A DNA stretch of 64,000 nt, taken from Blastococcus aggregatus. Lineage in GTDB: Bacteria; Actinomycetota; Actinomycetes; Mycobacteriales; Geodermatophilaceae. The stretch's first letter is position 1; every line of letters begins with the position of its first letter. Under the pieces are notes generated by a model. The model was not told the DNA's origin. It searched no databases and was given only the letters and a program-made list of their open reading frames with translations. A program made the position numbers and the translations under genes. The DNA lies in the NCBI RefSeq assembly GCF_900221005.1, contig NZ_OBQI01000003.1, positions 248,001 through 312,000 of the forward strand, read 5' to 3'. Positions 1 through 64,000 of this stretch are shown here, piece after piece.

Positions 1-1
1 G

Positions 2-1714
2 CGGATGCGCGACCGGGCGATGCGGTTCGTCCAGAGCATCCCCTGCCCGGAGTGCCACGGCACCCGCCTGCGGCCGGAGGCGCTGGCGGTGACCTTCGCC
101 GGCCACTCGATCGCCGAGATCAACGCGCTGTCGCTCGTCGAGGTCGCGGCGCTGCTGCGGCCCGTGGCGCTGCTCGCCGAGCCCGGTGCCGCCACGCCGA
201 CCGCGCAGTCCGGGGAGTCGACCGAGGTCGCGGTGCGGATCAGCGCCGACCTGGTCACGCGCATCGAGGTGCTGCTCGACCTCGGCCTGGGCTACCTCGG
301 CCTCGGACGGTCCTCGACCACCCTGTCGCCCGGCGAGGCCCAGCGCCTGCGGATCGCCACCCAGTTGCGGTCGGGGTTGTTCGGCGTCGTCTACGTCCTG
401 GACGAGCCCTCCGCGGGCCTGCACCCCGCGGACGCGGAGCCGCTGCTGGACGTGCTGGACCGGCTCAAGGCGTCGGGCAACTCGCTGTTCGTCGTCGAGC
501 ACGACATGGACGTCGTCCGCCGCGCCGACTGGGTCGTCGACATCGGCCCCGGCGCGGGCGCCGGCGGCGGGCGGGTGCTCTACAGCGGCCCGGTCGCCGG
601 CCTCGAGCAGGTGGAGGACTCCCCCACCGGCCGGTACCTGTTCGGTCGCGCTGAGCCGATCGAGCGCCGCAGCCGGGCTCCGCAGGGCTGGCTGCACCTG
701 CGCGGCATCTCCCGGCACAACCTGCGGAACGTGTCCGTCGACGTGCCGCTCGGGGTGCTGACGGCGGTGACCGGGGTCTCGGGCTCCGGCAAGTCGACGC
801 TGGTCACGCAGGTGCTGGCCGAGGTCGTGCGCCGGCACCTCGGTCCGGCAGCGGAGGACCCGGACGATCCCGGCCTCGAGGTCGACCTGCGGGACGCGTC
901 CGGGCAGGAGGCGTTCGACCGGCTCGTCCGCGTCGACCAGCGGCCCATCGGCCGCACGCCCCGGTCCAACCTGGCCACGTACACCGGTCTGTTCGACGCC
1001 GTGCGGAAGCTGTTCGCCTCCACCGACGAGGCGAAGGCCCGCGGCTACACGGCCGGCCGGTTCTCCTTCAACGTCGCCGAGGGGCGCTGCGAGACCTGCC
1101 AGGGAGAGGGCTTCGTCGCCGTCGAGCTGCTCTTCCTCCCCGGCACCTACGCGCCGTGCCCGACCTGCTCCGGTGCCCGCTACAACGCCGAGACCCTCGA
1201 GGTCCGCCACCGCGGCGCGAGCATCGCGGACGTGCTGGCCATGTCGGTCGACGACGCCGCTGCGTTCCTCGCCGACGTCCCGGCCGCGGCGCGGAGCCTG
1301 CGGACCCTCCGGGACGTCGGACTGGGGTACCTGCGGCTGGGCCAGCCGGCGACCGAGCTCAGTGGTGGTGAGGCCCAGCGCATCAAGCTCGCCACCGAGC
1401 TCCAGCGCGCGAGCCGCGGCCATGCCCTCTACCTGCTCGACGAGCCGACGGCGGGCCTGCACCCGGCCGACATCAGGCTGCTGCTCGCCCAGCTGCACCG
1501 GCTCGTCGACGCCGGCAACACCGTCGTCCTGGTCGAGCACGACCTCGACACGATCGTCTCCGCCGACTGGGTTCTCGACCTGGGCCCGGGCGGCGGGGAC
1601 GCGGGTGGGCGCGTCGTCGCCTCCGGCACCCCGTCCGAGATCGCCACGGCCCCGGGGAGCGCCACCGCGCCCTACCTCGCGCGGCGGCTCGCGGGCTTGC
1701 CCGCCGCGCGGTAG
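2..1714 (+). CDS. UvrA-like ABC ATPase (5' end outside window)
   Basis: The frame is open at the left edge, so the N terminus is missing and about 570 residues are visible. Both halves of a UvrA-type twin ABC ATPase can be read. The first half shows a CPEC zinc motif, signature LSPGEAQRL (about residue 108 of the visible part) and Walker B with LDEPSAGLHP. The second half shows Walker A GVSGSGKST (257), a CETC/CPTC zinc module (362-388), signature LSGGEAQR (452) and LDEPTAGLHP (477). UvrA acts in DNA damage recognition. Short UvrA-like paralogues also occur with drug resistance, and the missing N terminus prevents a choice between these. The 3' end overlaps the convergent MFS gene by 43 bases. 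Confidence 0.9.
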   Translation, partial: RMRDRAMRFVQSIPCPECHGTRLRPEALAVTFAGHSIAEINALSLVEVAALLRPVALLAEPGAATPTAQSGESTEVAVRISADLVTRIEVLLDLGLGYLGLGRSSTTLSPGEAQRLRIATQLRSGLFGVVYVLDEPSAGLHPADAEPLLDVLDRLKASGNSLFVVEHDMDVVRRADWVVDIGPGAGAGGGRVLYSGPVAGLEQVEDSPTGRYLFGRAEPIERRSRAPQGWLHLRGISRHNLRNVSVDVPLGVLTAVTGVSGSGKSTLVTQVLAEVVRRHLGPAAEDPDDPGLEVDLRDASGQEAFDRLVRVDQRPIGRTPRSNLATYTGLFDAVRKLFASTDEAKARGYTAGRFSFNVAEGRCETCQGEGFVAVELLFLPGTYAPCPTCSGARYNAETLEVRHRGASIADVLAMSVDDAAAFLADVPAAARSLRTLRDVGLGYLRLGQPATELSGGEAQRIKLATELQRASRGHALYLLDEPTAGLHPADIRLLLAQLHRLVDAGNTVVLVEHDLDTIVSADWVLDLGPGGGDAGGRVVASGTPSEIATAPGSATAPYLARRLAGLPAAR

Positions 1715-3054
1715 CGGCCGGCGAGCGCGTACCCGGCCACGACGGCGATCACGCCGGCACCCATCCCGCACAGCGTCCAGCGCAGCCCGATCAGGTCGGC
1801 GAGCAGGCCCAGCGGGAGTGCGGCGATGCCGAACGCGCCGAAGCTCAGCATGACCAGGCCCTGCACCCGCCCGTGGTACTCCGGCTCCGCCAGGTCGAGC
1901 AGCTGCGACTGGTTGCTGGTCTGGAAGGCGAGCATCGCCGCGCCGACGGCCAGGAGCACGATCACCGCGACGGCGGCGGTCGGCGCGATCGCCAGCGCGC
2001 ACACCGCCAGCCCGAAGACGGCGCCCGCCGCCACGAAGACCCGCCGGCGCCGTACCCACGAGCCGCGCCGGCCCAGGAACACACCTGCCGCGACGCCGCC
2101 GACCGCAGACGTCGCGGACAGCACCCCGTAACCGACGGAGCCGAGGCCGAACAGGTCGCTGGCGATCGTCGGCATGAAGGCCAGGTACGGCATCCCCAGC
2201 ATCGTGACGCCGATGCCGCACCACACCAGGGCGTTCAGCTCGCGGTGCCGGTGGACGTAGCGCACGCCGTCGGCCAGTTCCCCGAGCGGGGACCGGCCGG
2301 AGGGCTCCCCCGGCCGCCCGGCCGGCAGCGCGGCGGTGAGGAGCACGCCGACGATCGCCAGGGCCGCACTGAACAGGAAGATCGCCTCGATCCCCCAGGT
2401 CACCGCACCGATGACCACGCCGGCCAGCGCGGGACCGACGACCCGGTTCACCTCGGCGTTGACCAGCAGCAGCGAGACGGCCTGGGGCAGGGAACTGCGC
2501 GGGACGAGTTCGGCGAGGAAGGCCATCCGGGCGGGGCCGAACAGGGCGAACCCCACGGCCTGCAGCACGCTGGCGACCAGCAGCATCCAGTAGGCGATGA
2601 CGTCGAAGACGACGGCGAGCCCGATCCCGGCGCTCGACACCGCCAGCAGGAGCACCGAGAGCTGCAGCACCAGCCGCTTGGGCAACCGGTCGGCGGCCAC
2701 GCCACCCCAGGGGGTTGCCAGCAGGAGGGCCACGCCGAACGCCAGCAGGATGCCGCCCAGCGCAGCGTTCGACCCGGTGAGTTCGAAGGCGAGCCAGCCC
2801 CGGGCGATCGCCTGCGCCATGACACCGAGGAACACCGCAGCGGCGTTGAGGTACAGGACCAGGAACCCGCCGATCCGCAGGATCGCCATCGCGCCGAGCT
2901 GGGCGGTCTCGGGCGGTACCGGAAGGACGGTCTCCCCGGGCACCGGGACCGCCGGAACCGGCACCTCGGACAGCGGGGCCGGCTCCGATGCGGCCGGTGT
3001 CCATCCGGTCCGGTCGCGCCGCGCGTCGATGGGCCGGATGGCTTTCCCGCTCAT
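1672..3054 (-). CDS. MFS transporter
   Basis: This is an integral membrane protein of 460 residues with about twelve hydrophobic segments. The fold is that of major facilitator proteins of the EntS/MFS_3 exporter type, with the loop GGVAADRLPKR after the second helix as the usual MFS motif-A region. An ATG at 3054 is preferred over in-frame upstream codons because AGGGGAG lies just before it. The protein probably exports a small molecule, with the substrate unknown. Its stop codon lies inside the end of the convergent UvrA-like gene. I see no regulator beside it. Confidence 0.9.
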   Translation of the reverse strand: MSGKAIRPIDARRDRTGWTPAASEPAPLSEVPVPAVPVPGETVLPVPPETAQLGAMAILRIGGFLVLYLNAAAVFLGVMAQAIARGWLAFELTGSNAALGGILLAFGVALLLATPWGGVAADRLPKRLVLQLSVLLLAVSSAGIGLAVVFDVIAYWMLLVASVLQAVGFALFGPARMAFLAELVPRSSLPQAVSLLLVNAEVNRVVGPALAGVVIGAVTWGIEAIFLFSAALAIVGVLLTAALPAGRPGEPSGRSPLGELADGVRYVHRHRELNALVWCGIGVTMLGMPYLAFMPTIASDLFGLGSVGYGVLSATSAVGGVAAGVFLGRRGSWVRRRRVFVAAGAVFGLAVCALAIAPTAAVAVIVLLAVGAAMLAFQTSNQSQLLDLAEPEYHGRVQGLVMLSFGAFGIAALPLGLLADLIGLRWTLCGMGAGVIAVVAGYALAGRYRAAGKPASRRAR

Positions 3055-3212
3055 GGCTCCCCTCGTCCGGCGCCCGTACGGGGCGACCTGACCGTCCAGC
3101 ACACCTCCCGAGCGAGCGGGCGCAGCCCCGACCTTGCCACACGAGGCGCCCGACGATGAGGGATGTGCCGGGCCCCGGCACGTTGTAGCGCGGCCCGCGC
3201 GCGTGCTGGACT

Positions 3213-3935
3213 GTGCACGTGCTCCGCCTGCGCCAGCTCGTGCTCGCCGCGCACGAGCGCGCGCCGGTGGAGCAGGCGCTGCGGCAGCTCCTCGCCGCGC
3301 CCTCGGCGCACCACGACCCCGGCGTCGGTCGGTTCGGCCTCACCAACGCCGTCCTCGCCGCGGGCTGCGACTTCGTCGAGGTCGTCTCGCCGTCAGCACC
3401 CGGCACGGCGGTCGGCCGGTGGCTCACGCGGAACGGCGGCGACGGCGGCTACATGCTCATGGTCGACGGACCACCGACCATCACGGCGCCCGACCGTCTC
3501 GCGTCGCTCGGCGTGCGCGAGGTGCACCGCGTCGAGCTGCCCGACGTCGTCGACGTGCACCTGCACCCCAGGGACACCGGAGGCGTGCTCCTCGCCCTCG
3601 ACGCCGTCGACCCGGCCGGGTCGTGGCGATGGGCGGGTCCGGCATGGACCGGTGGCAGCCCGACGTGCGCCGGGGGGTTGCTGGAGGTCACCGTCGCGGT
3701 CCCCGACCCGGGCGAGGTGGTCCGGCGATGGGCGGCGCTGCTGGACGTCGCGGCGGCCGGCAGCGACTGCCGGCTGCAGCTCGACCACGGCCGCCAGCAC
3801 CTCTCCTTCGTCCCCGGTGCAGGCGATGTCGCCGCCGTGACCGCGGCGCGACTGGCGTTGCCGGGTGCCGAGCGTCGCGCCGCCGACGTCGGTGGCGTCC
3901 GCTTCGAGGTCGTCCCGCTGGAGGAGAAGACGTGA
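3213..3935 (+). CDS. VOC/glyoxalase-like domain protein
   Basis: This 240-residue soluble protein resembles the actinobacterial glyoxalase-like family: an N-terminal RLRQLVLAA strand, HDPGVGRFGL near residue 33 and paired beta-alpha units. I cannot point to a full metal-binding set, so the substrate is unknown. It starts with GTG and a second GTG lies two codons downstream, so the exact start is uncertain. Its TGA overlaps the GTG of the crotonase gene (GTGA), which indicates translational coupling and a shared acyl or small-molecule pathway. Confidence 0.75.
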   Translation: MHVLRLRQLVLAAHERAPVEQALRQLLAAPSAHHDPGVGRFGLTNAVLAAGCDFVEVVSPSAPGTAVGRWLTRNGGDGGYMLMVDGPPTITAPDRLASLGVREVHRVELPDVVDVHLHPRDTGGVLLALDAVDPAGSWRWAGPAWTGGSPTCAGGLLEVTVAVPDPGEVVRRWAALLDVAAAGSDCRLQLDHGRQHLSFVPGAGDVAAVTAARLALPGAERRAADVGGVRFEVVPLEEKT

Positions 3936-4756
3936 CCGAGATCCAGACCGGCACCGACCACCTGCTCGCCCGCGTCGAGGACGGCGTCGCCGTGCTCACG
4001 ATGAACCGACCCCAGCGCCGGAACGCGCTGTCCGAGCAGATGCTCGCCGCCCTGGGCACGACGCTCGCGCAGGTGGAGGCGGACGACGCGGTCGGTGCGG
4101 TGGTGTTGACAGGGGCGGGTGGCGCGTTCTGCGCGGGCGGTGACGTCAAGGGCTTCGCCGAGCGCACCCCCGGTGCGCCCGGTGCGTCGGCGGCGCGGCT
4201 GCAGCGCGCCAACCAGCGCGCCACCAGCGGGCGCCTGTGGCGGATGCCCAAGCCGACCATCGCGGTGCTGCCCGGGGCCGCAGCGGGTGCGGGCCTGTCG
4301 CTCGCCCTGGCGTGCGACCTGCGCTACGCGGCGTCGTCCGCCGTGCTGACCACGGCGTTCGCCCGCGTCGCGCTCGCCGGCGACTACGGCAGCGCCTGGT
4401 TCCTCGTGCGCCTCGTGGGTCCGGCGCGCGCCCGCGAGCTGCTGTACCTCTCGCCGCGGCTGACGGCCGACGACGCCCTGCGGCTGGGGCTGGTCAACGC
4501 GGTCGTGCCGCCGGACGCCCTCGAGCAGGAGGCGTTGGCGGTGGCGCAGCGACTGGCGAACGGGCCGCGCACGGCGCTGGCGTCGATGAAGGCGAACGTC
4601 GCGCTGGCGCTGACCACTCCGCTCGACGAGTACATGGACGTCGAGGTGACACACCACCTCGCGTCGTTCGCCACGGACGACCACGCGGAGGCCGCACGCG
4701 CCTTCGTCGAGAAGCGTGACCCGGCTTTCGGCGTCCGCGGGGTCGGTCCCGGGTAG
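3932..4756 (+). CDS. Enoyl-CoA hydratase/isomerase (crotonase) family protein
   Basis: A 274-residue crotonase-fold enzyme. The oxyanion-hole loops GGAFCAGGDVKGF (near residue 65) and GAAAGAGLSLALACD (near residue 115) are present. At the catalytic stretch the sequence reads ALAGDYGSAWFLVRLVG. The first catalytic Glu of true hydratases is absent, and an Asp sits where PaaG-type enoyl-CoA isomerases carry theirs. A Glu is kept in ARELLYL. Isomerase activity is therefore at least as likely as hydration (inference). It is coupled to the upstream VOC gene by a 4-base overlap. Confidence 0.9.
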   Translation: MTEIQTGTDHLLARVEDGVAVLTMNRPQRRNALSEQMLAALGTTLAQVEADDAVGAVVLTGAGGAFCAGGDVKGFAERTPGAPGASAARLQRANQRATSGRLWRMPKPTIAVLPGAAAGAGLSLALACDLRYAASSAVLTTAFARVALAGDYGSAWFLVRLVGPARARELLYLSPRLTADDALRLGLVNAVVPPDALEQEALAVAQRLANGPRTALASMKANVALALTTPLDEYMDVEVTHHLASFATDDHAEAARAFVEKRDPAFGVRGVGPG

Positions 4757-4869
4757 GTCCGGGGCGCACCGGAGGCCTGGAGTCGGGTCGTTGGACTCTG
4801 CGTCGGGCAGGGCCGGAGCCGCACGCTTCGGGCGACTCCTGGCCCGGACCGTGACCCGAGGTGAGCCTG

Positions 4870-6036
4870 ATGACAGCCAGCCCGCCGACCGGCGCGAGTC
4901 CGCTGGACAGTGCGCTCGATGTCTTCCGCGTGCGGCAGTACTTCAACGTGCTCGCCCGCAGCCGCGATCTCCTCACCGGCGTGCGACGGGACCTGGGCTT
5001 CGTCGACGACGTCCGGCGCGCGATGTTGCCCGGGACGACGAGGCGGCGGCAGCCGACGGGCTCACCCTTCCCCCAGCAGCACGCCGACGGTGTGGCGCCT
5101 CTCCGGGGCCGGGTCGGCGTCGTGAGCACCGGCGGGAGCGGGGCGCTCGCGTCGCTGGTGGGCGTCGCCCGCGCCCTGGAGGAGTCCGGCACCACGGTGT
5201 CGGTGTGGTCGCTGTGCTCCGGCGGGGCGATGTTCGGCTTTCCGCTGGCCGCCGGGCTCGGCGCCGACGAGGTGGCCGAGATGGTGTCCTCGATGGATCC
5301 CCGTGACTACCTCGACGTGTCGTGGCGCGACCTGGCCGGGGCGGTGACCACCGCGGGCCGTGGCTGGGCCGGACTGCTCCGCGGGGACAGGCTCGAGGCG
5401 TTCTACCGCGACCGGCTCGGGGACCGGACGCTCGGCGAGCTGGCCACACCGGCGTACGCGCCGATCTGGAACATCGAGAGCAACACCGTCGAGTACCTCG
5501 GCCCCAGGACCCACCCGGAGATGACGGTCGCCCGGGCCATCCGGATGGCGGTGTCGCTGCCGTTGTTCGTGCAGCCGGCGGTGCTGGACGGCCGGTCGTG
5601 GTGCGACGGCGGCATCGTCGACATCTTCCCCGTCCACCCGGTCCTCGACATCGAGCCGCCCGTCGACACCGCGATCGCGGTCAACGCCTTCTACCCGCAC
5701 GAGTTCGGTGGTGAGGACGCATCCGGTTGGGAGCGACGGCGACTGAGCGTCCTGCAGATCGGCAGCCAGGTGCGCACCAGCCAGCAGGTGCAACTGGCGC
5801 GGGAGAACCTCGATCGGCTGCGCGCGCACGCCGAGGTGCTGCTCCTCGAGCCGGTCCCGTACCGGAGGGTCCACGGCACGGGCTTCTACAAGCAGTTCAT
5901 CGATGTGTCGGAGTGGCCGGAGTTCATGCTCGCCGGCCACCGGGCGACCCTCGAGGCGCTCCGGGCGCAGGCGCCGCAGGCCCGGCCGTCCACCCAGCGG
6001 GCTCCTCGTGGGCGCGTCCCGCGCCGCGCACCGTGA
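4870..6036 (+). CDS. Patatin-like phospholipase family protein
   Basis: A 388-residue patatin-family acyl hydrolase. It has the glycine-rich oxyanion region STGGSGALASL (about residue 86), the nucleophile segment WSLCSGGAMFG (about 115) and the catalytic Asp in WCDGGIVDIFP (about 250). The nucleophile elbow reads C-S-G-G with Leu in place of the first Gly of the usual GxSxG, which is atypical. I chose the ATG at 4870 over the GTG at 4861 because AGGTGAG sits five bases before the ATG. It probably cleaves lipid acyl esters, with the substrate unknown. Confidence 0.85.
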   Translation: MTASPPTGASPLDSALDVFRVRQYFNVLARSRDLLTGVRRDLGFVDDVRRAMLPGTTRRRQPTGSPFPQQHADGVAPLRGRVGVVSTGGSGALASLVGVARALEESGTTVSVWSLCSGGAMFGFPLAAGLGADEVAEMVSSMDPRDYLDVSWRDLAGAVTTAGRGWAGLLRGDRLEAFYRDRLGDRTLGELATPAYAPIWNIESNTVEYLGPRTHPEMTVARAIRMAVSLPLFVQPAVLDGRSWCDGGIVDIFPVHPVLDIEPPVDTAIAVNAFYPHEFGGEDASGWERRRLSVLQIGSQVRTSQQVQLARENLDRLRAHAEVLLLEPVPYRRVHGTGFYKQFIDVSEWPEFMLAGHRATLEALRAQAPQARPSTQRAPRGRVPRRAP

Positions 6037-6139
6037 CGATGTCGGGCAGGCTGAGGGGGATCGTCGGCCGGACGTGACCGCAGGCCCCAGGGCCGTCGGC
6101 GAGGTCCAGGTATCGGCCCCAGCAGGACGGAGAACTCCC

Positions 6140-7114
6140 ATGTGGGCACAGACGCTCAGCGGCCCCTTCCGGTTCGAGCAGGTCGAGCTCGCCGCCCCTG
6201 ACCCCGCGCAGCTCACCCCCCGGCAGGTGCTGCTGGCCACCCGCGCCGGCGCCATCTGCGGCAGCGACCTGCCCAACTTCCGCGGCGGGCTGTGGCCCCA
6301 CCCGGCCGCCGCGGACGGGTGGGGTGCCACGCGGGCGCCGGGCTTCCCTCTGCACGAGATCGTCGGGGAGGTCGTCGCCAGCCGGCATCCCGACCACGCC
6401 CCCGGTGACCTTGTCGTCGGCTGGGCGTCGATGTTCGACGGCATCGCCGAGCTCGTGGTCACCGACGGCGACGGTCTGGCCGGCTACGACACCGCCCTGC
6501 CGACCACCACCGCGGTGATGCTGCAGCCCCTGGCGTGCGTGCTCTACGCCGTCGAGCAGCTCGGCGACATCACGGGGAAGAGCGTGGCCGTGCTCGGACA
6601 GGGCCCCATCGGCCTGCTCTTCAGCCACGTCCTGAAGGCCCGCGGCGCGGCCCGCGTGACGGGCGTGGACCCCGTGGACCGCACCGACGTCGCGTCGGTG
6701 TTCGGTGTGGACGACGTGGTCACCGCCCGCGCCGAGCGGTGGGCGGGCCGCCTGTCCGACGCCGACCGGCCGTCGGTGGTCGTGGAGGCGGTGGGCCACC
6801 AGATCTCCACGCTCCAGCCGGCGCTGGACGCCGTGGCGTTCGGCGGCCAGGTCTTCTACTTCGGCGTGCCGGACGACCCGATCTACCCGTTCGACATGAT
6901 GACCTTCCTGCGCAAGAACCTGACCCTGCGCTCCGGCGTGGCCCTGGAGCGGCGCCGGGTGCTCGCAGACGCCGACCGGTACCTCGCGGCGCACCCCGAA
7001 CTGCGGGACGGCTACGTCACCCACGTCCACCCGGTCTCCGACGTGCAGGCAGCCTTCGCCACCGCGCTCGCCCCCCGCCCGGGACAGCTGAAGATCTCCA
7101 TCGACATGACCTGA
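6140..7114 (+). CDS. Zinc-binding medium-chain alcohol dehydrogenase family protein
   Basis: This 324-residue MDR-superfamily oxidoreductase carries the catalytic-site cysteine in AICGSDLPNFRG (near residue 34), a HEIVGE segment matching the GHE zinc-ligand region, and the nucleotide-binding AVLGQGPIGLLFS (about 150). It is a little shorter than typical 340-350 residue members, and the structural-zinc cysteine cluster is not evident. The ATG is preceded by GGACGGAGAA. The next gene in the same direction is an acyl-CoA dehydrogenase, so a role in fatty or branched-acid catabolism is possible but unproven. Confidence 0.85.
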   Translation: MWAQTLSGPFRFEQVELAAPDPAQLTPRQVLLATRAGAICGSDLPNFRGGLWPHPAAADGWGATRAPGFPLHEIVGEVVASRHPDHAPGDLVVGWASMFDGIAELVVTDGDGLAGYDTALPTTTAVMLQPLACVLYAVEQLGDITGKSVAVLGQGPIGLLFSHVLKARGAARVTGVDPVDRTDVASVFGVDDVVTARAERWAGRLSDADRPSVVVEAVGHQISTLQPALDAVAFGGQVFYFGVPDDPIYPFDMMTFLRKNLTLRSGVALERRRVLADADRYLAAHPELRDGYVTHVHPVSDVQAAFATALAPRPGQLKISIDMT

Positions 7115-7121
7115 GGCTCGA

Positions 7122-7187
7122 CCCCTGAGTGCATGCGGTTGCGGATCCGGGTCGAGCGGCTGACCGATCGCATGCCACGCTCAGGGG
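7122..7187. repeat. Nested inverted repeats between dehydrogenase genes
   Basis: CCCCTGAG (7122-7129) pairs with CTCAGGGG (7180-7187), and inside it GCATGCG (7131-7137) pairs with CGCATGC (7169-7175). A third pair, GCTCGACCC (7116-7124) and GGGTCGAGC (7149-7157), overlaps them, so two alternative folds are possible. The region lies just after the stop of the medium-chain dehydrogenase and about 95 bases before the acyl-CoA dehydrogenase. It may be a terminator or a leader structure. There is no U-run. Confidence 0.4.
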
Positions 7188-7280
7188 GCAGTCCTCCCGC
7201 CGGGACCGCGTGTGCCGCATGCGCCGAGCCCCGGCGGGGACCACCCCGCCGCCAGAAGAGCCAGCTGAGAGGGACACCTG

Positions 7281-8576
7281 ATGCAGAGAGCCGAGCCAAC
7301 GGAGCTGTTCGACCTGCGGATGAGCGAGGAGGCCCGGCCGCTGTACGACCGCGTCGTCCGGTTCCTCGAGGACGTGGTCGCGCCGATGCAGGAGGAGTTT
7401 CACCGGCTCGGCGAGGGCCGCGCCGACCGCTGGTCGTACGCTCCGGGCCAGCTGGAGGCGCTGGAGGGCGCCAAGAACAAGGCCAAGGAAGCCGGCCTGT
7501 GGAACTTCTTCCTCCCGAACTCCGAGGTCGGCGGCCTGACCAACCTCGACTACGCCTACATCGCCGTCGAGCTCGGCAAGTACCCGCTGGGTTCGGAGTC
7601 GCTCAACTGCTCGGCTCCCGACACCGGCAACATGGAGGTGCTCGAGCGCGTCGGCACCCCCGAGCAGAAGGCCCGCTGGCTCGAGCCGCTCCTCAACGGC
7701 GAGATCCGCTCGGCCTTCGCCATGACCGAGCCCGACGTCGGCAGCTCGGATGCCAAGAACGTCCGGCTCCAGGCCCTGCGTGACGGCGACGACTACGTGC
7801 TCAACGGCGAGAAGTACTACATCTCCGGAGCCGGCGACCCGCGCTGCAAGATCATGATCGTCATGTGCCAGACGAACCCCGAGGCACCGGTGCACCAGCA
7901 GCAGTCGCAGATCCTGGTGCCGATGGACACCCCGGGCGTCCAGGTGATGGAGCCGATGGAGGTCTTCGGCCGTGACGACGCCCCGCACGGCCACATGCGG
8001 ATCCGCTTCACCGACGTGCGGGTGCCGGTCGCCAACATCCTGCTCGGCGAGGGCCGGGGCTTCGAGATCAGCCAGGTCCGCCTGGGCCCCGGTCGCATCC
8101 ACCACTGCATGCGCGCCATCGGCCAGGGCGAGAAGGCCCTCGAGCTGATGGTCCGTCGCGGCAAGTTCCGCGAGGCGTTCGGCAAGCCGATCCTGAACCT
8201 CGGCAAGAACATGGAGACGGTGTCGCGGGCGCGGATCGAGCTCGACGCCTGCCGGCTCATGGTGCTGAAGGCGGCCAAGGCGATGGACGTGCTCGGCAAC
8301 GCCCAGGCCCGCGTCTACGTCTCCGCGGTCAAGGCGATGGTCCCGGAGAAGGTCTGCCAGATCATCGACCAGGCCATCCAGATCCACGGCGCCACCGGGG
8401 TCTCGCAGTGGACGCCGCTGGCCGGCATGTACGCCAGCCAGCGCACCCTCCGGCTGGCCGACGGCCCCGACGAGGTGCACCACTTCGTCGTCGCCCGGCA
8501 CGAGGCCGGCCGCTACAGCGAGCCGGCCCCCGGCCGGTCGGAGTCCCGCGGCGAGGGCGTGTTCGCCGGCCCCTGA
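7281..8576 (+). CDS. Acyl-CoA dehydrogenase family protein
   Basis: A 431-residue FAD flavoprotein of the acyl-CoA dehydrogenase superfamily. Visible marks are AFAMTEPDVGSSDA in the middle beta domain (FAD/substrate contact), RLGPGRIHHCMRAIG, and the C-terminal IQIHGATGVSQ helix region. The length and the N-terminal extension resemble the ACAD10/11-type branch rather than classic short-chain enzymes (inference). GAGAGGGA precedes the ATG. It would catalyse alpha,beta-desaturation of an acyl-CoA. A strong hairpin terminator follows its stop codon. Confidence 0.92.
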   Translation: MQRAEPTELFDLRMSEEARPLYDRVVRFLEDVVAPMQEEFHRLGEGRADRWSYAPGQLEALEGAKNKAKEAGLWNFFLPNSEVGGLTNLDYAYIAVELGKYPLGSESLNCSAPDTGNMEVLERVGTPEQKARWLEPLLNGEIRSAFAMTEPDVGSSDAKNVRLQALRDGDDYVLNGEKYYISGAGDPRCKIMIVMCQTNPEAPVHQQQSQILVPMDTPGVQVMEPMEVFGRDDAPHGHMRIRFTDVRVPVANILLGEGRGFEISQVRLGPGRIHHCMRAIGQGEKALELMVRRGKFREAFGKPILNLGKNMETVSRARIELDACRLMVLKAAKAMDVLGNAQARVYVSAVKAMVPEKVCQIIDQAIQIHGATGVSQWTPLAGMYASQRTLRLADGPDEVHHFVVARHEAGRYSEPAPGRSESRGEGVFAGP

Positions 8577-8604
8577 GGGATCCGTCCCCCAGCGAACCGA
8601 GCGA

Positions 8605-8651
8605 GGAACGGCAGGGCCCGGTCACCACGGTGACCGGGCCCTGCCCGTTCC
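8605..8651. terminator. Strong bidirectional hairpin terminator
   Basis: GCAGGGCCCGGTCACC (8611-8626) and its exact complement at 8629-8644 form a long perfect stem. The stem continues outward with GGAACG/CGTTCC across one bulged base. It lies between two convergent genes and can terminate both. No U-tract follows, as is common in high-GC actinomycetes. Confidence 0.85.
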
Positions 8652-8666
8652 GGCGGGAACCGCGGC

Positions 8667-9569
8667 TCAGGGACGCAGGCCGCGCCGTACCTCGTCCAGG
8701 GCCTGCGTGAGGCCCACCCGCGGCGACCAGCCCCACCCCCGCGCGCGGTCGGCCAGCAGCCGCCCGGTCCAGACGGGCTCGTCGGTCCACTCGGGCTCGA
8801 CGCCCAGTGCGTCGGTGACCGTGCCGAGGTAGTCGCGCCACGTCGCCGGCTCCCCCGCGACGATCACCGGGGTGGTCGCCCCGGCCACCGGGCCCCGCGC
8901 CGCGTCGTCGGCAGTCGGGACCGCGCCCGAGGCGACGTCCGCGATCAGTGCCGCGAGGTCGTCGACGTGCACCCAGGACCAGGTCTGGGCCGGGTTCGCC
9001 CCGCGGTCGCCGTCCCGGATCGCCCGCGGTCGCAGCGTGTTCCAGACCGACGTCTCGCCGGCGCCGATGATCGCCGGCGGGCGGACCAGCACGACCGTGA
9101 GCCCACCCACCTCCGCGAGCGCGGCGTCGGCGGCGTTCTTGGTGTCGGCGTAGGCCCCGCTCCCCTCGGGCGCCAGGGCCCCGTCCTCGGCCACGTCCCC
9201 GAGCCCGGCCGAGCGGTCGTACACCGCGGCCGTGGACACGTGCACCAGGCGGGCGACGCCGGCGTCCCGCGCGGCCCGGGCGAGGACCGCCGTCCCCTCG
9301 GCGCCCACCCGCTGCTGCACCTCCCGGGACGAGCCCATCGGGTGGACGGTCGTGACGACGGCGTCGGCGCCTCGGGCCACCTCGCGCGCGAAGGGCTCGT
9401 CGGCGAAGTCGCCGACCTGCTCCTCCACCCCGGCGAGGGCGGGTGCGCTGCCGGCCCGGCGGACGACGGCGCGCACCCGCGCCCCCCGCTCGGCGAGTGC
9501 CCGGCACACCGCGCTGCCCACCAGGCCGTTCGCACCGGTCACCACGACGACGGGGGTCTGCTCGGTCAT
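8667..9569 (-). CDS. NAD-dependent epimerase/dehydratase (extended SDR)
   Basis: This 300-residue Rossmann enzyme has the N-terminal VVVTGANGLVGSAV dinucleotide motif (residue 8 onward) and the active-site YADTKNAAD (YxxxK, about residue 145). Both are typical of extended short-chain dehydrogenases acting on nucleotide sugars or related carbonyl compounds. The ATG at 9569 has no clear Shine-Dalgarno. The gene is convergent with the acyl-CoA dehydrogenase across a strong terminator. The substrate is unknown. Confidence 0.88.
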   Translation of the reverse strand: MTEQTPVVVVTGANGLVGSAVCRALAERGARVRAVVRRAGSAPALAGVEEQVGDFADEPFAREVARGADAVVTTVHPMGSSREVQQRVGAEGTAVLARAARDAGVARLVHVSTAAVYDRSAGLGDVAEDGALAPEGSGAYADTKNAADAALAEVGGLTVVLVRPPAIIGAGETSVWNTLRPRAIRDGDRGANPAQTWSWVHVDDLAALIADVASGAVPTADDAARGPVAGATTPVIVAGEPATWRDYLGTVTDALGVEPEWTDEPVWTGRLLADRARGWGWSPRVGLTQALDEVRRGLRP

Positions 9570-9598
9570 GCCGCCACTGTGCCAGCGACCGGCCCGGC

Positions 9599-10363
9599 TC
9601 ACCCCCGGAGCGGCTGCCGCTCCTCCGCGAGCCGCCCGGCGAACAGCGGCGGCAGGTAGCGCAGCATCAGGGCCGACCACACCGCGTGCGTGATCATCGA
9701 CGCCTGGATGCCGCCGGTGATCCGGCGCTGCTGCGCGAAGAGCAGGCCCATCGGCACGCTGGCCAGGACGAGCGCCGGGTTGCGGGTGGCCGTGGTGGCC
9801 AGCCCGTACACGGCCGTCGACGCCAGCACCGGGCTGTGGGGGCCGGCTGCCGCGTACAGCGCGCCGCGGAAGAACACCTCCTCCGCGATCCCGTTGGCGA
9901 GCGCGGTGGTGAGCACGAGGGGATCGGATCCCTGGTCGGCGTAGCTGAGCACGGAGCCGATCGCGCGATCCAGGACGGGGATGCGGCGGGCGACCAGCGC
10001 CGCGGCGTAGAAGGCCCCGAAGGCGACGACGCCGGAGGCGAGCGGCGTGAGCACCGGCCGGCGCAGCGTGTCCCCCGGCCCGAACATCCGCCCCAGGTGC
10101 AGCGGCCCGGACGCCAGCCCCCCGGCCACCCACGTCCCGGCGACGCCGAGGGTCAGCCCGTAGAAGCGCGGCGAGCCCGGCGGGGTCGACAGCGAGACCC
10201 CGAGCAGCGACGCGCCGGCCACCGCGACCACGCCGGTCACCCGCCGCCGGCGCCGGAAGACCTCGTCGCTGTCCCAGTGCTGGCGGGGCACGCTGCGCAC
10301 CAGCGGTCCGGAGGCCCGCGCGATCGCGGTCCGCAGCCCTCGGAGCGGCCGGTGGCCGGTCAC
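9599..10363 (-). CDS. CPBP family intramembrane metalloprotease
   Basis: A 254-residue membrane protein with the CPBP/Abi signature EEVFFRG (near residue 167), a second conserved helix with FAQQRRITGG, and the His in ASMITHAVWS. These are the metal ligands and catalytic Glu of Rce1-like intramembrane proteases. Its GTG start overlaps the stop of the upstream NAD(P)H-binding gene by four bases (GTGA), so the two are co-translated. The target substrate is unknown. Confidence 0.88.
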   Translation of the reverse strand: MTGHRPLRGLRTAIARASGPLVRSVPRQHWDSDEVFRRRRRVTGVVAVAGASLLGVSLSTPPGSPRFYGLTLGVAGTWVAGGLASGPLHLGRMFGPGDTLRRPVLTPLASGVVAFGAFYAAALVARRIPVLDRAIGSVLSYADQGSDPLVLTTALANGIAEEVFFRGALYAAAGPHSPVLASTAVYGLATTATRNPALVLASVPMGLLFAQQRRITGGIQASMITHAVWSALMLRYLPPLFAGRLAEERQPLRG

Positions 10364-11301
10364 CGCCGCGCCCCGCGGCTCAGCCAGCCGCGGCGCCGCT
10401 CCCCCACCTGCTGCCGGCGCTCCCGCGCCCGCTCGACCAGCGCGGTCATCACCATCTCGTCGTAGCCCATGGGCTCGAAGGGGACCACCGAGCGGATGGC
10501 GTCGTCGGTGACGACCACCTCGTTGGTCATCGAGTCGATCAGCGACCGGCCCGTGGTCACGTCGACGTCGGTGACGAACGCCAGCCAGCGCGAGGACAGC
10601 TGCGGGCTGAGCAGCGGCACGGGGATCACGAACAGGTGCCGGTTCTGGATGTCGGCGATGCGGGTGAGCATCTGCAGGTAGGTGAGCACCTCCGGCCCGC
10701 CCACCTCGAACACCCGGCCCTCTGCCTCGGGGGCGTCGAGCACGCCGACCAGGTAGCGGACGACGTCGGCGACCGCGATCGGCTGGGTCCGGGTGCTGAC
10801 CCAGCGTGGCGTGACCATGGCCGGCAGGTGGGCCACCAGCTGGCGGGTCATCTCCCAGGACACCCCGCCGTGGCCGACCACGATGCCGGCGCGCAGCACG
10901 GTCACCGGGACGCCGGTGGCGCCGAGGAGCGTCTCGACCTCGCGGCGGCTGCGCAGGTGCCGGGAGAGCTGGTCGCCGTCCTGGCCGAGGCCGCCCAGGT
11001 AGACGATCCGGCCCACCCCGGCCGCGGCGGCGGCGCGGGCGAAGGCGCGGGCGGCGTCGGCGTCCTTGCGCTCGAAGTCGGGGTCGTCCAGGGAGTGCAC
11101 CAGGTAGTAGGCGGCCTGGCATCCCTCGAGCGCCGTCCGCAGCGAGGCCTCGTCGCCGACGTCGCCGGCCACCGGGCTGCCGGCTCCTCGGTACCGCTCG
11201 GGCCGCCGGGTCATCGCCCGGACCTCGTGGCCTGCCTCCTCGAGCGCGGTGGCCAGCCGGCTGCCCACGAACCCCGACGCACCGGTCACCAGGATCCTCA
11301 T
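10360..11301 (-). CDS. NAD(P)H-binding atypical SDR protein
   Basis: A 313-residue protein with a Rossmann motif ILVTGASGFVGSRL at the extreme N terminus and an NmrA/complex-I 39 kDa-like body (YLVHSLDD, GRIVYLGGLG, VLRAGIVVG). Family members often carry a DUF2867 lipid-binding tail, but this one ends after a basic helix without it. The ATG at 11301 is the natural start of the Rossmann strand. It is the first gene of a two-gene unit with the CPBP protease. The biochemical role is unknown. Confidence 0.82.
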   Translation of the reverse strand: MRILVTGASGFVGSRLATALEEAGHEVRAMTRRPERYRGAGSPVAGDVGDEASLRTALEGCQAAYYLVHSLDDPDFERKDADAARAFARAAAAAGVGRIVYLGGLGQDGDQLSRHLRSRREVETLLGATGVPVTVLRAGIVVGHGGVSWEMTRQLVAHLPAMVTPRWVSTRTQPIAVADVVRYLVGVLDAPEAEGRVFEVGGPEVLTYLQMLTRIADIQNRHLFVIPVPLLSPQLSSRWLAFVTDVDVTTGRSLIDSMTNEVVVTDDAIRSVVPFEPMGYDEMVMTALVERARERRQQVGERRRGWLSRGARR

Positions 11302-11415
11302 GGGCACAGCCTCGCCCGGACGGGCCGTCGGGGCGACCCGTGGACCCCGGCGGCGGATACCGTGCTGCCCTCGGCGGACCCGCTCCGGGTCGGCCACGTG
11401 CGAGCCGGAGAGCCC

Positions 11416-11895
11416 GTGTCCAGTTCCCTCGACGAGTCCTCGGCCGGGCAACGCCGGGGCCGCCGCATCGCGATGTCCCCCTCGGAGGTGGACGCCTTCC
11501 TCCGCGAGGAGCGGACCTGCCGCGTGGGCACCATCGGTCCGGACGGCGCCGCGCACGTCTCGCCGCTGTGGTTCGTCTGGGACGGGACGGCGCTGTGGCT
11601 GCACTCCCTGGTCCGTGCGCAGCGCTGGGCGGACCTGCAGCGGGACCCCCGGGTGACCGTGCTCGTGGATGCCGGCGTGGAGTACACCGAGCTCCGGGGC
11701 GTCGAGGTGTCGGGCCGCGCCGTCGGAGTCGGCGACGTGCCGTGGACGGGCCTTCCGGACCCCGCGCTGGACGAGCCGGTGCGGCTGTTCGGCGACAAGT
11801 ACGCCGGTGGCCGCCTGCCGGCCGACAGCCGGCACGCCTGGCTGCGGGTCGTTCCGGAGAAGCTCGTCAGCTGGGACTTCCGCAAGGCCGGCTGA
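11416..11895 (+). CDS. Pyridoxamine 5'-phosphate oxidase-fold protein
   Basis: This 159-residue split-barrel protein starts with GTG after GGAGAG. Typical stretches are RTCRVGTIGPDGAAHVSPLW (strands 1-2), VRAQRWADLQRDPRVTVLVD and ELRGVEVSGRAV. Such proteins bind FMN, F420 or heme. The motif set fits the F420/FMN-binding actinobacterial group, but the cofactor cannot be fixed by eye. It is divergent from the NAD(P)H-binding gene, and its stop lies nine bases from the stop of the convergent molybdenum hydroxylase FAD subunit. Confidence 0.85.
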   Translation: MSSSLDESSAGQRRGRRIAMSPSEVDAFLREERTCRVGTIGPDGAAHVSPLWFVWDGTALWLHSLVRAQRWADLQRDPRVTVLVDAGVEYTELRGVEVSGRAVGVGDVPWTGLPDPALDEPVRLFGDKYAGGRLPADSRHAWLRVVPEKLVSWDFRKAG

Positions 11896-11904
11896 TCCGC
11901 CGGC

Positions 11905-12735
11905 TCACCTCGGGGCTGCCGCCGACTCCAGGGCCCGGCGGGTGAGCAGCCGGGCGAGGTGTCGGCGGTAGTCGGCGTCGGCGTGCATGTCGGCCACCGG
12001 TGAGGTGCCCTGGTCGGCCAGCGCCGCGGCGTCGGCGATCGAGGCGCCCGCGGCCAGGGCCTCCTCGGTCGCGGTCGCCCGCAGCACCGCTCCGCCCATG
12101 TTCGCCAGCGCCACCCGGCCGTCCACGGCTGCCGCCGCGACGATCGGCCAGTCGTTCGCCCGCCGGGTGAACTTCTCGTAGCCCCAGCCGAGGCTTCCGG
12201 TGCGCGGCACCCGCAGTTCGACGACGAGCTCGTCGGGCGACATCGCCGTCTCGAAGAACCCGGTCCAGAACTCGGTCACCGGCACCTCCCGGCGCCCACC
12301 GGGGCCCTGCAGGACGACGGTCCCGCCCAGCGCCAGCAGCGCGGTGGGCAGATCCGAGGCCGGGTCGCTGTGCGCCGTCGTCCCGCCGATCGTGCCGCGG
12401 TGGCGGACCTGGGGATCGCCGACCAGGCCGGCGACGTGCGGCAGCAGCGGCACCTCGGCGCGGGCGACCTCGTCCCGCTCCAGCTCGTGGTGCCGGGTGC
12501 CCGCGCCGATCGCGACCACCGCGTCCGCGCCGTCGCCCTCGACCCGGACGTAGGACAGCTCGGGGATGCCGCTGATGTCGATCAGCACCGTCGGGACGGC
12601 CAGCCGCAGCTTCATCAGCGGCAGCAGCGAGTGCCCGCCGGCCAGCAGCTTGGCGTCCTCGCCGTGCTCGGCGAGCGCGCTCAGCGCCTCGTCGACCGAG
12701 CCGACGCGGACGTAGTCGAACGGCGACGGGATCAC
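11905..12735 (-). CDS. Molybdenum hydroxylase FAD subunit (CoxM-like)
   Basis: A 276-residue FAD-binding medium subunit of a xanthine-oxidase/CO-dehydrogenase family enzyme. It contains the two FAD-contact motifs, [12 protein letters not shown] (about 30) and [16 protein letters not shown] (about 110). It passes electrons from the iron-sulfur subunit to the acceptor. Its GTG overlaps the stop of the upstream small subunit (GTGA). The catalytic subunit lies divergently across a 134-base gap. Confidence 0.92.
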
Positions 12736-13235
12736 GCCTCGACCTCCTGCGCACCCGGGACGCGGCCGGCGGCAGGGCCTGCCTGCGCCGCGGTGCGGAC
12801 CGCCCGCACGATGTTGTGGTAGCCCGTGCACCGGCAGAGGTTGCCCTCCAGGCCCTCGCGGACCTCGCGGTCGGACGGGTCCGGGTTGTCGGCCAGCAGG
12901 CCGATCGAGGCCATGACCATGCCCGGCGTGCAGAACCCGCACTGCAGGCCGTGCTCCTCCCGGAAGGCCGCTTGCACCGGGTGCAGTTCGCCGTCGGCGG
13001 CGGCCAGCCCCTCCAGCGTGGTGACCTGCGCGCCGGCGGCCTGCACGGCCAGCACGGTGCAGGACTTCACGCTGAGCCCGTCGACGATGACCGTGCACGC
13101 GCCGCAGGACGTCGTGTCGCAGCCGATGTTGGTCGCCTTCAGCCCGCGCTCCTCGCGCAGGTAGTGCGCCAGCAGCAGCCGCGGCTCGACGTCGTCGGTG
13201 TGCTGTTCGCCGTTCACGGTGATGGTGACCTGCAT
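12732..13235 (-). CDS. Molybdenum hydroxylase [2Fe-2S] subunit (CoxS-like)
   Basis: A 167-residue iron-sulfur subunit. The N-terminal plant-type ferredoxin cluster motif [15 protein letters not shown] (about residue 43) and the C-terminal helical cluster motif CGFCTPG...NLCRCTGY (about 100-140) supply the cysteines for two [2Fe-2S] centres. GAGGGGC precedes the ATG. It forms one transcription unit with the FAD subunit. The unusual point is that the large subunit is on the opposite strand and shares this promoter region. Confidence 0.94.
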
Positions 13236-13369
13236 CGGATGCCCCTCTGCCGACAAGTGGTGGTCGAGGTCTACACCGTGCGGGTGCTGCGCACACCACG
13301 GGACCCCCCGGCAGCCCGTTGCGCGTGTCCGGCCTTGCACCGGGGCGGAATGGATGCCAGGTTCCGGGC
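13236..13369. promoter_or_regulatory. Divergent promoter region of the molybdenum hydroxylase
   Basis: This 134-base gap separates the divergent coxSM-like and coxL-like units and must hold both promoters. A small dyad, GTGCG-N7-CGCAC (13279-13295), lies near its centre and could be an operator. I see no clear -10/-35 pair. The shared control region would keep the subunits in step despite the split arrangement (inference). Confidence 0.4.
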
Positions 13370-15751
13370 ATGGCGATCTCGGACACGACCAGCGGGATGC
13401 TGCCCGGGGGCAGCATCCTGGGCACCCGGGTACTGCGCACCGAGGACCCCGGCTTCCTGACCACCGGCGCCGTCTACACCGACGACCTGGTCGACGAGCG
13501 GCTGGCCGGCGCCCTGCACGTGACCTTCGTGCGCTCCCCGGCTGCGCACGCGCGGATCACCGGGATCGACACCTCGGCCGCCGCCGGCATGCCCGGGGTG
13601 GTGGCCGTCCTGACCGCCGACGACCTCGACGCGCCGGCCCAGCGACCGGCGATGCCGATGTACCCGAAGCCCATGGTCCAGCCGCTGCTCGCCCGCGACG
13701 TCGTCCGCTTCGTCGGCGAGCCCGTCGCGGTGGTGCTCACCGAGGAGCTGTACCAGGGCGAGGACGCCGCCGAGCTGGTCTCGGTGGACTACGAGCCGCT
13801 GCCGGTCGTCGTCGACCCCCGGGGGGCGCTGAGCGGCGAGGTGCTGCTGTACCCCGAGGCGGGCACGAACGTCTGCTTCGCCGGCCCCGCGAAGGCGGCG
13901 ACGGCCGCGCCCGGCGACGACCTGGCCGCCGCCGAGGGCGCCACCGACGACGGCGGGGCCGCCACGACGGACGCCTTCGCCGACTGCGAGGTCGTCGTCA
14001 CCCAGGAGATCGTCAACCAGCGCGTGGCCGTGGCGCCCCTGGAGGTGCGCGCGGCCGCCGCGGCGTGGGGCGAGGACGGGCGGCTGACGCTGTGGCTGCC
14101 CAACCAGGGCGCCCAGGGCAGCAAGCGGGCGGCGCGCGGCATGCTCGGCCTCCCCGCCGACCAGGTCCGGGTCATCACCCCCGACGTCGGCGGCGCCTTC
14201 GGTGGCAAGTTCGGCGCCGACGTCGAGCACGTGGTCGTCGCCCTGGCCGCGAAGCACGTCGGCCGGCCCACCACCTGGGTGGAGACCCGCTCCGAGAACA
14301 TGCTGGCGATGACGCACGGCCGCGGCCAGGTGCAGACGGTCACCATCGGCGGCGACCGGGACGGCCGGATCCGGGCCTACCGGCTGCACGTGCTCCAGGA
14401 CGCCGGCGCCTATCCGAAGATGGGCGCGCTGCTGCCGTCGCTCACCCTGCTGATGGCGCCCGGGGTCTACGACATCCCCGTGCTGGAGACCTCCTTCCAG
14501 AGCGTGGTCACCAACACGACCCCGATCGGCGCCTACCGCGGTGCGGGCCGGCCGGAGGCGACCGCGGCGATCGAGCGGGCCGTGGACCTGTTCGCGGCCG
14601 AGATCGGGCTGGACCCGGCCGACGTCCGGCGGAAGAACCTGGTCGCCCCCTTCACCGAGCCGTGGATGAGCAAGGGCGGCGCGCTCTACGACTCCGGCGA
14701 CTACCCGGCGGCGCTGGACGCCGTGCTCGAGGCGGCGGACTACCCCGGGCTCCGCGCGGAGCAGGCAGCCCGACGCGAGCGTGGCGACGTCCGCCAGCTG
14801 GGGCTGGGGTTGTCCGTCTACGTCGAGATCACCGGTGCCGGCTCCGAGGCCGGCGACCCGAACGAGAACGCGGTCGTCGAGGTGCACCCCGACGGGTCGG
14901 CGACCATCCTCACCGGCACCTCCCCGCACGGGCAGGGGCACGCGACCGCGTGGGCGATGCTGGCCAGCGAGGAGCTCGGCATCCCGGTCGAGCGGATCAC
15001 CCTCAAGTGGGGCGACACCGACCTGGTCCCGAAGGGCGGCGGCACCGGCGGATCCCGCAGCCTGCAGCAGGGCGGCGCGGCCGTGCGGCAGGCCGCGGGC
15101 GAGCTGATCGAGCTGGCCCGGCAGCGGGCCGCCGAGGAGCTGGAGGTCGACCCCGCCGACCTGGTGGTCGACCGCGAGCTCGCCGGCCTCCGGGTGGCCG
15201 GCGTCCCCGGCACGTCGGTCTCGTTCGCCGCGCTGGCGGAGAAGGAGCGGCTGTTCGTCCGCAGCGTCTTCACCGCCCCGGGCGCCACCTACCCCTTCGG
15301 CGCGCACGTCGCCGTCGTCGAGGTCGACGTCGAGTCGGGCAAGGCCGAGCTCGTCCGGCTGATCGCACTGGACGACGCGGGCGTGATCATCAACCCGCTG
15401 CTCGCCGAGGGGCAGCGGCACGGCGGCCTGGCGCAGGGCGCGGCGCAGGCGCTGCTGGAGGAGGTGCTCTACGACGCCGACGGCAACCCGACGACGTCGA
15501 CGTTCGCCGACTACCCGATCGTCTCGGCCACCGAGCTGCCCACCTTCGAGCTGGTGACCACCGAGACCCCGACCAGCTACAACCCGCTCGGCGCCAAGGG
15601 CATCGGCGAGGCCGGCACCATCGGCGCGACCCCCGCGGTGCAGAACGCGGTCATCGACGCCGTGGCCCACCTCGGCGTGCGGCACGTCGACATGCCGACC
15701 ACGCCGATGCGCGTATGGCGGGCGGTCCAGGGCGGCGCCAGCGCCGGCTGA
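13370..15751 (+). CDS. Molybdenum hydroxylase large subunit, CO-dehydrogenase form II type
   Basis: A 793-residue molybdopterin-binding subunit. The active-site loop near residue 388 reads AYRGAGR, the signature of form II (putative) CoxL proteins. The form I AYxCSFR motif of proven aerobic CO dehydrogenases is absent. Other family stretches are GGAFGGKFG (about 274), GTSPHGQGH (about 515) and [10 protein letters not shown] near the end. The ATG at 13370 is favoured over an upstream TTG. The true substrate of form II enzymes is unsettled and may be an aldehyde or N-heterocycle. A maturation cluster (coxDEFG) is not next to it. Confidence 0.92.
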
Positions 15752-15765
15752 TCGCAGCCGTCGGG

Positions 15766-16521
15766 TCAGCCCTCGGCGTGCAGCCGGTACAGCGCGGTGT
15801 GGTGGACCTGGAACACCGGCTTGTCGCCGGCGAGGACCAGCGCGTCGTATCGGACCTCGTCGTGCCGGCCCCGCCGGCCGACGTGCGTGACACGACCGTG
15901 CGTCGTGAGCACCACGGGCAGGCGGGCGACGCCGAGGAAGCGGCAGTCGCTCGCGGTGTGGATCCAGGGCCCCAGGGCCACGTTCTGCATGAGCAGCCGG
16001 TGCACCGCCTTCATCAGCATCCCCGGGTGCGCCCACCCGTTGTCCCGGTACAGCGGCAGGGGTTCACCGATCGCGTCGAGGTACCACTCGTTCCGCTCGA
16101 CGGTGCACAGCTCCGAGACGCTGCCGAATGGCCCCACGACCGGGTCCGCCACCAATCCGGGCCCGCGCGCCACCTCCGGGAAGCCGGCGAGGTCGGCCGG
16201 GTCGGCGGTCCGGTCGGCGGAGCCCACGCAGCGGACCTCGCCATCCGGGCCGGTGGCGGTGAGCCGGCCGTCGGCCAGCTCGACGAGCAGCTCCTCGCCG
16301 TCGTACACCGGGCGGCGGAAGCGCACGTCCACCCGCCCCTCGGACAGCCACTGCTCGCCCCAGGCGGCCACCAGCGGCGTGGTGATGCGGGCGAAGAGCT
16401 CCACGCCGGGGACCAGCGCACCGGAGAAGCCGAGCTGCCGGGCGACGCCGTCCTCGTGGATCTTGTTCGCGGCCTCCTCGACGACGGAAGCGACGAACCG
16501 GTGCGGCGCGGGGGCGTCCAT
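15766..16521 (-). CDS. Hotdog-fold acyl dehydratase/thioesterase-like protein
   Basis: A 251-residue protein with two MaoC/hotdog-like halves. VRFRRPVYDGEELLVEL (about 75) resembles the strand pattern of R-specific hydratases, and VTHVGRRGRHDEVRYDALVL gives the second set. No catalytic Asp/His pair can be assigned securely. Its ATG overlaps the last base of the upstream dehydrogenase stop (TGATG), so the two are translationally coupled. It probably acts on an acyl-CoA made from the same pathway. Confidence 0.7.
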   Translation of the reverse strand: MDAPAPHRFVASVVEEAANKIHEDGVARQLGFSGALVPGVELFARITTPLVAAWGEQWLSEGRVDVRFRRPVYDGEELLVELADGRLTATGPDGEVRCVGSADRTADPADLAGFPEVARGPGLVADPVVGPFGSVSELCTVERNEWYLDAIGEPLPLYRDNGWAHPGMLMKAVHRLLMQNVALGPWIHTASDCRFLGVARLPVVLTTHGRVTHVGRRGRHDEVRYDALVLAGDKPVFQVHHTALYRLHAEG

Positions 16522-17732
16522 CAGGCGGTCCGCAGCGGACCGTGGATCGTCAGCCGGACGCTCTCGGGCAGCGCCCGCAGTGCCGCGAGCAGGCCGGGTG
16601 GGAGCTCCGCGCTGACGTCGGTCACCACGTAGCCGAGCTGTCCCCGGGTGGCCAGCACCTGGCCGTCGACGTTGAGGCCGTGCTCCCCCACCAGGGCGTC
16701 GACCCGGGCCAGGACGCCGGGGACGTTCCGGTGCAGCAGCCCGAACCGCTCCACCGAGCGCCCGTGCAGCGCGACCGTGGGCAGGTTGACGCTCAGCGTC
16801 GTCGTCCCCGAGGCGAGGTAGTCGACCAGCTTGCCGGCGACGAAACGGCCGATGTCGTGCTGGGCCTCCTGGGTCGACCCGCCGACGTGCGGGGTGAGGA
16901 TGACGTTGGGCAGCCCCCGGAGCACCGAGTCGAAGGCGTCGCCCTGCTCGGCGGGCTCCTCGGGGAAGACGTCGACCGCGGCGCCGGCGATGTGGCCGCT
17001 GAGGATGTGCTCGCGCAGCGCCTCGTGGTCGACGACGAAGCCGCGGGAGAGGTTGAGGAAGAGGCTGCGCGGGCGCATGCGGGCGAACTGCTCGGCGCCG
17101 AACAGCCCGGCGTTGCCGCCCCGGCCGTCGACGTGCAGCGTGACCGCCTCGGCCCGCGCGAGCAGCTCGTCGAGGCTGCCGCAGCGCTCGGCGTTGCCGA
17201 GCGCGAGCTTGTCCTCGAGGTCGTAGTAGAGGACCCGCATGCCCAGCGCCTCGGCCAGGACCGACAGCTGGCTGCCGATGTTGCCGTAGCCCACGATGCC
17301 GAGGGTCCGGCCGCGGATCTCGTGGCTGCCCGACGCCGACTTGTCCCAGGTGCCGGCGTGCAGGGCCTTGTCCCGGTCGAGCAGCCGCCGGGCCAGGCTG
17401 ATGATCTCCGCGATCGCCAGCTCGACCACGCTCCGGGTGTTGGAGTACGGCGCGTTGAAGACGGCGACGCCGGAGGCCGCGGCGGCGGCGAGGTCGATCT
17501 GGTTGGTGCCGATGCAGAAGGCGCCCACCGCGACCAGCTCGGGACACTGCCGGAGCACCTCGGCGGTCACCTGCGTCTTCGACCGGATGCCGAGCAGCGC
17601 CACGCCGTCGAGGGCGGCGACCAGCTCGGCCGGCTCCAGCGCCCCACGCCGCGTCTCCACCGCGTACCCGGCCGCGGTCAACGCGTCGACCGCGACCGGA
17701 TCGATGTTCTCCAGCAGCAGGGCCTTCGACAT
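16521..17732 (-). CDS. serA: D-3-phosphoglycerate dehydrogenase, short ACT-containing type
   Basis: This 403-residue enzyme has the NAD-binding motif GIVGYGNIGSQ (about 150) and the catalytic Arg, Glu and His in NLSRG, DVFPEEP and LTPHVGGST. A C-terminal ACT domain follows (about 330-403). The length matches the E. coli-type SerA (about 410) rather than the longer actinobacterial type (about 525). The genome may therefore have a second serA, and this copy could act on another 2-hydroxyacid. GAGGAGG lies before the ATG. It is coupled to the downstream hotdog gene. Confidence 0.9.
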   Translation of the reverse strand: MSKALLLENIDPVAVDALTAAGYAVETRRGALEPAELVAALDGVALLGIRSKTQVTAEVLRQCPELVAVGAFCIGTNQIDLAAAAASGVAVFNAPYSNTRSVVELAIAEIISLARRLLDRDKALHAGTWDKSASGSHEIRGRTLGIVGYGNIGSQLSVLAEALGMRVLYYDLEDKLALGNAERCGSLDELLARAEAVTLHVDGRGGNAGLFGAEQFARMRPRSLFLNLSRGFVVDHEALREHILSGHIAGAAVDVFPEEPAEQGDAFDSVLRGLPNVILTPHVGGSTQEAQHDIGRFVAGKLVDYLASGTTTLSVNLPTVALHGRSVERFGLLHRNVPGVLARVDALVGEHGLNVDGQVLATRGQLGYVVTDVSAELPPGLLAALRALPESVRLTIHGPLRTA

Positions 17733-17765
17733 CCCATGACCTCCTCGACCACGAGACCAGCGGCG

Positions 17766-17785
17766 GCCTCGGGGTACCCCGAGGC
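17766..17785. repeat. Perfect 20-base palindrome upstream of serA
   Basis: Two 10-base arms (GCCTCGGGGT and its complement) form a perfect palindrome ending at the stop codon of the alpha/beta hydrolase and about 35 bases before the serA-type start. It has no loop, so it suits a protein operator at least as well as a terminator. Confidence 0.5.
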
Positions 17786-18708
17786 TAGAGCCCTGCCTGC
17801 TGCACGAGATCGTCGAGGACCCGGTCCATCCGCATGACGAGCGACACGTGACCCTCACCCTCCACGAGGTGCGCGCGTGCGCCGGCGACATGCCGGCTGA
17901 GCCACACGGCGTGCGCGAACGGCACCATGCGGTCCTCCGTCCCCTGCCAGATGGACACCGGTACGACGATCTCGCCCATGTCGAAGCCCCACGGCCGGCT
18001 GTGCGTCAGGTCGTCGTCGCGCCAGCCGACGATGCCCTGCATCCCGGCCCTGCGCGTCGAGGCAGCGAGGTACTCCGCGAGTTCCCCGGTCAGCGCGGCC
18101 TTGTCGACGTCGGGGAGCAGCGCGCCCATCCCCAGGACGATGAGATCGGCCGTCACCGAGAACATCGGCGCGCCGTGCTCCTCCAGGTACGCCGCCAGCG
18201 CGTCCGCACCTCGGCCCACGGCGGTGTACTCGGCGACGTTCTCCGGAGCCATCCCGGCGAGCAGGTCCAGACCGGCCGCATCCGGGGGCGCGATGCCCAC
18301 CCCGCAGGTCGCCGCGCGGCATCGGCCCGGCAGCATCGCGGCGCAGGCCAGCGCGCGCGGACCGCCTCCCGACCAGCCCAGCGTGATGAACTCGTCCAGG
18401 CCTAAGTGGTCCAGGATGGTCGCGGTGTCACGGGCGTCGTCGGCGACGGTGGCCGTGCTCACCGCGTCGGAGCGCGGCGTCGACCGCCCGTAGCCGGGCC
18501 GGGAGTAGGCGATCGTGCGCAGCTGCCGGGCCGATGCGGGCCGCTCCAGGATCCCGTACGGGACGGCGGCCTGCGGGGTTCCGTGATGGAAGACGAGCGG
18601 GAACCCGTCCTCCGGTCCCGTCGTCAGCACCTCCAGCACGCGCCCGTCCGGAGTGGGGACCAGGTGCGTCGCGTGGCTGGTCGGGTCGGTCGTCCGGTCG
18701 GGCGCCAT
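17785..18708 (-). CDS. Alpha/beta hydrolase
   Basis: A 307-residue alpha/beta-hydrolase fold protein. The oxyanion region is VFHHGTPQAAVP, the nucleophile elbow GWSGGGPRAL (Ser about residue 110), the acid in QGTEDRMVPF and the His in EGEGHVSLV, giving a complete triad. The ATG at 18708 follows a GGCAGG sequence and starts just before the first strand. It lies 52 bases upstream of the serA-type gene with a palindrome between them. The substrate is unknown. Confidence 0.88.
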   Translation of the reverse strand: MAPDRTTDPTSHATHLVPTPDGRVLEVLTTGPEDGFPLVFHHGTPQAAVPYGILERPASARQLRTIAYSRPGYGRSTPRSDAVSTATVADDARDTATILDHLGLDEFITLGWSGGGPRALACAAMLPGRCRAATCGVGIAPPDAAGLDLLAGMAPENVAEYTAVGRGADALAAYLEEHGAPMFSVTADLIVLGMGALLPDVDKAALTGELAEYLAASTRRAGMQGIVGWRDDDLTHSRPWGFDMGEIVVPVSIWQGTEDRMVPFAHAVWLSRHVAGARAHLVEGEGHVSLVMRMDRVLDDLVQQAGL

Positions 18709-18763
18709 GCTCGTCAGCCTGCCCTGCCGACGACCGGCGACCGGAGCCGGGCCGGGCACCCCG

Positions 18764-19795
18764 TCAGGAACGGGTCCAGCGGCGGTACCCCTGCGCGGCA
18801 TCCGAGGCGACGCGCTCCCACCGGGACGACATCGTCGGGTCCGCGCCCAGCTGCACCTCGGCTCGCCAGCGGTAGGTGGTGGGCCACCGGCGGAAGACGG
18901 GCACGACGGTCGTGACCAGCCGCATCAGCCACGGCAGCGGACCGGGCCGCCACCGTTCCGTCACATCCATCTCCAGGGTCACCCGCCCGCCCTGTCGCGT
19001 TCCCGACCACGCGCCACCGGTCACCCGGGCGCCGTCGACCGACACGTGCCAGCGCCCGGCTTCGACCGCGCCGTCGGCGAGGAGTCGGAGATCCGGCAGG
19101 GCGGGCTCGAGCGCGACCCGGGCGCCATGGCCGCCTCCCTCGGCCACGACGGCCTCGATACCGGTCCCGTCGGGAGTGAGCTCCAGACGCTGCCCGGCAC
19201 CCGGTGCGCGCAGGGCACCGTCGTGGTCGGAGTTGAGCTCCACGGCGCAGAGCGGTGCCGCGTACTTGATCAGGTGCCGCCGGTGCAGGCGGGCGCCGGG
19301 GAGCCGTCCCGTCGAGGCCTCGCGCCCGCCGATGCGGATCGTCGGACGTGTGCCGGTGACGCGAACCAGGTCGAACCCGCTCAGCCACACGAGCAGCAGT
19401 GCCTTCGGCCGGTCGATCCCGGCGCCGACCGGCGCCAGCAGCTGCGCCCGGCGACGCCGCCGGCCGTCGCGGTCGTCCACGAGGACGTCGACCTGGCGCC
19501 CGTCGACGTCGGTGAACCGCACCTCGGCCCGGACCCCGTCCTCGGTGACCTCCAGCCGGGCGACCCGGAAATCGGTCTCGGTCCAGGACCCGGTGCCCCC
19601 GCCGATCTCGTAGCCACCGGGGTCCAGGCGGAGACCCCGCTCCGGGTAGTAGTCCACGCGCCGGTCGACCCGGCGGGACAGGAAGGCGAGCATGCCCCTG
19701 CCGTGGACGTCGTCGTCGAACCACTGCAGCTCCAGACCGTCGTAGGTCGGATCGTCGGCGAGCTCGACGTTCAGGAAGCGCGCGATCGGTGACAC
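18764..19795 (-). CDS. Conserved hypothetical protein, beta-rich
   Basis: I do not recognise a named domain. The 343-residue product has aromatic and charged stretches near the N terminus (LELQWFDDDVHGRGMLAF, RVDYYPERGLRL) and many short beta-like segments. One hydrophobic patch, WLMRLVTTVVPVFRRW, near the C terminus may be an amphipathic membrane contact. The GTG start at 19795 lacks a good Shine-Dalgarno, and an in-frame opening continues upstream to 20026, so the start is uncertain. No neighbour suggests a function. Confidence 0.6.
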   Translation of the reverse strand: MSPIARFLNVELADDPTYDGLELQWFDDDVHGRGMLAFLSRRVDRRVDYYPERGLRLDPGGYEIGGGTGSWTETDFRVARLEVTEDGVRAEVRFTDVDGRQVDVLVDDRDGRRRRRAQLLAPVGAGIDRPKALLLVWLSGFDLVRVTGTRPTIRIGGREASTGRLPGARLHRRHLIKYAAPLCAVELNSDHDGALRAPGAGQRLELTPDGTGIEAVVAEGGGHGARVALEPALPDLRLLADGAVEAGRWHVSVDGARVTGGAWSGTRQGGRVTLEMDVTERWRPGPLPWLMRLVTTVVPVFRRWPTTYRWRAEVQLGADPTMSSRWERVASDAAQGYRRWTRS

Positions 19796-20104
19796 ACCCA
19801 GCGAGAACGGGCACAGCGGGCCGAGGCCCGTGCGCTGCGGGCCGCCGCGAAGGGGTGGGACGTCCGGGAGCCCGCGCACGACACCTGCCCTCCCGACCAC
19901 ACCCCGCGGCCCCGGCGTCGCCGGGCCGTCAGGGCTTCCCGAGTGTCGTGGACCGGGCCGGTCACGACCGGGGTCGTCGGAACCGTCCCGCAGCGACGAA
20001 GGTCCTGGGACGGGCGACGGAGCCACCCGAGGATGCGTTCATGACTGCGACCCGTGGTAGGGATGCAGGGGTCGGCGGGGCACGGGGCCGCACCTCCTGA
20101 TGCC
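19796..20104. other. Intergenic region between hypothetical and phosphoesterase genes
   Basis: About 309 bases separate the two divergent genes if the chosen starts are right. It holds possible upstream start codons for both (20026 on minus; 20054 and 20063 on plus). It also has a weak DosR-like sequence GCGACGAAGGTCCT (19993-20006; 11 of 14 positions match GGGCCGAAGGTCCC). I see nothing else definite. Confidence 0.4.
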
Positions 20105-21331
20105 GTGAGCGAGGAGGACCTCCTGTCCGCGATCCAGCTGTCGTTCTGGGACGCCGTCCTGCTCGGCGCGGTCCTCCTGGCGCACGGCTACCTGTGGTGG
20201 CGGCTGGTGCACGACACCACGCGTCCGGGACGTGGGCGGCGATGGCTGACGGCGCTGCTCGCCGTCCTCGCCCTCCTGATCACCGTCGCCCTGGCGGTGC
20301 CCTACCCGCCGGAGGTGCTCCTGCCTGCCCAGGAGGCCGGCTTCGTCTGGCTGGGCGTGGCCTTCTACGTGATCCTCGGCCTGCTCGTGCTGGAACCGGT
20401 CCGGCTCGGCGCACGCTGGTGGCTGCGCCGGCGCGGCGGGCCCGCGCGGTCGGAGCCGGACCAGGGGTCGGAGGATCGGCCGGTCGTCCCGGAGTCGTCC
20501 CGCCGCCTGTTCCTGGCCCGGGGCCTCGCGGTCGGGTCCGGTGCGGTCGCGCTCGGGACGGTCGGCGTCGGCATGCGGACGGCGACCGGTGCTCCCGTCG
20601 TCCGCCGGCTGCCGGTGACCCTGGCCGGGCTCGACCCCGCGCTCGACGGCTTCCGCATCGTCACGTTCTCGGACGCCCACCTGTCGCCCGGCTACGGCGG
20701 GCGGCGGTTCGAGCGGGTGATCGACCTGGTCAACGCCCAGCGACCGGATGCCGTCGCCATCGTCGGGGACCTCGTCGACGGCCGGCTGGAGCAGCTGCGC
20801 GAACAGGTGGCGCCGGTGCAGGACCTGGTCAGCGAGCAGGGGGTCTTCTTCGTGGCGGGCAACCACGAGCAGCGCGTCGACACCGAGGCCTGGCTGCGGC
20901 ACCTCTCCGACCTCGGTGTCCGGGTGCTGCGCAACGAGCGGGTCGCCCTGGGTCGCGGCGGCGCGACGTTCGATCTCGCGGGCGTCGACGCCGCGGACGG
21001 CGGGGACCCGCCCGGCCGCGGAACCGGCCTGGACGCGGCCCTCGCGGGCCGGGACCGGTCGCGGCCGGTCGTCCTGCTCGCCCACGAACCCCTGCAGATC
21101 GACGCCGCCCGGGCCGCCGGGGTGGATCTGCAGCTGTCGGGGCACACCCACGGCGGGCAGCTGTGGCCGTTCGACTACGCCGTCCGGCTGGACCAGCCGG
21201 TGATCGAGGGCTACCGGCGCTACGGCGGCACGCAGTTGTTCGTCACCTCCGGCGTCGGGTCCTGGGGGCCGCCCGTGCGGATCGGCGCCCGCCCCGAGGT
21301 CGTCGTGGTCGAGCTGCGCGCTCCCCGGTGA
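20105..21331 (+). CDS. Membrane-anchored metallophosphoesterase
   Basis: A 408-residue protein. Three hydrophobic segments lie in the first 110 residues, followed by a further transmembrane stretch and a calcineurin-like domain with FSDAHLSP, VGDLVDG, GNHEQR and SGHTHGGQLWP as metal ligands. This is the YkuE/YaeI type, some of which act on UDP-2,3-diacylglucosamine or other pyrophosphates. The substrate here is unknown. Starts at 20054 (GTG) or 20063 (ATG) are possible. I prefer GTG 20105 because homologues generally begin close to the first membrane helix. Confidence 0.85.
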   Translation: MSEEDLLSAIQLSFWDAVLLGAVLLAHGYLWWRLVHDTTRPGRGRRWLTALLAVLALLITVALAVPYPPEVLLPAQEAGFVWLGVAFYVILGLLVLEPVRLGARWWLRRRGGPARSEPDQGSEDRPVVPESSRRLFLARGLAVGSGAVALGTVGVGMRTATGAPVVRRLPVTLAGLDPALDGFRIVTFSDAHLSPGYGGRRFERVIDLVNAQRPDAVAIVGDLVDGRLEQLREQVAPVQDLVSEQGVFFVAGNHEQRVDTEAWLRHLSDLGVRVLRNERVALGRGGATFDLAGVDAADGGDPPGRGTGLDAALAGRDRSRPVVLLAHEPLQIDAARAAGVDLQLSGHTHGGQLWPFDYAVRLDQPVIEGYRRYGGTQLFVTSGVGSWGPPVRIGARPEVVVVELRAPR

Positions 21332-21367
21332 GTCCCGGCGGCACCGTCCCGTCCGCCGGGTCTCCCG

Positions 21368-23221
21368 CTACACGTCGGAGTCGGCCGCCCCCTCGTACAT
21401 CGAATCCAGCAGCGACCGGTACCGCGTCTCGATCTGCCGGCGCTTGACCTTCATGCTCGGCGTCAGCTCCTCGGACTCCACCGACATGTCGTGGTCCAGG
21501 AGCCGGAAGTCCTTGATCGTCTCCCAGCGGTTGAGCCGGGCGTTCATCTCGTCCAGGCACTCCTGGACGTAGGAGACCACCGCCGGTTCGGTCACCAGGC
21601 TCGCGTAGTCGGTGGACGTCAGCCCCTGGGCCTTGGCCCATTGGACGAGGGCGTCGGGATCGAGGGTGATGATCGCGGTGGCGTAGTTGCGCCCGTCGCC
21701 GTGGACGATCATCTGGCTGGCCAGCGGACAGACCGCCTTGAACAGGCCCTCGATGGCCTGCGGAGCGATGTACTTCCCGCCGCTGGTCTTGATCAGGTCC
21801 TTCTTCCGGTCCGTCACCCGGAGCCGGCCCTCGCGGTCGAGCTCACCGACGTCGCCGGTCGAGAACCAGCCGTCGGGCGCGAGCACCTCGGCCGTGGCAT
21901 CGGCCCGGTTGTGGTAGCCGCGCATGACGTGGGGACCGCGGATGAGGATCTCGCCGTCCTCGGCGATCCGGATCTCCGAGCCCAGCAGGGGCGCCCCCAC
22001 GACCCCGGCGCCGGGTCGGTCGAGGTCCGCGACGGTGGCGCCGCCGCTGGTCTCGGTCAGCCCGTACCCCTCCACGACCGGCATGCCGGCCGCCCCGAAC
22101 CAGTCGGCGATGTCCGAGGAGAGGGCAGCGCTGCCCGAGAGGAGGAACCGGATCCGGCCGCCGAGGCGGTCCCGGACCTTGGACAGGACCAGTCGGTCGG
22201 CCACGAGGTGCTGGGCGCGGAGCCACGGGCTCGGGCGCCTCCCCTCCAGGTGCGCGCGCCAGACCTCGGCGCCCGTGGCGAAGGCCCAGGAGAAGAGCCT
22301 CAGCTTGATGCCGCCCTCCTGCTCGACGGTCTGCACGACCCTCCCGTGCACCTTCTCGAAGATGCGCGGTGGCCCGGCCATGAACGTGGGCCGGACGACG
22401 GCGAGGTTGTCCACGATCCGGTCGAGCCGACCGTCGATCGCCGTGGGGAACCCGATCTGCAGCTGCACCGCCTCCAGCATCTTGCCGAAGGAGTGCGCCA
22501 TCGGGAGCCACAGGTACTGCAGGTCGTCGGGGCGCACGAGGTGCACGGACTCCGCCGCCGCACCGATGTAGGTCCAGCACCGGTGCGGCAGTTCGACGCC
22601 CTTGGGCCGACCCGTGGTGCCCGAGGTGTAGATCAGCGTGGCCAGGTGCTCGGGCCGGATGGCGGCCACCGCCTCGTCGACGGCGGTCGGATCGGACACG
22701 AGGAGGCTGGCGCCCAGAGCCTGCAGGTCGGCCAGGCTGATCACCCATTCGCCGTCCGGCTCACCGTCGAACGTGACGACGCGGACCACGTCGGGCAGGT
22801 GGTCGCGCTGCGACCGCAGCTTGGCGACCTGCGCGTCGTCCTCGGCGAAGACGATGCGCGCGCCGCTGTCGGAGAGGATGAATCCCACGTCGGCCGTGCT
22901 CGTCGTCGGGTAGACGGCGGTCGTCGCGCCGCCCGCGCACATCACCGCCAGGTCTGCGTACACCCATTCCATCCGGGTGCCGCTCGCGACGGCGACCCGG
23001 TCCTCGGGCCGGATCCCCAGGGCGAGCAGCCCGGCAGCGGTGACCGTCACGGTCTCCCCGGCCTGCGCCCAGGTCACCGACGTCCAGCCGCCGTCCCCGT
23101 CCGGGTGACGGAACGCCTCGGCGCTTCCGCTCGCCGCCACCCGGTCGTGGAACAGCCGGGCGAGCGATGCCGCCGGAACGGGCAGTGCGCCGGTCTCGCT
23201 GGTCCTGGTCGTCGTCGTCAT
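21368..23221 (-). CDS. Long-chain fatty-acid--CoA ligase (AMP-binding)
   Basis: A 617-residue FACL-type adenylating enzyme. Motif A1 LIYTSGTTGRPKG (near 190), A5 GYGLTETSG (about 345), A7 STGDVGELD (about 430) and DRKKDLIKTSGGK (about 445) are all present. It activates fatty acids with ATP and CoA. GGAGGAG lies before the ATG. It is divergent from the DUF3068 gene across a 229-base gap, which contains only weak DosR-like sequences. Confidence 0.94.
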   Translation of the reverse strand: MTTTTRTSETGALPVPAASLARLFHDRVAASGSAEAFRHPDGDGGWTSVTWAQAGETVTVTAAGLLALGIRPEDRVAVASGTRMEWVYADLAVMCAGGATTAVYPTTSTADVGFILSDSGARIVFAEDDAQVAKLRSQRDHLPDVVRVVTFDGEPDGEWVISLADLQALGASLLVSDPTAVDEAVAAIRPEHLATLIYTSGTTGRPKGVELPHRCWTYIGAAAESVHLVRPDDLQYLWLPMAHSFGKMLEAVQLQIGFPTAIDGRLDRIVDNLAVVRPTFMAGPPRIFEKVHGRVVQTVEQEGGIKLRLFSWAFATGAEVWRAHLEGRRPSPWLRAQHLVADRLVLSKVRDRLGGRIRFLLSGSAALSSDIADWFGAAGMPVVEGYGLTETSGGATVADLDRPGAGVVGAPLLGSEIRIAEDGEILIRGPHVMRGYHNRADATAEVLAPDGWFSTGDVGELDREGRLRVTDRKKDLIKTSGGKYIAPQAIEGLFKAVCPLASQMIVHGDGRNYATAIITLDPDALVQWAKAQGLTSTDYASLVTEPAVVSYVQECLDEMNARLNRWETIKDFRLLDHDMSVESEELTPSMKVKRRQIETRYRSLLDSMYEGAADSDV

Positions 23222-23450
23222 GGCTCCTCCGTCACGGTGGGTCGCCATGGATCCTCCGGTTCCCGCGCACGCTGCGGTACGGGCGAAGGTCATGCGAGCG
23301 GGGGACGACGGGAGGGCCATTGGCCCCTGCACCGACCTCGTGCCCTGCCGCGCCCTCCGGCCCTGCGCGATGGGGCCCAACGGCTGCGGTGCGACGCGAC
23401 GCGGATCCCCAGGCTGGAACCGTCCCAGACCCGATCTCCCGGGAGCCACC

Positions 23451-24512
23451 GTGCGACTCACCCGCTCCTCCGTCGTCCTGGCCGTCGTGGGCGTCCTCCT
23501 GCTCGCCGTCGCCGCGGTCGTCCGCTTCGTCGTGGTACCGGCGGTGAGCAAGCTGCCGGCCGACACCGACATCCTCCAGGAGTTCGAGGGCACCTACACC
23601 GGGCTCGACCCGGCCGCGCTCTCGGGCGGCTCCGAGGACGTCCTGCTGGAGGACGCCCCGGTCGAGGCCAGCCGGCGGATCGACGTCGAATCCGTCGACG
23701 GCGACACCGCGATCGTCGTCCGCACCGTCGAGCGCAGCATCGACGGCGTGGCGGACCCGTCGCGCTCGCTGCGCTACGCCATCGACCGGACGACCGAGGA
23801 ATCGACGACGCCACCCGAGGGTGCCGGGGACGTCGTCGACAGCGAAGGCCTGGTCTTCACGCTGCCGATCAACCCCTCCACCGACGAGGACTACCGGCTC
23901 TGGGACCAGAACACGGCCGAGGCCTACCCGCTGACCTACCAGGGCGAGGACTCCCTGGAGGGCCGCACCGTCTACCTCTACGGCTCGACGATGGAAGGGA
24001 CGGTCGCCGACCCGGAGTCCCTGGGGCTGCCCACCTCCGTGTCCAAGGAGCAGCTGATCGCGCTGGCGCCCGCGCTGCTCGACCTGCTGCCGCCCGACCT
24101 GGCCGGGCAGCTGCCCGCCGTCGTCCCGCTCCTGCCCGACACCATTCCGCTGAGCTACACCTCCGTCTACGACGTGACCATCTCCGCCGACGCCGAGCTG
24201 GGCGCGACGATCGCCGGGACGTCCAACCAGGTCATCACCGCCCAGCTGCCGCTCGGCCCGCAGACCGTCGAGGTGCCGTTCTCGACGGTCGAGCTCTCCT
24301 CGACCGACGCTTCCATCGCCGACCGCGCGGCGGACACCGCGGACAGCGCCACGCAGCTCAACCTCATCCGGACCGTGCTGCCGATCGTCGCCGTGGCGCT
24401 CGGCCTGCTGCTCCTGGTGGCCGCGCTGCTGCTGGCCCGGCGCGCCGGCCGGCGTCCGCAACAGGCCACGTCGGACACGTCGGCGTCCCAGCGCTCCCCG
24501 CAGTCCGTCTGA
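23451..24512 (+). CDS. DUF3068 domain-containing membrane protein
   Basis: A 353-residue protein with an N-terminal signal-anchor helix (about residues 7-30), a long extracellular beta-rich DUF3068 region, and a C-terminal transmembrane helix (about 310-335) followed by a short basic tail. DUF3068/PorA-like proteins are widespread in actinobacteria, but the function here cannot be stated. The GTG start is supported by GGGAG just upstream. A lipoprotein gene follows 11 bases after its stop, so the two are likely co-transcribed. Confidence 0.85.
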   Translation: MRLTRSSVVLAVVGVLLLAVAAVVRFVVVPAVSKLPADTDILQEFEGTYTGLDPAALSGGSEDVLLEDAPVEASRRIDVESVDGDTAIVVRTVERSIDGVADPSRSLRYAIDRTTEESTTPPEGAGDVVDSEGLVFTLPINPSTDEDYRLWDQNTAEAYPLTYQGEDSLEGRTVYLYGSTMEGTVADPESLGLPTSVSKEQLIALAPALLDLLPPDLAGQLPAVVPLLPDTIPLSYTSVYDVTISADAELGATIAGTSNQVITAQLPLGPQTVEVPFSTVELSSTDASIADRAADTADSATQLNLIRTVLPIVAVALGLLLLVAALLLARRAGRRPQQATSDTSASQRSPQSV

Positions 24513-24523
24513 TCGCACGGCGC

Positions 24524-25042
24524 ATGATGACGACACCCCGTGCGCCCCGACGGCGCGCCTCGCGGTCGTGCGCGGCCCTGGTCGTCGCGGCCGTCGCGCT
24601 CACCGGCTGTGGCGACGACGACGACACCACCACCCCGGCGACGAGCACGTCGGCAGGCGAGACGTCCTCGGGGAGCGCGCAGCCGTCGACCACCCCGAAC
24701 GCTCCGGCGACGACCCGGACTCCGCCGCCGCCCCCCACGCCGAGCCCGACGGCGGGGACGGCCATCCCCGGAGAGGCGCTCAGCGCCGCCCAGGTCGCCG
24801 AGCTGCAGCACGCGGTCGACGAGGGGCATCAGCCCTGGCGCCTCGACATCGCCGCGGTCGCCGAGGCCTTCACCAGGGGCGAGCTCGGCTGGACCGACGC
24901 CCAGGTCGCCCTCGCCGATCCGCACACCGCCGAGGTGACCAACGGGGCGGACGGCCGCATGGTGACCCTGCAGCTGCGCCAGCCCGCGCGGGAGGGCGCC
25001 GACGGGATCTGGATCGTGGTCAGCGGCGTCTGGCTGAACTGA
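24524..25042 (+). CDS. Putative lipoprotein
   Basis: A 172-residue secreted protein. A basic start is followed by a hydrophobic signal segment and the lipobox LTGC (Cys about residue 29). A Ser/Thr/Pro-rich linker (about 35-80) then leads to a small C-terminal domain of about 90 residues with no recognised family. Two adjacent ATG codons (24524, 24527) can serve as start. It sits directly behind the DUF3068 gene, so both probably act at the outer face of the membrane. Confidence 0.8.
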   Translation: MMTTPRAPRRRASRSCAALVVAAVALTGCGDDDDTTTPATSTSAGETSSGSAQPSTTPNAPATTRTPPPPPTPSPTAGTAIPGEALSAAQVAELQHAVDEGHQPWRLDIAAVAEAFTRGELGWTDAQVALADPHTAEVTNGADGRMVTLQLRQPAREGADGIWIVVSGVWLN

Positions 25043-25072
25043 GGGACGTTCGGGCGAACCCGTCTACCGCCG

Positions 25073-26419
25073 TCAGGCGGCGCTCCGGGGCGCCCGGGGG
25101 AAGTGGGACACGAACCAGTCGCGGGCCAGGTGCGCCGCCGCCTCGAGGGTGCCCGGCTCCTCGAACAGGTGCGTGGCGCCCGGGACGATCTCGAGGCGGT
25201 GCTCGCAGCGCAGCCGGGCCGCGGCCCGCACGTTCAGCTCGAGGACGACGTCGTCCCGGCCGCCGACCAGCAGCAGCGTCGGGGCGCGGACGTCCTCCAG
25301 CCGCGGGCCCGCCAGATCCGGCCGTCCACCGCGGGACACCACCGCCGCGACGTCCGCTCCCGGCTCCGCGGCGGCCCACAGCGCCGCCGCCGCCCCCGTG
25401 CTGGCGCCGAACCAGCCCATGGGGAGGGGCGCGCAGCCGGGTCGCCGGCGCAACCAGGCGGTGACCTGCGACAGCCGCCCGGCCAGGAGCGGGACGTCGA
25501 AGACGTTCCTGCGGTCCTGCTCCTCGCCCGGAGTGAGCAGGTCGAAGAGCAGGGTCGCCAGTCCGGCCTCCTGCAGCACCCGGGCGACGGCGCCGTTGCG
25601 GGGGCTGTGCCGGCTGCTGCCGCTGCCGTGGACGAAGACCACGATGCCCAGCGGATGCGCCGGAACGGTCAGCCGCCCGCCCAGGCGCACGTTCCCGGCG
25701 ACGACCTCGACCTCCTCGTCCCGCCCCGGGTCGTCGCCCGCCGGGGGCCGGGGATCGACGGTGGCGGCCTCCTCCAGCAGCGTCAGGACCTGCTCGTCCG
25801 GAACGGGGCGGAAGTCGTCGTAGGCCTGCCCGACCGCGACGAAGTCCGCGGGCGTCGTCACGACCACCAGTTCGTCCACCTCCCCGCGCAGCACGTCGGC
25901 GGTGCTGGGCGCGCACGCGGGCGCCGCGAGCACCACCCTCGACGCGCCCTGCGCGCGGGCCACCTGACAGGCCGCCCGGGCCGTCGCCCCGGTGGCGATC
26001 CCGTCGTCGACGATCACCGCCGTCCTGCCCCGGAGGGGCACGCGGAGCCGGTGCGCGCGGAAGCGCGACGCACGCAGCTCCACCTCACGACGCTCCCGCT
26101 GCTCCGCGACGGCGACCTCTCGCCGGCCGACGCCGGACCGGGCGAGGACCTCGTGGTTCAGCACGACCACGCCGTCCTCGCCCACGGCGCCCATCGCCAG
26201 CTCGGACCGGCCCGGCAGACCGAGCTTGCGCACCACGATGACGTCCAGCGGCAGGTCGAGCCGCCGCGCCACCTCGACGGCCACGGGCACTCCCCCGCGT
26301 GGCAGGCCCAGCACCACCGCGTCCTGACCGCGCAGGTGCGCCAGCCGCGCGGCCAGCTGCCGACCGGCCTCGGTGCGATCGGGGAAGATCGCCCGCGCCG
26401 TTCCAGCACCGGTACTCAT
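25073..26419 (-). CDS. Phosphoribosyltransferase-dienelactone hydrolase fusion (Rv0571c-like)
   Basis: A 448-residue two-domain protein. The N half (about 1-215) is a type I phosphoribosyltransferase with [10 protein letters not shown] and the PRPP loop [13 protein letters not shown]. The C half (about 230-448) is an alpha/beta hydrolase with FVHGSGSS, nucleophile GASTG and a late His in [11 protein letters not shown]. The same fusion is known in M. tuberculosis as Rv0571c, a DosR-regulon member of unknown function. GAGGAGG precedes the ATG, and a DosR-like box lies 59 bases upstream. It is divergent from acsA. Confidence 0.9.
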
Positions 26420-26477
26420 CGCGCCTCCTCGCAGCCGTCCCGGCCCCACCCTCGGGCACCCGGGCGGGGCGCGAGCA

Positions 26478-26491
26478 GGGCGCAACGTCCC
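26478..26491 (-). promoter_or_regulatory. DosR-like box upstream of the phosphoribosyltransferase-hydrolase gene
   Basis: Read on the minus strand it is GGGACGTTGCGCCC, a near match to the mycobacterial DosR core GGGACTWWAGTCCC. It is placed 59 bases before the minus-strand start. A second box for the divergent gene lies 40 bases further on. Confidence 0.55.
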
Positions 26492-26531
26492 GGTATCCCG
26501 GGCGACGAGAGCCGCATGTCCGTGCGGCCCG

Positions 26532-26545
26532 CCGACCTTCGGCCC
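26532..26545 (+). promoter_or_regulatory. DosR-like box upstream of acsA
   Basis: CCGACCTTCGGCCC matches 12 of 14 positions of GGGACCTTCGGCCC, the best box in the window. It lies 97 bases before ATG 26642. It would fall inside the coding region if the ATG at 26516 were used, which argues for the later start. Confidence 0.5.
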
Positions 26546-26641
26546 TGTGCGGCCGTCGGGCTCCGGCGGTCGGATGAGCCGGTGACCGTAGACGCCGGCT
26601 CCGCCACCCGCTGGCCTGTGATCACCAAGGCGCCCTCGCGC

Positions 26642-28380
<1,739 letters not shown>

Positions 28381-28384
<4 letters not shown>

Positions 28385-29352
28385 CCGACCAGCACCAGGC
28401 GCACGACCTGCTACGGCGGATGCTCCGGGTCCGGCGCCTGGAGGAGACGTGCGTCGAGCTCTACAGCGCGACGAAGATCCGCGGCTTCCTGCACGTGCAG
28501 ATCGGGGAGGAGGCCGTGGCGGCCGGCGTCATGAGCGCCCTCGAGCCGGACGACGCCGTCGTCGCCACCTACCGCGAGCACGGCCACGCGCTGCTGCGGG
28601 GCGTGTCCGCCGACTCGATCCTCGCCGAGATGTTCGGCAAGCAGGAAGGTTGCTGCCGCGGCCGCGGCGGGTCGATGCACCTGTTCGACGCCGCCACCCG
28701 TTTCTACGGCGGGAACGCCATCGTCGCCGGTGGCCTGCCGGTCGCGGTGGGCCTCGCCCTGGCCGACCGGATGCAGGGCCGCCGCCGGGTCACCGCGTGC
28801 TTCTTCGGCGAGGGCGCGGTCGCCGAGGGCGAGTTCCACGAGAGCCTCAACCTGGCCGCGCTGTGGCAGCTGCCCGTGCTGTTCGTCTGCGAGAACAACC
28901 TGTACGCGATGGGTACCGCGCTGCGGTACACCGAGTCGCAGACCGACCTCGCGCTCAAGGCGGCCGCCTACGAGATCCCCGCCTGGCCGGCCGACGGCAT
29001 GGACGCCCTCGCCGTCGCCGAGGCCGCCCGCCGGGCCGTCGACGCCGTCCGGAGCGGCGGCGGACCGCACTTCCTGGAGCTGCGCACCTACCGGTTCCGG
29101 GCGCACTCGATGTTCGACCCGGAGCGGTACCGCGACAAGGCGGAGGTCGCGAGCTGGGTGGAGCGGGACCCGATCGCCACCCTGCGCGCGACCCTCCAGG
29201 CCGAGGACCGGCTCTCCGAGGAGGAGTGGACCGCGATGCAGCAGGAGGTGGACGCGGAGATGGAGCAGGCGGTGGCCTACGCCGAGGCGGGCACCCCGGA
29301 GCCGGTCGAGGAGCTCACCCGGTTCCTCTACACCGAGCCGGCGACGCCGTGA
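28381..29352 (+). CDS. 2-oxoacid (pyruvate) dehydrogenase E1 component, alpha subunit
   Basis: A 323-residue thiamine-diphosphate enzyme subunit. The TPP/Mg motif runs from [13 protein letters not shown] to CENN (about 140-175), and the phosphorylation-loop region [12 protein letters not shown] is seen. It decarboxylates a 2-oxoacid with the beta subunit. The sequence is closest in feel to PDH/acetoin-dehydrogenase E1 (TPP-dependent AcoA type), so the substrate could be pyruvate or acetoin. It overlaps acsA by four bases and the beta subunit by four, so stoichiometric co-translation is likely. Confidence 0.92.
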
Positions 29353-30329
29353 AGACCACCTACCGCGAGGCGATGCGGGCGGCGATCCGCGAGGCCATGC
29401 AGCGTGACGAGCGGGTCTTCCTCATGGGAGAGGACGTCGGGCACTACGGCGGCTGCTACGCGGTCAGCCTGGGGCTGCTCGAGGAGTTCGGGCCGGAGCG
29501 GATCCGGGACACGCCGCTGTCGGAGTCGGCGTTCACCGGCGCCGGCATCGGTGCGGCCCTCGGCGGGATGCGCCCCATCGTCGAGATCATGACCGTCAAC
29601 TTCAGCCTCCTGGCGCTGGACCAGATCATCAACAACGCGGCGACCCTGCGGCACATGTCCGGCGGCCAGTTCAGCGTGCCGCTGGTGATCCGGATGACCA
29701 CCGGCGCGGGCCGCCAGCTGGCCGCCCAGCACTCGCACAGCCTCGAGGGCTGGTACGCCCACATCCCCGGGCTGCGGATCCTGGCCCCGGCCACCGTGGC
29801 CGACGCCCGCGGCATGCTGTGGACCGCTCTGCAGGACCCCGACCCGGTGCTGATCTTCGAGCACGGCACCCTCTACGCCGTCCCGGGCGAACTGGACGAC
29901 GACGCCGGCGCGGTCGACATCGACACCGCCGCCGTCCGCAGACCCGGCGCCGACGTCTCCCTGATCACCTACGGGGGCACCCTGCCCATGGTGCTCGAGG
30001 CGGCCGACCGGCTCGCGACCGACGGCATCGACGCCGAGGTGCTGGACCTGCGGACGCTGCGCCCGCTGGACGACGCCGCGATCGCGGCGACCGTCACCAA
30101 GACGCACCGGGCCGTCGTCGTCGACGAGGGCTGGCGCAGCGGCAGCCTCTCGGCCGAGATCAGCGCGCGGATCACCGAACGGTTCTTCTACGACCTGGAC
30201 GCCCCGGTCGGGCGCGTGTGCAGCGCCGAGGTCCCGATCCCCTACGCCCGGCACCTGGAACTGGCCGCGCTGCCCACCGCCGAGCGGGTGGTGGCCGCCG
30301 CCCGCGAGGCGGTGCACGCAGGTGGCTGA
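29349..30329 (+). CDS. 2-oxoacid (pyruvate) dehydrogenase E1 component, beta subunit
   Basis: A 326-residue E1 beta subunit beginning [16 protein letters not shown], with FLMGEDVG, the [18 protein letters not shown] cofactor contact (about 53-70) and the C-terminal transketolase domain ([11 protein letters not shown]). It starts with GTG overlapping the alpha-subunit stop and runs eight bases into the E2 gene. Together with alpha it forms the heterotetrameric decarboxylase. The substrate is not fixed by sequence alone. Confidence 0.92.
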
Positions 30330-31797
30330 GTTCCGGATGCCCTCGCTGGGCGCCGACATGGAGCACGGGCGGATCACCGAGTGGCTGGTCCAGCCCGGCG
30401 ACACCGTGCACCGCGGCGACGTCCTCGCCACCGTCGACACCGACAAGGCGCTGATGGACGTCGAGTCCTTCAGCGACGGGGTCGTCACCGAACTCCTCGT
30501 GGAGGCGGGTACCGACGTCCCCGTCGGCGCCCTCCTGGCCCTGATCGGCGACGCGGCGGCAACCGCGACCATCCCACCCGTGCCGCCGGCCCCGACGACG
30601 CCACCGGTGCCCACGCCACCGCCCGAGCCGAGCACTCCGGACGAGCCGACGCCTCCCCCGCTGCCCGCTCCCCCACCCGAGCCCGCCCCGCCGGAGCCGT
30701 TCCCGGCCCCGTCTCCGCCGCTGACGCCGCACGCCGGCGACGCGCCGAACGCCACGCCGCCGGTGCGCCACCTCGCCCACCGGCTGGGTGTCGACCTCGC
30801 CGAACTGCGCGGCACCGGAAAGGCCGGAGCGATCAGGCGGGTCGACGTCGAACGGGCGGCCGCAGCGGCCTCCCCCGCATCCCCGGCGGCCACGGTGTCC
30901 GTCGCGGCCGGGCCGGGTCCGGACCGGGTCCGCTCCTCTCCCCTGGCCCGGCGCCTCGCCGCCGAGCTGGGGGTGGAGCTCGCCGCCGTCCACGGGACCG
31001 GGCCGGGCGGCGCGATCACCGAGACCGACGTGCGCGGGGCAGCGACCGCTGCGGGCCCGTCCACCGCGGCTGCACCGGCCGCCGCAGCGGTGGACAGCCC
31101 GGAGGAGGCCGCCGTCCGGGTTCCGCCGGATCGCGCCGCCACCATGCGCACGGCCATCGGCAACCTGATGGCCCGGTCGAAGCAGACCATCCCGCACTAC
31201 TACCTGACCACCACGATCGATCTGCGCGCGGCGATGGACTGGATGCGGACGGCCAACGCCGGACGGCCGGTGACCCAGCGGCTCGTTCCCGCCGCCCTGC
31301 TGCTGAAGGCGACGGCCCGGGCCGCGCACGAGGTCCCCGGGATGAACGGCAGCTTCGAGGACGGGGAGTACCGGCCCAGCGAGTCGGTGCACCTCGCCGT
31401 CGCCGTGTCGCTGCGCACGGGCGGACTGGTCGCGCCGGCGATCCTGGACGCGGACACGCTGCCGGTCGACGTCCTCATGGACCGGCTGCGCGACCTGGTC
31501 GCGCGGGCGCGCGGCGGACGGCTGACCCGCGCCGAGATGAGCGCGCCGACGATCACGGTCACGAACCTCGGGGACCTCGGCGTGGAGAGCGTCTTCGGCG
31601 TGATCTACCCGCCCCAGGTCGCCATGGTCGGATTCGGCCGGGTGGTCGAGCAGCCGTTCGCGGACCGCGGGCTGCTCGGTGTGCGGCACGCGGTGACCGC
31701 CACGCTCTCCGCCGACCACCGGGTCAGCGACGGGCTGGGGGGCGGCCGCTTCCTCGGCCGGATCGACGAACTGCTCCAGCAACCGGAGGAACTGTGA
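30322..31797 (+). CDS. Dihydrolipoamide acyltransferase (E2) with two subunit-binding domains
   Basis: A 491-residue E2. The lipoyl domain (1-80) has the modified Lys in [11 protein letters not shown] (about 41). A long Pro-rich linker (about 86-145) follows. Two peripheral-subunit-binding domains stand in tandem (about 147-182 and 204-238; [19 protein letters not shown] and [20 protein letters not shown]). The catalytic domain ends with DHRVSDG (about 463). Two binding domains are unusual, since one is normal. No E3 (lipoamide dehydrogenase) lies in the window, so a housekeeping E3 must serve. It overlaps both neighbours. Confidence 0.92.
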
Positions 31798-32036
31798 CCG
31801 AGCAGGAAGCCCAGGAGACCGTGCGCGCCGCCATCGGGGAGATCGCGCCCGACGTCGATCCCACGGACCTCACGGAGGGGGCGCGGCTGCGGGAGGACCT
31901 CGAGCTCGACTCCCTGGACTTCCTCCGGGTGCTGGAGACCATCGCCGCTCGCACTGCGGTGGACATCCCCGAGGACGCCTACGCCGAGGTCGCGACCGTG
32001 GGGGGCTTGACCGGGTACCTCACCGCACGGGGCTGA
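31794..32036 (+). CDS. Acyl carrier protein
   Basis: An 80-residue acidic ACP with LELDSLDFLRVLE. The Ser at about residue 39 is the phosphopantetheine site. Its GTG overlaps the E2 stop (GTGA), so it is translationally tied to the dehydrogenase complex, which is not a usual partner for an ACP. It could accept the acyl group from E2, or supply octanoyl groups for lipoylation (both inference). The last 58 bases overlap the 3' end of the convergent patatin gene. Confidence 0.88.
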   Translation: MTEQEAQETVRAAIGEIAPDVDPTDLTEGARLREDLELDSLDFLRVLETIAARTAVDIPEDAYAEVATVGGLTGYLTARG

Positions 32037-33037
32037 CGGAGTCTCGCCGAGGTGGTGCGCAACGCGGTCTCGAAGACGGCGGTCCGGCGCTCCGGGTTCA
32101 TGACGTTCGGGCCCATGGCGATCAGGTCCTCCGGCGTCGGGACGACGACCCGGACCCGGCTGCCGGCTTCCTCCAGCCGGCGGACCTCGCGCTCGAGGCG
32201 GCCCGTGGCGTACCGGCGCAGCCCGCCGTCGAGCCGGGCCAGCCGTCCCCACCGGGGGTCGGAACCACTCCAGGCCATCGGGGCGAGCACCAGCACCTCG
32301 TCGAGGTGTTCGCGCACGAGCACGTCGGCGTTCGTGACGGACACGCCTCCTCCGTCGATGTAGCGGCGCCCTGCGACGGGGACCGGCGGGAAGTAGCCGG
32401 GTGCCGCGCACGAGGCCATGACCGCGACCGGGAGGGACGCCGGCGGCGCACCCGGCCGGCCGAACACCGTCCGCCGGCCGGAGTCGAAGTCCATGGCCAC
32501 CACCCACGTCCGGGGCCGTACCGGCCAGCCCCCGGCCGGCTGGAACTCGGCCACGAGCTCACCCACCGGGGCGAGGCTGCCGCGCCCCCGCGGAGCCAGC
32601 GCGGCGGCGGCCGTCATGAGGGTGTGCCGGCCGGGGCGGCCCAGGCTGCGCGCCACGAGGGCGAGGTTGCCGGGGAGCGGGATGGGCAGCGGGACGTGGC
32701 CGAGGGTCCGGTGGACCTGGTCGTCCACGTCCAGCGCGTTCACCGGCTCGGTGCCCTCGACCTCGGCCGCGCCGCCCGCGAGCCGCTCGGCCAGCCGCCG
32801 GGGCGGGACACCGCAGGCGATCAGCGCGGCCAGCACCGAACCGGCGGAGGTGCCGACGATCACGTCCTGCTCCGCGGGGTCGTAGCCCTCGACGTCCTGG
32901 AGCGCGCACAGCACCCCGAGAGCCCAGGCACCGCCGAGCGCCGCACCGGCGCCGAGCACCAGCCCGCGTCGTCGCAGCGGTTCGGTGCCCGGCCGCGGAG
33001 GGGGGATCGTGGACAGCGGATCGGTCGGCTCGGTCAC
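31979..33037 (-). CDS. Patatin-like phospholipase family protein
   Basis: A 352-residue patatin-type acyl hydrolase with the complete set: oxyanion GLVLGAGAALGGAW (about 26), nucleophile GTSAGS (about 64) and catalytic Asp in YIDGGGVSV (about 220). A very good AGGAGG lies before GTG 33037. It overlaps the ACP gene tail to tail. It probably releases fatty acids from membrane or storage lipids, which would suit the nearby wax ester synthase. That link is inferred from context. No clear DosR-like box precedes it. Confidence 0.9.
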   Translation of the reverse strand: MTEPTDPLSTIPPPRPGTEPLRRRGLVLGAGAALGGAWALGVLCALQDVEGYDPAEQDVIVGTSAGSVLAALIACGVPPRRLAERLAGGAAEVEGTEPVNALDVDDQVHRTLGHVPLPIPLPGNLALVARSLGRPGRHTLMTAAAALAPRGRGSLAPVGELVAEFQPAGGWPVRPRTWVVAMDFDSGRRTVFGRPGAPPASLPVAVMASCAAPGYFPPVPVAGRRYIDGGGVSVTNADVLVREHLDEVLVLAPMAWSGSDPRWGRLARLDGGLRRYATGRLEREVRRLEEAGSRVRVVVPTPEDLIAMGPNVMNPERRTAVFETALRTTSARLRQPRAVRYPVKPPTVATSA

Positions 33038-33150
33038 GGGCTGCCTCCTGTCTCGCGACCAGGTACCCAGCTTCTGCCCCGTCCGCCGGCGGCGCCGGAG
33101 GCCAACGGGCACGTCGCGGGCACCGAGGGCCCTGTCCGAGAGGGCAGGTG

Positions 33151-33172
33151 GGCCCGTCCCGCGGGATGGGCC
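33151..33172 (-). terminator. Hairpin terminator after the VOC gene
   Basis: GGCCCGTCCC (33151-33160) pairs with GGGATGGGCC (33163-33172) with one G-T pair, directly after the minus-strand stop at 33181. It can end the VOC transcript before the patatin gene. Confidence 0.6.
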
Positions 33173-33180
33173 GGGCGAAC

Positions 33181-33942
33181 TCAGCCGGACGTCCGGAGCA
33201 GGGCGAACACCGCACCGGCGGGGTCGGCCACCACGGCGAACCGCATCTCCTGCACCGTCATGGTCGGCACCACCACGCTGCCGCCGAGTTCCTCCACCCG
33301 GCGGACGGCGGCGTCGACGTCGTCGACCGCGAAGTACACCAGCCAGTAGCTGGGCACCTCGGCCGGGACCTCGGGGGGCATGGCCATCGCCCCGGCCACC
33401 GGCTGCCCCTGCCGATGGAGGATCCGGTAGCCGTCGTCCTCGGGCGCCGGCGTCCAGTCCAGCAGATCGCCGTAGAAGGCCACGCTCGCGTCGACCGCTC
33501 GGCTCTGCAGCTCCACCCACGCGGCTGCACCGGGGCGGCCCCACCCCAGGGGGTCGCTCCCGCGGGACTCCATCAGGCCGACCACCGCACCCGCAGGATC
33601 CGAGACCACGGCGATCAGGCTGCCACCGGGCACCTCCGTCGGAGGCTGCAGGCCCGTGGCGCCGAGACTCCCGGCCCGGTCGAAGGCTGCGGCGGCATCG
33701 GCGACCCCGAAGAAGACGGTCCAGGCCGGGGGCACGCCCTCGCCGTCCGCCGCGGGCGGCGCCATCATGCCCGCCACGGGCCCTGCGTCGGTCACCCCGC
33801 TGACGTACCGGCCGAGCGGGGTGTCGGCCGACTCCAGCCGCCAGCCCAGCAGGCTCGAGTAGAAGACGGCGGCGGCATCGACGTCCGGGGTGGACAGGTC
33901 GATCCAGCAGACCTGACCGAGCCGGCGGGCATCGGGCGACAT
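33181..33942 (-). CDS. Double VOC (glyoxalase/bleomycin resistance) domain protein
   Basis: A 253-residue protein made of two VOC modules (about 8-120 and 130-250). Each has the CWIDLSTPD/AWVELQSRA first strand and the AVFYSSLLGW/AFYGDLLDW helix. Such tandem VOC proteins act as metal-dependent lyases or dioxygenases, or bind small molecules. The substrate is unknown. GAAGGAG precedes ATG 33942. It follows the 108-residue small gene by 53 bases, so both are probably on one transcript controlled by the box at 34381. Confidence 0.88.
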   Translation of the reverse strand: MSPDARRLGQVCWIDLSTPDVDAAAVFYSSLLGWRLESADTPLGRYVSGVTDAGPVAGMMAPPAADGEGVPPAWTVFFGVADAAAAFDRAGSLGATGLQPPTEVPGGSLIAVVSDPAGAVVGLMESRGSDPLGWGRPGAAAWVELQSRAVDASVAFYGDLLDWTPAPEDDGYRILHRQGQPVAGAMAMPPEVPAEVPSYWLVYFAVDDVDAAVRRVEELGGSVVVPTMTVQEMRFAVVADPAGAVFALLRTSG

Positions 33943-33995
33943 GGGATCTCCTTCGTCACGGGCCGATCGGTCAGGACCGGCCGGTGCGCCGTGGC

Positions 33996-34322
33996 TCATC
34001 CCCGGCGGAACAGCTTGCCGAGCAGTCCGCGGAACCGGCTGTCCCGGGCACCCGGCTCCGGCTGCGCCACCGGCTGCGCGGGCTGCGGGGAACTCGCCGC
34101 CCGGGCCGCGTCCCGCTTCGGGGAGGCGGGGTGCTCCAGCCGCTCGTGGGCGAGGTAGTGCTGCACCAGGTCCGGCGCCGCCCGGTGCCCCCGCGACGCC
34201 ACGTCGTGGCGGGCCTCCCACTCCGCGATCGCCTTCTCGGCCTCGGTCATCTGCAGCGGCTCGGCGGCGACCCGCCTCCGTCCGGCGTCCGACGTTCCCG
34301 GCGCTCGGTCCTCCGTGCTCAT
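33996..34322 (-). CDS. Small charged protein of unknown function
   Basis: A 108-residue soluble protein I do not recognise. A predicted helix MTEAEKAIAEWEARHDVASR (about 25-44) is followed by APDLVQHYLAHERLEH, an Ala/Pro/Gln-rich stretch, and a basic C-terminal tail FRGLLGKLFRRG that looks amphipathic and could touch the membrane or nucleic acid. GAGGAGG is ideal before the ATG. It is divergent from the wax ester synthase and shares the DosR-like box between them. Confidence 0.75.
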   Translation of the reverse strand: MSTEDRAPGTSDAGRRRVAAEPLQMTEAEKAIAEWEARHDVASRGHRAAPDLVQHYLAHERLEHPASPKRDAARAASSPQPAQPVAQPEPGARDSRFRGLLGKLFRRG

Positions 34323-34380
34323 GACGCCTCCTCGAGGTGGCTGTCCCCCCAGCGTCGGTCCTCCCGTGCGTCCCTGCGCA

Positions 34381-34394
34381 GGGCGCAAGGTCCC
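34381..34394 (-). promoter_or_regulatory. DosR-like box between small ORF and wax ester synthase
   Basis: Minus-strand reading GGGACCTTGCGCCC, 12 of 14 identical to the best box of this window. It is 59 bases from the minus-strand start and 87 from the plus-strand start, so it could serve both genes. Confidence 0.6.
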
Positions 34395-34480
34395 CCGCCT
34401 CAGGGACTCCCGCCCCGCCCGCGGAACGGCCGCGACGGGCACTGTCGACGGATGGACGGAGTGGTGGGGAGAGGTTTCGG

Positions 34481-35878
34481 ATGACCGGCCGGCGGATGGC
34501 GGTCGAGGACTCGTTCTGGCTGACCCTCGACCGGCCGGAGAACCCGATGGTGGTCACGTCGCTGCTCTGGACCACCGTCGAGGTGGACCCGGACCGGTTC
34601 CGCGCCCTGGTCCGCGCGCGACTGCTCGACCCTCACCCGGTGCTGCGGCAACGACCCGTCGTGCACGGCGGCCCCCTCCGCTGGGCCTCGTGGGTCGACG
34701 ACGCAGCCTTCGACCTCGACCGGCACCTCGTCGTCGCCCCCGCGCCCGAGGGAGGGAGCCGGGCCGCACTCCAGCGCTTCGTCGGCGAGCAGCGGAGCAC
34801 CCCGCTGGACCCGGCGCACCCGATGTGGCGGATCCACCTGCTCCAGGGCTACCAGGGCGGCAGCGCGATGGTGGTACGGATGCACCATTCGATCGCCGAC
34901 GGCATCCGCTCGACCCAACTGCTCCTGGGGCTGCTCGACGCCCCCGACGGTCACCCGCCGGAGCTGTCCGCGCGCGTGGGGCGTCCCGACATCCTGCATC
35001 CGCTCCCGGGCCGACGGGTGGGGCCGGTGGCCACGCTGCTCAACACCGCGGTGGGCGTGCTGACGGTCGGGCTGTGGACCAATCCCCGGTCGGCCCTCGA
35101 GGGGCACCCGGGCATCGCCAAGGCGGTCGCCTGGAGCGATCCGCTCCCCCTGCCGGCGCTCAAGGCGGTGGCGAAGAAGACCGGGACGACGGTGAACGAC
35201 GTCTGCACCGCCCTGGTCTGCGGCGCACTGGCCCGGCACCTCGCGCAGGTGCCGGGGACACGTCCGCCGGCGCCGGCCGACGACCGGATCGCCTGGATGG
35301 TCCCGGTCAACCTGCAACCGGCCGACCAGCAGCCGCGGGCCGAGCTGGGGAACCACTTCGCCCTGGTGCTCGTGCCGCTCCCGCACGGGCCGGCCGGGTT
35401 CCGGGACCGGCTCCGTGACGTGCACCGCGCCGTGTCGCGCATCCGCGACTCCTGGGAGCCGGAGGTGACCTACGCGCTGAGCCGGACCATCGCCCTGAGC
35501 CCGACACCCGTCGGGACGCTGGTCAACCGCTTCTTCGGGGCGAAGGCCGTGGGGGTGCTGACCAACGTGCCCGGACCGCGCACGACGATGGACCTGGCGG
35601 GCGCCCCGGTGGCCGGGGTGGTCGGCTGGGCGCCGACCAGCATGAACCAGGCGCTCACCGTCACGATCTTCAGCTACGCGGGGCAGGTGACCATCGGTTT
35701 CGGCACCGACCCCGCGGTCGTGCCCGACGCGGACGCACTGGTGACCGCGTTGCACGCCGAGTTCGGCCAGGCCCTCGTCGAGGTGGGCGTGCCCGGGAGC
35801 GATCAGGCCGCGGGCGGGTCGGAGGGGGACGCCGCCAGCCCGGCGCCGAACACGACGATCCAGAGCACCACCGGATAG
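34481..35878 (+). CDS. Wax ester synthase/diacylglycerol acyltransferase (Tgs1-like)
   Basis: A 465-residue WS/DGAT enzyme, nearly the length of M. tuberculosis Tgs1. The catalytic HHxxxDG motif reads MHHSIADG (about 128). Family blocks PAHPMWRIHLL, KTGTTVNDVCTALVCGALA and TNVPGPR are present. It makes triacylglycerol or wax esters from acyl-CoA. Tgs1 is a hallmark DosR-regulon enzyme for lipid storage in dormancy. GGAGAGG precedes ATG 34481 and a DosR-like box lies 87 bases upstream. The tail overlaps the convergent DUF998 gene. Confidence 0.94.
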   Translation: MTGRRMAVEDSFWLTLDRPENPMVVTSLLWTTVEVDPDRFRALVRARLLDPHPVLRQRPVVHGGPLRWASWVDDAAFDLDRHLVVAPAPEGGSRAALQRFVGEQRSTPLDPAHPMWRIHLLQGYQGGSAMVVRMHHSIADGIRSTQLLLGLLDAPDGHPPELSARVGRPDILHPLPGRRVGPVATLLNTAVGVLTVGLWTNPRSALEGHPGIAKAVAWSDPLPLPALKAVAKKTGTTVNDVCTALVCGALARHLAQVPGTRPPAPADDRIAWMVPVNLQPADQQPRAELGNHFALVLVPLPHGPAGFRDRLRDVHRAVSRIRDSWEPEVTYALSRTIALSPTPVGTLVNRFFGAKAVGVLTNVPGPRTTMDLAGAPVAGVVGWAPTSMNQALTVTIFSYAGQVTIGFGTDPAVVPDADALVTALHAEFGQALVEVGVPGSDQAAGGSEGDAASPAPNTTIQSTTG

Positions 35879-36465
35879 ACGATCCAGCGCTCCACCCCGC
35901 CCTCCCCCAGCCGGTCGAAGGGCCCCACGTCGCCGAGCACGAGGTACCCGATCAGAAACGCCAGCGCGACGCCGCCGAGGAGCAGGTGGACCGGGCGCAG
36001 CGCCCGGGCCGACAGCCGGGCGGTGAGGATCGCGGCCAGGCCACCGCACAGGAACGTGGCGATGGAGACCAGCTGGTGGACGGCCATCACGGTGTTGCCG
36101 GGGAACAGCCCGACCCCGACCATCCCGATGCCGAGACCGGCGACCGCGAGCACCGGGAGCAGGCCCGCGCGGGAGCGGTGCAGCAGGACGGCGGCGGCCA
36201 CGATGAGCACGCCGCACACGATCATCGTCGTGTTGAAGATGGCCGCCGAGGGCTGGCGGACGACGTCCTCGGGGCGCATGGCGGCGAGGTCGCTGACGGT
36301 GTTGCGGTGGACCTCGTAGCGCGCCGGGTACAGCGCCTCGGCGGTCATGATGCCGAGCACCACCGCCGCCCCCGAGACGAGCAGCAGCAGCCCGGCCGCG
36401 CTGCGGTCGCGTGGCCGCTGCGGTGCGCGGGCATCGTCCGCTCGGAGCGTGCGCGGCGCGGTCAT
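35803..36465 (-). CDS. DUF998 membrane protein
   Basis: A 220-residue integral membrane protein with about six helices. ARYEVHRNTVSDLAAM after helix 1 and GLFPGN in the middle are typical of DUF998, a family of unknown function that some place near rhomboid-like or cation-channel folds. GGGAGGAG precedes the ATG. A DosR-like sequence lies 74 bases upstream. It overlaps the wax ester synthase by 76 bases tail to tail. Confidence 0.88.
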   Translation of the reverse strand: MTAPRTLRADDARAPQRPRDRSAAGLLLLVSGAAVVLGIMTAEALYPARYEVHRNTVSDLAAMRPEDVVRQPSAAIFNTTMIVCGVLIVAAAVLLHRSRAGLLPVLAVAGLGIGMVGVGLFPGNTVMAVHQLVSIATFLCGGLAAILTARLSARALRPVHLLLGGVALAFLIGYLVLGDVGPFDRLGEGGVERWIVYPVVLWIVVFGAGLAASPSDPPAA

Positions 36466-36538
36466 GGACGGCTCCTCCCGATCGGCCGAGCGACTCGGCC
36501 CGTCATCCCACGGTGATCCCCGCCGGCGCCCCGGCGCA

Positions 36539-36552
36539 GAGGCGGACGTCCC
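36539..36552 (-). promoter_or_regulatory. Possible DosR-like box upstream of the DUF998 gene
   Basis: Minus-strand GGGACGTCCGCCTC, differing at two positions from the box GGGACGTCCGGCCC found before the first universal stress gene. It lies 74 bases before the start. Confidence 0.4.
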
Positions 36553-36602
36553 GTCCAGGGTGGCGGCGCGGATCCGGCGGGGTCACGGCCGGATCGTTCC
36601 CG

Positions 36603-37166
36603 CTACCCCGCGTGAACGCTGTCCCGCAGCCGCATGACCGCGCCGCTCGTCCGGATCGCGACCGGCGAGTCCACCGGTGGCCGCGGCGCCGGGACCCGGG
36701 CACGAGGGGTGGCCCACCGGGTGAGGAGGCCCGGATCGATCGCCGTCCGGTCCGAGGTCAGGGGCAGGCCCGCGCACCCCTGCGACACGGTGACGCCCCG
36801 TCCGTCCACGACGACCACCAGGAGGACCGACGAGCGCCGGGCCATGCGCTCGCCCAGCGCCCGCAGCCCGTCGCCCCGGACCCCGCCGTCCCGCGCCTCG
36901 TCCGCACGGGCCGCGGCCGCGCCGTCGAGAGGCAGCCAGCCGATACCGGAGGTCATGAGGCCGAGGCCGGCGTCGAGCACCGCGCCGACGGCGCCCACCC
37001 GCCCCTGGGCCTCCCTCGTCCGGAGCTCGCCGTCGACGGTGACGGCCAGCGCGAGCATCCCGAGGATCCCGGGCATCCCGGTCACCCGGAGCTCGTGCAC
37101 CGCGCGCTCCGCCGCCGCCTCCTCCGACCATGCGACGACCACGAGGTCGACCGGCCGCGCTTCCAT
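36603..37166 (-). CDS. Conserved protein, DUF6325/DUF1269-like
   Basis: A 187-residue protein. An N-terminal VDLVVVAWSEEAAAERAV strand-helix and a middle Gly/Ala-rich hydrophobic hairpin (about 65-95, GAVGAVLDAGLGLMTSGIG) resemble DUF1269/DUF6325 proteins often found beside stress genes. The family name is tentative. GGGAGGAGG lies before the ATG. A 15-base near-palindrome, GGGCATCCGGGTCCC (37219-37233), stands 53 bases upstream and may be a spacing variant of the DosR-like box. Confidence 0.6.
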   Translation of the reverse strand: MEARPVDLVVVAWSEEAAAERAVHELRVTGMPGILGMLALAVTVDGELRTREAQGRVGAVGAVLDAGLGLMTSGIGWLPLDGAAAARADEARDGGVRGDGLRALGERMARRSSVLLVVVVDGRGVTVSQGCAGLPLTSDRTAIDPGLLTRWATPRARVPAPRPPVDSPVAIRTSGAVMRLRDSVHAG

Positions 37167-37181
37167 CCGAATCCTCCTCCC

Positions 37182-37201
37182 GCGTCCTCGGGGGAGGACG
37201 C
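37182..37201. repeat. Short perfect hairpin downstream of the aldolase gene
   Basis: GCGTCCTC and GAGGACGC flank a GGGG loop, about 95 bases after the aldolase stop and 15 bases before the next minus-strand start. It is either a terminator of the SDR-aldolase unit or a 5' leader hairpin of the following gene. Confidence 0.4.
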
Positions 37202-37294
37202 CGCCGCCGACCCTGCCCGGGCATCCGGGTCCCCGGCTCATCCGCCAGGAGTGAGATCCCCGCGGATGAGCGAGCCCGAGGTGCCGCCCGCGGC

Positions 37295-38326
37295 TCAGCG
37301 CCCGACCGCGGCGGGCATCTCCAGGTCCGCGCGGTAGGCGCCCCGTCGGGCGACGCCGTTCATGGCGGCACGGTGGAGCAGCGCGGCCCGGGCGGCGTCC
37401 GCGTGCGCGTCGTCACCGGCCCAGGCGCGCAGCACCGGCGCCTGGAGCGCACGTCCGAAGGAGAAGCTCAGCTCCCAGGGCTGCGGCCCGGTGCGGTTCA
37501 GCGCGTCCAGGTTCGCCGTCGCCTCCTCGTCGGTCTGCCCGCCGGAGAGGAAGACGATCCCCGGGACGGCAGCCGGCACGGCGTCGCGCAGCACCCGGAT
37601 CGTCGCCTCCGCCACCGCGGCCGGGTCGGCCCGCGAGGGGCACTCCGTGCCCGAGACGACCATGTTCGGCTTGAGGAGGCTGGCCTCCAGGACGACGCGC
37701 TGCCGGGCGAGCTGGTCGTACACGGTCCGGAGCACCGCGGTCGTGACCTCGGCGCACCGCTCGAGCGTGTGCGGGCCGTCCATCAGCACCTCGGGCTCGA
37801 CGATCGGCACCAGCCCGGCCTCCTGGGTGAGCGCCGCATACCGGGCCAGCGCGTGCGCGTTGGCCTCCGTCGCGGCGGACGTGGGCCGTCCGTCGGCGAT
37901 GCGGAGGACGGCGCGCCACTTCGCGAAGCGGAGGCCCATCGCGGCGTACTCCTCGAGCCGCGCCCGGAGACCGTCGAGGCCCTCGGTGACCACCTCGCCG
38001 GGGAAGCCGGCGAGCGGCGTCGTCCCCCGGTCGACCTTGATGCCGGCGATCACGCCCTGGTCGCGCAGCAGGTCGGCGAGCGGCCGTCCGTCGTCGTCCT
38101 GCTGGCGGGTCGTCTCGTCGAACAGGATCACCCCGCTGATGTGGGCGGCGAGTCCCGGCGCAGCGAACAGCAGCTGCCGGTAGCGGCGGCGGTTGTCGTC
38201 GGTGGAGTCGACGCCCACCGCGGCCAGCCGCTTGGTCATCGTGGGCGTGCTCTCGTCGGCCGCGAGGATCCCCTTCCCGGGAGCCACCAGCTGTCGCGCC
38301 GTCGTGATCATCGCGTCGAGTGGCAC
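37295..38326 (-). CDS. Class I fructose-bisphosphate aldolase
   Basis: A 343-residue Schiff-base aldolase of the eukaryotic-like class I family. It has GKGILAADESTPT (about 21), RFAKWRAVLRI (about 130), VEPEVLMDG (about 170) and the Schiff-base Lys in LEASLLKPNMV (about 213). Most actinobacteria use a class II enzyme for glycolysis, so this is likely an extra, metal-independent copy. GTG 38326 is chosen because AGGGAGA precedes it. An ATG six codons inside is possible. It begins four bases after the SDR stop, in one operon. Confidence 0.94.
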   Translation of the reverse strand: MPLDAMITTARQLVAPGKGILAADESTPTMTKRLAAVGVDSTDDNRRRYRQLLFAAPGLAAHISGVILFDETTRQQDDDGRPLADLLRDQGVIAGIKVDRGTTPLAGFPGEVVTEGLDGLRARLEEYAAMGLRFAKWRAVLRIADGRPTSAATEANAHALARYAALTQEAGLVPIVEPEVLMDGPHTLERCAEVTTAVLRTVYDQLARQRVVLEASLLKPNMVVSGTECPSRADPAAVAEATIRVLRDAVPAAVPGIVFLSGGQTDEEATANLDALNRTGPQPWELSFSFGRALQAPVLRAWAGDDAHADAARAALLHRAAMNGVARRGAYRADLEMPAAVGR

Positions 38327-38330
38327 GGTG

Positions 38331-39110
38331 TCATCTCCCTCGGTCCGGTCCCCGGCCGCTCGCCGGCAGCACCGTCGCGACGCCGGCGGTCGCGCCGCCG
38401 TCGACGACGAATTCGGTGCCGGTCGAGAAGGTCGCATCCGCAGCGATGAAGAGCACCATGGAGGCGACCTCCTCCGGCTCGCCGAACCGTTCGATCGGCT
38501 GTCCCGCGACCGACTCCTCCCCCATGCCCTCGGTCATGGGCGTGCGGATCGGGCCGGGGTGCACCGAGCACACCCGGATGCCGTCCACCGCGAACTCCAG
38601 GGCGGCGGCCTTCGTCAGGCCACGCAGGCCCCACTTGGCCGCCACGTAGCCGGCGATCCCGGCATAGCCGGTCAGCCCCGCGGTGGAGGAGACGTTCACG
38701 ACCACGCCACCGCCCGCTCCGCGCATGGCCGGCAGGACGGCGCGCATGCCGTAGAACGCGCCGACGAGGTCGATGTCGAGGACCCGCCGGAAGGAGTCGT
38801 CGGTCGACGCCTCGATCGAGGCGAACTCCACGATCCCGGCGTTGTTCACCAGTACCGTCACCGGTCCGAACGTCCGTTCCGCCTCGTCCATGGCGGTCCG
38901 CCACTGCTCCGGGTCGCTCACGTCGAGGTGGACGTAGCTCGCAGCGCTCCCCAGGTCGTGGGCCAGCTGCTTGCCCTCGGGGTCCAGCACGTCCGCCACG
39001 ACGACCTTCGCGCCGTCGGCGACGAACGCGGCCACGACGGCGGCGCCGATCCCCCGCGCACCTCCCGTCACCAGCGCCACCCGGCCGTCGAGCCCGCCCT
39101 CTGATCTCAT
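38331..39110 (-). CDS. SDR family oxidoreductase
   Basis: A 259-residue classical short-chain dehydrogenase. It has LVTGGARGIGAAV (about 12), the NNAGIVEF segment, the active Ser in VNVSSTAG (about 140) and YVAAK (about 154), with the C-terminal GTEFVVDGG typical of FabG-like enzymes. GGGAG lies before the ATG. It is followed after four bases by the aldolase gene. The substrate is unknown. Two palindromic boxes lie in the divergent upstream region. Confidence 0.9.
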   Translation of the reverse strand: MRSEGGLDGRVALVTGGARGIGAAVVAAFVADGAKVVVADVLDPEGKQLAHDLGSAASYVHLDVSDPEQWRTAMDEAERTFGPVTVLVNNAGIVEFASIEASTDDSFRRVLDIDLVGAFYGMRAVLPAMRGAGGGVVVNVSSTAGLTGYAGIAGYVAAKWGLRGLTKAAALEFAVDGIRVCSVHPGPIRTPMTEGMGEESVAGQPIERFGEPEEVASMVLFIAADATFSTGTEFVVDGGATAGVATVLPASGRGPDRGR

Positions 39111-39197
39111 TACCGCTCCCTGTGTCGGTCCTCGTGCACACCGCCATGGGAACAGCGCCGATCGCCGCCGTACGACGGCCGTAAGTACCCGGCGGCA

Positions 39198-39212
39198 GGG
39201 GACGACGTCCCC
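39198..39212. promoter_or_regulatory. Perfect palindrome GGGGACG-A-CGTCCCC
   Basis: A 15-base odd palindrome 88 bases before the SDR start. It keeps the GGGAC/GTCCC half sites of the DosR box with the centre one base different in spacing. It may be a variant site. Confidence 0.4.
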
Positions 39213-39233
39213 ACGCGCGGCCAGCCTGCGGCC

Positions 39234-39247
39234 GGGACCTTCCGCCG
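39234..39247 (+). promoter_or_regulatory. DosR-like box upstream of the lipoprotein gene
   Basis: GGGACCTTCCGCCG, 58 bases before the lipoprotein start on the plus strand. It matches GGGACCTTCGGCCC at 11 of 14 positions. Confidence 0.45.
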
Positions 39248-39304
39248 TCCCGATCCGGTCGTTGTGCTCCGGCGGCCGAGGCGCACACCCGGCATCCTCC
39301 GAGC

Positions 39305-39958
39305 ATGCGCATGACCGTCGTCGCCGCCCTTCCCGCCCTCGTGGTGGCCGCCCTGCTCTCCGCGTGCGGCGGTGACGACGGCGACTCCGACGCGGGGACC
39401 ACGAGCAGTGCGTCGAGCAGCGCGCCCACGAGCTCGTCGGCCGCGACCTCGTCCGGCGCCGCCGGGAGCAGCACGCCGTCGACCGAGGGCGACGACAGCA
39501 CCGACGCCCCGCCGTTCCCGGCGAACACCGAGCCGGACACCGGGCAGGCGTCCGCGGACTCCTTCGTCACCGTGACGACGATCAGGACCGGAGCGCACGA
39601 CGGCTTCGACCGGGTCGTCTTCGAGGTGGAGGGCGCCGGGCTGCCCGGCTGGGACATCCGGTACGTCGACGAGGCGGCCAGCCAGGGCAGCGGGGCCCCC
39701 GTCCAGGTCGAGGGCGACGCGATCCTCCAGGTCACGATCACCGGCGTCGGGTACCCGACCGAGACGGGCATCGAGGAGTACGACGGCTCGGCGGCGCTGC
39801 CCGGCCAGGGGACCCAGGTGGTCACCGAGGTCGTCTGGGACACCACCTTCGAGGGCACGTCGGTGGCATTCGTGGGGACGACGGAGAAGACCCCGTTCCG
39901 GGCCTACCTGCTCGAGAACCCCACCCGGGTCGTGCTGGACGTCGTCCACCCCGACTGA
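39305..39958 (+). CDS. AMIN-like domain lipoprotein
   Basis: A 217-residue secreted lipoprotein with lipobox LSAC (Cys about 21), a Ser/Thr-rich linker (about 30-75), and a beta-rich domain of about 130 residues. The line GFDRVVFEVEGAGLPGW and the terminal RVVLDVVHP resemble the AMIN-like domain of actinobacterial lipoproteins, a presumed cell-wall binding fold. The start ATG is the second of two in-frame-looking codons near 39302-39311, and the first is taken. It faces the outside of the membrane. The function is unknown. Confidence 0.85.
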   Translation: MRMTVVAALPALVVAALLSACGGDDGDSDAGTTSSASSSAPTSSSAATSSGAAGSSTPSTEGDDSTDAPPFPANTEPDTGQASADSFVTVTTIRTGAHDGFDRVVFEVEGAGLPGWDIRYVDEAASQGSGAPVQVEGDAILQVTITGVGYPTETGIEEYDGSAALPGQGTQVVTEVVWDTTFEGTSVAFVGTTEKTPFRAYLLENPTRVVLDVVHPD

Positions 39959-39959
39959 C

Positions 39960-39973
39960 GGGACGTCCGGCCC
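39960..39973 (+). promoter_or_regulatory. DosR-like box 1 upstream of universal stress gene
   Basis: GGGACGTCCGGCCC, the distal member of a pair separated by 35 bases, ending 85 bases before the start at 40059. Confidence 0.6.
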
Positions 39974-40008
39974 GGACGCCGGCGACCGGGCCCTCGGCCA
40001 CCCCGTTG

Positions 40009-40022
40009 GGGACTTCCGGCCC
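40009..40022 (+). promoter_or_regulatory. DosR-like box 2 upstream of universal stress gene
   Basis: GGGACTTCCGGCCC inside TTGGGGACTTCCGGCCCCTG (40006-40025), the most canonical site of the window, with TT before GGGG as in mycobacterial sites. It ends 36 bases before the start, which suits activator binding at the -35 region. Confidence 0.7.
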
Positions 40023-40058
40023 CTGCTCGTCGCGCGGCCGGACGGGGAGGCTGCGGGC

Positions 40059-40997
40059 ATGGAGCACGCAGGCAACAGCACGTCCACTCCGCCGTCCGGC
40101 GCTCCCTCGATCGGGGACTCCCCGCTCGACCTGCCGCCGGGCGCCGTGGTGGTGGCGTTCGACGGGTCGGTGCCGGCCCGCGAGGCGGCGCACTGGGCGG
40201 CCCGGGAGGTCGCCGGAGCCGAGCGACCGCTGCGCCTGCTCCACGCCCTGCACTGGCCGCGCCACGAGCTCGCGGACCTGGACCTGCCTGCGTCCGCGCT
40301 CGATGTGGACCGCATGGCGCGGGCCGCCACGACCACCATGGCGCTCGCCGTCGACCGGTGCCGCCGCGAGACGCCGGGCACCGACGTCGAGGGCGAGGTC
40401 GTCCTCGGGAACGCCGTCGAGGTGCTCCGGAAGGCCGCCGCGGACGCCGCCCTCCTCGTCCTGGGCGCCTCGGGGCAGACCGACACCCCTCAGGTGCTGC
40501 TGGGCTCGAGCGCCGACGAACTGCTCCGCACCGCGGGAGCCCCGGTCGTGGTCGTCCGCGACCGGCCGACACGAGCACCGGGACCGGTGGTCATCGGGGT
40601 CGACGGGTCGCCCGCCTCGGAGCGGGCGGTCGCGTTCGGCTTCGAACTCGCGGCTGCGCGCGGCCACGACGTCGTCGCCGTCCACACCTGGTCCGACATC
40701 CCCCTGGCCGCCCTGTCCGGGCTCGTCGACCTGGACCGCGACGAGCTCGCCGAACGCGCCGCGGCCTTCCTCTCCGCCCGCATCGGCGAGGCCGAACGCC
40801 GGCACCGGGACGTCCGCGTGCACACGGCGACGGCCGCGGACCACCCCGCCCGCGCCCTCCTGGACCATGCCGCCGGGGCCGCGCTGCTGGTGGTCGGCCG
40901 GCACGGCCGGGCGCGATCCGGTGCGCCGATGGGCAGCGTCTGCCACGCGGTCGCCCACTACGCACGGTGCCCCGTGGCCGTCGTCGGGCCCGCGTGA
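40059..40997 (+). CDS. Tandem universal stress protein
   Basis: A 312-residue protein with two Usp domains (about 25-165 and 175-312). The first carries VVVAFDGS and a GASGQTDTPQVLLGSSA ATP-loop; the second has VVIGVDGSPAS and GRHGRARSGAPMGS. Both keep the G-2x-G-9x-G(S/T) nucleotide pattern. Tandem Usp proteins such as Rv2623 are prominent DosR-regulon members that bind ATP. GGGGAGG precedes the ATG. Two DosR-like boxes lie upstream. Confidence 0.92.
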   Translation: MEHAGNSTSTPPSGAPSIGDSPLDLPPGAVVVAFDGSVPAREAAHWAAREVAGAERPLRLLHALHWPRHELADLDLPASALDVDRMARAATTTMALAVDRCRRETPGTDVEGEVVLGNAVEVLRKAAADAALLVLGASGQTDTPQVLLGSSADELLRTAGAPVVVVRDRPTRAPGPVVIGVDGSPASERAVAFGFELAAARGHDVVAVHTWSDIPLAALSGLVDLDRDELAERAAAFLSARIGEAERRHRDVRVHTATAADHPARALLDHAAGAALLVVGRHGRARSGAPMGSVCHAVAHYARCPVAVVGPA

Positions 40998-41043
40998 GCC
41001 TTCGACCGTCCGCGCGGTCCCGGGTCGCACAGCACCCGCACCG

Positions 41044-41057
41044 GGGACCAACCGCTC
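41044..41057 (+). promoter_or_regulatory. Weak DosR-like box upstream of Hsp20
   Basis: GGGACCAACCGCTC keeps the left half site and two right-half C residues. It lies 58 bases before the Hsp20 start, the same distance as several stronger boxes. Confidence 0.3.
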
Positions 41058-41114
41058 TTCGCGGGACGCCGCGCCGGGGCGACGGTGGACGTCCACCCAC
41101 CACGAGGAGGACCC

Positions 41115-41594
41115 ATGAGCAGCAACGTGCAGCGACGTGACAAGAGCGGGATCCCGGCATCACCCTTCGCCCGGCTGGACCGGATGTTCGACGAGTGGAT
41201 GCGGACCCTGCCGATGAACCGTGCCCCGGGCTTGCCCTGGGAGACGCGGGGCGAGGACGTCATCGGCGTCGACGAGTACCGCGACGGCGACACCCAGGTC
41301 ATCCGGGCGGAGCTGGCGGGCATCGACCCGGACAAGGACGTCGAGCTGACCGTCACCGACGGGATGCTCCGCATCGACGCCGAGCGCCGGGTCGAGGAGG
41401 ACACCGAGGACAAGGGCTACACGCGGCACGAACTGCGCTACGGGCGGTTCACCCGGAGCCTGCCGATCCCCGAGGGCGTCTCGGCGGACGACGTCACGGC
41501 CAGCTACAAGGACGGCATCCTCGAGGTCCGCATCCCCGTGCCCGAGCCGCCGGCGCCGCCGTCCCCGACGAAGATCGCCATCAGCAAGGGGTGA
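41115..41594 (+). CDS. Small heat shock protein, Hsp20/alpha-crystallin (HspX-like)
   Basis: A 159-residue Hsp20. The alpha-crystallin domain (about 45-140) contains IDPDKDVELTVTDGMLRIDA, ELRYGRFTRSLPIPEGV and ASYKDGILEVRIP. A short C-terminal tail ends with the KIAI (IxI-type) anchor. It is an ATP-independent holdase. The homologous HspX is the classic DosR-induced dormancy antigen in mycobacteria. GAGGAGG precedes the ATG. It follows the universal stress gene by 117 bases and ends inside the convergent P-type ATPase gene. Confidence 0.94.
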   Translation: MSSNVQRRDKSGIPASPFARLDRMFDEWMRTLPMNRAPGLPWETRGEDVIGVDEYRDGDTQVIRAELAGIDPDKDVELTVTDGMLRIDAERRVEEDTEDKGYTRHELRYGRFTRSLPIPEGVSADDVTASYKDGILEVRIPVPEPPAPPSPTKIAISKG

Positions 41595-44082
41595 CGCCCC
41601 CGCCCGTCCGGCCCCGACCGGGCGGGCGACGCCGGTCGGCCACGGCGGAGGTGAGCCGCTCGGCGAGCTCGACGAGGAGCGCCGCCGCAGCCCCGACCGG
41701 CAGCGCGAGCAGCATCGCCCGGGGCGTCACCTCCAGCAGGAAGATGCCCCGCCCCAGGGCCGGCACCAGGAGCACGAGGACGACGATGCCCACCATGGCG
41801 CCGATCAGGGCGACCTTCCACGCCACCAGGGGCCGGGCGAGGATCACCAGCGTCCACAGCGCCGCGATCAGCACCACGACGGTCGCCGTCGTCCGTGCCC
41901 CGGCGACGCCGTCCCCGGGGTCGAGCACGCGCGCCGCCGCGTAGCCGCCGTACGCCGCGGCGCCGGTGATCACGCCCGCGGGTACGGAGAAGCTCAGCAC
42001 CCGGCCCAGGAAGCCGGGCACGTACCGCCGCTTGTTGGGCCCCAGCGCGAGGAAGAAGCCGGGCACCCCGATGGTCACGACCGAGATGAGCGTGAGCTGG
42101 ATCGGCTCCAGCGGATAGGCGCTCACGCTGACGACGGTGATCAGCGCCAGCACCACCGAGTAGACGTTCTTGACGAGGAACAGGTTGGCCGCCCGCTCGA
42201 TGTTGGCGATCACGCGGCGTCCCTCGGCGACGGCGACCGGCAGGTGCGCGAACCGCCCGTCGAGGAGGACCAGCTGGGCGACCGCGCGCGTGGCGGGTGA
42301 CCCGTTGCCCATGGCCACCCCGATGTCCGCGTCCTTCAGCGCCAGCGCGTCGTTGACCCCGTCCCCGGTCATCGCGACCACGTGGCCGCGGCTCTGCAGC
42401 GCGCGCACCATGGCCCGTTTCTGGTGCGGCGTGACCCGGCCGAACACGCTGTGCGCCTCCATGGCGTCCGCGAGCGCGTCGAGGTCCTCGGGCAGGGTCC
42501 GCGCGTCGACGGCGTCCGCCGCGCCGCTGACCCCCGGGACGCCGACGCTCGCGGCGACGACGCCGACCGTCCGCGGGTTGTCGCCGGAGATCACCTTGAG
42601 CGCCACCTGCTGGTCGGTGAAGTACGCGAGGACCTCGCCGGCGTCCTCCCGGATGCGCTCGGCGAGGACGACCAGGGTCACCGGGACGAGCTCCGCCGGC
42701 AGGACGGGCTCGCCGTCGACGACGGCCGGCACGTCCGCCGACCGGGCCAGCAGGAGGACGCGGCGGCCCTCCGCGGCCAGCGCGTCGGACCGTGCACGCG
42801 CTGCCTCGGCCGCACCCGGCGCGGGCGCGGGCAGCACCATCTCCGGAGCACCCAGCACCCAGGTGGCACCGCCCGCGGTGCGGACGGCCGACCACTTGCG
42901 GGCCGACGAGAACGGGATGCCGTCCACCGGCCCCTCGCCCGCCGGCGGCGGGAAGGCCGCCGCCAGGGCCGCCGCGGTGGCGTTGGCCGCGTCGGAACCG
43001 GCGAGCAGTCCCAGGGCCGTGCCGATCTCCTCGTCGGAGGTGGTGGCCGGCGCGCCGTCGTCGACGGGCACCAGCCGGTCGAAGCGGACGTCCCCGTAGG
43101 TGAGGGTGCCGGTCTTGTCCAGGCAGACGACATCCACCCGGGCCAGGCCCTCGACGGCGGGCAGTTCCTGCACCAGGACCTTGCGGCGGGCGAGGCTGAC
43201 CGTCGCGACCATGAAGGCCAGCGTCGTGAGCAGGACCAGCCCCTCCGGGATCATGCCGACCAGCGCGGCCACCGTCCCGGTCACCGCGTCGCGCCATCCC
43301 TCGTTCTCCACCGTGCGGAACTGGCTCCACAGCACGATCGGGCCGACGACCAGCAGCACGATCGCGATCCAGCGCAGCAGCCGGTTGGTGCTCGCGACGA
43401 GCTCGGAGAAGGTGATCGTGAAGCGACGGGCCTCGGTCGCCAGCCGGGTCGCGTAGGCCGCGTCCCCCACGGCGGCCGCCTGGACCGTGGCCTGTCCCGC
43501 GACCACGATCGAGCCGGACCACACCGCCTCCCCTGCCTCCTTGGCGACGGCGTCCGCCTCCCCGGTGAGCAGCGACTCGTCGACCGCCAGCCCCGCGGAG
43601 CCGATCACGAGGCCGTCCGCCGGCACCTGATCGCCCGCCGTCAGCCGGAGCAGGTCGTCCAGCACCACCTCGGTGACGGGCAGGTCGTGCTCGACACCGT
43701 CGCGGACGACCCGGGCGCGGGGCGCGTTGAGCACCGCGAGCCGGTCGAGCGTCCGTTTGGCGCGCAGCTCCTGCACGATCCCGATGGCGGCGTTGGCCAC
43801 CACCACACCGCCGAAGGTGGCGTTCTGCCACCGGCCGGTCAGCGCGGCCACGACCCACAGCGCCACCAGGAGCCCGTTGAAGAACGTGAAGACGTTCGCC
43901 CGCACGATGTCGGGCAGCGTCCGGCTGGTGCGGACCGACGCGGTGTTCGTCTGCTCCGCCGCCACCCGCGCGGCCACGGCGGCGGCGTCGAGACCCCCCT
44001 GCGGCGTACGGGGCCGCTCCGGCAGGGTGGCGGCCGCCTCGCGCGCCATCCCCTGGTCGCGCGACCCCGCCGTGGTGGTCAC
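41581..44082 (-). CDS. Cation-translocating P-type ATPase (CtpE-like)
   Basis: An 833-residue P-type pump. It has the actuator motif LLTGEADAV (Ala in place of the usual Ser in TGES), GMIPEGLVLLTTLAF in helix M4, the phosphorylated Asp in CLDKTGTLTYG (about 322), and the hinge TGDGVNDALALKDADIGVAMG. The helices after the hinge include GVPGFFLALGPN. PEGLVLL and the body resemble mycobacterial CtpE, a Ca2+ uptake pump, so calcium is the likeliest ion (inference). GTG 44082 overlaps the stop of the upstream kinase-like gene, which suggests a functional link. Confidence 0.92.
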   Translation of the reverse strand: MTTTAGSRDQGMAREAAATLPERPRTPQGGLDAAAVAARVAAEQTNTASVRTSRTLPDIVRANVFTFFNGLLVALWVVAALTGRWQNATFGGVVVANAAIGIVQELRAKRTLDRLAVLNAPRARVVRDGVEHDLPVTEVVLDDLLRLTAGDQVPADGLVIGSAGLAVDESLLTGEADAVAKEAGEAVWSGSIVVAGQATVQAAAVGDAAYATRLATEARRFTITFSELVASTNRLLRWIAIVLLVVGPIVLWSQFRTVENEGWRDAVTGTVAALVGMIPEGLVLLTTLAFMVATVSLARRKVLVQELPAVEGLARVDVVCLDKTGTLTYGDVRFDRLVPVDDGAPATTSDEEIGTALGLLAGSDAANATAAALAAAFPPPAGEGPVDGIPFSSARKWSAVRTAGGATWVLGAPEMVLPAPAPGAAEAARARSDALAAEGRRVLLLARSADVPAVVDGEPVLPAELVPVTLVVLAERIREDAGEVLAYFTDQQVALKVISGDNPRTVGVVAASVGVPGVSGAADAVDARTLPEDLDALADAMEAHSVFGRVTPHQKRAMVRALQSRGHVVAMTGDGVNDALALKDADIGVAMGNGSPATRAVAQLVLLDGRFAHLPVAVAEGRRVIANIERAANLFLVKNVYSVVLALITVVSVSAYPLEPIQLTLISVVTIGVPGFFLALGPNKRRYVPGFLGRVLSFSVPAGVITGAAAYGGYAAARVLDPGDGVAGARTTATVVVLIAALWTLVILARPLVAWKVALIGAMVGIVVLVLLVPALGRGIFLLEVTPRAMLLALPVGAAAALLVELAERLTSAVADRRRPPGRGRTGGGVTPC

Positions 44083-45761
44083 AGGAGGCCGCCGGCACGC
44101 AGGTTGAGCCCCACGACCAGGACCACGAGGAGCGCGCCGACGACGGCGGCCCAGGCGAGCAGCACGCGCACGAGGCTCCAGCGCTGCACGCTGATCCTCG
44201 GCCGCGCCGGCAGCAGGCGGCGGAACTCGGTCACCAGGTCCGGCTGCCGGGCATCCAGCATGCGCCGCAGCTGGCGCGGCACGGTGAGCGAACTGGTCGC
44301 GGCGAACGCCTCGGCCAGTTCGTCGGTGCTGAACAACTGCCGCGCGTGCCCGAGCACCCGCTCGGGCCCGGCCGGGAGCGCCAGGATCAGCATCATGTTG
44401 GCCAGGTCGACGGCCTGCCGCCACCGGGAGGGCCGCAGCTCACCGAAGGAGACGTCGATCAGGACGACCTTGGACCCCTGCACCAGGACGTTGGACGGTT
44501 TGACGTCGCGGTGCGCGGCACCCGCCTGCCACAGGTGGCGGATCTGCAGCAGGGCGTCGTGGATCACCTCGTCGGGAACCGGCGACTCGAGGATCTCCAC
44601 GGCGTCCGGCACCAGCTCGGTGACCAGCAGGTATTCCCGCCCCGGCACCACCTCGACCACTCCCCCGGGCTCGGGCACCCGCACGCCGGAGTCCCGCAGC
44701 AGGCGGAGCATGTAGTCCTCGTGCTCGACGAGCCGGCGGACCGAGGAGAACGGCGCCTCGTCCTCCAGTCGCCCGTAGCGCAGGACGCGCACGTACTTGT
44801 ACCAGCGGTCCGAGCGCAGGTGCGTGGTCGCGTACAGCTTTCCGAACAGCAGGAGCGGTGATCGGTCGGCGACGACCAGGCGGCAGGGAGTGGACCCGGC
44901 CGACCCGTCCAGCCGGTAGGGGTCGATGTCGCTGAGCGGGATGCCGAGCTGGTTCCGCACGGCCGCCATGATCCGGCCCTTGCGTGCCGCGTCCAGCCGG
45001 AGATGTGCCTTCACCTCCCGGTGGTAGACGACGGGGAACTCCCGCTCGGGGGCGAACAGGGTGAACGCCAGTGCCGCGGCGCTGCACCCCAGCCCGGCAC
45101 TGGCCACGGTGGCCGTGGCGCTGTCCAGTCCGAGCGTCACGCGGGCGGCGGCCATGGCGGCGACGGCCGCCACACCCACCGCACAGGCGATCCGGCGCCA
45201 CCGGCCCGCCGGCGCGAGGGCGATGACCGTCGCCGCGACCACCGTCGACATGACGATGACCGGCCAGGCGGGGACGACGACGGCGTCGTCCGAGCCGGTC
45301 ACCGAGCGCCGGACGGCCCGCACGAAGGCACCGTCACCCCCGACGACCTGCGCCGTCGCGGCCACGACCGACACGGTGCCCAGGTACACGACCAGGTGCC
45401 GCCACCGGGCGAACCAGACCAGGATCAGCGCGGCCGGCACCCACAGCGCGCGGTAGCCCACCGCGGACCCGATCGCGTCGAGGTCGGCGGCGACGGTCGG
45501 CAGGTCCCCGCGACGCAGGAGGTCCTGGACCGCCCCGTCCAGGGCCTGGACCGGCCCGTCCTGCTCGGTCACCACCCGGAGGAGCACCAGCGCCGACATC
45601 GACGCGACCAGGGCCGTGGCCCACAGCGCCAGCCTGCCCGGATCCCGGGGCGACGGGACCGGCTCCTGCCCCGACGGGCGGCGCCGGGGCGCCCCGTCGG
45701 TCCAGGGCGGACGCCGAACGTCCTCGGCGCGGACCAGCGTGCCGCGCGGTGGGGTGTCCAC
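44079..45761 (-). CDS. Membrane protein with degenerate PAP2-like part and RIO/InaA-like kinase domain
   Basis: A 560-residue fusion. Residues about 45-255 form six or so membrane helices that align with the PAP2 layout, but the signature positions are altered: PAWPVIVMST (162-172) where PSGHA is expected and ARVTLGLDSATATV (205) where SRxxxxxHxxxD should be. Residues about 290-500 are kinase-like with YHREVKAH, AHRDVKPSNVLV (415) and LIDVSFGEL. A final helix is at 535-555. GGGAGGGA precedes GTG 45761. It is translationally coupled to the CtpE-like pump. Confidence 0.8.
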   Translation of the reverse strand: MDTPPRGTLVRAEDVRRPPWTDGAPRRRPSGQEPVPSPRDPGRLALWATALVASMSALVLLRVVTEQDGPVQALDGAVQDLLRRGDLPTVAADLDAIGSAVGYRALWVPAALILVWFARWRHLVVYLGTVSVVAATAQVVGGDGAFVRAVRRSVTGSDDAVVVPAWPVIVMSTVVAATVIALAPAGRWRRIACAVGVAAVAAMAAARVTLGLDSATATVASAGLGCSAAALAFTLFAPEREFPVVYHREVKAHLRLDAARKGRIMAAVRNQLGIPLSDIDPYRLDGSAGSTPCRLVVADRSPLLLFGKLYATTHLRSDRWYKYVRVLRYGRLEDEAPFSSVRRLVEHEDYMLRLLRDSGVRVPEPGGVVEVVPGREYLLVTELVPDAVEILESPVPDEVIHDALLQIRHLWQAGAAHRDVKPSNVLVQGSKVVLIDVSFGELRPSRWRQAVDLANMMLILALPAGPERVLGHARQLFSTDELAEAFAATSSLTVPRQLRRMLDARQPDLVTEFRRLLPARPRISVQRWSLVRVLLAWAAVVGALLVVLVVGLNLRAGGLL

Positions 45762-45857
45762 GTCGTCCCTCCCGGTGATGGTTCCCGGTGGCACCGGCCC
45801 CGGGTGATCATGCCCCAGGAACTCCCGGTGGTCCCTGGCCGACCGGCCCTGACTGGC

Positions 45858-45871
45858 GGGACGGAGGTCCC
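45858..45871. promoter_or_regulatory. DosR-like palindrome GGGACGGAGGTCCC
   Basis: Perfect half sites GGGAC/GTCCC around GGAG, 97 bases before the kinase-like gene. The same 14 bases occur again at 62000-62013. Confidence 0.55.
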
Positions 45872-45933
45872 GAGCAGACCCGTCCGGCCGTTGCCCGACG
45901 CGCCGGTCCCGGCCTGTCACCGCCGCTCGACAG

Positions 45934-45947
45934 GGGCCGAAGGTCCC
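45934..45947 (-). promoter_or_regulatory. DosR-like box upstream of the envelope operon
   Basis: Minus-strand GGGACCTTCGGCCC, flanked by an extra G/C on each side, one of the best boxes. It lies about 89 bases before the plus-strand start 46037. With the site at 45858 each divergent unit has its own box. Confidence 0.65.
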
Positions 45948-46036
45948 CGCTCCTCGGTCCGCTCGGCCCCCGTCGGGCGGGACCGGGCCCGCCTAGCGTC
46001 CGGGCAGTCGATGCTCCTCTCCCCCAGGTGGTTCCC

Positions 46037-46336
46037 GTGTCCCGCACCGCCGTCCTGCTCGCGGTCGCGCTGCTGCCGGCCGCGGTCGGCCTCGTCGACG
46101 TCCTCCGGGACGGCACGTCCGACCTCGTCGTCGTGCTGGCCGCGACCCTGCTCCTGCTCGCTGCGGCGCTGGCCAGCGCCGTGCGGGACCGGCACGTGGT
46201 CCAGCTGCGACCGGACCTGGCGGCCTGGCTGAGCGCCCGGTCGGCCGCCACCGGGGAACCCGTGGAACGGCTGGCCGACCGGTGCGTCGCCGCCTACCGG
46301 TCGGCCCTGACCGGCGTCCCCGAGGACGTGGCGTGA
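46037..46336 (+). CDS. Small membrane-anchored protein with ribbon-helix-helix-like tail
   Basis: A 99-residue protein. Two hydrophobic helices (about 4-20 and 28-48) are followed by a cytosolic segment HVVQLRPDLAAWLSARSAAT and PVERLADRCVAAYRSAL. The strand-helix-helix pattern looks like a CopG/Arc ribbon-helix-helix. A membrane-bound RHH would be unusual, and the resemblance is by eye only. GTG 46037 follows AGGTGG. Its stop overlaps the PEP-synthase-like gene (GTGA). Confidence 0.65.
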   Translation: MSRTAVLLAVALLPAAVGLVDVLRDGTSDLVVVLAATLLLLAAALASAVRDRHVVQLRPDLAAWLSARSAATGEPVERLADRCVAAYRSALTGVPEDVA

Positions 46337-48699
46337 CCACGCTGACCGTCGCCGGACCCGTGGTCCTCCTCCGCCCCGGCACTCCGGCCGCGGCGGCCGA
46401 GCTGGGAGGCAAGGCGGGATCCCTCGACCGGCTGGTCCAGGCGGGCTTCCCCGTACCCCCGACCGCCGTCGTCACGGCCACGGCCTACCGCGGCGTGGCC
46501 GCCCACCCCGACCTCGCCGGCCTGCTGACCCGGGTGCGGGACGGGGCCGTCGTCCCCTCCCCCGAGGTGGACGAGGCCTTCCTGGCCGTTCCCGTCGATG
46601 CCGCCGTGACGCAGGCGCTGATCGACGCCGCTCGCTCGGTCGGCGGCGGTGCCCCGGTCGCCGTCCGCTCGTCGGCCACGGTCGAGGACATGGCGGGGGC
46701 CTCCTTCGCCGGGCAGTACCGCTCCTCCCTGGACGTCGCCCCGGACGAGGTCCTCCATGCCGTCCGGCTGACGTGGGCGTCGCTCTGGCACCCGGCACCG
46801 GTCGCCTACCGGCGGGCCTGGGGCATCACCAGCGACGACATCGCCATGCCCGCGGCGATCATGCGCATGGTCCCCGCTCGGACGGCCGGCGTCGTCTTCA
46901 CGGTCGATCCCGGGGGCGCCGGGGACCGGGCGCGGGTGGAAGCCGTGCCGGAGCTCGGCGAGGCGCTCGTGTCCGGCGCACGCACTCCGGCCGTGTGGCT
47001 CCTGCCGCGAGACGGCTCCTCGGCCGGGCCCGACGTCCCGCCGGAGGTGCAGGAGGCCGCGGAGCTGGCCCTGCGGGTGGAGCGCACGGTCGGGGGTGGC
47101 GTCCCGCAGGACGTGGAGTGGGCCTGGGACGGCGACCGGACCTGGGTGGTGCAGGCCCGGCCGATCACCACCGGGCCGACGAGGACCGACGACGGCAGCG
47201 ACACGGTCGGCGACGACGCCGAGCTGACCACGGCGGGGATCGGCGAGACCCTCCCCGGGTTCCTTCCCCCGCTGGTCTGGGAGCTGGGCTCCTTCCTGGT
47301 GGAGGAGGCGCTCCGGACCGTGCTGGGCCGGCTGTGGGGACTCCCGGGCGACCGTTCCGGTCCGCACGAGTTCGTCCGCCGGGTGCACGGCCGCGCAGCC
47401 CTGGACCTGGATCTGCTGAAGGCAGCCGCGGGGGCCGTCCCCGGCGGGTCCGAGGCCGAGCTGGAGCGCCAGTACTTCGGCGCCGCCATGGCCGACGCCG
47501 ATGAGGGCACCCCGGCACCGTGGTGGCGCACCGCGCGCTATGCCCTCCGCGGCGCCTCCGCGCGCCGGCGCGCCGTGGCCGAGGCCGCCGTGGTCCTCGC
47601 GACCACGGACGAGGTGCTGACGGACCCCCCGGATCTGGTGGACCTGACCGACGCCGACCTGCTCGCCTACCGGCAGCGGCTCGTCGACCTGGGCGCGCGC
47701 GGGATGACGGTGGAGCTGTCCGTCGCGTCCGCGGCCGTGGCGGCGTACCGCGAACTGGAGCGCACGCTGGCCGGCCACCTGGGCGAGGACGCGGCCGCCT
47801 CCGCCGCTCAGCGGGTGACCGTGGGCGCCGGGGCCCGGCGCGACCGCTCACCGGCCACGTCCCGGTCGGTCTTCGCCGGCCCCACCTGGAGCGAGAGCGA
47901 CTCGGTCGCGATGCCTCCCCAGGTGCCGCGGGGCCCCGAGCGGGAGGCGGCCCAGCACGACCTCGAGCGGGAGCTGACCACCCAGCGCTCGTGGCGCCGG
48001 GTCCGGATCCTGACGGGGCAGCTCGTCGACGTCCGGCTGCACGTGCTCCGCCGGCTCATCGGGGACGCCTCCGAGGGGCTGGCCCGGCGCGAGAACGTCA
48101 AGGCCGCCGTGCTCGCCGTCGGCGGCGAGGTACGGCGCGTGCACCTGGAGGTGGGGCGCCGGCTCACGGAGTCCTCCGTGCTCGACAGCCCGGACGACGT
48201 CGACCTGCTGCGCACTGCCGAGCTGCGTGCGGCGCTCCGCGGCGCTGCTCCGCCCCCGGCCGAGCTCGCGCGACGCCGCCGCTGGATGCGACAGCACCTG
48301 CAGGACCCCCCGCTGCCGGTGCGCTTCACCGGCACGCCGTCCGCGGCGCCGGTGGAGGCGCCGCGGGGCGACCGCCTCGAGGGGTGGGCGGCGAGCCCGG
48401 GCCGGCACACCGGCCGGGCGCGCGTGCTGACCGAGCCGTCCCCCGACCTGCTCGCACCCGGGGACGTGCTGGTCGCGGCGGCGACCGACGCCGGGTGGTC
48501 GCCGGTCTTCCTGCGGGCCGGCGCCATCGTGGTGGAGCGGGGCGGCCCGCTGTCCCACGCGGCGATCGTGGCCCGCGAGCTCGGCCTGCCCGCCGTGCTC
48601 AACCTCCCCGGCGCGACCGCCGCACTCGACGGCCGGCGGGTGACGGTGGACGGCGACTCCGGGGTGGTCCTCGTGCTCCCGGAGGAGGACCAGCCGTGA
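46333..48699 (+). CDS. PEP/pyruvate-binding phosphotransferase (PEP-synthase/rifampicin phosphotransferase-like)
   Basis: A 788-residue protein. An N-terminal PPDK-type ATP-grasp domain (about 10-280; GGKAGSLDRL, AVRSSATVEDMAGASFAGQY, VVQARPIT) is followed by a variable central domain (about 300-690). The C-terminal swivelling phosphohistidine domain has GGPLSHAAIVARE (His about 740). This order is that of rifampin phosphotransferases and stand-alone PEP-synthase relatives, not of full PpsA, which has an extra TIM-barrel. The substrate phosphorylated is unknown. It overlaps both neighbours by four bases. Confidence 0.85.
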   Translation: MTTLTVAGPVVLLRPGTPAAAAELGGKAGSLDRLVQAGFPVPPTAVVTATAYRGVAAHPDLAGLLTRVRDGAVVPSPEVDEAFLAVPVDAAVTQALIDAARSVGGGAPVAVRSSATVEDMAGASFAGQYRSSLDVAPDEVLHAVRLTWASLWHPAPVAYRRAWGITSDDIAMPAAIMRMVPARTAGVVFTVDPGGAGDRARVEAVPELGEALVSGARTPAVWLLPRDGSSAGPDVPPEVQEAAELALRVERTVGGGVPQDVEWAWDGDRTWVVQARPITTGPTRTDDGSDTVGDDAELTTAGIGETLPGFLPPLVWELGSFLVEEALRTVLGRLWGLPGDRSGPHEFVRRVHGRAALDLDLLKAAAGAVPGGSEAELERQYFGAAMADADEGTPAPWWRTARYALRGASARRRAVAEAAVVLATTDEVLTDPPDLVDLTDADLLAYRQRLVDLGARGMTVELSVASAAVAAYRELERTLAGHLGEDAAASAAQRVTVGAGARRDRSPATSRSVFAGPTWSESDSVAMPPQVPRGPEREAAQHDLERELTTQRSWRRVRILTGQLVDVRLHVLRRLIGDASEGLARRENVKAAVLAVGGEVRRVHLEVGRRLTESSVLDSPDDVDLLRTAELRAALRGAAPPPAELARRRRWMRQHLQDPPLPVRFTGTPSAAPVEAPRGDRLEGWAASPGRHTGRARVLTEPSPDLLAPGDVLVAAATDAGWSPVFLRAGAIVVERGGPLSHAAIVARELGLPAVLNLPGATAALDGRRVTVDGDSGVVLVLPEEDQP

Positions 48700-51548
48700 C
48701 GCGCACCGGCAGCAGACGCCGCGTCAAGGAGGACTGGTGGGCCGACGCCGACATCGACCGCGCCCAGATCTTCGTGCCGGCCATCATGGGTGCCGGGCTG
48801 CTGATCTCGGCGTTCACCCTCGTCCGCGACGCCTTCCACGGCAGGCACCGCCGTGGCCGGGACCGCCGGACGGTGCTCCAGGCGCGGGCCAGCGCCGCCT
48901 TCGTCCGGACCGGGACCCCGCCTGACGCCGCCCTGCTCTCCGGGCTCCGGCCCCGCCTGCACTACCTGTTCCTCGGCCTGTCCGCCGGCGGCCTGGCCGT
49001 CTACGGCGCCCGTGGGGCCACGAAGAACTACGCCCCCGACGAGGGCATGTTCGCGGGACTGGCGTGGATGTACGCACTCCTGCTGGCCCTGGTCGCCGCC
49101 CTCGCCGTCGTCTCCGCGCTATCGCTGCTCACCGCGGCGACCTGGCCCGACCTCCCCCGCTGGGCGCGCCCACTCCTCGCCGTCACCCCGCTGGGGCAGG
49201 CACCCGTGGAGGGGCAGCGGCGCGGCAGCCTGCTGGTCGGGTGGGCGGCCCTGCTGACGGCGGCGGCGGCCGTGCAGTTCGTCTTCACCACCGCAGGCGC
49301 GCCGCAGCTGCTCGCCGAGCTCGACGACGAGATCACCGACCCGGTCGCCTCCGTCGTGCCCTGGGAGCTCCTCGGCGGAGTGCCGCTGGCGGTGGGTCTG
49401 GCCGTCGTCGTCGGTGTCGTGGGACGGCGCTGCCCCACCTTCGCGCTGGGGCAGCTCGGCGTGGTGGTCGGCGCGCTGATCGCCCACGCTCTCTTCGCCG
49501 ACCGGCTGGAGCGGGCCTTCCCACCGGACGGCCCGATGGCCGGATTGACCGGCTCCCTGCCGAGCGCGCCCGCTCTCCAGGCCACCCTGTTCGCCGGGTT
49601 CCTCCCGCTCGCGGTGTACGTCGCCACCCGGCGGCGCACGGCCGCCCTGGTCGCGCTGGGCCTGACCTCCGCCGGCGTGCTCGCCGCGTCGTTCGAGATC
49701 GTCCGGAGCCGCCTGTCCTGGCCGTCGGACGTCGTCGCCGGCGTGCTCCTCGGGCTCGCCCTCGTGCTCGGCACCTGGTGGGCGCTGGAGCACCGGCCGT
49801 GGCACCGGCGCTGCGCCGCCTGCCCGTGGGAGCTGCCCGGCGACGTGCGCGCCGGCCCCGGCCTGCTCCAGGTCCCCGCCGCGCGCGAGCGGACGGTCCG
49901 CCGCGGAGCCCGCCTGTGGCTCGCCGGCGCGGTCGTCCTGTTCGCCGCCCTCGCTCTCGTCGAGGGGCTCCCGGCCAGCCCGGAGGGCGTGGCCATGGGA
50001 CCGGCGCTGTCCAGGCAGCTCCAGCTGGCGCTGCTGGGACTGGCGGCGGTCGCCCTGCTGGTCGCGCTCCGCTGGGAAGCGGTGGGAGCGGCGCTCGCCG
50101 CCCTCGCCGGTACCGGGCTCGCGGTCTTCGCGTCCATCACCTACCAACCGTGGGTCAGCCTCCTGATCGCGGGCCTCTTCCTCGTGCCGGCGGTCGGCTT
50201 CTGGCTGGTGTGGCAGCACCGCCGCACGATGCGCGCGGTGGTCACGCTGGCGATGGCCACGGCGCTACTGCTCGCGGGCACCTTCGGCGCCTCGGCCGAG
50301 ATCTACGACCGGCTGTTCGGCCCGCTCCACCCGCGCTCGGCAACGCTGCCGCTGGCGGTCGACGCGGTGGCCTGGACGTGGAGCGGCGCGGTGACCGCGC
50401 GCTCGGCCGAGGTCGTCGCCAAGATCGACGGCGACGCGGACGAGGTGCGCCTCGCCGTGACCGGCGGCGACGGGACCGTCCGCTCCGACGTCGTCCCGCC
50501 GGGTCCCGACGACGTCGTCCGGCTGGACGTCGACGGGCTCGAGCCCGGCACCGACTACCGGTACGCCGTCGAGGTGGACGGTGAGCCCGACCGCAGCCGC
50601 GGAGCAGGGACGTTCAGCACCCCGCCGGAGGGCCCGGCGTCCTTCACCATCGCCGTGGCCTCGTGCGCCCGCACCGGCTCGAGCGGCGCGGTGTTCGACG
50701 CCATCCGGGCGGTCGACCCGGCGCTGTTCATCCACATGGGCGACCTGCACTACGCCAACATCGCCCGGGACGAGCCCACGTTGTTCGGCGACCGCTACGA
50801 GGACGCGCTCACCTCGCCGGCCCAGGCCGCGCTGTACCGCGCCGTGCCGGTGTCCTACGTCTGGAGCGACCACGACTACGGCCCGGAGAACGCCGACTCC
50901 TCCTCCCCCAGCCGGGACGCCGCCCGTGCGGCCTACCGCACCTACGTACCGCACCACGAGCTCGTGGAAGGGGACGGCGGTGCGATCTACCACGCGTTCA
51001 CGATGGGCCGCGTGCGCGTCGTCATGACCGACACCCGCTCGGAGAAGACCGACACCACGATGCTCGGCGAACGGCAACTGGTCTGGCTGCAGGACGAACT
51101 GGTCACCGCGAGCCGCGACCACGCCCTCGTGCTGTGGGTGAACCCCGATCCGTGGGTGGCGCCCGACGAGCCGGGGCGCGACGACTGGGGCGGATACGCC
51201 GACGAGCGCCGGCGGATCGCGGACACCCTCGCCGACGCGGGCGTGGAGAACCTGGTCATGGTCAGCGGTGACGCCCACATGGTCGCCGCCGACGACGGCA
51301 CGAACACCGACTACAGCACCGGCGGCCGGGGCGGCTTCCCGCTCCTGCACGCCGCCGCCATGGACTCCCCCGGAACGCTGAAGGGCGGCCCCTACAGCGA
51401 GGGGGCGTTCCCGGGGGCGGGCCAGTTCGGCACGGTGACGGTGACCGACACCGGCGGCGACGCCGTCGACGTCGAGCTGACCGGACGCAACTGGCGGAAC
51501 GAGGTGCTGGTGTCCTACCGGACGCGCCTGCCCGTCCCGTCCTCGTGA
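48696..51548 (+). CDS. Large membrane protein with degenerate PAP2-like region and PhoD-type metallophosphatase
   Basis: A 950-residue fusion. The N half has about a dozen membrane helices. PSAPALQATLFAGF (288) and RSRLSWPSDVVAG (335-345) look like PAP2 motifs in which SGH has become SAP and the second His is lost. After a Fn3-like PhoD N-domain (about 560-640) comes a PhoD metallophosphatase (about 645-930) with FIHMGDLHY, WSDHDYG and VSGDAHM. GGAGGA precedes GTG 48696, which overlaps the previous stop. It probably hydrolyses phosphodiesters at the outer face (inference). Confidence 0.8.
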   Translation: MTRTGSRRRVKEDWWADADIDRAQIFVPAIMGAGLLISAFTLVRDAFHGRHRRGRDRRTVLQARASAAFVRTGTPPDAALLSGLRPRLHYLFLGLSAGGLAVYGARGATKNYAPDEGMFAGLAWMYALLLALVAALAVVSALSLLTAATWPDLPRWARPLLAVTPLGQAPVEGQRRGSLLVGWAALLTAAAAVQFVFTTAGAPQLLAELDDEITDPVASVVPWELLGGVPLAVGLAVVVGVVGRRCPTFALGQLGVVVGALIAHALFADRLERAFPPDGPMAGLTGSLPSAPALQATLFAGFLPLAVYVATRRRTAALVALGLTSAGVLAASFEIVRSRLSWPSDVVAGVLLGLALVLGTWWALEHRPWHRRCAACPWELPGDVRAGPGLLQVPAARERTVRRGARLWLAGAVVLFAALALVEGLPASPEGVAMGPALSRQLQLALLGLAAVALLVALRWEAVGAALAALAGTGLAVFASITYQPWVSLLIAGLFLVPAVGFWLVWQHRRTMRAVVTLAMATALLLAGTFGASAEIYDRLFGPLHPRSATLPLAVDAVAWTWSGAVTARSAEVVAKIDGDADEVRLAVTGGDGTVRSDVVPPGPDDVVRLDVDGLEPGTDYRYAVEVDGEPDRSRGAGTFSTPPEGPASFTIAVASCARTGSSGAVFDAIRAVDPALFIHMGDLHYANIARDEPTLFGDRYEDALTSPAQAALYRAVPVSYVWSDHDYGPENADSSSPSRDAARAAYRTYVPHHELVEGDGGAIYHAFTMGRVRVVMTDTRSEKTDTTMLGERQLVWLQDELVTASRDHALVLWVNPDPWVAPDEPGRDDWGGYADERRRIADTLADAGVENLVMVSGDAHMVAADDGTNTDYSTGGRGGFPLLHAAAMDSPGTLKGGPYSEGAFPGAGQFGTVTVTDTGGDAVDVELTGRNWRNEVLVSYRTRLPVPSS

Positions 51549-51611
51549 GCCCGCACCCGGGTCACCCCACACCGCCGGGCGACGTCCCCGCAACAGGACC
51601 GGCGGCCTCCC

Positions 51612-51638
51612 AGGGGCAGGGCGGAAGACCCTGCCCCT
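51612..51638. terminator. Hairpin between the PhoD-type and PAP2-kinase genes
   Basis: AGGGGCAGGG and CCCTGCCCCT flank a seven-base loop, 63 bases after the PhoD-type stop. It also contains a degenerate DosR-like sequence GGGCGGAAGACCCTG, so a regulatory role cannot be excluded. The perfect stem favours a terminator. Confidence 0.6.
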
Positions 51639-51666
51639 CCGCGTCGTCAGCACGTGGACTGACCAG

Positions 51667-54096
51667 GTGACAACCCGAGAGGCGACGCCCCTGGCCACGT
51701 CCCCGCAGGAGACGCCGGCGCCCCGCCGGACGACGACGACCCAACGGCATCCCGTCGACCTGGTGCGCGTCGTGCTCGGCCTGGCGATCTTCGGGCTCGG
51801 GTTCCTCATCGCCCAGCGGGGCGAGCTCCCCGTCCTCGAGGGCGACCTGTTCCGGATCGTCAACAACCTCCCCGAGATCGTCTTCCCCGTCGTCTGGGCG
51901 GTGATGCAGCTCGGCAACGTGGTCGCCGTGCCGGTGGTCGCCGGCGTGGCCGCGCTGACGCGGCGCTTCCGCATGGCCCGGGACATGCTGGTCTCCGGCC
52001 TGCTGGCCTATTTCGCCGCCGACTTCGTCAAGAGCGTCGTCGGGCGGGAGCGTCCGGCCGGTCTGGTCGACGCCAACCTGCTCGACGGCAACGTCAGCGG
52101 CATCGGCTTCATCTCCGGGCACGCCGCGGTGGCGGCGGCGCTGGCGACCGCCGCGGTGCCCTACCTCACCCGCCGCGGCCGACGAGCAGCCTGGGCGCTG
52201 GCCTGGACCGTGGCCCTCGCCCGGGTCTACGTGGGGGCGCACCTGCCGCTGGACATCATCGGTGGAGCGGCGGTGGGCTGGGCCATCGGATCGCTGGTGC
52301 ACTACGTCCTGGGGGTGCCGCGCTGGGAGCCGGAACTCGCCCGCGTGGCGGCGCTGCTGCACCGCTTCGGCCTGCCCGTCCGGGACCTGCGCCCCGCCGA
52401 CGTGATCGCCCGCAGCTCGCACCCCTTCGTCGCCCTCGACGACGACGGCCGGCAGCTGTACGTGAAGGCGCTGGACCCCGACCGCTTCGAGCGGGACTGG
52501 GTGTACCGGCTGTACCGCTTCATCGCCGTGCGCGACGTGAAGGACGCCGACGCCGTCGCACCGCTGGGGCAGCAGGCGGAGCACGAGGCCGTGGCCGCGA
52601 TGACCGCCCGCGAGCGCGGCGTGCGCGTGCCTGCCGTGGTGCTGGCCCGCGGCACCGACAGGGGTGGCGTCGTGGTGCAGCAGCACGTGAACGGGCGCCC
52701 GCTGGACGACCTGCCGTCCCAGGAGGTCACACCGGCCCTCCTGGCGGAGGTCTGGCACCAGGTCGCCCGGCTGCGCGCCGCACGGATCGCGCACCACGAC
52801 CTCGTGGCCTCGAGCGTGCTGGTCGACCGCGCCGGCGAGCCCTGGATCGTGGACTTCGGCAACGCGCAGACCGGTGCGGACGCCCAGAGCCTGGACGGGG
52901 ACACCGCCGAACTCATGGCGTCACTGGCGCTGCACGTCGACGCGGAACTGGTCGTGGCCTCCGCGCTGGACGGGCTCGGCGCCGACGCCGTCAGCGCGGC
53001 CCTCCCCGGGCTGGCGCCGCTCACCCTCTCGTCGGCCACCCGGAACGGGATGCGGGCGCGGCCCGGCCGCCTGCGCGCCCTGCGGCGCGAGATCCGCCGG
53101 CGGCTGCAGCTGCCCGACCCCGGCCGGCCCGAGTTCGGTCCGCCCGGGCTCACGGCCCGGCTGGCCGTGGCAGCCGGGGTGGCGCTCGTGCTCATCGGCG
53201 TGCCGCTGCTGGCCGGCGCGACCGACGTCGTGGAGTCCGTCGAGGTGGGCGGATGGCGCTGGCTGGGCGGCGCGTTCGCGCTCGCCGTGCTGGCCCGCGC
53301 CGCGATGGCCGCGGCGGCACTGCTCACCGTCCAGCGGCGGCTGGCCCTGGGCCGGACCTTCGGCGCGACCCTGGCCGCCGACGGCGCCACGCTGCTGCAC
53401 GGGCGCACCGGGTGGCGGCGCTCGGCGGCGCGGTTCCTCGAGCGGGCCGGCGTCGTCCCCGGCGAGGCGCGCCGGGCGACGGACCGCTTCGTGGCGGGCG
53501 CCATCGTGGCCGCCGTCCTGGTCGCGCTCGGCACCCTGGTCCTCGCCGTCGTCGAGGGACGGCTCACCGGCTGGCGGACGCCCGAGGCCCTCGTCCCGGC
53601 CGTGCTCCTCGGGTTGGCCGCCTGGGGTCTCGTCCTGGTCGGGCAGGAACTGGCACGCCGGCACGGGGCCGCGGCCGTTCCGGTGGGTGACGCCGAGCCC
53701 CCCGGGCAGGTGACCCGCACGCTGCGCGAGGCCCTCACCGGTCGCGGCGCCGCGACCGCCGGCCGGAACTTCTGGCCGCAGCTGGGCTGGGCCTCGCTGG
53801 GCGTGGCACTGGAGGCGGCGGCACTGGCGGCGGCGTTGCACGCCGTCGGCGGGAACGTGCCGTTGCTGGCGACGATGACGGTCTACGGCGCGCTGCACAT
53901 GCTCTGGTCGGTGCTGCCCGTCACCGGCATGCCCGGTGCCGCGGACGTCGCCCTCCTGCTCGCGCTGCTGGCTCTGGGGGCCCCCCTGGCCAGCGCATGC
54001 GCCGGCGTCCTCGCCTTCCGGTTGCTCACCTTCTGGATCCCCGCCGGGCTCGGATCGCTCCTCTCGGCCCGGTTCGAGCACCGTCATCTGACGTGA
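51667..54096 (+). CDS. PAP2 phosphatase - kinase-like - flippase-like triple fusion
   Basis: An 809-residue protein in three parts. Residues about 35-225 are an intact PAP2 phosphatase (KSVVGRERP 121, SGHAAV 150, RVYVGAHLPLD 188). Residues about 230-480 are a small-molecule/lipid kinase-like domain with AHHDLVASSVLV (376) and VDFGN (DFG kept). Residues about 500-805 are a membrane domain like the LPG-synthase/UPF0104 family. It probably handles undecaprenyl or phosphatidyl substrates (inference). GTG start with weak Shine-Dalgarno. It overlaps the next gene by four bases. Confidence 0.85.
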   Translation: MTTREATPLATSPQETPAPRRTTTTQRHPVDLVRVVLGLAIFGLGFLIAQRGELPVLEGDLFRIVNNLPEIVFPVVWAVMQLGNVVAVPVVAGVAALTRRFRMARDMLVSGLLAYFAADFVKSVVGRERPAGLVDANLLDGNVSGIGFISGHAAVAAALATAAVPYLTRRGRRAAWALAWTVALARVYVGAHLPLDIIGGAAVGWAIGSLVHYVLGVPRWEPELARVAALLHRFGLPVRDLRPADVIARSSHPFVALDDDGRQLYVKALDPDRFERDWVYRLYRFIAVRDVKDADAVAPLGQQAEHEAVAAMTARERGVRVPAVVLARGTDRGGVVVQQHVNGRPLDDLPSQEVTPALLAEVWHQVARLRAARIAHHDLVASSVLVDRAGEPWIVDFGNAQTGADAQSLDGDTAELMASLALHVDAELVVASALDGLGADAVSAALPGLAPLTLSSATRNGMRARPGRLRALRREIRRRLQLPDPGRPEFGPPGLTARLAVAAGVALVLIGVPLLAGATDVVESVEVGGWRWLGGAFALAVLARAAMAAAALLTVQRRLALGRTFGATLAADGATLLHGRTGWRRSAARFLERAGVVPGEARRATDRFVAGAIVAAVLVALGTLVLAVVEGRLTGWRTPEALVPAVLLGLAAWGLVLVGQELARRHGAAAVPVGDAEPPGQVTRTLREALTGRGAATAGRNFWPQLGWASLGVALEAAALAAALHAVGGNVPLLATMTVYGALHMLWSVLPVTGMPGAADVALLLALLALGAPLASACAGVLAFRLLTFWIPAGLGSLLSARFEHRHLT

Positions 54097-55175
54097 CCCC
54101 AGCGGCGGTGCTGTCCCGCCCGGGTGGGAGTCCGCGGGGGGTTCTCCGGGGATCCGCGGCGCGACTTGCGCTCACGGTCGGTGTGGTGGCGGCGATCTTC
54201 GGCGGGATCCTCCCCCGTATCGCCGACTACGGGCAGGCCTGGGACCTGGTGCGCGCCCTCACCTGGGCGGAGACCGCCCTCGTCGCCGTCGTGGGTGCCG
54301 TGAACCTGGGGTCCTACGCACTGCTGTGGGCGGCGGCCGTTCCCGGGCTCGGCTGGTGGCGGGCGCTGATGGTCGACCAGTCGTCCACGGCGATCTCCAA
54401 CACCGTCCCGGCCGGTTTCGCCTTCGGCGTCGGCACGACCGCGGCCATGTACCACTCCTTCGGGTTCTCCCCCGGGGTGATCACCCGTGCGGTCGCGGTC
54501 ACCGGCATCTCGAACAGCCTGGTGAAGCTGGCCATGCCGGCGCTGGCCCTGCTCGGCCTGCTCCTGGTCCGCGACCCCCATCCGGGGCTCGCGGTCGCCG
54601 CCGTCCTCGGCAGCGTGCTCCTGCTGGTCGCCGTCGCCGCGCTGACGGCCGTGCTGACGCACCGCCGGGCCGGTGCGGTGCTGGCGGGGGCCGCCGAGCG
54701 CGTGGCCGGACGGATCGCGCGGCGACGGGGCCGGTCCGGGCCCTCCGGCTGGGTCGGGCGCACCGACCGCTTCCGGACCGACTCCCTGGAACTGCTCCGT
54801 ACCCGCTGGGTGGCGCTGGCCGGCGCCGCAGTCTTCAGCCACGTGGCGCTGTTCCTGGTGCTGCTGACCTGCCTGCGCACCGTGGACGGGCAGGGCGCCG
54901 ACGTGCACTGGGTCGTCGTCCTCGCGGTGTTCGCCGTCACCCGGCTCGTGACGATCGTGCCGATCACGCCCGGCGCGCTCGGCGTCGCCGAGCTCAGCTA
55001 CGTCGCCGGCCTCACGGCCGTCGGGGTCGGCGCCGCCGCCGCCGGCGGTGCGGTGCTGCTCTTCCGCCTCCTCACGTGGTTCCTCCCCGTCCCGCTCGGC
55101 CTCGGCGCCTGGCTGCTCTGGCGACGGGGCGCGGGACAGGACCGGGAGCCTGCGGCCGCCGGTGCCGCGACGTGA
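54093..55175 (+). CDS. Lysylphosphatidylglycerol synthase/UPF0104-type membrane protein
   Basis: A 360-residue protein with about eight helices, of the LPG-synthase transmembrane (AglD/UPF0104) family. Characteristic are SSTAISNTVPAGFAFG (about 95), ISNSLVKLAMP and IVPITPGALGVAELSYV (about 290). The family flips or modifies membrane lipids, and there is no soluble transferase domain here. The GTG start overlaps the preceding stop, and the gene overlaps the PAP2 gene behind it. The three act in one translational chain. Confidence 0.88.
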   Translation: MTPAAVLSRPGGSPRGVLRGSAARLALTVGVVAAIFGGILPRIADYGQAWDLVRALTWAETALVAVVGAVNLGSYALLWAAAVPGLGWWRALMVDQSSTAISNTVPAGFAFGVGTTAAMYHSFGFSPGVITRAVAVTGISNSLVKLAMPALALLGLLLVRDPHPGLAVAAVLGSVLLLVAVAALTAVLTHRRAGAVLAGAAERVAGRIARRRGRSGPSGWVGRTDRFRTDSLELLRTRWVALAGAAVFSHVALFLVLLTCLRTVDGQGADVHWVVVLAVFAVTRLVTIVPITPGALGVAELSYVAGLTAVGVGAAAAGGAVLLFRLLTWFLPVPLGLGAWLLWRRGAGQDREPAAAGAAT

Positions 55176-55816
55176 GCCGGGCGCACCGGCGGCGATGGGC
55201 GGACGCCGCCACGCTCCTGGTCGCCGCAGGCCTCGCCGGCCTCTGCGCCCGGGCGGTCGCCCCCGGAACGGTCGGGGACCTGGAGCGACGCGTCTTCGCG
55301 GTCGTGAACGGATGGCCGGACGACGTCGAGCAGCCGCTGTGGGTGTTCCAGACCCTCGGTGTGCTCGGCATGCCGCTCGTGGTCGCCGTCGTCGCCCTCG
55401 CACTGCGGCGGTGGCGGCTCGCGCTGGCCCTGGCCCTGCTGGTCCCGCTCAAGCTGCTCGTCGAGCACGCGGTCCTCAAGGAGCTGGTCCACCGGGAGCG
55501 GCCGGGCACCACGATCCCGGACGCGATCCTGCGCGACGTGCCGTCCGCCGGGCCCGCGTTCCCCTCGGGTCACGCGGTCATCGCGTTCGGGATCGTCGTC
55601 CTGCTCGCGCCCTACCTGCGCCGGCGGTGGCTGGTCGTCGTCGTCGCGCTGGCCGTGCTCAACTCGGTGGCCCGGGTGTACCTCGGCGGTCACGCCCCGC
55701 TCGACATGATCGGCGGGGCGGCCGCCGGGGCGGCGGTGGGTGCCCTGCTGAACCTGGCCGTGGGCGTTCCGGCCGGTGCGCCCGACGGGTCGGTCAGGGC
55801 GCATCCGGTGAGATGA
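55172..55816 (+). CDS. PAP2 superfamily phosphatase
   Basis: A 214-residue membrane phosphatase with all three PAP2 signature motifs: KELVHRERPG (103), PSGHAVIAFG (131) and ARVYLGGHAPLD (168-178). It dephosphorylates lipid phosphates such as undecaprenyl pyrophosphate or phosphatidic acid. It is the last gene of the plus-strand envelope operon, starting with GTG in a 4-base overlap. Its 3' end overlaps the convergent repeat protein. Confidence 0.92.
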   Translation: MSRAHRRRWADAATLLVAAGLAGLCARAVAPGTVGDLERRVFAVVNGWPDDVEQPLWVFQTLGVLGMPLVVAVVALALRRWRLALALALLVPLKLLVEHAVLKELVHRERPGTTIPDAILRDVPSAGPAFPSGHAVIAFGIVVLLAPYLRRRWLVVVVALAVLNSVARVYLGGHAPLDMIGGAAAGAAVGALLNLAVGVPAGAPDGSVRAHPVR

Positions 55817-56060
55817 CCGGCGCCGCCGGTCCGTCCGCACTGGTCACCGTCAGCTGCCCCACCTCCAGATGGGCGATCCGCAGGTGCTTGATCTCGGCGC
55901 GACCGATTCCGATCCGGCCGACGGCGAGCGCTCCGATGGCCATCGACCCGATCGCCAGCGATCCGAGCGCCACGGTGCCGATCGCCATCGAGCCGACGGC
56001 GACCCGCCCCGCCGCCCCGGCCCGGATCCGCACCGGTTCCGCTCGTCGTCCTCTGCTCAT
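55794..56060 (-). CDS. Small pentad-repeat protein
   Basis: An 88-residue protein made almost wholly of about eleven five-residue repeats (about 20-75) of the form [LMVI]-[AGER]-[IVL]-[GKA]-x, for instance LAIGS-MAIGA-LAVGR. The pattern suggests a short right-handed beta-helix like pentapeptide-repeat proteins, though the consensus differs from A(D/N)Lxx. The tail is polar. GGGGAG lies before the ATG. A DosR-like box is 75 bases upstream. Function unknown. Confidence 0.75.
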   Translation of the reverse strand: MSRGRRAEPVRIRAGAAGRVAVGSMAIGTVALGSLAIGSMAIGALAVGRIGIGRAEIKHLRIAHLEVGQLTVTSADGPAAPVISPDAP

Positions 56061-56134
56061 GTGCCGCTCCCCGTCGTCCGCCGTGCCGGTGCATGCGAGC
56101 CCACAGACTGCTCATGGACCGGTCCGCGGAGGCA

Positions 56135-56148
56135 GGGCCGAAGGTCGT
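56135..56148 (-). promoter_or_regulatory. DosR-like box upstream of pump and repeat protein
   Basis: Minus-strand ACGACCTTCGGCCC, 12 of 14 identical to GGGACCTTCGGCCC. It lies 75 bases before the repeat protein and about 130 before the small ORF of the pump operon. Confidence 0.55.
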
Positions 56149-56179
56149 GTCCGGGCCGGGACCACCCGGTGCGCCGGCC

Positions 56180-56193
56180 GGGACCTCCGCACC
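56180..56193 (+). promoter_or_regulatory. DosR-like box upstream of the P-type ATPase operon
   Basis: GGGACCTCCGCACC, 84 bases before ATG 56277, in plus orientation. Confidence 0.45.
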
Positions 56194-56276
56194 TCTGCCG
56201 CTCTGCGCGGTCGGACCAGGCTGGACGACGATCGGCCCTCCGCGGCCGCAGCCCGTGCGCGGATCAGGAGTTCCAG

Positions 56277-56378
56277 ATGGCGAGCCCGTCCGCATCCGGC
56301 CTCCGCCCGCCGCCGGCGGCCCGCCTCGTCCGGGACGAAGGCCTCGTGCCCGGCTCGATGGCGCCTCGGCACAGGTGA
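56277..56378 (+). CDS. Short ORF (33 codons) coupled to the P-type ATPase
   Basis: ATG with AGGAG at the right distance opens a 33-residue frame (begins MASPSASGL, ends APRHR) whose third positions are nearly all G or C, as in real genes here. Its TGA overlaps the GTG of the ATPase (GTGA). The ATPase itself has no Shine-Dalgarno of its own other than this. It may be a leader peptide or a microprotein that couples translation to the pump. No homologue is known to me. Confidence 0.55.
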   Translation: MASPSASGLRPPPAARLVRDEGLVPGSMAPRHR

Positions 56379-58978
56379 CCACGACGATCCGGCCGGGGCT
56401 CAGCTCGGCGGAGGCCGCTTCCCGGCGGGTGCCCGGAGGCAACCGGCTGCCCGAGCACCGCCCGCCGTCGCCGGCGCGCCTCCTCGTCGCCCAGCTGGTG
56501 CACTTCTTCGCACTGCTGCTCTGGGCCGCCGCCGGCCTCGCCGTCATCGGTGGGCTGCCTCAGCTCGGCATCGCGATCGTCGTGGTCGTGTTGCTCAACG
56601 GGGTGTTCGCCTTCGTCCAGGAGTACCGGGCGGACCGGGCCGCCGAGGCCCTGCGCAGCCTGGTCCCGCACCGGGTGACGGTGGTGCGCGACGGGTTGCG
56701 GCAGGAGATCGATGCCGTCGACCTGGTCGTGGGCGACCTGGCGCTGCTGGAGCCGGGCGACCTGCTGGCCGCCGATCTCGAGCTCGTCGACGTCCACGGA
56801 CTGCGCGTGGACGAGGCGACGCTGACCGGCGAGAGCGAGCCGGTGGCCAAGGACAGGGGCGACACCGCCTTCGCCGGTTGCTTCGTCGTCGAGGGCGAGG
56901 GCGCCGCCACGGTGGTGGCCATCGGTGCGGACACCCGGCTGGCCTCGATCGCCCTGATGGCCGGGACCGTGGAACGGGCGAAGACACCGCTGTCCCGGGA
57001 GCTCCACCGCGTGGTGCGCACCGTCACCGTGCTCGCCGTCGGCGTGGGGCTGGCCTGCTTCGGAGCGGGCTTCCTGCTGGGCCTCCCGGCGAGTGAGGGC
57101 TTCCTCTTCGCCGTCGGCGTGACCGTCGCGCTGGTCCCGGAGGGCCTGCTCCCGACGGTCACGCTGTCGCTGGCCCGGGGCGCGCAGCTCCTGGCACGCG
57201 GGAACGCCCTCGTCCGGCGGCTGGAATCGGTCGAGACCCTCGGGTCGACGACGTTCATCTGCACGGACAAGACCGGGACCCTGACCCAGAACCGCATGGC
57301 GGTGGTCGAGGTGTGGTCCCCGGCGGGCGTGGTGTCCGTGCACGGTGTCGGCTACGAACCGGTCGCGACCTTCGACGGAAGCGCCGAGGCGGTGGACCGG
57401 GCCCGCGACGTCGCGCGCACCGCAGCCGTCTGCTCGACCGGCCGCATCACCCGCTCCGACGGCGGCTGGCAGGCGACCGGCGACCCCATGGAGGCGGCGC
57501 TGGACGCGCTGGCCCAGCGGCTGGGCATCCCGGGTACGCACACCGGGACACCCGCCGGGTCTCGTCGCTTCGCGTTCGACCCGCGCCGCCGCCGGATGTC
57601 GGTCTGGGCCGACGGCGCGCTGTGCGTCAAGGGCGCCCCCGACAGCGTCCTGGCCCGGTGCACCGATGCCGCGGGGGCCGCGGCGGCCGCTGCCGGCATG
57701 GCCGCCCGCGGTCTCCGCGTCCTGGCCGTCGCCCGCCGGACCGCCTCCCTCCCGGACGGGTGCGACGCCGACGAGGCGGAGCGGGAGCTCGAGCTGCTGG
57801 GGATCGTCGGGCTCGAGGATCCGCCCCGCCCGGGCGTCCGCGAAGCGCTCGCCGACTGCCGCCGGGCCGGGATCTCCGTCGGGATGATCACCGGTGACTC
57901 GGGCGCGACCGGTCGGGCCATCGCCGAAGAGGTGGGGCTGTGGCTCGAGGGCGGCCTCGTGGTCGAAGGCGCCGACCTGCCCGCCACATCCGAGGGGCTC
58001 GGGGAGCTGCTGGACCGGGACGGCATCGTCGTCTGCCGGGTCGCCCCCGAGGACAAGCTGCGCATCGCCCAGGCGCTGCAGGCCCGGGGGCACGTGGTCG
58101 CGATGACCGGGGACGGCGTCAACGACGGCCCGGCCCTGCGGGCGGCCGACATCGGCGTGGCGATGGGGGCCAGCGGCACCGACGTCGCCCGCCAGGCTGC
58201 GGACCTGGTGCTGCTCGACGACCACTTCGCGACGATCGTCGTCGCCGTACGGCAGGGCCGCGCGACCTGCACCAACATCCGGCGGTTCCTCACCTACCAC
58301 CTCACCGACAACGTCGCCGAGCTCGCCCCGTTCCTCGTCTTCTCGGCCACCGGCGGTGGGATCCCGCTGGCTCTGGGTGTGTTGCAGGTGCTCGCCATCG
58401 ACATCGCGACCGACCTCCTCCCCGCGCTCGCTCTGGGCGCCGAGCCGGCCTCTCCCCGCGTCCTCGACGGACCGCCTCCCCGCCGCCGGCTGGTCGACGG
58501 GCGGCTGCTCCGCCGTGCGCTCGGCGTCCTCGGGCCCGTGGAGGCCACCGTGGCCATGACCGCCTTCCTGGTCGTGCTGACGAGCGGCGGGTGGGCCTAC
58601 GGCGACACCCCGGACGCCGACACCCTGGCCGCGGCCTCCGGCGCCGCCTTCGCGGCCGTCGTGCTCGGACAGATGGCCAACGCGTTCGCCTGCCGGAGCG
58701 GCACCCGGCCGGCGTGGCGGCAGGCGTGGCGGAGCAACCCCCTGCTGCTGTGGGCCGTGGGGATCGAGCTCGGAGTCCTGGCCGCGATGCTGCTCGTGCC
58801 ACCCGTCGCCGATCTGCTCGGCATGGGTCCGCCGCCGCTGCTCGGGCTCCTCCTGGCCGCGTGCGCCGTGCCGGCGGTGCTCGCCGTCGACGGACTGCAC
58901 AAGTGGCTCGCGGCCGCTCGCGCCGGGCACGTCACGTCGGCACCGGAGAGCAAGGACATTCGTCCGGGCCGGACGTGA
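56375..58978 (+). CDS. Cation-transporting P-type ATPase (CtpF-like class)
   Basis: An 867-residue P2-type pump. It has TLTGESEPV (150), VPEGLLPTVTLSLARG in M4 (255), the phosphorylated Asp in CTDKTGTLTQN (297), GDPMEAAL, KGAPD and MTGDGVNDGPALRAADIGVAMG (578). M6 reads AIDIATDLLPALALGAE. PEGLLPTVTLSLA is a Na+/K+ or Ca2+-type feature, and the ion is not certain. CtpF (Rv1997), a Ca2+-type pump, is a DosR-regulon member. Start GTG 56375 is set by the 4-base overlap with the short ORF. Confidence 0.93.
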   Translation: MTTTIRPGLSSAEAASRRVPGGNRLPEHRPPSPARLLVAQLVHFFALLLWAAAGLAVIGGLPQLGIAIVVVVLLNGVFAFVQEYRADRAAEALRSLVPHRVTVVRDGLRQEIDAVDLVVGDLALLEPGDLLAADLELVDVHGLRVDEATLTGESEPVAKDRGDTAFAGCFVVEGEGAATVVAIGADTRLASIALMAGTVERAKTPLSRELHRVVRTVTVLAVGVGLACFGAGFLLGLPASEGFLFAVGVTVALVPEGLLPTVTLSLARGAQLLARGNALVRRLESVETLGSTTFICTDKTGTLTQNRMAVVEVWSPAGVVSVHGVGYEPVATFDGSAEAVDRARDVARTAAVCSTGRITRSDGGWQATGDPMEAALDALAQRLGIPGTHTGTPAGSRRFAFDPRRRRMSVWADGALCVKGAPDSVLARCTDAAGAAAAAAGMAARGLRVLAVARRTASLPDGCDADEAERELELLGIVGLEDPPRPGVREALADCRRAGISVGMITGDSGATGRAIAEEVGLWLEGGLVVEGADLPATSEGLGELLDRDGIVVCRVAPEDKLRIAQALQARGHVVAMTGDGVNDGPALRAADIGVAMGASGTDVARQAADLVLLDDHFATIVVAVRQGRATCTNIRRFLTYHLTDNVAELAPFLVFSATGGGIPLALGVLQVLAIDIATDLLPALALGAEPASPRVLDGPPPRRRLVDGRLLRRALGVLGPVEATVAMTAFLVVLTSGGWAYGDTPDADTLAAASGAAFAAVVLGQMANAFACRSGTRPAWRQAWRSNPLLLWAVGIELGVLAAMLLVPPVADLLGMGPPPLLGLLLAACAVPAVLAVDGLHKWLAAARAGHVTSAPESKDIRPGRT

Positions 58979-59049
58979 CCGGCGACCCCAGCCGATCAGT
59001 GCCCCGGGGCGGAGGCTCGGCGGTATCGGTCCTAGCGAGGAGCATCTCG

Positions 59050-60183
59050 ATGTCGCACAACGCTCCGCCACCGCGCACCGGTGGGCCGGCCACTCCCCCC
59101 GACCCGTGCGTTCGGGCACTGGAGCACGCCGCGGACCTCGCCGTCCTGGCGCCCTCGGTGCACAACACGCAGCCGTGGAGCATCGGCATGCACCTCGACC
59201 GCATGGAGATCCGGGTCGACCGCAGCCGCCAGCTCACCGCTCTGGATCCGCAGGGGCGGGAGATGGTCCAGAGCGTGGGTGCCGCGCTGCTGACGGCGCG
59301 GGTGGCGCTGGCCGCCGAGGACTGGGCGGTGGAGGTGGACCGCCTGCCCGACCCGGTGGACCGCGATCTGCTCGCCGTCGTCCGCCCGGTGGCCGGCCGG
59401 GCCGACCGGGTGCTCGCCGCGCTCGCCCCGGCCGTACCGGAGCGCCGGACCAACCGCAGGCAGTTCGCACCGGAGCCGCTGCCGGAGGACGTGCTGCGAC
59501 TCCTGATCGCTGCGGCCGCGGCGGAGGACACCAGCCTCGTGCCCGTCACCAGCGAACCCCACCGCCGACTGGTGGCCAGGCTCACCCAGCAGGCCGACGG
59601 CGTGCAGAACGCCTCGCCGGCCTACCGGGCGGAGCTCCGGCACTGGACGACACGGGCGACGTCCGCCGGCGACGGGGTGCCGAGCAGCGTGGTCCCGCGC
59701 ACCGACGGGAGCCCGGGTAACGACATCCCCCTGCGGGACTTCGACACGCAGGGGAACGGCGCCCTCCCGGCCGACACCCGCTCCGGCGCCGACCAGACCC
59801 TGGTGCTCCTGGCCACGCGGAGCGATGACCCCGGGGCCTGGCTGCGGGCGGGCGAGGCCCTGCAGCGGGTGCTGCTCGAGCTGACCCGCCTCGGGTGGGT
59901 CGCCAGCCCGCTGAGCCAGGCCGTCGAGGTGCCGATCACCCGCACCCAGTTGCGGGCGGCGCTGGCCTGGGACGCCCATCCCCAGATGCTCCTGCGGATC
60001 GGCCGGGCGGAGCCCACCGGTCCGGTGCTCCGACGGCCCCGGTCGGAGGCCGTCACGGGCAGCTGGCAACCGCCGCGACCGGGCTCGGACAGCGAGCCAC
60101 CCGCGCGGCCCGGCGGCGGGACCCGCCATCCGGTGTCCGACGGGCGCGGCGGCACGATCTGGATCGTCGATCAGGAGACCTGA
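59050..60183 (+). CDS. Acg-like nitroreductase family protein
   Basis: A 377-residue protein with HAADLAVLAPSVHNTQPWSI at the N terminus, the mark of Acg (Rv2032)-type proteins. RRTNRRQF and a second half with RLGWVASPLSQAVEVP follow. Acg-type proteins bind FMN but lack ordinary nitroreductase activity and are induced by hypoxia in mycobacteria. AGGAG lies before the ATG. It follows the P-type ATPase by 71 bases. The gap holds only a degenerate box-like sequence (59006-59019). Confidence 0.92.
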   Translation: MSHNAPPPRTGGPATPPDPCVRALEHAADLAVLAPSVHNTQPWSIGMHLDRMEIRVDRSRQLTALDPQGREMVQSVGAALLTARVALAAEDWAVEVDRLPDPVDRDLLAVVRPVAGRADRVLAALAPAVPERRTNRRQFAPEPLPEDVLRLLIAAAAAEDTSLVPVTSEPHRRLVARLTQQADGVQNASPAYRAELRHWTTRATSAGDGVPSSVVPRTDGSPGNDIPLRDFDTQGNGALPADTRSGADQTLVLLATRSDDPGAWLRAGEALQRVLLELTRLGWVASPLSQAVEVPITRTQLRAALAWDAHPQMLLRIGRAEPTGPVLRRPRSEAVTGSWQPPRPGSDSEPPARPGGGTRHPVSDGRGGTIWIVDQET

Positions 60184-60938
60184 CCACCGGCGACCTGACC
60201 ACCCGGAGCACGGCCCTCGGCGCGCGCCTTGATGCCCCGGAGCATCCGCCGCTCCATCACGAATCCGACCGGCTCGACCAGCCGCCACATCAGGCGCTGC
60301 GCCGGCGGGCGGCTGAGCCGCTGCCGCACGAGGAGCCTGGTGCGCCGGCCGCCGCCCGACGGCCGGAGGATCCACTGCCAGGTGACCACCGGGGTTCCGG
60401 CGCCCGCCCGGGCCTGCTCGTCCGGGGCGTCCGGCCCGGCGCTGACCAGCACCAGGGCGACCGGAGGCCGCACGGCGTGCACGCGGAAGGAGGGGGCGCG
60501 GCCCGGGGCGAGCCGGACGACGTCCCCCACCGCGACGTCCTGGTGCTCCGGCAGCACGTGGTCGGCGCTGTGGATGTCGCAGCGGCAGAGGTTCTCCAGC
60601 CCGTCGTAGCTGTAGAAGCCACCCCGGCCCTGGCCCATCTGCGCCACCCAGGGCCAGACGACGTCCACCGGCGCGTCGACGGTGATGCCGCGCGTGTACC
60701 CCAGATCCGGGGCAGCGACCAGCTCGTCCCCGGGCAGGTCTGCGGTGACCTCTTCCTCGTCCACGCCCCACCGGTTGTAGCGGCGCCGGAGCACCGGGGA
60801 CGCGACCACGGCGCCGAGGACGAGTGCGCCGCCCACGACGACGTCGGCGGCGGCGGTGCCGATCCGCCGCACCGCACCGCGGATCGGCCGACCGGCAGGA
60901 CGGAGGTCGGCCCGCTGGGGAACCGCGCTCGAGCTCAC
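60171..60938 (-). CDS. SRPBCC family protein with N-terminal membrane anchor
   Basis: A 255-residue protein. One transmembrane segment (about 30-50, VVVGGALVLGAVVA) is followed by a START/SRPBCC-like lipid-binding domain with GITVDAPVDVVWPWVAQMGQ and GGFYSYDGLENL. The C terminus is basic. It may bind a lipid or hydrophobic ligand near the membrane. GTG 60938 overlaps the stop of the upstream universal stress gene (GTGA), so both are produced together. It overlaps the nitroreductase tail to tail. Confidence 0.85.
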   Translation of the reverse strand: MSSSAVPQRADLRPAGRPIRGAVRRIGTAAADVVVGGALVLGAVVASPVLRRRYNRWGVDEEEVTADLPGDELVAAPDLGYTRGITVDAPVDVVWPWVAQMGQGRGGFYSYDGLENLCRCDIHSADHVLPEHQDVAVGDVVRLAPGRAPSFRVHAVRPPVALVLVSAGPDAPDEQARAGAGTPVVTWQWILRPSGGGRRTRLLVRQRLSRPPAQRLMWRLVEPVGFVMERRMLRGIKARAEGRAPGGQVAGGQVS

Positions 60939-61924
60939 ATGCCGGCCATCGCCGGCTCGGACCGGTCGGCCGCGTCCCGGACCCCGGCCGGTCGGACCAC
61001 CATCACCGGGCAGTCCGCGTGCATGGCGCACCGGAGGGCGACCGAACCGAGCAGCAGGGCACGGAACGCCCCTCGGCCGCGGCTGCCCACGACCAGCAGG
61101 GCAGCTCCCTGCGACCGCTGGACCAGCACGTCGTCCGCCGGCCCCTCGTGGACCTCGATGCCGATGGGGGGCACGGCGCCGCGACGATCCTCCGCCAGCA
61201 CCTCGTCGACGAGCTGCCGGGCGCGCTCCTCCAGCCGCTCGCGGACCTCCTCCACGGCAGGAACCACCACCGAGGACAGATCGGTCCAGTAGTCGGTCGT
61301 CTGGTAGCTGGTGACCACCTCCACCCCGCCGTCCAGGCGGGCGGCCTCCTCGACCGCCGCGGCCAGAGCGAGGCGCGACGCCGGCGAGCCGTCCACGCCG
61401 ACGACCACCCGCGGCGGCCGGGTCGCAGCCACCGGAGAGGGGTGGACGACGACCACCGGACAGGCGGCATGCGTGGCGCAGTGCAGCGCCACCGAGCCGA
61501 GCAGCGCGCTGCGCCCGGCGCCCCGTCCCCGGCTGCCGACGACGAGCAGCATCGCGTCCACGGACCGGTCGACGAGGTCGGGGGCGGGCGGACGCTCGGT
61601 GACGACGAGCCGGATCCGGACCTCGCTCACCCCGGGAACGGACGAGATCTGGGCATCGGCGCCGACCTCGTCGACCAGGGTCCGCACCTGCTCGCGTGCC
61701 TCGTCCCGGATCGCGCCCAGATCGGGGACCACCATCGGTGCGCCGCCGAGGTAGTACAGCTCCGCGGTGACGCTGGACACCACGTCGAGGTCGGCGCCCC
61801 TGCGGGCCGCGGCCAGGAGTGCGTGGACGAGGACGTCCCGGGACGCGCTCGAACCGTCCACACCCACGACCACCGTGGGCCGGTCACCGGCCTCCGTCGG
61901 CGCCGTGCGGTCGGACTGGCTCAT
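60935..61924 (-). CDS. Tandem universal stress protein
   Basis: A 329-residue double Usp protein. Both halves keep ATP-site motifs: VVVGVDGSSAS and GSRGRGAGRSALLGSVA in the first, VVVGVDGSPASR and GSRGRGAFRALLLGSVA in the second. GAGGAG precedes ATG 61924. It is divergent from the CBS gene and shares a perfect DosR-like palindrome with it, so hypoxic induction is likely if the box is functional. Confidence 0.93.
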   Translation of the reverse strand: MSQSDRTAPTEAGDRPTVVVGVDGSSASRDVLVHALLAAARRGADLDVVSSVTAELYYLGGAPMVVPDLGAIRDEAREQVRTLVDEVGADAQISSVPGVSEVRIRLVVTERPPAPDLVDRSVDAMLLVVGSRGRGAGRSALLGSVALHCATHAACPVVVVHPSPVAATRPPRVVVGVDGSPASRLALAAAVEEAARLDGGVEVVTSYQTTDYWTDLSSVVVPAVEEVRERLEERARQLVDEVLAEDRRGAVPPIGIEVHEGPADDVLVQRSQGAALLVVGSRGRGAFRALLLGSVALRCAMHADCPVMVVRPAGVRDAADRSEPAMAGM

Positions 61925-61999
61925 GGCTGCTCCTCGTTCCTGCGCGGCGGGTCCGCCGGCGTCCCCCCGACCCTGGTGGGGCGCGGCCGGCCGTCCACA

Positions 62000-62013
62000 G
62001 GGACGGAGGTCCC
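62000..62013. promoter_or_regulatory. DosR-like palindrome between Usp and CBS genes
   Basis: GGGACGGAGGTCCC, identical to the site at 45858-45871. It is 76 bases from the minus-strand start and 80 from the plus-strand start, and the symmetric place fits control of both. Confidence 0.6.
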
Positions 62014-62092
62014 GACACCCCCCGCCCGCAGACCCTGGGGGCGGCGCGTCGAGCGACCTAACGTCGGCCCCCCGACATCCCGAGGAGTGCCC

Positions 62093-62770
62093 GTGCAGGC
62101 CAGAGACGTCATGTCACGCGAGGTGGTCACGGTCGGACCCGACACGTCCGCGAAGTACGCCGCCGAGATCATGGCCGATCGCGGCTTCGCCGCGATCCCG
62201 GTCGTGGACGGCGACGACCAGCTGGTGGGCATCGTCGCCGAGGCCGACGTGCTGGCCGAACGGCTGCCCCCCGATCCGCGCCTGCACGTCCGCCGCGACC
62301 GGTCGGACCACGACGTGCCGCCTCCGCTGCTCGTCCGGGGGGTGATGACCGTGGGCGTCCGGACGGTGGACGCGACGGCCGACGTGTCCGACATCGCCCG
62401 GCTGTTCGTCGACGACCGGCTGCGCAGCGTCCCGGTGCTGGAGCACGGGCGACTGGCCGGCATCGTCAGCCGACGCGACGTCCTGCGCGCCCTCGTGCGC
62501 CCCGACGAGGCGCTCCGGGACGACCTGCTGCGGCTCGTCGAGGAGTACACCGGCGATCTCGACTCCTGGGACGTCGCCGTCACCGAGGGAATGGCCACGA
62601 TCCGTCGTACCCGCGGCGCCCCCGACGTCTCCGCCGACGTGGAGGACCGCGCCCTGCGGACCCTGGCCCACACCGTGGGCGGCGTGATCGGCGTCCGCAT
62701 CCTCCACGGCGCCGACTCGACCGGCGGCGGCCAGGATCCGCGCGGCCTCGACGTCGACGCGCCGGCCTGA
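62093..62770 (+). CDS. CBS-pair and BON-like domain protein (Hrp1-like)
   Basis: A 225-residue protein. Two CBS motifs (about 5-60 and 80-135; VMSREVVTV, VMTVGVRTVD) form a Bateman domain that binds adenine nucleotides. They are followed by a BON-like domain (about 150-210). Hrp1 (Rv2626c), a CBS-only protein, is among the strongest DosR-induced genes. GAGGAG precedes GTG 62093. The next universal stress gene lies 23 bases downstream, so an operon is likely. Confidence 0.93.
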   Translation: MQARDVMSREVVTVGPDTSAKYAAEIMADRGFAAIPVVDGDDQLVGIVAEADVLAERLPPDPRLHVRRDRSDHDVPPPLLVRGVMTVGVRTVDATADVSDIARLFVDDRLRSVPVLEHGRLAGIVSRRDVLRALVRPDEALRDDLLRLVEEYTGDLDSWDVAVTEGMATIRRTRGAPDVSADVEDRALRTLAHTVGGVIGVRILHGADSTGGGQDPRGLDVDAPA

Positions 62771-62793
62771 CCCGGGCCCCGGAGAGGACCACC

Positions 62794-63672
62794 ATGGACG
62801 AAGATCCCCGCCTGCCCGTCGTCGTCGGCGTCGACGCGTCGGAGGCGTCGCTGCGCGCCGCCCGCTTCGCCGCCGACGAGGCCCGGCGGCGGCGCGTGCC
62901 CCTGCGGATCGTGCACGCCGTGTCCTGGCCCCTCGACAGCCTCGCCATCCCGCCCACCGACCTCGATCCCGCAGGCCGGCTGCGCGCCGGCGCCGAGACC
63001 GTGGCGCAGTGGGCGGCGGACGCCGTGGCCGGTGACGACCTCGAGATCCGCACGGTGGTCGAGAAGGGCGATCCCGTCACCGTCCTCCAGGTGGCGTCCG
63101 CGGACGCCCAGCTGGTGGTCGTCGGCAGCCGCGGCATCGGGGGCGTCACCGGGCTGCTCGTGGGCTCGACGGCGAGCGGGCTCGTCGCGCACAGCCACTG
63201 CCCGGTCGTCGTCCTGCCGGAGGAGACAGCGGCGCGGGTGACCGGCCGGCAGTCGGTGGTCGTCGGGGTGGAGACCAGCCGTGGGGATGCCGACGTGCTG
63301 GAGTTCGCCTTCGCCGCGGCCGCCCAGCGCGGCACCGACCTGGTGGCCGTGCACGCCTGGCAGGACGCGGTGCTGGAGACGGCGTTCCGGTCGATGGGGC
63401 CGCTGGTCGACTGGGCCGGCCTCGCCGCGGAGGAGCAGGTCGCACTGAGCGAGACCCTGGCGGGCTGGCGGGAGAAGGCGCCCGACGTGGCCGTCCGCGA
63501 AGTGGTCGTCCGCGACCGGCCTGCGCGCGCGCTGCTCTCCGCCGGGCTGACCGCCCAGCTCGTCGTCGTGGGGCATCGGCGGCGCCCGGCCCTGGGGTCG
63601 ACGACGCACGCCGTGCTGCACCGGGCGACGTGCCCGGTCGTGATCGTCCCCCTGCCCCGGCCCGGTCGATGA
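62794..63672 (+). CDS. Tandem universal stress protein
   Basis: A 292-residue double Usp protein. The first half has VVVGVDASEASLRAA and GSRGIGGVTGLLVGSTA. The second half has a degenerate start VVVGVETSRGDAD and GHRRRPALGSTTHAV, so only the first ATP site looks fully kept. GGAGAGGA precedes the ATG. Its stop overlaps the flavodoxin gene start (ATGA). It forms an operon with the CBS gene. Confidence 0.93.
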   Translation: MDEDPRLPVVVGVDASEASLRAARFAADEARRRRVPLRIVHAVSWPLDSLAIPPTDLDPAGRLRAGAETVAQWAADAVAGDDLEIRTVVEKGDPVTVLQVASADAQLVVVGSRGIGGVTGLLVGSTASGLVAHSHCPVVVLPEETAARVTGRQSVVVGVETSRGDADVLEFAFAAAAQRGTDLVAVHAWQDAVLETAFRSMGPLVDWAGLAAEEQVALSETLAGWREKAPDVAVREVVVRDRPARALLSAGLTAQLVVVGHRRRPALGSTTHAVLHRATCPVVIVPLPRPGR

Positions 63673-64000
63673 GTGCCGGACGGTTCCGGGTCCTGGTCGT
63701 CACGGCCAGCCGGCACGGAGCCACCGCCGAGATCGGCGCCGCACTGGCCCGGACGCTCGGGAACTGCGACGCCGGCCGCGCCGTGGACCTCGCCGCGGTG
63801 GCCGTGCCCGTGGAGCAGCGTCCGGATCCTGCGCCCTTCGACGCCGTGGTGGTCGGCAGCGCCGTGTACGCCGGACGGTGGCTCGACGGCGCCCGCCAGT
63901 ACGTGGCGATGCATGCCGGTGTGCTCCGCACGCGCCCCACCTGGCTGTTCTCCAGCGGCCCGATCGGCGAGCCGCCGTTCCCCCCGGACGTCCCGCACGA
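63669..64000 (+). CDS. Flavodoxin-domain protein (3' end outside window)
   Basis: The frame begins with ATG overlapping the universal stress stop and is open at the right edge, so about 110 residues are visible. VLVVTASRHGATAEI is the FMN phosphate loop and VVGSAVYAGRWLDGAR fits HemG/flavodoxin-type protoporphyrinogen oxidase relatives. An FMN-binding electron carrier is the best reading. The missing C terminus limits certainty. It extends the CBS-Usp operon. Confidence 0.75.
   Translation, partial: MSAGRFRVLVVTASRHGATAEIGAALARTLGNCDAGRAVDLAAVAVPVEQRPDPAPFDAVVVGSAVYAGRWLDGARQYVAMHAGVLRTRPTWLFSSGPIGEPPFPPDVPH

Follow-up and report, generated by a model that had tools for sequence, protein, structure and literature searches.

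A predicted actinobacterial protein family that joins a PAP2 fold lacking catalytic histidines to a RIO/Bud32-like kinase domain

A gene of Blastococcus aggregatus, here called PK, encodes what sequence comparison and modelling place in an actinobacterial family of predicted seven-helix proteins, in which a PAP2 fold that has lost its catalytic histidines is joined to a RIO/Bud32-like kinase. The reading that we favour, at a probability of roughly 45%, is that PK is a membrane kinase governed by a ligand-binding, dead PAP2 half, acting on its own lipid-handling module and deployed at growth arrest. The gene lies in a stretch of 64,000 nucleotides (the window), where the coordinates, strand and frame given for it in the preliminary description proved correct; directly 5' of its GTG start at 45761 the sequence reads, by eye, GGGAGGGA. 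The gene and its parts are as follows.

44079..45761, minus strand: PK, pseudo-PAP2–kinase fusion of 560 aa with a GTG start (ORF and family alignments A1/A2)
45051..45641, minus strand: degenerate PAP2 domain, residues 41–237, six predicted membrane helices (AlphaFold model, VIA, hydropathy, profile match to 5jki)
44214..44999, minus strand: RIO/Bud32-like kinase domain, residues 255–516 (Pfam RIO1 match; VIA Z 15.6 to PRPK)
44094..44174, minus strand: C-terminal membrane helix, residues 530–556, with the C terminus predicted outside (prediction and hydropathy)
45123..45125, minus strand: Asp213, standing where PAP2 enzymes have the catalytic C3 histidine (family alignment)
44505..44513, minus strand: HRD triplet H417-R418-D419 (family alignment; each invariant in 81/81)

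The six predicted helices of the PAP2 fold and the one at the C terminus make up the seven. From the charge pattern and PAP2 topology, the N terminus and the kinase are predicted to lie inside, and the former phosphatase pocket and the C terminus outside. A search of 60 genomes, its own included, gave strong PK matches in that genome and 19 others, and one further weak match (G054). The family alignment holds 81 sequences, the window PK and 80 loci taken from 136 relatives (56 being left out), and divides into clade A (15 loci and the window, 16 sequences) and clade B (65 loci). These 80 loci include assemblies that are also in the 60-genome comparison, so that the two sets are not independent, and the kinase tree was built without a true outgroup.

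Searched alone against Pfam, the window PK gave no PAP2 match at E ≤ 1, a result that would oppose a PAP2 reading but was reversed by its relatives, by the family profile and by VIA. Pfam PAP2 was matched by 49 of the 67 aligned relatives (best E 4.9e-10), the family profile of the membrane half found BsPgpB (5jki) at E 3.3e-13, and the AlphaFold model of that half (pLDDT 89.9) aligned with 5jki in VIA at Z 16.1 (rmsd 3.1, 178 aligned). The best eight VIA rows for this model all belong to the PAP2 superfamily (Z 16.1 to 10.3), the next row falling to 7.4. Foldseek returned nothing at E ≤ 0.001 for the membrane half (5jki, E 0.082), and a fold search with the whole of PK, its list filled by kinases, was uninformative on this half. 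Fold and profile together indicate that PK belongs to the PAP2 superfamily by descent, in agreement with the PAP2-like layout that had been proposed for the membrane half.

As an enzyme, PK appears to have been disarmed. In the window protein C2 reads PAWP and C3 reads ARVTLGLDSATA, PSGH and SRx5Hx3D both being lost; judged by these two motifs with their histidines, PK would not be classed as a PAP2 phosphatase. The loss of the SGH and HxxxD catalytic residues, already remarked on in the preliminary description, extends to the whole family. PK retains the six-helix fold and residual motif layout of PAP2 lipid phosphatases (PF01569; BsPgpB 5jki, EcPgpB, LpxE) but differs from them in all 81 sequences, with histidine at the C2 and C3 catalytic positions in 0/81 and lysine at the C1 position in 0/81. 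The C3 histidine position is held by D in 77, E in three and Y in one (an acid in 80/81), and Arg207 is present in 70/81. Clade B keeps Arg148-Pro149 (65/65), Pro164 (65/65) and Pro167 (64/65), and has a histidine right after the C3 position in 57/65 and directly before PS in 24/65. In clade A the RPRP is gone, the last C3 Asp is mostly gone and neither displaced histidine is present (position 214 His, 0/16).

The genes around PK in the window include the following.

41581..44082, minus strand: P-type ATPase, overlapping PK
46330..48699, plus strand: divergently oriented gene of a PPDK_N/PEP-utilising enzyme, start assumed (Pfam)
51667..54096, plus strand: KFLIP, a PK homologue that fuses a PAP2 with intact motifs, a kinase with Ser for the catalytic-loop Asn, and LPG_synthase_TM
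54090..55175, plus strand: stand-alone LPG_synthase_TM flippase-like protein, start assumed
55172..55816, plus strand: separate PAP2 protein that keeps both SGH and HxxxD (row L181), start assumed

Stress genes also cluster around the window PK. Across the family, PK genes stand more regularly beside lipid flippases and working PAP2s than beside an ion pump. KFLIP lies within 9 kb of PK in 13 of the 15 clade A loci as well as in the window, and FLIP or KFLIP lies within 6 kb in 55 of the 65 clade B loci; in the set of 60 genomes, own included, KFLIP is present in each of the seven that carry a clade A PK, and none of the 12 that carry KFLIP lacks a PK. The neighbours in clade B comprise flippases, PAP2s and a lipoprotein, which starts ≤200 bp after PK in 59/65 loci and is fused in the PK frame in three, the contig ending in the other three. 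No lipoprotein was found within 3 kb of PK at the 15 clade A loci (0/15), so that the idea of a lipoprotein co-receptor does not extend to the window PK. Two short lipoprotein copies (L061 and L080) matched no Pfam family, two acidimicrobial copies gave weak anticodon-binding-like matches, and the family alignment (A6) found no relative in the PDB at E ≤ 1.

A reciprocal degeneration, with PK keeping a live kinase beside a dead PAP2 and KFLIP the reverse, was considered and rejected. All 12 KFLIP rows of alignment A4 have Ser for the catalytic-loop Asn, but the Asn is still present in a second KFLIP of the same genome, and Ser also occurs in the KFLIP of four of five relatives without a clade A PK, which leaves a strict division of labour between PK and KFLIP unsupported.

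In the kinase half, K308, E348, H417, R418, D419, K421, N424 and D436 are invariant in 81/81, E348 being assigned as the helix-C Glu by its position. On this alignment the half carries the residue set of an active protein-kinase-like enzyme, with the catalytic Lys, Glu, HRD Asp, Asn and DFG Asp each in 81/81. The window PK has DVS in place of DFG, so that both the retained HRD and the DVS variant are as first described; across the family the DFG Asp is followed by V/S/T/P/F/L and then by A/S (F in one), and the glycine is replaced by Ser or Ala in 80/81, a loss that could slow catalysis. The window PK scores 26.2 bits against Pfam RIO1 (PF01163; gathering cut-off 22), and 59/67 relatives match this family at E ≤ 0.01. 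It falls short of the Bud32/KEOPS model TIGR03724 (31.6 bits; cut-off 125), which all 67 members match at E ≤ 0.001, of WaaP/Kdo (PF06293; 19.7 bits, gathering 21.3) and of the Hanks-type family (PF00069; 19.8 bits against 31.7), DFG also being absent; among the matches listed it is below every NCBIfam kinase cut-off. The PknB_PASTA model is matched by 10/67 members (best E 0.00016). In VIA the fold matches are led by PRPK at Z 15.6, with PRPK, RIOK3, RIO1 and Bud32 structures mostly at Z 13.9–15.6. Model and profile thus recover both the PAP2 fold and the kinase fold, on whose presence the preliminary description had made its interpretation depend. RIO kinases have a RIO-specific loop and a role in ribosome maturation. 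A reading of PK as part of a defence system was discarded, the PADLOC matches being short and limited to the kinase catalytic loop.

The same comparisons bear on a different view of the protein, that of a lipid kinase, in which the substrate of the RIO/Bud32/WaaP-like half would be a lipid, a polyprenol or a lipid-linked sugar of the inner leaflet. The dead PAP2 half would then serve as a lipid-holding or docking domain in a PAP2–kinase–flippase cycle, with no signalling involved. Kdo/WaaP matches in 50/67 members and APH matches in 31/67 (E ≤ 0.01), fold matches to structures of WaaP (Z 12.2) and APH (Z 13.2) and the constant presence of PAP2s and flippases nearby all fit this view. Nevertheless, the protein-kinase and RIO-type structures rank higher and the window PK stays under the Kdo gathering score; we regard a lipid kinase as a doubtful reading, if one that merits serious attention.

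Both halves of PK are under purifying selection in the 14 hand-picked pairs compared. In clade A (nine pairs) dN/dS was 0.27–0.44 for the membrane half and 0.18–0.26 for the kinase, and in clade B (five pairs) 0.11–0.39 and 0.09–0.22, the membrane half exceeding the kinase in 9/9 and 4/5 pairs, respectively. This weaker constraint, together with the loss in clade A of RPRP and, mostly, of the last C3 Asp, means that the membrane half might only anchor the protein, as a leftover of an ancestral PAP2–kinase–flippase protein, with a kinase that is constitutive. One helix would be enough for an anchor, however, and the acid at the C3 histidine position, Arg207 and the Arg148-Pro149, Pro164 and Pro167 of clade B are retained at the frequencies given above; such a relic strikes us as improbable.

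The preliminary description had instead coupled the kinase to the adjacent gene, as the controller of a calcium-type pump. The overlap between the PK stop and the GTG start of the ATPase (GTGA, 44079–44082) is indeed there, but the calcium assignment went too far: the ATPase scores above the cut-off for the general HAD-IC P-type ATPase subfamily, and above no ion-specific one among the 25 families listed. In favour of a kinase that phosphorylates and regulates this pump, an ATPase homologue lies ≤300 bp 3' of PK in the window and in 6/15 clade A loci, and downstream within 9 kb in 10/15. The association fails in clade B, with 0/65 loci within 300 bp and 1/65 within 9 kb, while flippase and PAP2 genes accompany both clades; five of the 15 clade A loci show no ATPase in the examined DNA (which for L050 covered 5 kb downstream only). 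Since stress genes cluster here, co-regulation explains the overlap equally well. Control of the pump by PK is weakly founded and decidedly improbable.

That the PAP2 half is not dead at all, but carries out chemistry at the outer face through its conserved Asp as a nucleophile or through the displaced histidine of clade B, has the near-universal acid and the 57/65 histidines in its favour, yet with the C2 histidine and C1 lysine absent from every sequence, no displaced histidine in clade A, the window PK included, and no acidic nucleophile known to us in any PAP2 enzyme, it is highly improbable.

The setting of the window PK points to the occasion on which it may be used. Upstream of the gene there is a box resembling that of DevR/DosR:

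45858..45871, unstranded: GGGACN4GTCCC, 110 bp from PK (motif search)

The exact box occurs ≤250 bp upstream of PK in 5/16 clade A sequences, as against 1.1% of random windows, and three of the nine exact sites in the genome fall within 26 kb here; the reversed motif, as a genome-wide control, gave six a strand against nine. The window contains two exact sites where 0.56 are expected, a number reached by 10 of 100 shuffles, and the loose pattern is not enriched in it (14 found, 14.3 expected). With up to one mismatch there are 11 box sites, one of which (L044) is at the aligned start; with two mismatches allowed the box is found in 15/16 clade A loci, but also in 32% of random windows. The weight of the box evidence is thus that of the enrichment upstream of clade A genes and the genomic clustering of exact sites. 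Directly past the window end lie homologues of DevR (E 4e-81) and DevS/DosT (E 2e-54). Compared with the sections of PMC5069765 and PMC6448022 that describe it, the box differs from the stringent mycobacterial form. By the box and the DevR/DevS homologues together, PK would be counted as a DevR/DosR regulon gene within a DevSR-type dormancy island, and the presence of the box hints that PK serves during growth arrest.

Under our preferred reading, the dead PAP2 half would bind its ligand, a lipid phosphate or something else, at the outer leaflet without hydrolysing it; lipid sensing by this half, as first proposed, is plausible. In clade B the lipoprotein would act as a co-receptor on the outside. 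The state of the ligand would be relayed through the membrane helices to the cytoplasmic kinase, which may phosphorylate either a protein of the same module (the flippase and KFLIP are examples) or a lipid of the inner leaflet. In the clade of the window PK the gene would have been recruited to a DevR/DevS-type hypoxia/dormancy island, so that the module would be used at growth arrest. A more specific form, a bacterial lipid-receptor kinase for outer-leaflet lipid phosphate, partnered in clade B by a dedicated, cysteine-conserving lipoprotein, with a RIO/Bud32-like kinase that signals to the flippases and phosphatases handling this lipid, and with DevSR wiring in part of the Geodermatophilaceae, is speculative and, taken whole, rather unlikely.

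PASTA kinases such as PknB are bacterial receptor-type Ser/Thr kinases, with a membrane sensor and a cytoplasmic kinase in one polypeptide. PK follows the same plan, with an outer domain in its three natural lipoprotein fusions, but its putative sensor is a polytopic pseudo-phosphatase. With RIO, Bud32 (PRPK) and WaaP-Kdo kinases it shares the kinase fold and the K, E, HRD, N and D residues, and differs in the fusion to a membrane domain and in DVS for DFG. A further related group is that of the PAP2–kinase–LPG_synthase_TM proteins (KFLIP and its relatives), for which our literature search found no published name; PK is co-linear with them over PAP2 and kinase (E 1.1e-19 over 415 columns), but they carry a flippase-type domain as well, many of them keep their PAP2 motifs, and their kinase loop varies. 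Among the open-licence papers matched, none of those listed dealt with a PAP2–kinase fusion, and a term search of the microbial kinome paper (PMC1821047) gave no PAP2, flippase or transmembrane. In the same open-licence literature, the vertebrate neuronal PLPPRs are known, and no bacterial activity-less PAP2 relative, or one joined to a kinase, was found. As presented in parts of PMC9520309, PLPPR/PRG proteins are vertebrate PAP2 relatives without an agreed LPA phosphatase activity; they resemble PK in being PAP2-type, with substituted C1–C3 residues, six helices, cytosolic termini and a regulatory rather than catalytic role, and differ in being vertebrate and in having an unstructured cytosolic tail where PK has its kinase. 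We infer separate origins for the two.

The PK family genetically links a dead lipid phosphatase, a residue-complete kinase, live phosphatases and a flippase, through which bacterial transmembrane sensing of the state of a lipid carrier or phospholipid becomes testable; the neighbouring lipoprotein family, flippases and PAP2s are candidate substrates or co-receptors. The wider neighbours of PK in clade B, where genes were called by a crude heuristic, are lineage-specific, and include OpuAC, acyl-CoA dehydrogenase, BrkB, MFS and others.

The pseudo-PAP2-kinase fusion, PK, appears from its sequence and from structural models to unite a pseudoenzyme domain and a kinase within a single membrane protein. 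PK and the elements around it, in a window whose G+C content is 72–77% throughout, are as follows.

44079–45761, minus strand: PK, 560 residues, GTG start, good ribosome-binding stretch by eye
Downstream of PK: P-type ATPase gene, its GTG overlapping the PK stop by GTGA
48696–51548, plus strand: membrane protein, PhoD-like phosphatase joined to a PAP2 match below threshold
51667–54096, plus strand: KFLIP, a PAP2-kinase-LPG_synthase_TM (flippase-type) fusion by Pfam
56093–58978, plus strand: second P-type ATPase gene, downstream of flippase and PAP2

The closest named relatives, among 80 of 136, belong to Blastococcus, Modestobacter, Trujillonella and Geodermatophilus; together with the G+C content, this makes an origin of the window in Geodermatophilaceae most likely. 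Matches occurred in 21 of 60 genomes: the window's own, 19 others that matched strongly and one (G054) that matched weakly. The strong matches form two clades, A, which includes the window copy and is 61–75% identical to it (six other genomes), and B, which is 42–45% identical; the window's genome carries one PK of each. A PK profile had hits at E ≤ 0.001 in 134 of 296 sampled genomes, many of them confined to the kinase part; as read from the match table, 21 of 296 reached E ≤ 1e-50.

A Pfam scan of the window protein gave no PAP2 match, while 49 of 67 aligned members matched PAP2 (best E 4.9e-10); the identity of the membrane half is thus hidden in the single sequence and becomes visible through relatives. 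A profile of this half matched Bacillus subtilis PgpB (5jki) with E 3.3e-13. The half predicted alone (pLDDT 89.9, pTM 0.87, 65 rows) superposed on 5jki in VIA with Z 16.1 and rmsd 3.1 over 178 aligned residues; the top eight rows were all PAP2-superfamily entries and the next had Z 7.4. Foldseek alone was weak (E 0.082). The PAP2-like layout proposed in the preliminary description is therefore borne out by relatives, profile and structural-model match together.

The same description held that the catalytic residues were gone, and this too stands. Among 81 sequences (80 loci plus the window), none has a histidine at the C2 (PSGH) or C3 (SRx5Hx3D) catalytic position: the former is proline in 80 of 81, the latter Asp in 77, Glu in three and Tyr in one, and no lysine occupies the C1 position. 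The relics are plain in clade B, which reads RPRP, then PSxP in place of PSGH, then SRLYLAQDHPTD in place of SRx5Hx3D. Two features of this clade count against a fully dead pocket there, namely a histidine one residue beyond the C3 position (57/65) and a histidine directly before PS (24/65). Neither displaced histidine is present in clade A, where RPRP and, in most members, the last C3 Asp are missing as well. Sequence and model together indicate that the membrane half is a PAP2 domain without its catalytic histidines.

The kinase half, described earlier as retaining HRD, adopts a kinase fold in the full-length model (pLDDT 84.1). All 81 sequences have H417, R418 and D419, and likewise K308, E348, K421, N424 and D436; in 80 of 81 the DFG Gly is replaced by Ser or Ala. 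Pfam matched RIO1 at 26.2 bits (cut-off 22), with weaker Pkinase and Kdo matches, and the window protein reached no NCBIfam cut-off among the families shown, kinase models included. The best VIA matches of the fold were PRPK, RIOK3, Bud32 and RIO1, most at Z 13.9–15.6, followed by APH (13.2), homoserine kinase (13.1) and WaaP (12.2); rows differing by up to 1 Z count as ties. PK is likely to be an active kinase. Hydropathy and charge predict six helices, a cytoplasmic kinase, one further helix and a short outer tail.

Both halves are maintained. In 14 chosen pairs, Nei–Gojobori dN/dS stayed under 0.45 in the membrane half and under 0.27 in the kinase; constraint was the weaker on the membrane half in nine of nine clade A pairs and four of five clade B pairs.

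At 59 of 65 clade B loci, PK is followed by a short gene for a lipoprotein, whose start lies no more than 200 bp from the end of PK. At three others (L068, L074 and L099) the lipoprotein is fused to PK, continuing its reading frame beyond the last helix, and by eye no canonical lipobox separates the two; the remaining three loci end at a contig edge. The fusions place the lipoprotein domain outside and tie it to the kinase. The lipoprotein alignment has four invariant cysteines besides a nearly invariant lipobox cysteine. Two acidimicrobial lipoproteins (L111:1693–2550 and L090:10623–11474) carry an insert resembling the anticodon-binding domain PF03129 (E 9e-06 and 0.0071). At 55 of 65 clade B loci there is an LPG_synthase_TM flippase or a KFLIP within 6 kb of PK, and at 37 there are stand-alone PAP2 matches at that distance; 48 of these 54 PAP2 matches have both SGH and Rx5Hx3D in the matched stretch, and some of the rest are truncated. 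Pfam confirmed the L061 flippase and also the PAP2s at L061, L072 and L111. The L095 record (SPQJ01000004.1, titled UNVERIFIED_ORG: Bacillus sp. AZ43), whose clade B cluster is 81–90% identical to that of Blastococcus L061, is probably misnamed.

KFLIP is related to PK through both domains, the two profiles being co-linear over 415 columns (E 1.1e-19). In a kinase tree of 117 sequences, rooted for display only, the 81 PK sequences group together (support 0.906) among those of KFLIP type, with the 16 of clade A forming a group as well (0.953). At E ≤ 1e-20 the KFLIP profile had hits in 36 of the 296 Actinomycetota genomes sampled, a count that takes in matches to stand-alone PAP2s. With relatedness uncorrected, KFLIP was found at E ≤ 1e-60 in 12 of 60 genomes, among them all seven with a clade A PK, and some PK was present in all 12. 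KFLIP-type or PAP2-kinase proteins vary in which motifs they keep: both sets are intact in L151–L154 and in L180, the genome's second copy; PAP2 motifs are intact and the kinase loop altered in the window KFLIP and in L155 and L156, both matching without the flippase part; and PAP2 motifs are lost and the loop kept in L158 and L161. The window KFLIP family has Ser for the catalytic-loop Asn in 12 of 12 aligned rows, with PAP2 motifs intact in the window copy, while L180 keeps the Asn. Another KFLIP-like protein (G026:C12:266462–268687; L027, L200) has lost the PAP2 motifs and kept the loop. In L171–L175 and L177–L179, from genomes of one family (f18), both sets are lost and the PAP2-kinase-flippase architecture remains.

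In clade A, KFLIP lies on the other strand within 9 kb upstream of PK at 13 of 15 loci. Past the divergent genes the window carries KFLIP, another flippase and a PAP2 whose motifs are intact. The suggestion that PK controls the adjoining pump was drawn from the GTGA overlap. An ATPase lies within 300 bp downstream at six of 15 clade A loci (10 of 15 within 9 kb); against pump control, clade B has a P-type ATPase within 300 bp at none of 65 loci and within 9 kb at one. Pump control, which might apply to clade A, has the least comparative support.

Beyond the observed fold, motif loss, kinase residues, constraint and gene company of PK, a mechanism can be envisaged in which the dead PAP2 half binds lipid or another ligand and thereby governs the kinase, whose substrate would be a member of the flippase/PAP2 module. 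PLPPR proteins, PAP2 relatives that have lost activity and turned regulators, provide a precedent in an excerpt of PMC9520309. No description of PAP2-kinase fusions was found in the open-licence literature searched, including parts of PMC12419801 and PMC1821047.

A GGGACN4GTCCC box lies 110 bp upstream of PK. In PMC6448022 the stringent form of the motif in mycobacteria is written GGGACTTNNGNCCCT. The 4.62 Mb genome has nine exact sites, as against six for a reversed control pattern, and three of the nine lie within 26 kb at the PK locus. Of 16 clade A sequences, five have an exact box in the 250 bp upstream of PK, as against 1.1% of random windows, and 11 have a box with at most one mismatch there, as against 6.2%. 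Clade B had a box in none of 65 within about 560 bp upstream, where sequence reaches. Further elements of the locus are as follows.

62000–62013: second exact box copy, GGGACGGAGGTCCC, near a Usp gene (60935–61924, minus strand) and, on the opposite strand, a CBS-domain ORF
L187:337–2748, directly past the window end: DevR-like regulator and DevS/DosT-like GAF histidine kinase
L187:3563–4561: nitroreductase, beside the DevS/DosT-like and DevR-like genes

The DevR homologue matched 3c3w (E 4e-81) and the histidine kinase 2vzw (E 2e-54). Within the window itself are genes for three Usp proteins, Hsp20, a PPDK-type enzyme and a nitroreductase; the predicted Streptomyces OsdR targets listed in part of PMC5069765 include universal stress proteins, nitroreductase and pyruvate phosphate dikinase. 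The DevR/DevS-like genes and the nitroreductase beside them form a dormancy-type island, to which the genes for Usp, Hsp20, nitroreductase and the PPDK-like enzyme inside the window also belong.
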